Below, in pieces: positions 1 to 22,631 of a DNA stretch of 22,631 nucleotides; positions within the stretch are counted from its first letter, which is position 1, and the number at the start of each line of letters is the position of its first letter. The translations under genes and the position numbers were made by a program. The stretch covers positions 737,480-760,110 of the forward strand of contig NZ_OCTU01000001.1 in assembly GCF_900232945.1 (NCBI RefSeq), in the 5' to 3' direction. Origin of the DNA: Urinicoccus timonensis (GTDB taxonomy: Bacteria; Bacillota; Clostridia; Tissierellales; Peptoniphilaceae). The notes under the pieces are model-generated. The model was not told the origin of the DNA. It was given only the letters and a program-made list of their open reading frames with translations, and made no database searches.

Positions 1-510
1 TTTATGGCATCTTCGAGTGCTTTTGCTGCTTGGTTGACTTCGTCTTGGTTTGCATCAGTTCTTTCGTTAACTTCTTTTGCTTTTTCCAAGGCTTGGTCGA
101 AGGTAGCTTTCACTTCTGGAGTAACCCAAGTCTTGCCTGTGTCCACGTCTTTTCCATCTTCACTCGTTGCATCTGCCTTCTTCATTGCTTCCGCTTGACT
201 TAAGGCTTCTTTTAACTTCGCTTTATCTACAGGAGCTACAACTTCTTTTGTCCCATTTTCTGGAATATAGCTTGCCATAGCGTCTTTTAGTGCTTTTGCT
301 GCTTGGTTGACGTCGTCTTGGTTTGCATCAGTTCTTTCGTTAACTGCTTTTGCTTTTTCCAAGGCTTGGTTGAAGGCGGTTTGGACTGCTGGGGTTACCC
401 AGGTCTTGCCTGTGTCCACGTCTTTTCCATCTTCACTCGTTGCATCTGCCTTCTTCATTGCTTCCGCTTGAGCTAAGGCGGTCTTTAAGGCTTCTTTATT
501 TGCCGGTTCT
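1..510 (-). repeat. FIVAR repeat array at the 3' part of the giant gene
   Basis: Two FIVAR-type helical units of about 90 residues are encoded here and the array runs out of the window. Each carries the signature DGKDVDTGKTWVTP followed by a helix with NERTDANQD. Bases 1-234 match 19165-19398 in the FIVAR array of the other large gene with no mismatch that I could find, which suggests recent gene conversion or duplication. FIVAR units usually act as rod-like spacers or sugar-binding modules in wall proteins. Confidence 0.88.
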
Positions 511-3500
511 TCACCCTTAAGGACATGAACTTTCGCATAGGGTCTTGAAATAGCCATTTGCATTACATGTTCTGGGTTCGGGTCAGCAAAAGGTATTTCA
601 TTTTCTTGCAATTTTTCTGCTGATAAATGATAGTCTTTTGCCTCAGTAAACTTAATTTTTACCTTACCTTCACTGTCCGTTTTATAGGGTTGCCCATTGG
701 AATCAAGAAGCTTTTCTTTGTTATTAAGGATGGTAATGCCTTCTAGGGAAGTTGGCTGCGAGCCTAGGGGACTTCTCTCTCCTTGTACTAACCGTATTTC
801 AATCTCTTGTCCAGTCTTGGCCTCATAACTTTCTTGAGAGAAGTATACATATGAGTTGAAAAGATAGTTTTCACAATACCAGAAGTTCACATCATCGCCA
901 TTTTTGAGGACATAGTTATCAACTGTTGCCCCTATACCTGGTGCTTGTAGGGGATAGGCATTGTTCACATAATACATCCATCCACCGTACATGTTGTCTG
1001 CCTTCGTTACACTATCTCCACCAACATGGTTGCCAATTCTTGAAATATATCCACCATTTCCTCCGGCATCGAAAACAGCCTTGTCTTTCGTGTCTATCCC
1101 AGCTACTTTTGCCCCAGCTACTGCGGCTAATGTTGCTACCGGCTTATCGAATTTTACGTCTGTATAGTAGTCATACCCTTGTTTTAGATTTAAATTTGTT
1201 ATTTCCAAATCTGTTGGCTCAAGAATTGTTTCTCTTGGCCCTTCAATCCGAACCTTTACTTTTACAGGTTGAACTTTTATAGTCATTTGACCTGTAATAT
1301 CAGGCTTTCCTTGGATGTTTCCAAGTAGCTTAATATCACCTGATTTTATAAAGGTCACCATTCCCTTAGTTTTATCTACTTTAATGGCATCCTCTGGTTC
1401 ACTTGTGATTTGAAGGTCTTCATTTGTTAAGGGTAAGTCTTGTCCCCTATATAGGACTTGTAGATTACAACTATCACCAATTTGATAGCTGTCCTTTCCA
1501 TCTTTATCCATTAAGACAAGGTCTTGGTCATAAGATACCTCATCATAGGTGACTTCTACTTTTGTGTCTTCTTTTAACTTGAAGGTGTAGTTGTATTCTA
1601 TAGGTGAACCCTTGAGCTCACTTGTCTTGTCTTCATCATTCACTTTAAATGCTTTTACTTTTTTATGCTCTGGTGCTTGAATCTTTATGGTAACTTCTTC
1701 TCCAAAGGCCAATTCTCCAGCTTGAGGCTCACTGGTTAAACCTTCACCCACTAAAGTAAGTGTCTTTTTTTCATTTTGTTTTGTATATTCAAAAATAACT
1801 TCTTCAGTTTTTCCAGACAAGGTCTTCGTTATACTGGTTGGTGTTTGATATCCAGGAATATCTTCCGCCTCAAAGGTGTAGTCTTTATTTGCCATATAGT
1901 AGTTTGCGGATACATCTGTAAAGAACTTTGTATAGTATTCAACCCTATCTGTGGAGACAATATAGTCTGTAAGATAGTGTTTATCCCCTTCCTTAAGTTC
2001 TCCAGTATCAAACCCATATTTTGGATGTTTGCCTTTGACTACTTTTTTCAATTCTCTTCCAACAGCAGTCTTGCTGGTTTGGATTTCCTTCCCTGTTTCT
2101 TGATCGATATATTTAATTGTTACTGAAACTGGATTTACAATAGCACGTGCGTTTTCAACAGTTGCTTTTCCCGATAAGTCATATACCTTGGTTAACCTTG
2201 TTACAGGTTGGGATTCGTCCTTATCTTTAAAGTTCCTAAAGAAGACTCCAGTTACTCTATTTGTTGCACCAAACTTTTCAATCCCTGCAGGTATTGTAAT
2301 CTCTTTGATTTCATTTAACCCAAAGGCACTGTCATCTATCTGCTTTAGTGATTCTGGAAAAGTAACAGTCTTTAATTTTCCATCTTGGAAGGCACCTTTC
2401 CCTAAAACTTCCACCCCTTCTGGAATTGTAATGGTTTCTAATCCATTACCATAAAAAGCATCTGGAATCTGCTTAATCTTAATGCCATCTTCAAAGGTTA
2501 CTTGCTTTAGGTTCTTGTTCATTGCAAACGCTCGGCCAGATAGGACTTCCAGGGACGCTGGCAAGTCTATCTTTTCAAAAGCATTTCCTTGGAAAGCCAT
2601 ATTTCCTATTTCTTTTATTGTGGCTGGAAGCTTCAAGCTTGTAAGGGGATCCTTTACTTTATTTCCATAGGAACCATGCTTAAATGCATCTTTGCCAATT
2701 TTAGTTACAGGTAGGCCTTCAATAGTATCTGGAATCACTAAATCAACTGGAACATCTAGTGTCTTGTACCCGGTAATAGTGACTTCACCCTTTTGTTCAT
2801 CTTTTGTAAACGTAAAAGGTCCTGTATATTTTTCAATTTCTTTTTCTTTTACAGTAAGGGCAGCATAGGGCGCAATGAATTTTCCTTCTTGTCCAGCATC
2901 TGTCAAGACTTTGCCAATAGTTACATCATAATCCCCCTTCATGTCAGGAGCCAATTGGATGCTTGCAAGTCCATTTCCATCTGTCATTCCTTGGGCCACG
3001 ACTGTGTCTTCTTTTTTTACGACGACGGTGGCTTTTTCTACGCTTACTTCCTCTAATTTTTGACTAACCGTATTATATTGTTCTGTCAATACTTTAATAT
3101 TTAGACTTTCTCCAGCCTTTCCTGTGTAGTCTACCTTGTCAAAGTAAAGATATTTATTTTCGTTGTATCCACCAAAATAACGGAAAATATTCAGTTGATC
3201 TCCCTCTTTTAAGAGGCTGTCATTGGCTAGAGATCCCATGTCCGGCTTATCTGGATAGGTTGGCATTTTATTATTTACCTTGTAGCCTACATTGGTGGTT
3301 TCTACACCAAAAATCTTGCTAATAAAGCCAGAGTTATTGATAACTAAATACTTTTTAGGATTCTTTTCAAAATCTTCTCCATAAACGGCCCTATGGTAGC
3401 TAGCTAGGGCGTCTGCAACGGTCACCTTATTCTTATAGCCTTCCGGTTTTACATAGCCATATTTTTCTGCTGCTGATGATTGAACATCATAAAAACCAGA

Positions 3501-6500
3501 CTTTTCTGAATAGGCATTTTCTTTATCTTGTGCAATAATCCGAACCTTTGCTAAGAGAGGATTTACTTTTGTCCTTGCTTCCTTAATGGCTGCGTCTAAA
3601 TCTCTCGTGGCAGCTTCAATTTTTTCTTCTGTTTTTCCTTGATCCCTAAGGGTTTCTTTAGCTTTAGTAATCTCCCTTTGAAGGCTGTCCTTGCTTCCTT
3701 GGGGATATTGGCCTGGAGCCGGTCCCTCAACCATTTCTCCTAGAAGGGCTTCTCCTTCTTGGATTTTCTTGTCCAAGGCTTCTGTGGAAACTGCTGTTCC
3801 CTTAACAATTACCTTGACTTCAACAGGTTGCTTGTATAGTCTTTGCAGGAGTTGGTTTTCTGGATGCTTTTCTGCGGAATCTTTATACTGTGCACTGGAA
3901 AGAAGGGTGCTAATTGTTACTTCTTGGGCAGATTCTTGAGGATTTACTAGTAAATTCTCATGGCTTATAATGGCTGGATTGGAAGATTTAAAGCGCCTGT
4001 AGCCCAGAGATTCCATTTGGCTGCTGGAAAGAAAGAAATCAGCTATGATCCCTTTACCGGTCTTGTCATTTGCCTTGTAAATCCAAATCGGCTTTCCATT
4101 TTCATCCAAGTTCATTTCTTCAAAGGCATGGAGATCTTTGGTCACATGGTCCTTATCTTTATTTTGGCCATCGTTAATACCATCAAAGAAATGCTTCTTG
4201 GCTAAATCCATCATCTTAAGTTCAGTAGCCAGTTCTTCTTCTGTTACAGGTTTGATTGTAAAGGGAATTTTTTTCTCGACAGAAAGACCATCTCGGCTTA
4301 TCTTTACAATGAGATTTCCTGTTAAGTCTTTAGCCTTTGCAAATCGATCTACATTTGCCTTGTATCCATTGATTGTTACAGCTGGTGTGTCCGTAGCAAC
4401 TGTAATTTCCCCACTCTTAAATACATTTTCCCCTTGGTCATCTGTAATTCTTGTATAGCGAAGAAGTTGTAAATCTCCCAACACTTGATTGAAGTCTACT
4501 TTAGACCCATCTTTAGAATATTTAATATTCTCAGGAAGATAATACTTGTCTAGTAAGGCTTTTAAACCCTCTTCTGTGGTAGCTTCTTCTCCTGTCCCCT
4601 TTACAGTAATGGTATATTCTTTTGTCTGCTTTTGGAAATCTTCCGGCTTTTCAAGCCTACCTGTATTGTGTAGTACACTATCATTTGCAATGAATGTGGC
4701 AGTAAGCTTTACCTTTGTATCTTCCTTTGGTTGGGTAAAAGCGAAGTTTACCTTATTGTCAAAGTCAGGGCCTGAAACCTTGAAAATTTCTTCATGGTCT
4801 GTAGACCAGTTCATCTTGGACCAGGAAGTACGGGCATGCCCTGTAGTATACACAGGTAATTTAAAGGACTTTTCAATCCCATCTGGATTGACCCCTGCCC
4901 CTAAAGCCTTTTTAAAGTCAAAGTTATTTGCTTCTTCTTTGATTTTCCCATTGAAGTAGTCTTGATCCCATGCAATCATGGCACGCATGTCTATGGGTTC
5001 AGATAAGGCTTCTCCTAATTTGAATTGAATCTTGAAACTAATATTTTCAAAGTTCATTCCATAGGGGTTCAGCTCTTCCCTCTTGACATATTCAAGACTA
5101 CCATCTGTTTTAACATAGTTCTTTTCATCTACACTGGCAATAACCGGTTCAATATTTTCCACATCTACACCGGATAACATGCTTAATCGTTCTTTAATCA
5201 GTGGAAGAACATTTTTATTCTCTTGAAATTTTGGCCAAAGCGTATTACTTGCTTGGAAATTATCCCTAAAGGCTTGGGCAACCTTATCAACCTTTTCCTT
5301 GTTTTGGTCTACAACAGGCTCTTTTTCTAACTCTACTTCTAGTGTCTTATTTTCATCAGTTACTGTGAAGTCTTGAACTTTTTCCAGGTAGCCTTCGGCT
5401 GTCACCTTAAGTGTGTAGTCTCCTGGAAGGAGTTTATATACTCCTTCCGGTGTTTTTCCAAAAACTTCTTGGCTGTCTTTTTTCGTTACCACTATTTGAA
5501 GCTTTTCAATATCACTTGGAAGAACCTTCACACTTACATCGTAGCCGGCCTTCTTTGTTCCTTTTTGGGCCTGGTAGTTATTAATGCTTTCCTTTAAGGC
5601 TGCTTTAGCCCTATCCACATCTTCCTTGTTTAAGGATGCTGGGTTGTCCCCACTAAACAAGTTTTCTAAGTCTTTTACTGCTTTTTTATAGTTTTGGTCT
5701 ACTTCTGGAGTAACCCATGTTTGACTTGGATCAACGTCCTTTCCATCTTCACTAAGGACATCTGCCTTAATAATGGTCTTGGCAAGACTTGCAGCATCTT
5801 TACCAAATGGATCGTCTGTCCTATTGTGATTTGACAATCCAATGTTTGATGGTCGACCCGTTTTGCCGGAGGAGTCATAATAGGTTATGCCAGGGAAATC
5901 CGTTACCTCTTCAGCACTTGTATCAACGATGCTTCCTCCGCCAATACCCAAAATTTTTGGTTTTCCTGGAGCCGCAGAATCTTTAATTAGATAGAAGTTT
6001 TCTGTGATTTGATTGTATTTATTTAGGGAGTTCATATAGCCAATAGCTCCGGCTACATTTTCTGCCCCCCCTACCTTGCCTAAAAATAGGTTTCCTTGAA
6101 TCTTGCCAATACCATTTTCCCAAGCTTGCTTTTGATTAGTTTCGCCACCAAAAAGTCCTCCAACCTTATTTTTGCCTTCTACTTCTCCTATAACCAAGGA
6201 GTTGGTAATGGACACGCTTGGTGTATTGGCTGATGGGCCAAAGCTTCCGCCATCATATCCAGCTCCAACAAGCCCACCTACAAAATCTCCTGTTCCAATG
6301 ACACTTCCATGGAAAATAGAGTCCTCAACACTAAAGGGCCCCATAGACTGTCCCTTAGCACCTACTAGGCCGCCTACATATTTTGTTCCATAGACTGTAG
6401 CGTAGCTAATGGAGTTTTTAATGGTCCCATTAAAATCCCCTGCAAAAGACCCAATCTTTTCTTGGTCTTTCTTATAGCCTATAATAACTTCCTTTTCTAT

Positions 6501-8510
6501 CTTACAGTTGCTAATGTTTACAACGTTAGAGCCGGAAGCATAGCCTCCTAAAAATCCTGATTTTAAGATTTTACTTCCTGCCTTGATTGTTACATTGTCA
6601 ATATCAATAGCTGGAGCTCCATAATCTCCTACAGAATAATTGTCCACTAGCCCATAGCCATTGATTTCTGGACCATAAATATTCAGGTTTTCTACTTTTG
6701 CATAGGACACATTGCCTAATAATGGCTTTCCACCCTTGGCCACTGTCAGAGTGTGGTTGTCCCCATTAATATTTCCGGCAAAGTAATTGTTTTTTGGATG
6801 CCTTCCTAGGGGTAGCCAAGCTTTTGGAAGTTCCAGGTCCGTTGTTAGTTTAAGAAACTTATCTTTATAGGATTTTTGATCTACGTTGACATCTTTTTGT
6901 AGTCGATTTAAATCCTCTAAGCTCTTGATTAAATAGGGGTTTTCTTCAGTCCCTTCCCCTTCCCAAGTCGCTTCTTTCACAGTAAAGTTTACTGTGTATT
7001 CTTTTGTCTTATCACTATTTTTTGCTTTAATAAGAACTTTTCCCTGTCCCGGTAATTTTGTCGGTTGGGTGATTTCCACTTGGGAACTTTCATGCACAGG
7101 GCTTGCCTTTAAAGTAGGGAGGTCTACTGTTCCGGCTGGTAGTTCTACGGTATATTCCGTCTTTCCCTCTTCAAGGGGAATTGCTTGGTCGTTATAGCTT
7201 AGGGTCTTTAAGTCTACAATATTCTCAGGATCTTCTAGGCTAAAGTGCACATTATACTCTTTAATTGTCGTCCCATTGGGAGCAGTCACCTTAACAAGGG
7301 CAGACCCGGGCAAGCTACTTGCTTGTGTAAGGGCCACACTTGCCGTATCTTCCATGGCTTCTGCCGCTACTTGGGGAACTTGACTTGTTCCTGCCGGCAA
7401 TTTTATATCATAAGAAGTTTGCCCATCTACTAGATCAATGGTCTTCCCATCATAGCTTAAGCTTTTAAGGTTGGCATTATCTGATAGCTTCCCTGTTACA
7501 TGGACTTCCATAAAGGGCATAGTCGTACGGAATAGACCATTTTCGCCAATATGTTTTGCAGATACCGTATGTCTACCGGGGTCTACAAGGACAATTTGGG
7601 CCTTTCCCTCTGCATTGGTTTTGACCACTTGGCCATCTTTTTTATATTCCTTTCCATCTACATAGATGGTGGCGCCTTGGTACTTACCTGTTGTTGTCTT
7701 GCCACCCATTGTTTCATAATGGGAATAGGATAGGTCAAGGTCTAAAGGCTTTCCTGCTTCTACTGTGGCTTCTTTTTTATCAAACCAGGTGTAGTAGTTA
7801 TTGGTATAGTCTTCAACAAAGAAATAACGGATATAATCCTGGTCTAGGGCCGGAGCTTCCTTTACTCCATAACCGGAGTAGAAGTAGTTGATGTAATACA
7901 TCCATCCAGAACCATCCCCTGCTTCCCTTTTTGCCTTTAGAGCAAACATTTTTTCAATATAACCCTTATTTACTTGTTCTCTGAAGTCTTCTGTAAGTTC
8001 CTTAGGTGTCTTGTCTTCCATGACCTTGATTAAGGCATTGGCTGGTGTTGCATACCGCTTATTTATAGGATATCCCTTTGCATCCTGAATTTCTAGGTCT
8101 TGGCTTGTAATGGTTACCTTGGTGGGTTCAATGATTTGGTCTTTATAGCCTTTTTTTCCGTTATAGCGTTCATCCCCTACCACAGATAGGGTTACTTCAA
8201 CCTGGTCTCCATATTCTACGGTAAAATTTTCATCCCTAAATATGGGGGCTGATGGGTTCTTTTTATTTCCATCTTCGTCTGTTATTGCTGTGATGATTTG
8301 TCCTGGTCCCGGTTTTATTTCTTGAGGGATTTGTGCCGAAGCCCCTTCCTCCACCTCTTGTGGCTTAGAGCTTAATCCATCTGCGTCTGTAAAAGTGACC
8401 CTATATTTTGGCTTTGCCGGCTGTGCTTCCCCATAAATGGGGAGAGGACCTGCCGTTACCATTAAAAGAAAAGCCAAAAATAAGGATACCACTCTTTTCC
8501 AGTTTTTCAT
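1..8510 (-). CDS. Giant secreted multidomain surface protein with three DUF4430-like domains (3' end outside window)
   Basis: The reading frame stays open from the ATG at 8510 to the window edge, giving at least 2,836 residues with no stop seen. The start has an AAAGGAG site about 10 nt upstream. Residues 1-27 form a signal peptide. By eye, the modules in order are: DUF4430-like about 150-237 (GSGWMYYIN motif); two cadherin-like beta-sandwich repeats about 340-420 and 430-510; a GLUG-rich beta-helix about 520-850 (repeated GGLVG); a FIVAR-like helical unit about 900-985; a PEGA-like repeat; Ig-like modules; DUF4430-like about 1690-1790; a BspA-type leucine-rich region about 1915-2085; a MucBP-like segment; DUF4430-like about 2430-2555 (GGWMYYVN); then FIVAR repeats to the edge. 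DUF4430 is the family of the transcobalamin and intrinsic factor C-terminal domain. The gene begins 23 nt after the preceding gene, so it is co-transcribed under the cobalamin riboswitch. A C-terminal SLH anchor is expected but lies outside the window. B12 binding is inferred. Confidence 0.9.
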   Translation of the reverse strand, partial: MKNWKRVVSLFLAFLLMVTAGPLPIYGEAQPAKPKYRVTFTDADGLSSKPQEVEEGASAQIPQEIKPGPGQIITAITDEDGNKKNPSAPIFRDENFTVEYGDQVEVTLSVVGDERYNGKKGYKDQIIEPTKVTITSQDLEIQDAKGYPINKRYATPANALIKVMEDKTPKELTEDFREQVNKGYIEKMFALKAKREAGDGSGWMYYINYFYSGYGVKEAPALDQDYIRYFFVEDYTNNYYTWFDKKEATVEAGKPLDLDLSYSHYETMGGKTTTGKYQGATIYVDGKEYKKDGQVVKTNAEGKAQIVLVDPGRHTVSAKHIGENGLFRTTMPFMEVHVTGKLSDNANLKSLSYDGKTIDLVDGQTSYDIKLPAGTSQVPQVAAEAMEDTASVALTQASSLPGSALVKVTAPNGTTIKEYNVHFSLEDPENIVDLKTLSYNDQAIPLEEGKTEYTVELPAGTVDLPTLKASPVHESSQVEITQPTKLPGQGKVLIKAKNSDKTKEYTVNFTVKEATWEGEGTEENPYLIKSLEDLNRLQKDVNVDQKSYKDKFLKLTTDLELPKAWLPLGRHPKNNYFAGNINGDNHTLTVAKGGKPLLGNVSYAKVENLNIYGPEINGYGLVDNYSVGDYGAPAIDIDNVTIKAGSKILKSGFLGGYASGSNVVNISNCKIEKEVIIGYKKDQEKIGSFAGDFNGTIKNSISYATVYGTKYVGGLVGAKGQSMGPFSVEDSIFHGSVIGTGDFVGGLVGAGYDGGSFGPSANTPSVSITNSLVIGEVEGKNKVGGLFGGETNQKQAWENGIGKIQGNLFLGKVGGAENVAGAIGYMNSLNKYNQITENFYLIKDSAAPGKPKILGIGGGSIVDTSAEEVTDFPGITYYDSSGKTGRPSNIGLSNHNRTDDPFGKDAASLAKTIIKADVLSEDGKDVDPSQTWVTPEVDQNYKKAVKDLENLFSGDNPASLNKEDVDRAKAALKESINNYQAQKGTKKAGYDVSVKVLPSDIEKLQIVVTKKDSQEVFGKTPEGVYKLLPGDYTLKVTAEGYLEKVQDFTVTDENKTLEVELEKEPVVDQNKEKVDKVAQAFRDNFQASNTLWPKFQENKNVLPLIKERLSMLSGVDVENIEPVIASVDEKNYVKTDGSLEYVKREELNPYGMNFENISFKIQFKLGEALSEPIDMRAMIAWDQDYFNGKIKEEANNFDFKKALGAGVNPDGIEKSFKLPVYTTGHARTSWSKMNWSTDHEEIFKVSGPDFDNKVNFAFTQPKEDTKVKLTATFIANDSVLHNTGRLEKPEDFQKQTKEYTITVKGTGEEATTEEGLKALLDKYYLPENIKYSKDGSKVDFNQVLGDLQLLRYTRITDDQGENVFKSGEITVATDTPAVTINGYKANVDRFAKAKDLTGNLIVKISRDGLSVEKKIPFTIKPVTEEELATELKMMDLAKKHFFDGINDGQNKDKDHVTKDLHAFEEMNLDENGKPIWIYKANDKTGKGIIADFFLSSSQMESLGYRRFKSSNPAIISHENLLVNPQESAQEVTISTLLSSAQYKDSAEKHPENQLLQRLYKQPVEVKVIVKGTAVSTEALDKKIQEGEALLGEMVEGPAPGQYPQGSKDSLQREITKAKETLRDQGKTEEKIEAATRDLDAAIKEARTKVNPLLAKVRIIAQDKENAYSEKSGFYDVQSSAAEKYGYVKPEGYKNKVTVADALASYHRAVYGEDFEKNPKKYLVINNSGFISKIFGVETTNVGYKVNNKMPTYPDKPDMGSLANDSLLKEGDQLNIFRYFGGYNENKYLYFDKVDYTGKAGESLNIKVLTEQYNTVSQKLEEVSVEKATVVVKKEDTVVAQGMTDGNGLASIQLAPDMKGDYDVTIGKVLTDAGQEGKFIAPYAALTVKEKEIEKYTGPFTFTKDEQKGEVTITGYKTLDVPVDLVIPDTIEGLPVTKIGKDAFKHGSYGNKVKDPLTSLKLPATIKEIGNMAFQGNAFEKIDLPASLEVLSGRAFAMNKNLKQVTFEDGIKIKQIPDAFYGNGLETITIPEGVEVLGKGAFQDGKLKTVTFPESLKQIDDSAFGLNEIKEITIPAGIEKFGATNRVTGVFFRNFKDKDESQPVTRLTKVYDLSGKATVENARAIVNPVSVTIKYIDQETGKEIQTSKTAVGRELKKVVKGKHPKYGFDTGELKEGDKHYLTDYIVSTDRVEYYTKFFTDVSANYYMANKDYTFEAEDIPGYQTPTSITKTLSGKTEEVIFEYTKQNEKKTLTLVGEGLTSEPQAGELAFGEEVTIKIQAPEHKKVKAFKVNDEDKTSELKGSPIEYNYTFKLKEDTKVEVTYDEVSYDQDLVLMDKDGKDSYQIGDSCNLQVLYRGQDLPLTNEDLQITSEPEDAIKVDKTKGMVTFIKSGDIKLLGNIQGKPDITGQMTIKVQPVKVKVRIEGPRETILEPTDLEITNLNLKQGYDYYTDVKFDKPVATLAAVAGAKVAGIDTKDKAVFDAGGNGGYISRIGNHVGGDSVTKADNMYGGWMYYVNNAYPLQAPGIGATVDNYVLKNGDDVNFWYCENYLFNSYVYFSQESYEAKTGQEIEIRLVQGERSPLGSQPTSLEGITILNNKEKLLDSNGQPYKTDSEGKVKIKFTEAKDYHLSAEKLQENEIPFADPNPEHVMQMAISRPYAKVHVLKGEEPANKEALKTALAQAEAMKKADATSEDGKDVDTGKTWVTPAVQTAFNQALEKAKAVNERTDANQDDVNQAAKALKDAMASYIPENGTKEVVAPVDKAKLKEALSQAEAMKKADATSEDGKDVDTGKTWVTPEVKATFDQALEKAKEVNERTDANQDEVNQAAKALEDAI

Positions 8511-8533
8511 GCCAGCTACTCTCCTTTCATCCA

Positions 8534-11500
8534 TTACTTATTCTCTTTACCTGTATCCATACGGTATAGGACTGTTGCTACTTCCGCTCTAGTTGACAGG
8601 TCTTTTGGCTTAAAGTTTCCTTCCGGAGTTCCATTTAAAATTCCTGCCAGATACATCTTTTCAATAGATTCCCTTGCCCATCCTGCAATTTGGCCTTGGT
8701 CTTTCAAATCTGCCTTTTGACTTTTCTTCAAATTAACCTTTTTATAGGTCAGGTAGTCATCCATCATCTTTGCCATTTCTTCTCGACTTATCTTCCGGTT
8801 GGGTTCAAAGTAGCCACTTCCTGTCCCTTGTGAAATCTTATTCTTCAAGGCCCACTCTACATGGGCAGCGTAGAAATCAGACGCCTTGATGTCTTTAAAG
8901 CTGGTATTTGTTGGATGATCTTTCACTCCATCCATCCGTCCCAAGATAGTAATCATCATACCCCGGGTCATATGGGTGTTTGGACCGAATTTTTTATTTC
9001 CAATCCCATAGAAATATCCCTTTTCTGTTACATAATCAATGGCTTTTTCTGCCCAGTGGCCATCCACATCTGTATAATGTTTGTTCCCAACACTTTCTTG
9101 GGCACCCAGCTTTTTCTTTTCTAGGATTTCTTTCTTTTCTGCTTCTGTTAATTCGTCCAGCTTTTTAAAAGTAGCTGTAATAATGTCTTTGTCTTTCACA
9201 TTGTCCACAGTCAGGGTATAGCTATCTACAATGCCAATGTTTCTTCTATCGATAAAAACACCTGTTAAGACATAGCCTGGATCTGGTTTAAAGGTTAGGG
9301 TAACAGGAACTGTCTTGGTTACCTTCACCCTTCCTGATGGGTTAATCATGCCACCTTGGGAGTTGCGAACGGTTACAAAAACCGGTTTAATCCCCGTTCC
9401 GTCATCATCTTCAATCCCTTCAACATAGCCGCCAATATCCTTACCTAAGTCACGAGTATATATCCATTCCACATAGTCTCCTGCCTTTATAGGGTGCAGG
9501 GAAGAGGAGTGGTTTGGAAAGACTCCATTGACTCGGTACATCCAGCCACTATAGGGTCCGCCATCAAATTCAGAAAGTCCTTCAATGGTGTTGACATAGA
9601 CCCCCTTATAAATCTTGTGGTAGTTATAGTTATAGGATAGGCCTGTTTTTTGTAAAATGGAAAAGGCGGTGTCCTTTCCTGGAATAATTTGATAGGCTGT
9701 CTTGGCCTTCATGGTCCATCCATTGGGGTGGATTCTTGGACCCGGTGGTACAATAACTGAAACATAGGCTGTGTTTTTGGGTTGTTGGTCAGGATTTAGG
9801 GGGTCTCCCGGTACAGGGGGTAGTTCTCTGTCCCTAACAAAAATATAAAAACTTCTTTCTAGCCCTAAATAAACAGCCTTAACTAGCTTTCGACCACTTG
9901 TTTCTGTATCGAAACCTTGTAGGTCAATAGATTCAGGCCCTACTCTTTTACTGGTTCTATCACTAAAATAGACAATTCCTTCTAAGTCACTTTTATCCAA
10001 GGCTTCTCCTACAAAGTAGACTGTCTTTGGATATCGAAGAAGCTCTAGGCGTATTGGTGTAACCACTGAAGCAAAACTTTTTGTTGGTTTCGGAAAACGA
10101 TAGATATTTTTCTTGTCCCGATAGGCAATTAAGGCTTGGTATGCCTGTTCCATTGCCTTCCCATTTAATTGAAAATTATCGGTGTAACCAAAGTAATCAT
10201 CAGCTGTTTTAAAAGAAAGAAGGCCATCTAAAACAGACTTGCCATTTTTTATAAACCGAGAATCTGTATGGGAATCAAGGCCTAAGTTTTGTAGGGCCAA
10301 AATTACCATGGCTGTTGAGTTTGCATTGGGTCCTGCCCCCCAGGCTTCATAGGCTCCAGCATGGTCCCCCGTCTCCGTTTGCATGGAAGACAGTTTACCT
10401 AGGGCTCTATCCACCGCCGTTTTTACCTTGTCTTGACCATAATAAGGGGCCAGAGCTTGGATTGCCATGGCGGTAATATCAACATCTGAAACACCCTGGT
10501 TGTTTAAATTCCATCCCCCATCATTTAGTTGGTTTTTAAGAATGTAGTCAATCACTTTTTCTCGAGTCCAGGTAGACCCTTGGGGAATGGGATATTGACC
10601 ACAATCATAGGCAATCAAGGCAAAGATATACCCATTTAAGGTGCCCAGTCCATCCCCATACTGGCCCTTTTCATACTTGGCAATTTCTTCAATAATATTC
10701 ACTACTCTTCCATCCGCCAAGGGGAATTTTTGGACATCATAGCCCAGGGCTGTCAAGGAAATGGTCACCCGCTCTAAGTCTGTAGACGAAATTTTTTCTT
10801 TCACAATTTTTTGTGCTGCTGTGATTAGGGCTACTTGGTCCACCTTATCATGGTGGCCCAGGAAAGATAGGGACATGGCCGCCCAGTCATCTGAAGACCC
10901 ACTATAGTAGTCCGTAATTTTCTCAATACTTTGTTTTATCACAGTATCCAAACTGCGATTAGGGTTTTTTACAGGAACTAAAATTTTAAACTCGAAAACC
11001 TTCTTTTGGTCTTTCGATGTTACTTTATAAAAGAAAAAGACAATATTTGAACCCTCGTCGTTGTCCCTTGTCACCTCTACCTTGATATTTGGGTTTGCCA
11101 TTTGAACATCTGCTTGAAGGTCTTTTAAGTTTTCTACAACAGGTGCGTCATCCTCGAATACTTGGTAAGCAAGTTTTGCTTTTTCTGTAGGATTGTCTAC
11201 AAACAAGGTCCGGGTCTGCTTATTTCCATCTAAAGTCCAAGAAATGCTGATTTTCTTGGGGGTGACAACATCATTTGCAAGTATTCTTGCTTCAAGATCT
11301 GCCTTTACTGGTCCGTCTTCTAGCTTTGCCACAAGTTCTTTTGCCGTGTTTACAGCCTTTAATATCTTTTTCTTGTCTTTACTTTCTAAGTTTTCCAAGG
11401 TTTCAACGGCTTCTCTAGCAGCCTTTACATCTTTTGTCTCTTCTTGAGGTGACTGTACCCCACTGGCTATCTTCTCTTGAGAGACTTCTAGCTTTTCGTC

Positions 11501-11689
11501 TTGCTGGTCTGGGGTTTTTTCTGTTTTTTCTTTTGCCTGGTTTTCTGTCTTCTTGCTACTTTCTACAAGGGTGTTTTCATTTTTTGCCCCAGTCAAAACT
11601 GCCTTGTCTTGGTTTTCAGCAAAAGAATGAAAAGGAACCGATGTAAACAAGACGAGAAGGGCCAGTATTAACGATACTTGTTTTTTCAT
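8534..11689 (-). CDS. SLH-anchored intrinsic-factor/transcobalamin-like protein: alpha/alpha-barrel plus DUF4430
   Basis: 1,051 residues. The start at 11689 is chosen because it has a perfect AGGAGG five bases upstream and opens directly into a signal peptide (1-24, MKKQVSLILA, ending SFA/EN). An in-frame ATG 14 codons earlier lacks both. Order: charged linker 25-85; helical segment 86-140; beta domain about 145-243; alpha/alpha-barrel about 255-530 with repeated helix-hairpin motifs (LNDGGWNLNNQGVSDVDITA, then YEAWGAGPNANSTAMVILAL); Ig-like about 540-620; DUF4430 about 655-747 (DTAFSILQKTG, SGWMYRVNGVFPN, AGDYVEWIY); a repeat-like beta domain about 768-843; three SLH repeats 871-1045. Barrel followed by DUF4430 is the order found in animal intrinsic factor and transcobalamin. 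The gene is second in a riboswitch-controlled operon. Corrinoid capture at the cell surface is my inference; a prenyltransferase-fold protein with another ligand is the alternative. Confidence 0.93.
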   Translation of the reverse strand: MKKQVSLILALLVLFTSVPFHSFAENQDKAVLTGAKNENTLVESSKKTENQAKEKTEKTPDQQDEKLEVSQEKIASGVQSPQEETKDVKAAREAVETLENLESKDKKKILKAVNTAKELVAKLEDGPVKADLEARILANDVVTPKKISISWTLDGNKQTRTLFVDNPTEKAKLAYQVFEDDAPVVENLKDLQADVQMANPNIKVEVTRDNDEGSNIVFFFYKVTSKDQKKVFEFKILVPVKNPNRSLDTVIKQSIEKITDYYSGSSDDWAAMSLSFLGHHDKVDQVALITAAQKIVKEKISSTDLERVTISLTALGYDVQKFPLADGRVVNIIEEIAKYEKGQYGDGLGTLNGYIFALIAYDCGQYPIPQGSTWTREKVIDYILKNQLNDGGWNLNNQGVSDVDITAMAIQALAPYYGQDKVKTAVDRALGKLSSMQTETGDHAGAYEAWGAGPNANSTAMVILALQNLGLDSHTDSRFIKNGKSVLDGLLSFKTADDYFGYTDNFQLNGKAMEQAYQALIAYRDKKNIYRFPKPTKSFASVVTPIRLELLRYPKTVYFVGEALDKSDLEGIVYFSDRTSKRVGPESIDLQGFDTETSGRKLVKAVYLGLERSFYIFVRDRELPPVPGDPLNPDQQPKNTAYVSVIVPPGPRIHPNGWTMKAKTAYQIIPGKDTAFSILQKTGLSYNYNYHKIYKGVYVNTIEGLSEFDGGPYSGWMYRVNGVFPNHSSSLHPIKAGDYVEWIYTRDLGKDIGGYVEGIEDDDGTGIKPVFVTVRNSQGGMINPSGRVKVTKTVPVTLTFKPDPGYVLTGVFIDRRNIGIVDSYTLTVDNVKDKDIITATFKKLDELTEAEKKEILEKKKLGAQESVGNKHYTDVDGHWAEKAIDYVTEKGYFYGIGNKKFGPNTHMTRGMMITILGRMDGVKDHPTNTSFKDIKASDFYAAHVEWALKNKISQGTGSGYFEPNRKISREEMAKMMDDYLTYKKVNLKKSQKADLKDQGQIAGWARESIEKMYLAGILNGTPEGNFKPKDLSTRAEVATVLYRMDTGKENK

Positions 11690-11694
11690 TTCTA

Positions 11695-11700
11695 CCTCCT
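11695..11700 (-). promoter_or_regulatory. Shine-Dalgarno site that fixes the start at 11689
   Basis: On the minus strand AGGAGG sits five bases before the ATG at 11689-11687. The longer in-frame start at 11731 has no such site and would put 14 non-hydrophobic residues in front of the signal peptide. Confidence 0.9.
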
Positions 11701-11710
11701 TACAGTGTAA

Positions 11711-11741
11711 AGGGGGCCTTAGAAAATCCAAGGCCCTTTTT
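11711..11741. other. Intercistronic stem-loop, terminator-like in plus orientation
   Basis: Seven perfect pairs (GGGCCTT 11714-11720 with AAGGCCC 11730-11736) close a nine-base loop. Read on the plus strand it is followed by five T (11737-11741), like an intrinsic terminator, but no gene points that way. In the minus-strand mRNA it is followed by CCTTTAC, a poor U-tract, and ends about 10 bases before the Shine-Dalgarno site. It may therefore stabilise a processed mRNA end or block antisense transcription. Confidence 0.6.
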
Positions 11742-11958
11742 ACTTTCTTATTTCACGACTCATTTCCTCCTAGTTGGAATGAATCTGCTACATACTTTCT
11801 ATATCAGCCTTTATCCCACCTCTTCCATGGTCCTATTCTCTCTTCTCATGTTTCCCTTGAACTGGTTTTGACTAAATTCTTCCTTATAAGAATAGATGGC
11901 CGCCATCAAATCCCTTATGGGAAAATTCTAAAGTTTCCATATCTTTTCTAGCCAATTC

Positions 11959-14900
11959 TTAGAATGCTTCTATTTTTGTAATGACTTGAGCAAATTCTGC
12001 CCGGGTAAAGGTCTTGTTTGGTGCAAAGTTCCCCTTGTCTTGTCCCTTAAAGATGCCGGCTTCTGTCATTTTTCTTACGGCTTCTTTGGCCCATGGGCTT
12101 ATTTGTTCTTGGTCTTTATAGGTTTGTCCTGGTTGCTTGCTTTTTAGTTTTCCTTGTTTTTCCAGGTATCTGGCAAGGATAGTAGCTACTTCTTCTCGTG
12201 TGATTTTTTGGTCTGGACTAAAGTGGTTTGCATCCGTGCCTTTTACAATGCCTTCTGCAATGGCCCAGTTGACATAGGCTTGGTAGTAGGATCCTTCTTG
12301 AATATCTACTTGTTTTGCCTTGGGGTACTGGCTTGGGTTGATCTTTGCCAGTCTTCCTAGGACGGTCACAAATTCTGCTCTTGTTGTGGTTTTATTGGGA
12401 GAGAAGGTTGTAGCGCTTGTCCCTTTAAAGTAGCCTTTGTTTGCAACTTCTTGGATGACTTTTTCTGCCCAGTGGCCTTGGATGTCTAGGAAGTGGTTTT
12501 GTGGTTGGGCTTGGACTTGTGGTTCTTTGTTTTCTTCTTTTACTTGGATTTTTTCTGGGGTTTTTTCAGGTTGACTTGTCCAAGCGAAGAAACCTGGGAA
12601 GCTAAGTCTTGGGCTTGGACTGGGGCTTGGCTTTTCTTTTTCTTCGTGGGGTGGATTGGGTCTGCCTGGTTCTACTGGTTTGCCTGGTTCTGCAGGTTGG
12701 CTTGCTTCTTTTGTTCCATTTTGTAGTTTGTAGTTTGCCATGGCTTCTTTTAAGTCTTGGATAGCTTGTTTGACTTCTTCTTGGTCTGCTCCTGGTTTTT
12801 GGTCTACTGTCTTTGCTTTTTCCAAGGCTTGGTCGAAAGCAGCTTTCACTTCTGGTGTGACCCAGGTCTTATCTTTGTCTACATTTTTCCCATCCGGGCT
12901 TGTTGTGTCTGCCTTCTTCATTGCTTCCGCTTGACTTAAGGCTTCTTTTAGCGGGCTCTTGTCTTCTGGAAGTTTTGCATCTCCTACAATAATCGTAAAT
13001 TCTAGAGCTTGAGCTCCTCCTGTTTGGTCATAGGGGATTCCCTTTACTTTGACAATCCCATCTTTATAGGCTGTTACCCCATGACTCGTTTTTTTAGGAA
13101 TATTGATATTTGTCGGATCATTAGTTACGCTATCCTTTATTTTTACGATTCCATCTTGATCAAAAGACCAGTAGAATCTTTTTTCAGATGCTTCTTGAGG
13201 GAGGGTTTCAATCTCAAGACTTAAATTATCTCCCTTCTTCATCCGAATAACATCTTCTTTAATACTTGCCTTCTTTAAGGGCTCTTTATAGGCAAATTCT
13301 ATTTCAACAATTTTTGAAATTTGGGGGTTGTCTTCACTGGTTACCTTAAATTTGGCTAGACCTGCTTTTTTCGGGACAATTCCATTTTTGTGAACTTCCA
13401 TAAATTCGGCAATGTCTGGTGTTAAGGCTTCCCAAGTTAGCCCTCTATTTGTAGCATTACTTGGCGTAAAAGTTTCCATATATTCATTTGCTGCAGGCCC
13501 TCTTTGGATGCCAACAAAATAATCTCCAAAAATTCCATTCCAAGCATGGATATAGGCTTTTTTCGGCACCCTGATATTAAAATCTTGAACTGCAACATGG
13601 GATGGTACTGCCGTGAAAGAAGCCTTGACCTTTTCATCTTCCTTTAAATAAATTTCATAGGTAATTGGCTCAGATGATATTTGGAAATCCCAATTTGGGG
13701 TAATTCTCTTTCCAAATTGTCCTCCTGTATTTCCTCCTTGTCCTGTTGCATCGTGGCTTAGGGCTTGATATGGGATGCTTTGGAAGTTTTGACTGCCCTT
13801 TCTTCGTCCTTGAACGACAATATGCTTGGGTGCACTTCCTTGCATTTGTATTGGATTCGTGGTAGAAACTTCCCTTCCATCTACCAATATTTTTAGTTCT
13901 TCAATATTTGAAGGTACTTGTTGGATTTTAAAGGTATAAGCTTTTCCATCTGCCATATTGATAACTTTTGCATCCATGGTTTTTGCCACTCTTGGATTAA
14001 AGCGACCATCTGTGCTAATCCAGTAGTGGGTCTTGCGAGCATATTCATCAAGTTTCATTTGCTCATTAGCTTGCCAGTCTGGATTGGAATTTTTCGCCTT
14101 TAATATGAATCGACCTTGGTCCAAGGCACTCAGTTGGAAGGTCTTATTGTCATCCATTAAGATTATTTCGCCTGAGTCTTTTTGGAAATAAACGCCATCT
14201 TTTAGCTGTTTTCCCTCTTTAAGCCCATCTGTAAACTTCTTTATACCTGTCTCTAGTTCCTGGATCATTGCATCTCCATCTGCCTTGCTAGCATCAGAAT
14301 TTTCTAATAATTTTTGGGCTTTTGTAAGAAGTTTATCCAGGGCTTCTTTATTGGCAGCAGTCGTAAATAATTGGTTGACAGGAACTTCTTGTGGGTCTTC
14401 CGCTACTTGGTAGGCTTGACTTTCCCTTTTCCCTTTTTCTAAGATGGCTTTTAATTTTGCTTGATCTACAGCATCTTTTGTTCCTGTTTGCATTGCCAAC
14501 TTAAAGCTTTCTATGGCTTTCTTTAAGGTCTCAACCATTTGGTTGACTTCTTCTTGCTTGGCATCTTCCCTTTTTTCAAGGGCTTCCCCTTGGGCAAGGA
14601 CTTGATTAAAGGCATCTAAAGTAGTTTGAGAAACAAATTTTACACCCTTTAAAAATTTAGCCGGGTCCTCGCCCACAGGTATGTTTTTCTTTGCTTCTTT
14701 AGCTTCTTGGATTGCCTCTTGCAGTTTGGCCTTATTTACAGGTACCTTTAAACCAGGTTTTTTCTGTCCTTTTAAGGTTTGAATTGCTTGGTCTAATTTT
14801 TCTATTTGCCGCTGAACATCTTCTTTGGTTGCTTGATTCTTCTCTACAAGAGCTTCTGCTTCTTTAATGGCACCTTTAAAGGCCTTACTTTCTTCTGGTG

Positions 14901-16944
14901 TAATATAGAAGTCTTTGGTCAAGACATCTTTTCCGTCTTGAGAAACGGAAAGTCTTGCCTCTTCTTTGAGCCCTTCTTTAATTTTTTCAATCAAAGGAGT
15001 CTTATCTACACTTTCTCCCCCTTCTTTAGGAATAGACCGAAAATCATAGATGAATTCCTTGTGGTCCATGCTCCAAAGAATAATTGACAGAGCTTGTTCT
15101 ACTCCCTTAAGGTCAAATCCTGTCTCGTTTTCATTTCTAGCTTCTGAAAACAACCCTCCAGGCACATCATAAGCCTTTAAAACATCCAGGAGGTTGTCTC
15201 CGGATTTTTGAAATTGTTCATCCATTAAAAGCTTAGGGTCCTTTTGGGCTAGACCCTTTAAAATGGCTCCTAGGTTCCCAATGCTCCCATCGGCCCAGTC
15301 ATTTTTAGTAAAGTCTCCATTGGCCAGTTGTTTGCCTGCTACTAATTTTATGGTTTCCTCTAGGGCCTTCTTTGCATTTTCAGCCAGTTCGCCATTTGGA
15401 TTTGTACGAACGATAGCTGCTAGGGCTCCCAGGGCATTGCCTGTATCCTCCTGCCAGTCTCCATAACTTTCCCAGAGCTTACTGGATCCATTTCTCTTGT
15501 TTAAAAGAGCTTCTATCAGTTCCTTGAGTCGTTCATCTTTCTTCGGTGTCTTGTAGTCGTCTGATGTCAGGGCATAGATGGCCGCTTCTATCTCATCAAC
15601 CCGTCGAAATTTATCCATTCGAAGACCCACGAGTTGGGCAACAAAATTTGTTTCCTTATAATTTTCTGGATCCTTTCCAAGGACCCGTAAGTTTAAAATG
15701 ACTTGGGCCAGGTCTTTTGCATCTCTGCGATTTTCATCCTGTCCTTTTTGTTGGTCTGCCAGTTGAAGAATTTTTTGCTCTGGAACTTGAATCTTATTTC
15801 GAACCATACCCGGATAGAGCATGGGAGATTGATCATCTGGTCTTTTCTTGGTCTTATCGCTACATTCTTTATACTTTCTTGCAAGCCAATCCTTGTAGGC
15901 CTCAACCCGGTTGTCCTTATCCTTGGCTTCTTGCTTATCAACTCCGCGAAAATCAAAGACTCCGCCCTTGCCTTTTACCATGCCTATATAGGAAAGCAGG
16001 GCTCGAAAACCTTGCTCTGTCGCCATCTCCTTGCCACCATCTTGTCCGATAATCCATGCAAAGCCATCCTTTATCGCATAGGCCTTTAAGCCATCAACTA
16101 AGGTCTTATTGTTTCTTACCATGTAGTCTTTGGTTAAAAGCCCTGGATCACAGGCAGCAACCCCGCCTAAAACCATTTCTAATGAGTTTGCATTTCCCGG
16201 ACTTTGTGTTAGATCTCCATTGGATAACATTTTGTTTCCTATGGCTTTGAAGGCCCTGTCCAGGCTCGTCTTAACCTCTGCTTCCCCATAATAAGGAGCC
16301 AAGGCATAAAGGGCAAAACCAGTAATGTCCCATGGAAGACTGTAGCCTTGCCATAAACCATCACTGCCTTGTGCTTGTAAAATTTTTTGCTTTAATTGTT
16401 CTGTTGCCGTGTTAAGGCTCGGTGAATTTGTATAATTATCTGATATTAAGGCATTTAAGGCAGGCCCCAGAGCATTGACATCCTTTCCAAAATCTGCACG
16501 ATTTGCCAAAAGTTCTACCAAGTTGACGCCGTAGTAGTTTTCTGGGTCATATCCCATACTCCGAATAGCTAAAATATTTTTGGTCAGGCTATTCACATCA
16601 CTGTTGGGCTTTTGTGTGTCCTCATCAAAAGCCTGTTTTTTAACCCATTGCTTTGTTCCTTCTGTGAAGGTGTTGGGCCCAAAGGTTCCCTTGATTTGTT
16701 CATATTTGGCCAGTTCTATAATGGCCCACCAGTCCTTGAGCTTGCCTTCCTTTTTTTGCTGGTCTTGGTAGATTTTAGCAATCTCATCTATCTTTGCATT
16801 AACCCATTGCTCATCGATAGATACAGTACTTTCTTTCAAGCTTTCTGTTCTTTCAGCTTCACTCTTGGCAAAGCTTGGAAAAGGCATACTGGTAGCCAGC
16901 ATGCAAATGACTAAAATCCGAACTAACCACTTCTTAAATTTCAT
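11959..16944 (-). CDS. SLH-anchored protein with two tandem alpha/alpha-barrel (intrinsic-factor alpha-domain-like) domains
   Basis: 1,661 residues, first gene below the cobalamin riboswitch, with AGGAGG five bases before the ATG. Signal peptide 1-26. Two related helical barrels occupy about 70-335 and 385-640. Both contain LGxDPENY-like and MGYDPENY motifs at the same relative place, then ALISDNY / ALTSDDY, a W-rich turn (LWQGYSLPWDITG / LWESYGDWQEDTG) and NGDLT / NGDFT, so they arose by duplication. FIVAR-like helical units follow at about 648-727, 735-815 and 825-910; beta-rich domains at 915-1120; Ig-like domains at about 1105-1220 and 1222-1320; another FIVAR at 1329-1410; a proline-rich linker; and three SLH repeats at 1484-1660. 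The barrels resemble the terpene-cyclase/prenyltransferase fold shared by the cobalamin-binding alpha domain of intrinsic factor. No DUF4430 was recognised here, unlike in the next two genes, which suggests they cooperate. Corrinoid binding is inferred from regulation and fold. Confidence 0.93.
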   Translation of the reverse strand: MKFKKWLVRILVICMLATSMPFPSFAKSEAERTESLKESTVSIDEQWVNAKIDEIAKIYQDQQKKEGKLKDWWAIIELAKYEQIKGTFGPNTFTEGTKQWVKKQAFDEDTQKPNSDVNSLTKNILAIRSMGYDPENYYGVNLVELLANRADFGKDVNALGPALNALISDNYTNSPSLNTATEQLKQKILQAQGSDGLWQGYSLPWDITGFALYALAPYYGEAEVKTSLDRAFKAIGNKMLSNGDLTQSPGNANSLEMVLGGVAACDPGLLTKDYMVRNNKTLVDGLKAYAIKDGFAWIIGQDGGKEMATEQGFRALLSYIGMVKGKGGVFDFRGVDKQEAKDKDNRVEAYKDWLARKYKECSDKTKKRPDDQSPMLYPGMVRNKIQVPEQKILQLADQQKGQDENRRDAKDLAQVILNLRVLGKDPENYKETNFVAQLVGLRMDKFRRVDEIEAAIYALTSDDYKTPKKDERLKELIEALLNKRNGSSKLWESYGDWQEDTGNALGALAAIVRTNPNGELAENAKKALEETIKLVAGKQLANGDFTKNDWADGSIGNLGAILKGLAQKDPKLLMDEQFQKSGDNLLDVLKAYDVPGGLFSEARNENETGFDLKGVEQALSIILWSMDHKEFIYDFRSIPKEGGESVDKTPLIEKIKEGLKEEARLSVSQDGKDVLTKDFYITPEESKAFKGAIKEAEALVEKNQATKEDVQRQIEKLDQAIQTLKGQKKPGLKVPVNKAKLQEAIQEAKEAKKNIPVGEDPAKFLKGVKFVSQTTLDAFNQVLAQGEALEKREDAKQEEVNQMVETLKKAIESFKLAMQTGTKDAVDQAKLKAILEKGKRESQAYQVAEDPQEVPVNQLFTTAANKEALDKLLTKAQKLLENSDASKADGDAMIQELETGIKKFTDGLKEGKQLKDGVYFQKDSGEIILMDDNKTFQLSALDQGRFILKAKNSNPDWQANEQMKLDEYARKTHYWISTDGRFNPRVAKTMDAKVINMADGKAYTFKIQQVPSNIEELKILVDGREVSTTNPIQMQGSAPKHIVVQGRRKGSQNFQSIPYQALSHDATGQGGNTGGQFGKRITPNWDFQISSEPITYEIYLKEDEKVKASFTAVPSHVAVQDFNIRVPKKAYIHAWNGIFGDYFVGIQRGPAANEYMETFTPSNATNRGLTWEALTPDIAEFMEVHKNGIVPKKAGLAKFKVTSEDNPQISKIVEIEFAYKEPLKKASIKEDVIRMKKGDNLSLEIETLPQEASEKRFYWSFDQDGIVKIKDSVTNDPTNINIPKKTSHGVTAYKDGIVKVKGIPYDQTGGAQALEFTIIVGDAKLPEDKSPLKEALSQAEAMKKADTTSPDGKNVDKDKTWVTPEVKAAFDQALEKAKTVDQKPGADQEEVKQAIQDLKEAMANYKLQNGTKEASQPAEPGKPVEPGRPNPPHEEKEKPSPSPSPRLSFPGFFAWTSQPEKTPEKIQVKEENKEPQVQAQPQNHFLDIQGHWAEKVIQEVANKGYFKGTSATTFSPNKTTTRAEFVTVLGRLAKINPSQYPKAKQVDIQEGSYYQAYVNWAIAEGIVKGTDANHFSPDQKITREEVATILARYLEKQGKLKSKQPGQTYKDQEQISPWAKEAVRKMTEAGIFKGQDKGNFAPNKTFTRAEFAQVITKIEAF
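12032..12127 (-). repeat. SLH-coding segment nearly identical to 22497-22592
   Basis: These 96 bases encode part of the last SLH repeat (YKDQEQISPWAKEAVRK and onward). They differ from 22497-22592, in the surface gene at the right edge, at only two positions that I could see. This is much closer than the rest of the two SLH regions and suggests recent duplication or conversion of the anchor. Confidence 0.85.
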
Positions 16945-16949
16945 CTGTG

Positions 16950-16955
16950 CCTCCT
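16950..16955 (-). promoter_or_regulatory. Shine-Dalgarno site of the first riboswitch-controlled gene
   Basis: AGGAGG on the minus strand lies five bases before the ATG at 16944. It is about 70 bases downstream of the riboswitch terminator and free of it, which favours transcriptional over translational control. Confidence 0.88.
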
Positions 16956-17024
16956 AGTAATTGATTTTAAAATGCAAACATCTTCCTTACATATCCACCC
17001 TGCTGATCTTCTTTTGAAGGCAAT

Positions 17025-17052
17025 AAAAAAGACATCAGCTTTCGCTAATGCC
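17025..17052 (-). terminator. Rho-independent terminator of the cobalamin riboswitch
   Basis: On the minus strand GGCATTAGC (17052-17044) pairs with GCTGATGTC (17039-17031) across a GAAA loop. All nine positions pair, two of them as G-U, and six U (17030-17025) follow. It lies about 55 bases after the riboswitch core and about 80 bases before the first gene, the usual place for an expression-platform terminator. Confidence 0.92.
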
Positions 17053-17107
17053 CGAATTTGCACTATTTTCCTATCACCTTTCTCTCTTGGTACCTCGCCA
17101 TAAAGAA

Positions 17108-17268
17108 GCTCCTATGCGCATGTCTTCTGACTCATGAATCTTCATCTATCCTGTCTTCCCATGAACTTTCACAGTGACTTCTTAGGATAAACTCATCATT
17201 TACAGCGGCGGGTCCGTCTTGGATTTTCACCAAGTTCCATCTTAGCTTACAATTTGTAAGAACACAAT
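17108..17268 (-). ncRNA. Cobalamin (B12) riboswitch
   Basis: Read on the minus strand, the conserved elements appear in order: GGAA (17238-17235), GGTGAAAATCC (17231-17221), ACGGACCCGCCGCTGTAA (17217-17200), GTCACTG as a variant of the GCCACTG box (17178-17172), GGGAAG (17160-17155) and GTCAGAAGACATGC (17131-17118), which corresponds to the B12-box AGCCAGAAGACCTGCC element. This order and spacing are diagnostic of the adenosylcobalamin-class aptamer. The 5' edge includes the perfect palindrome CTTACAAATTGTAAG (17260-17246), perhaps a peripheral stem. The aptamer lies between a good promoter and an intrinsic terminator, so B12 should switch transcription of the three surface-protein genes off. 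The outer ends are estimates. Confidence 0.95.
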
Positions 17269-17297
17269 AGGGTTAAATATTTAGTTTATATAACTTT

Positions 17298-17326
17298 ATT
17301 ATATCTTCAATTTTTTTAAATTGCAA
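17298..17326 (-). promoter_or_regulatory. Sigma-A-type promoter of the riboswitch operon
   Basis: The minus strand carries TTGCAA (17326-17321), a 17-base spacer and a perfect TATAAT (17303-17298). Transcription would start near 17291, about 25 bases before the aptamer. The surrounding DNA is very AT-rich. Confidence 0.85.
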
Positions 17327-17610
17327 ATACTTTCTGTTGCCTGTTCCTTCTAAGGTTTTCCAAACTTATTTTAATTTTTTAGACAGTGTTAGTTCCCCGA
17401 ATTTTTCATAGCTTATTTATAAGAGGTAAAGTTTAAATCTTTTCATTCTGACATATTAAATTTAATTCTTTCTTAGTATCATCAGTTGTTAAGTTTACTC
17501 TCTAGTAATTTATGCTTGCTGAATTTATCAAAACCAAGACTACTATAAAATCACTATTCATTGCCCCGATAAAAATGTAATATCCAGTTTGCTCCATTTT
17601 TTTGCACTAA
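17327..17610. other. AT-rich spacer between two transcription units, nothing recognised
   Basis: This lies between the terminator of the upstream gene and the promoter of the riboswitch operon. It has only very short reading frames without ribosome sites, no RNA-gene signature and no repeats that I can see. A 31-codon minus-strand frame starting near 17597 has no Shine-Dalgarno site. Confidence 0.6.
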
Positions 17611-17642
17611 AATAGTGTTGGCATTTTATCGCCAACACTATT
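17611..17642 (-). terminator. Intrinsic terminator of the G5/SLH surface gene
   Basis: A perfect 12-bp stem (AATAGTGTTGGC with GCCAACACTATT) closes an eight-base loop, 33 bases after the stop codon at 17676. In the minus-strand RNA it is followed by the short U-rich TTAGTGC, so termination is probable though the U-tract is modest. It separates this gene from the riboswitch unit. Confidence 0.82.
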
Positions 17643-17675
17643 AAATCCCTATTCCTAGGAAACCTTCTTTTAAAT

Positions 17676-20600
17676 TTACTTATTATCCAAGTTATATAAA
17701 ACTTGAGCCGCTTCTCCTCTAGTAAAGTTTTCTTTAGGAGCAAAATAATGGTTGTCTCGTCCGGATAATAAGCCTTCTTGACCCAGTTTATTTACAGCTT
17801 CTACTGCCCAAGAGGATATTTTCTTGTGATCTACATAAATAGTGAATTTTTGTCTTGTATAGGTTTTATTTTGTTTTTCCAGGTATCGATTGAGTATTGT
17901 GGCCATTTCTTCTCTTGTAATCCTTCGATTCGGTTCTACCTTTTGTCCTCCTACTCCTTGAAGGATACCTTCCGATAGGGCCCAGTTAATATAGGGCTCA
18001 TAATAGGCTCCTGGTTCCATATCAAGCATTCCACTCTTTGGATATTTGTTTGCATCAATTTTTGCCCTACGACCTAAAACGGTAACAAATTCTCCACGAG
18101 TGATGGGCCGATCTGGAGAAAAAGTTGTTTCACTTGTTCCAGTAAAGTAGCCTTGATCCATGACATACTTAATGACGTTTTTTGCCCAATGGTTTACAAG
18201 GTCTGTCATCTTATCAAAAGGACTTCCTGCTTTTACAGTGATATCGTCCTCTTTCTTTCCTTCTGTCCTTATATCTTGAATGGGTTGAATTATTGTTGGT
18301 TTTTGGGATGGCCTTGGCTTGCGGGGCCTAGTCGACGGACTTGGTTCTGTTGCCCTCTTTGTTCCCACACGAACAATTTCATCTACCGGCTTTATTGTTA
18401 CTTCACTAGAAAGTTCCTTTCTTGCCGTTTCTTTTCCATTTACATAGGTGACTTCTTCAGTAATTTTTCTTTCCCCGTTTTTCCCTTTTTGTACCAGTTG
18501 CTTGTAATCTTCATATTGGGAAGAATCTTTCACTACTTTCTTTTCAAAGGGTATAACCTCTGTTTTTACTTCTGTTCTTTTCTCAATTGTTTGGCGACCA
18601 TTTGTAGGTTGGTAGTCCTTGATAGCTTTCTCTAGGACCGTTGCAGCTTGGTTGACGTCGTCTTGGCTTGCATCAGTTTTTTCGTTAACTGCTTTTGCCT
18701 TCTTCAAGGCTTGATCGAAGGCGGTTTGGACTGCTGGGGTTACCCAGGTCTTGCCTGTGTCCACGTCTTTTCCATCTGCACTTGTTGTGTCTGCCTTCTT
18801 CATTGCTTCCGCTTGATCTAAGATTTCTTTTAGCTTCGCTTTATCTACAGGAAGGACAGCTTCTTTTTTCCCTTCTTGTGGTTTGTAAACTTTTATGGCA
18901 TCTTCGAGTGCTTTTGCTGCTTGGTTGACTTCGTCTTGGTTTGCATCAGTTCTTTCGTTAACTTCTTTTGCTTTTTCCAAGGCTTGGTCGAAGGTAGCTT
19001 TCACTTCTGGAGTAACCCAGGTCTTGCCTGTGTCCACGTCTTTTCCATCTGCACTTGTTGCATCTGCCTTCTTCATTGCTTCCGCCTGACTTAAGGCTTC
19101 TTTTAACTTCGCTTTATCTACAGGAAGGACAGCTTCTTTTTTCCCTTCTTGTGGTTTGTAAACTTTTATGGCATCTTCGAGTGCTTTTGCTGCTTGGTTG
19201 ACTTCGTCTTGGTTTGCATCAGTTCTTTCGTTAACTTCTTTTGCTTTTTCCAAGGCTTGGTCGAAGGTAGCTTTCACTTCTGGAGTAACCCAAGTCTTGC
19301 CTGTGTCCACGTCTTTTCCATCTTCACTCGTTGCATCTGCCTTCTTCATTGCTTCCGCTTGACTTAAGGCTTCTTTTAACTTCGCTTTATCTACAGGAAG
19401 GACAGCTTCTTTTTTCCCTTCTTGTGGTTTGTAAACTTTTATGGCATCTTCGAGTGCTTTTGCTGCTTGGTTGACTTCGTCTTGGTTTGCATCAGTTCTT
19501 TCGTTAACTTCTTTTGCTTTTTCCAAGGCTTGGTTGAAGGCTTCTTGAATTTCGGAGGTTACCCAAGTCTTATCCTTGTCGATATCTTTTCCGTCTGCAC
19601 TTGTTTCGTCTGCTTGTTTAACTTTTTCAGCCTTTTTAATTATTTCTTGTAAATCTTTTTTGTCTATTGGTTTCTTTAAATCTCCCTTAACCACGGTATA
19701 GATACCATCTTTGTCATAGTTAAAATACAGGGTCATTCGTTCTGCGTCTAAGGTAGATTCTACTTCTTCCCAGGTTCCTGTATCCTTATTATAATGCCCT
19801 ACCTTATATTGGTCTGCATCCTCTGCTTTAAATTGTCCTTGAACAAGTTTTAATCCCATTTTAATCGGACCAGACCCAATATTTGCTGTAAAGTCATACA
19901 AGGGCATTTCTGGTTTTGCTGTTCCTAAAGCTTGACTTAGACTTTCATCACCAGTGACTTCATCTGCCTTAAAACTAATTTCCTTTAAGTCAGGTGCCTT
20001 TAAACCTGCATTTCCTTCTTGAACTTCAAAGAACTTGCCTTGAATAATCAGGTTTTTATTACTTTGAGCCAATTTTTGACTGGCTGCTTGGTCTAATTTA
20101 ACAAACTCATCATAGGGTTTTTCTTTTGTCGTTCCTGAGGATAGGACTACCGAGTCATAGCTTAAGCTTAATGCCTTATCTAAATCATTGATTCTAGGAG
20201 TCTTTCCATAAACATTATCTACTACAGAATCTTCAGGATAAACCAGCAGGGGAACTTCTACAGACTTGTTATGGTAGCTGTATTTTAAGCGACCTACCCC
20301 TGTCCCTTTACCACTAGCGTCGACATAACCCTTCTCACTAAATCCAGGCTTCATGATAAGCTTATCTGGTGTTAAGCTTTCCCATTGAATGTCTTCCTTG
20401 CCTACCTCTATTTTTTCACCAAATTGATTTTGTACCAAGGGCTCCATAAAGACTATCCCTTGAGCTGTTATATTCTTTTTATCTCCTGGGTATTGGAAGC
20501 CAAGAATTTCTTGAATCTCAATAGGTTGTCCCACTGTAAAATGGTATTTGGCCTGAATACTTGGGTTTGCTTTACTACTTACAATAGCATCTACCTCTCC

Positions 20601-22361
20601 AGGAGCAAGCCCTTCAACAAGACCTGTTACAGGGTTGATTTTAGCACGGCTTGGATCTGAAGTCGTCCATACTAAATCTCCATGAGGAGCCTCTTTTCCA
20701 TCCTTATAAGCTTGGGCGATGAGATACTCACTAGACCCTATTTCTAAATAATCCCGTTTAATCTCTGAAGAAATCTTTAATGCATCAATATCTTCTGCAA
20801 TGGCTTTTGTCCGTGTTACACCTGTTATTTCAGGAGAAATTTCCCCTGTTCCCCCCTCTTGGTTGGCATTGGTAGCGGATACAATTTTGATAAAACGAAT
20901 TTCGTCTAATTGGACTGGATTTCCCGCCTTATCAATAGCCCAGGAAATATCAAAAGCATCTCCACCACTTCCTTCTAAGGCATCTGGTGTATAGGGATTA
21001 TCTGGACTTGTTAAATCTCCCTTAAGCTGAGTTTTCCTTGATTCCGCATACCCAAAACGCAGTTGATGTTTTCCATTCACAGTAATATCACTTGGATCCA
21101 TGCCTTTTAAGATTAGGGTTCCTCGGTAGCTTTCTTGGTCTGGATTGATATTGGAGAAATTTGCATGAAGAGGGTAATACTCTTGCTTGTGATAATTATT
21201 GGCATAGACAAAACCACTGTCTCCAAGAGAATCTTTCCAAGGAATATTTTTTCCAGCTCCTTTGGGGTTGGTATAAGTGACCTTATAGTCCCGAATAGTG
21301 GTTTCTTTTCCATGTTCAGATCCAGCCAGTTCATACCAGGTGTCATCAGGCAGGCCGTTCCCATTTTCATCCTTCATAACATAGACAGCGGCCGGTTCTT
21401 GATTGTATTTATTTCGCTTTCCATTGATTTCAAAGGCATTTCCAAAGACTGTAAAATCCACTCCATAGGGGTTCTTGGGATCATTCTTAACTGGTTGAAG
21501 CATGTCCACAATAAGGTGACCGCCAAAAGATCCCAGGGTTAATCCTGAACCTACGCTATTTTCCTTTATCTTATTGGGGTCTTTGTAGTCTGTCCAGCTT
21601 GTATTGACAAATTGTCCTGGTGCTGGTTTGAAGTCAATGACCTTAATGGTGTGCAGATTAATGACAAAGCGTTCTTTTACTTCATTTCCATCCGCCTTTT
21701 TTACTGTCTTTCCATTTTCATCAACTACACGGATGTCAATGATATTCATCTGCTTACTCTTAATTTTGACTTTATAGACTCCGTCTTTCCCTTCAACTTC
21801 ATCTCCTCCACAAGTGACTTGGATTTTCATTCCTTCTGGAATTTGTTTTGTGGTAGAAACCTTAAAGGAGACTTCTTTTTCTTCCTCTCCATTTTCGGCA
21901 TAGTAGGCATTTTCTAAACCTTCTATTACTAGATTAAAGTCTGCATCCAAAGCCTGCTTTTTGCCAGGCATAGGATTATAGTCATCTAGTGCCTTTTGCA
22001 ATTTTTTGATGGCTGCTTCTAATTTAGCCTGATCCTGACTGTCTTCAGAAATAAGCGTATCTGCCTCTTCTTTTGCTTCATCTAGAGCATCTTGTACTTC
22101 TTTTGTCACCCAAGTTTGACTTGGGTCTACATCTTTTCCATCTGGACTGATTACATCTGCTTCCTCTATCCCCCATGTTGCTTCCATATATAAGCCGTTC
22201 AAGATGTCTAACTTGCTCTCGTTGGCAGTCGGGTCATCTCCGCTCCTTGCTGTAGACTGAGTTGAAGTGCTTTGAGATGGTCCCTCAGCCCATAGATTAC
22301 ATGGCAACATGGTAAATAACATCAATACAGCTAGAACTAAACTGAGGATTCTCTTTTTCAT
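17676..22361 (-). CDS. SLH-anchored surface protein with a domain like those of Bacteroidetes B12-locus surface proteins; Big_2, FIVAR array, G5
   Basis: 1,561 residues. The start at 22361 has AAGGA six bases upstream and opens a signal peptide (1-25, MKKRILSLVLAVLMLF). A degenerate FIVAR-like unit is at about 50-130. The key domain, about 240-515, has SFGGHLIVDM, DFTVFGNAF, VYVMKDENGNGLPDDTWYEL, IPWKDSLGDSGFV and GDAFDISWAID. From memory this pattern is typical of secreted surface proteins next to btuB/btuG genes in Bacteroides, which I recall rather than have checked. Big_2-like Ig follows at about 525-610, further Ig-like beta domains to about 890, four FIVAR units at about 900-1260, a G5 domain at about 1262-1345 ending in VGTK, a proline/arginine-rich linker, and three SLH repeats at about 1385-1560. 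The gene lies 65 bases after another SLH gene and ends in its own terminator. Its role in corrinoid acquisition is inferred from the neighbours and the key domain. Confidence 0.93.
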   Translation of the reverse strand: MKKRILSLVLAVLMLFTMLPCNLWAEGPSQSTSTQSTARSGDDPTANESKLDILNGLYMEATWGIEEADVISPDGKDVDPSQTWVTKEVQDALDEAKEEADTLISEDSQDQAKLEAAIKKLQKALDDYNPMPGKKQALDADFNLVIEGLENAYYAENGEEEKEVSFKVSTTKQIPEGMKIQVTCGGDEVEGKDGVYKVKIKSKQMNIIDIRVVDENGKTVKKADGNEVKERFVINLHTIKVIDFKPAPGQFVNTSWTDYKDPNKIKENSVGSGLTLGSFGGHLIVDMLQPVKNDPKNPYGVDFTVFGNAFEINGKRNKYNQEPAAVYVMKDENGNGLPDDTWYELAGSEHGKETTIRDYKVTYTNPKGAGKNIPWKDSLGDSGFVYANNYHKQEYYPLHANFSNINPDQESYRGTLILKGMDPSDITVNGKHQLRFGYAESRKTQLKGDLTSPDNPYTPDALEGSGGDAFDISWAIDKAGNPVQLDEIRFIKIVSATNANQEGGTGEISPEITGVTRTKAIAEDIDALKISSEIKRDYLEIGSSEYLIAQAYKDGKEAPHGDLVWTTSDPSRAKINPVTGLVEGLAPGEVDAIVSSKANPSIQAKYHFTVGQPIEIQEILGFQYPGDKKNITAQGIVFMEPLVQNQFGEKIEVGKEDIQWESLTPDKLIMKPGFSEKGYVDASGKGTGVGRLKYSYHNKSVEVPLLVYPEDSVVDNVYGKTPRINDLDKALSLSYDSVVLSSGTTKEKPYDEFVKLDQAASQKLAQSNKNLIIQGKFFEVQEGNAGLKAPDLKEISFKADEVTGDESLSQALGTAKPEMPLYDFTANIGSGPIKMGLKLVQGQFKAEDADQYKVGHYNKDTGTWEEVESTLDAERMTLYFNYDKDGIYTVVKGDLKKPIDKKDLQEIIKKAEKVKQADETSADGKDIDKDKTWVTSEIQEAFNQALEKAKEVNERTDANQDEVNQAAKALEDAIKVYKPQEGKKEAVLPVDKAKLKEALSQAEAMKKADATSEDGKDVDTGKTWVTPEVKATFDQALEKAKEVNERTDANQDEVNQAAKALEDAIKVYKPQEGKKEAVLPVDKAKLKEALSQAEAMKKADATSADGKDVDTGKTWVTPEVKATFDQALEKAKEVNERTDANQDEVNQAAKALEDAIKVYKPQEGKKEAVLPVDKAKLKEILDQAEAMKKADTTSADGKDVDTGKTWVTPAVQTAFDQALKKAKAVNEKTDASQDDVNQAATVLEKAIKDYQPTNGRQTIEKRTEVKTEVIPFEKKVVKDSSQYEDYKQLVQKGKNGERKITEEVTYVNGKETARKELSSEVTIKPVDEIVRVGTKRATEPSPSTRPRKPRPSQKPTIIQPIQDIRTEGKKEDDITVKAGSPFDKMTDLVNHWAKNVIKYVMDQGYFTGTSETTFSPDRPITRGEFVTVLGRRAKIDANKYPKSGMLDMEPGAYYEPYINWALSEGILQGVGGQKVEPNRRITREEMATILNRYLEKQNKTYTRQKFTIYVDHKKISSWAVEAVNKLGQEGLLSGRDNHYFAPKENFTRGEAAQVLYNLDNK
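18582..19664 (-). repeat. Tandem 273-bp FIVAR repeats
   Basis: Four units of about 91 residues, period 273 bp (equivalent bases at 18895, 19168 and 19441). The two central units are almost identical at DNA level and the outer two have diverged on one side. Such arrays vary in copy number by recombination. The unit at 19165-19398 matches bases 1-234 of the giant gene. Confidence 0.93.
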
Positions 22362-22381
22362 AACCTTTCCTTTCGTATTTT

Positions 22382-22421
22382 TCCATGTAGAGAGCTTTCC
22401 TAGGAAAACTCCCTACATGGA
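22382..22421 (-). other. Intercistronic stem-loop before the G5/SLH gene
   Basis: A 13-bp stem (22421-22409 with 22394-22382) closes a 14-base loop containing the palindrome TTTCCTAGGAAA. One position is G-U in the minus-strand RNA but A-C in the plus strand, so the hairpin fits best in the mRNA of these genes. No U-run follows, so it is not a standard terminator. It ends about 10 bases before the Shine-Dalgarno site, like the hairpin at 11711-11741. Confidence 0.65.
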
Positions 22422-22426
22422 TAGGA

Positions 22427-22631
22427 TTAGTCTACAATTTTATAAATCACTTGAGCAAATTCTGCCCGTGTTAAGGACTTCTTCGGTGCAAATTTTCCCT
22501 TGTCTTGTCCTTTAAAGATGCCGGCTTCTGTCATTTTTCTTACGGCTTCTTTGGCCCATGGGCTAATTTGTTCTTGGTCTTTATAGGTTTGTGCCTGGTT
22601 TTTATCTTCCAGTTTTCCTTGTTTTTCCAGG
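22427..22631 (-). CDS. C-terminal SLH repeats of a further surface protein (5' part outside window)
   Basis: The last 67 residues of a minus-strand gene, ending with TAA at 22427-22429. The sequence holds the end of one SLH repeat (LEKQGKLEDK) and a complete last one (QISPWAKEAVRK ... LTRAEFAQVI). It is nearly the same as the C-terminus of the tandem-barrel protein encoded at 11959-16944, so it is likely wall-anchored in the same way. It is 65 bases upstream of the G5/SLH gene with no terminator between them, so the two are probably one transcription unit. What the rest of the protein does cannot be said. Confidence 0.9.
   Translation of the reverse strand, partial: LEKQGKLEDKNQAQTYKDQEQISPWAKEAVRKMTEAGIFKGQDKGKFAPKKSLTRAEFAQVIYKIVD
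22497..22592 (-). repeat. SLH-coding segment nearly identical to 12032-12127
   Basis: Partner copy of the 96-base SLH segment in the tandem-barrel gene, with two differences seen (C/T near the LFKGQDK codons, and T/A near the ISPW codons). Confidence 0.85.

Follow-up and report, generated by a model that had tools for sequence, protein, structure and literature searches.

The stretch of Urinicoccus timonensis DNA analysed here (the window, 22,631 nucleotides) very probably holds a surface corrinoid-capture locus, for which we infer both the binding and the regulation. The initial annotation had proposed corrinoid-binding proteins displayed on the wall under the control of B12, and this proposal gained support from a structural match to the animal B12 carriers, the linkage of riboswitches to DUF4430 across genomes, a contrast between two kinds of SLH genes, an ECF transporter locus in relatives and the fusion of DUF4430 with a BtuH-type module. 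Cobamide uptake at the surface of Firmicutes is described as less known than that of Bacteroidetes in the available part of PMC8941943.

Gene organization and domain architecture

The features identified in the window are as follows (E values are given with the matches).

3..8534, minus strand: P0004, 2844+ aa, cut by the window end; DUF4430 domains, BspA LRR and FIVAR
876..1064, minus strand: Pfam-recognised DUF4430 of P0004 (residues 2491-2553; E 9.1e-8)
3135..3554, minus strand: middle DUF4430-like domain of P0004 (1661-1800; weak match, E 6e-4)
7800..8249, minus strand: N-terminal DUF4430-like domain of P0004 (96-245; weakly similar to the C-terminal domain, E 2e-4)
8534..11731, minus strand: P0001, 1065 aa from TTG; signal peptide-like N terminus, toroid, Big_3, DUF4430 and three SLH
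8552..9076, minus strand: three SLH domains of P0001, wall anchor (E 1.1e-33)
9455..9673, minus strand: DUF4430 of P0001, transcobalamin-type beta-grasp (Pfam E 3.1e-14)
9842..10036, minus strand: Big_3 of P0001 (566-630), between toroid and DUF4430 (E 1.6e-7)
10097..10966, minus strand: alpha/alpha toroid of P0001 (256-545)
11959..16944, minus strand: P0002, 1661 aa; two toroid units, FIVAR and three SLH (E 3.5e-37)
15010..15909, minus strand: second toroid unit of P0002 (346-645; matched by the first unit, E 1e-21)
15955..16824, minus strand: first toroid unit of P0002 (41-330; phmmer with the P0001 toroid, E 7e-16)
17030..17053, minus strand: terminator-like hairpin followed by a T run (candidate expression platform)
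17100..17282, minus strand: cobalamin riboswitch aptamer RF00174 (109.8 bits, E 4.5e-27, model positions 1-189 of 189)
17298..17326, minus strand: promoter-like TTGCAA-17-TATAAT, adjoining the aptamer
17676..22361, minus strand: P0003, 1561 aa; BtuH-type module, FIVAR repeats, G5 and three SLH
20802..21674, minus strand: BtuH-type module of P0003 (230-520)
22427..22630, minus strand: 3' end of a further SLH-like gene upstream of P0003, 67 codons plus stop (likeness to the P0002 end, by eye)

The likely start of P0001 is the ATG at 11689, which is preceded by AAGGAGG and gives a product of 1051 aa, and the P0004 gene overlaps the stop of P0001 by 1 nt. Squalene-cyclase and prenyltransferase matches of P0001 were under their cut-offs. 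The orthologue of the N-terminal DUF4430-like domain of P0004 in the nearest relative, G001, scored 27.5 bits with PF14478, above the cut-off. The anchor of P0004 is not seen because the window end cuts the protein.

The locus had been described as a run of secreted, intrinsic-factor-like SLH proteins, the second with a barrel followed by DUF4430. P0001 fits this description, with toroid and DUF4430 in one protein that would be exported if its signal peptide (judged by eye, as for all window proteins) holds, except that Big_3 intervenes between the two domains; in P0002 the Pfam search gave no DUF4430 match beside the toroids. The originally delimited region, 8534..17326, takes in the riboswitch, P0002 and P0001 but misses the adjoining upstream P0003, which carries a second B12-type module. 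As P0003 lies upstream of the riboswitch, it is not under its control within the window.

Riboswitch and its linkage to DUF4430

The full cobalamin aptamer with promoter-like and terminator-like elements ahead of the SLH genes P0002 and P0001, in that order, was confirmed, and the score of the aptamer lies above the curated RF00174 gathering score of 31.5. Promoter-like sites over positions 7500-17500 numbered 18 against 17.1 in shuffles and terminator-like sites 17 against 14.6, both at chance level, so the sole argument for these two elements is their place next to the aptamer. The 386-nt leader differs at 2 positions from that of G001. By analogy with its class, the RF00174 switch would exert ligand-dependent control on the downstream gene.

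Among 41 relatives, 30 of 38 DUF4430 matches (one of them under cut-off) were located within 10 kb downstream of a cobalamin riboswitch on the same strand, against 0.55 expected, and none of the 38 was near a riboswitch on the opposite strand; the riboswitch set of these genomes comprised 120, of which 4 were under cut-off, and the strict filters lose weak ones. For 48 further genomes of the class, which we take to be Clostridia, DUF4430 matches were listed as far as about E 6e-7; 69 of these 106 showed the same arrangement, against 0.61 expected, and 2 of the 106 had an opposite-strand riboswitch nearby. The 48 were chosen from 72 further genomes with DUF4430 matches for having at most 100 contigs. 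Matches in one operon are not independent of each other, and a distance of 10 kb is no proof of a single transcript. Counted by genome, linkage was present in 36 of 46 genomes with listed DUF4430 matches (8 of 12 among the relatives), and in the 25 of the 48 class genomes that have a single riboswitch, this precedes DUF4430 in 18, among the matches listed. No riboswitch was found within 10 kb upstream of 8/38 matches in the relatives and 37/106 of those listed for the class; G007 and G013 possess DUF4430 and gave no match in the riboswitch search, whose strict filters lose weak riboswitches. Some DUF4430 matches (10/38 in the relatives, 7/106 listed in the class) also have a same-strand riboswitch up to 10 kb away on their 3' side, as would be expected where a locus contains several riboswitches. 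DUF4430 itself occurs in at least 74 of the 148 sampled genomes of the class, among the matches listed.

A contrast was also seen among SLH genes, within the matches listed and with B12-type ORFs assigned by hand: a riboswitch lies near the start of 14 of 15 that include a B12-type module, versus 3 of 45 other SLH genes. ORF 1201 of G001, with its DUF4430 match, is counted here as B12-type; reassigning ORF 574, the tail of a broken frame, would give 13/14 versus 4/46. We found no description of the riboswitch-DUF4430 link in the open-access literature; the available part of PMC3766115 reports 26 B12-transport orthologues under cobalamin riboswitches, and DUF4430 genes may be among them.

Structural comparison with animal B12 carriers

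Foldseek search with the P0001 model placed transcobalamin, intrinsic factor and haptocorrin as the best 15 of 984 PDB matches (E 4e-10 to 4.5e-7), the matches after them beginning at E 1.3e-5. The toroid and DUF4430 thus have the right folds in the order of intrinsic factor and transcobalamin, and the DUF4430 model compared with the beta domain of human transcobalamin (5no0) gave a TMt of 0.67. The barrel/DUF4430 pair sought in the comparison suggested at the outset was present in the model, but the two domains together superposed poorly on the carriers, with an rmsd of about 14 A and a TM of 0.32-0.37 by query; given this and the inserted Big_3, a closed cleft in P0001 is not shown. A profile of 60 homologues retrieved no animal carrier at E up to 1, and a DUF4430-only profile of 24 sequences ranked haptocorrin fourth at a non-significant E of 1.0. 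TCN proteins are reported to carry DUF4430 in the available part of PMC4350170. We do not assign P0001 to the animal intrinsic factor/transcobalamin family.

BtuH-type module

The P0003 module has the fold of the BtuH H-domain and keeps four of eight BtuH2 contact residues (Q, N, F and H are kept; Y510, W511, W577 and L578 are not). The Q and N contacts are invariant in 49/49 aligned relatives. Of the BtuH2 contacts that are kept, Q333 and N399 reach the nucleotide loop at its ribose and phosphate. Cobinamide and earlier corrinoids have no nucleotide loop. In 6 of 11 genomes (one of the 11, G110, was left out of the riboswitch search) a single ORF encodes both the module and DUF4430, and the module occurs with toroid and DUF4430 in 10 of 16 proteins that were picked, not sampled. 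By hand count, the best 120 of 159 matches listed included 23 SLH, 19 DUF4430 and 14 PF14717 domains. No btuB was seen by eye in the window or in the stretches read of G001 and G002. Because P0003 is SLH-anchored and no btuB was seen, its module is considered a BtuH-type domain and P0003 not a BtuH orthologue. With an E limit of 0.1, the Pfam matches listed for the four proteins of the window did not include PF14717 (DUF4465, BtuJ); the PF14717 model does match P0135 and P0147.

The locus in the nearest relatives

In G001 the locus continues with ECF-type transporter genes, which encode an ECF-like double ATPase and then S-like and T-like proteins, and after these comes a split pair made up of a toroid-SLH protein and a DUF4430 protein. 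Candidate genes for a CbiO-like ATPase and a CbiQ-like protein were seen in G001 and G002, and the window ends before that point. The ATPase matches Pfam ABC_tran twice and is under the NCBIfam cut-off, the S component is weakly assigned (PF12822, 30.9 bits versus a cut-off of 30.7), and the T component, the CbiQ-like protein, was assigned by position and eye, with no family match. In G001, kamDE (lysine 5,6-aminomutase, one subunit with a B12-binding domain) adjoin the upstream riboswitch, and a riboswitch also precedes a NikA-like metal transporter. This genome encodes much of the B12 synthesis pathway (cbi/cob genes), hence scavenging need not be vital.

Proposed mechanism and alternative explanations

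As judged from the switch class and the hairpin, low levels of intracellular B12 coenzyme would leave the riboswitch unable to terminate, and the operon would be transcribed. P0001 would be exported and held to the wall by its SLH domains, where it may bind one corrinoid between toroid and DUF4430 in the manner of transcobalamin, as the modelled folds suggest. P0002, which has toroids without DUF4430, and P0004, which shows DUF4430 without a toroid in its visible part, may act as partner halves or extra sites, and P0003 may contribute a BtuH-type site. The cargo would then pass to the split toroid-SLH/DUF4430 pair and the ECF transporter, a hand-over suggested by the gene order of the nearest relatives.

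The proteins might instead be general wall or S-layer adhesins whose toroid and DUF4430 bind sugar, peptide or metal, the riboswitch merely coupling surface make-up to B12 status; this is unlikely, given the SLH contrast described above, the first rank of B12 carriers in the two-domain structure match, and the presence of ECF genes and a BtuH-type module in the relatives' locus. Capture of cobalt or a corrin precursor for the cell's own synthesis would suit the cbi/cob genes and the riboswitch before the NikA-like transporter in G001, as well as the archaeal owners of the domain, which often make B12 according to the available part of PMC1796856; we regard it as very unlikely, however, since it is whole cobalamin that BtuH2 and the animal homologues bind, and the kept Q333 and N399 contacts touch parts that are missing from cobinamide. 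Piracy of B12 from host carriers (haptocorrin or intrinsic factor, for example) as the main role of the system has an analogy in BtuG2, which strips B12 from intrinsic factor in vitro (PMC6977713, available part), but no finding here touches carrier recognition; the initial suggestion that corrinoids are taken from host carriers is unsupported by the analysis, and piracy as the main function is extremely improbable.

Returning to corrinoid capture at the surface, we lean slightly towards a more specific picture: a Bacillota wall-to-membrane corrinoid relay with two unrelated B12-binding folds, often in one polypeptide, under cobalamin riboswitches and with ECF delivery, which would be the Gram-positive counterpart of BtuBGH and a living relative of the stock of the animal carriers, with the intrinsic-factor type present whole, doubled and split. 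Such proteins may compete with other microbes, perhaps with the host, for B12.

Comparison with known systems

The core idea was already published in 2007, without riboswitch or SLH: Burroughs et al. predicted B12 scavenging by bacterial toroid and SLBB (DUF4430) proteins (PMC1796856; statements on this paper refer to its available part). Their proteins resemble those of the window in coming from low-GC Gram-positives, in being secreted or surface-located and in combining a toroid and a beta-grasp domain with FIVAR fusions. A second SLBB protein in the operon is a further likeness, and the CbiO/CbiQ-like transporter genes near their operons recall the candidate ones of the nearest relatives. 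Unlike the locus here, which has both a riboswitch and S-layer domains, the available text gives 0 matches for 'riboswitch' and 'S-layer', and the BtuH module is not named in it; according to it, key enzymes of B12 synthesis are usually missing from the owners, in contrast to G001, which encodes much of that pathway. The riboswitch linkage turns the 2007 prediction into a directly testable function for DUF4430. The same paper derives the animal B12 carriers from low-GC Gram-positives, and the present locus bears on their origin.

P0001 resembles animal transcobalamin, intrinsic factor and haptocorrin in having a beta-grasp domain of their type after an alpha/alpha toroid; it differs in its intervening Big_3, its wall anchor, the lack of a significant sequence-profile match and a cleft that is not shown. 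BtuH2 and the BtuG1 H-domain of Bacteroides thetaiotaomicron belong to outer-membrane lipoproteins (PMC8941943 and PMC10404256, available parts), whereas P0003 has an SLH wall anchor. The equivalents of W577 and L578 of BtuH2 are not conserved in P0003, and in many SLH-bearing relatives the BtuH-type module is fused to DUF4430, unlike the Bacteroides domains. ECF-type cobalamin transporters of the CbrT class have ECF-like ATPase, S-like and T-like genes as does the G001 locus, but the ECF-like genes of G001 are accompanied by wall and DUF4430 proteins.

Gene order and riboswitch

The elements considered here all lie on the minus strand and are listed below in minus-strand order. The initial annotation had described a complete aptamer, a promoter, a terminator and a run of SLH (wall anchor) genes in this region, and its coordinates and features were found to be correct.

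Features in the window
upstream of P0003, minus: SLH-like gene, 3' end
17676-22361, minus: P0003, upstream of riboswitch
17282-17100, minus: cobalamin riboswitch, between P0003 and P0002
11959-16944, minus: P0002, first gene 3' of riboswitch
8534-11731, minus: P0001, second gene 3' of riboswitch
8534 to beyond 3, minus: P0004, third gene 3' of riboswitch, running past the window end

A promoter-like site precedes the complete aptamer (109.8 bits, E 4.5e-27), and a hairpin with a T run follows it. Neither type of site is enriched over chance in the region, so that their placement beside the aptamer alone carries weight. The hairpin with its T run was retained on leader folding (z -1.84 and -1.78). 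We infer that AdoCbl represses the genes behind the riboswitch.

Domains and modelled structure

In addition to the features annotated initially, P0001 contains a Big_3 domain between the toroid (alpha/alpha barrel) and DUF4430 (PF14478). Residues 250-780 were modelled with AlphaFold2 from 60 sequences (mean pLDDT 89.8, pTM 0.71) and the model was compared with 350,542 PDB chains using Foldseek. Among the 984 matches, transcobalamin, intrinsic factor and haptocorrin occupied the top 15 (E 4e-10 to 4.5e-7), followed by prenyltransferases from E 1.3e-5; the apo transcobalamin beta domain (5no0) and bacterial 3u7z gave TMt values of 0.67 and 0.69. Superposition on the carriers over both domains gave an rmsd of about 14 A: the mutual placement of toroid and DUF4430 differs in the free model, which does not display a closed site. 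Sequence profiles of P0001 homologues did not reach the animal carriers with significance.

P0003, an SLH/G5/FIVAR wall protein, bears a module resembling Bacteroides BtuH, a B12-binding fold. One protein of the nearest relative, G001, is the counterpart, as two pieces, of P0003 and the start of P0004, and other parts of P0004 resemble G002 and another G001 protein. The modules of these surface proteins appear shuffled, perhaps at the FIVAR repeats; misassembly is a possible cause of the pattern relative to G001. P0004 also has a BspA-type LRR block (E 1.8e-22), its closest NCBIfam entry being adhesin HupY/LrrG, with a score far under the cut-off. The toroid-DUF4430 homologues P0020-P0027 and P0139 also bear PF07678, a family of thioester/complement type, in the precomputed Pfam list.

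Riboswitch linkage across genomes

Searches of 41 relatives yielded 120 RF00174 and 38 PF14478 matches. Thirty of the 38 DUF4430 matches lay within 10 kb downstream of a same-strand riboswitch (0.55 expected under uniform placement), and none had an opposite-strand riboswitch within 10 kb; a same-strand riboswitch stood 3' of 10/38, as loci holding several riboswitches would give. Another 48 genomes from the class, picked for DUF4430 presence and at most 100 contigs, gave corresponding counts of 69 (0.61 expected), 2 and 7 among the 106 listed DUF4430 matches, and where a genome had a single riboswitch, DUF4430 was preceded by it in 18/25. In G001, G002 and G009, gene starts lay near a riboswitch for 14/15 SLH genes with a B12-type module versus 3/45 other SLH genes. 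DUF4430 stood outside this linkage in 8/38 matches of the relatives and 37/106 listed matches of the further genomes; the relatives G007 and G013 have DUF4430 and no riboswitch match. Small DUF4430 proteins (158- and 151-aa frames; L078, L082) occur in genomes without any cobalamin riboswitch match.

The locus in relatives

P0001 is 97% identical in G001 and 81% in G002.

The G001 locus, one strand, in order
1: kamDE, lysine 5,6-aminomutase genes (L122:2532-4915), directly upstream of riboswitch
2-3: riboswitch, then three surface ORFs
4-6: second riboswitch, then P0002, P0001
7: 2438-aa protein, DUF4430 + BtuH-type + SLH
8: 138-aa protein, no Pfam/NCBIfam match (L121:14677-15093), between surface and ECF genes
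9: membrane protein in T-component position (by eye)
10: protein with two ABC ATPase domains, closest to ECF ATPases
11: 518-aa toroid-SLH protein
12: 382-aa DUF4430 protein, hydrophobic N terminus (by eye)
13: ECF S-component match, weak

Lysine 5,6-aminomutase is AdoCbl-dependent, and the G001 beta subunit has a B12-binding domain. Other G001 riboswitches stand before btuFCD-like, cbi/cob-like and NikA-like genes. As far as the DUF4430 protein, the G002 locus resembles that of G001, except that P0002 is absent and an extra riboswitch stands before the ECF genes; by eye, G009 has a similar gene set behind a riboswitch. G002 also carries a 129-aa look-alike of the 138-aa protein in the same place; a riboswitch before a 393-aa protein in P0002's place (L041:970-2151), which looks helical-repeat by eye and has no NCBIfam match; and, directly 3' of the DUF4430 gene, a 724-aa fusion of NifH-like (nearest CfbC) and nitrogenase component 1-like parts (L124:7960-10134).

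Proposed mechanism and known systems

The riboswitch, anchors, gene order and riboswitch linkage are established, and the folds are supported by modelling. P0001 would hold corrinoid between toroid and DUF4430, the P0003 module would bind it too, P0002 and P0004 could pair across chains, and the ligand would be handed to the split receptor and the ECF transporter. Since B12 may also be made by the nearest relative itself, the benefit of the system could lie in a lower cost, in the recovery of corrinoids that leak out or in the uptake of cobamides from other organisms.

The gene rtpR encodes a B12-dependent ribonucleotide reductase. In L. rhamnosus, the DUF4430 protein gene LGG_02295 adjoins rtpR, according to PMC9963975. 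Our literature search found no experimental test of this kind of predicted B12-scavenging system and, in the open-access literature, no description of the riboswitch linkage, SLH display or joining of both folds (intrinsic-factor and BtuH type). Burroughs et al. 2007 (PMC1796856) predicted that toroid-SLBB proteins on the surface of Gram-positive bacteria, encoded alongside CbiO/CbiQ-like genes, scavenge B12, and Putnam et al. 2022 (PMC8941943) reported btuH homologues in three Firmicutes species, one near an ECF-like gene; the kind of system is therefore known, and the variant described here appears to be new.
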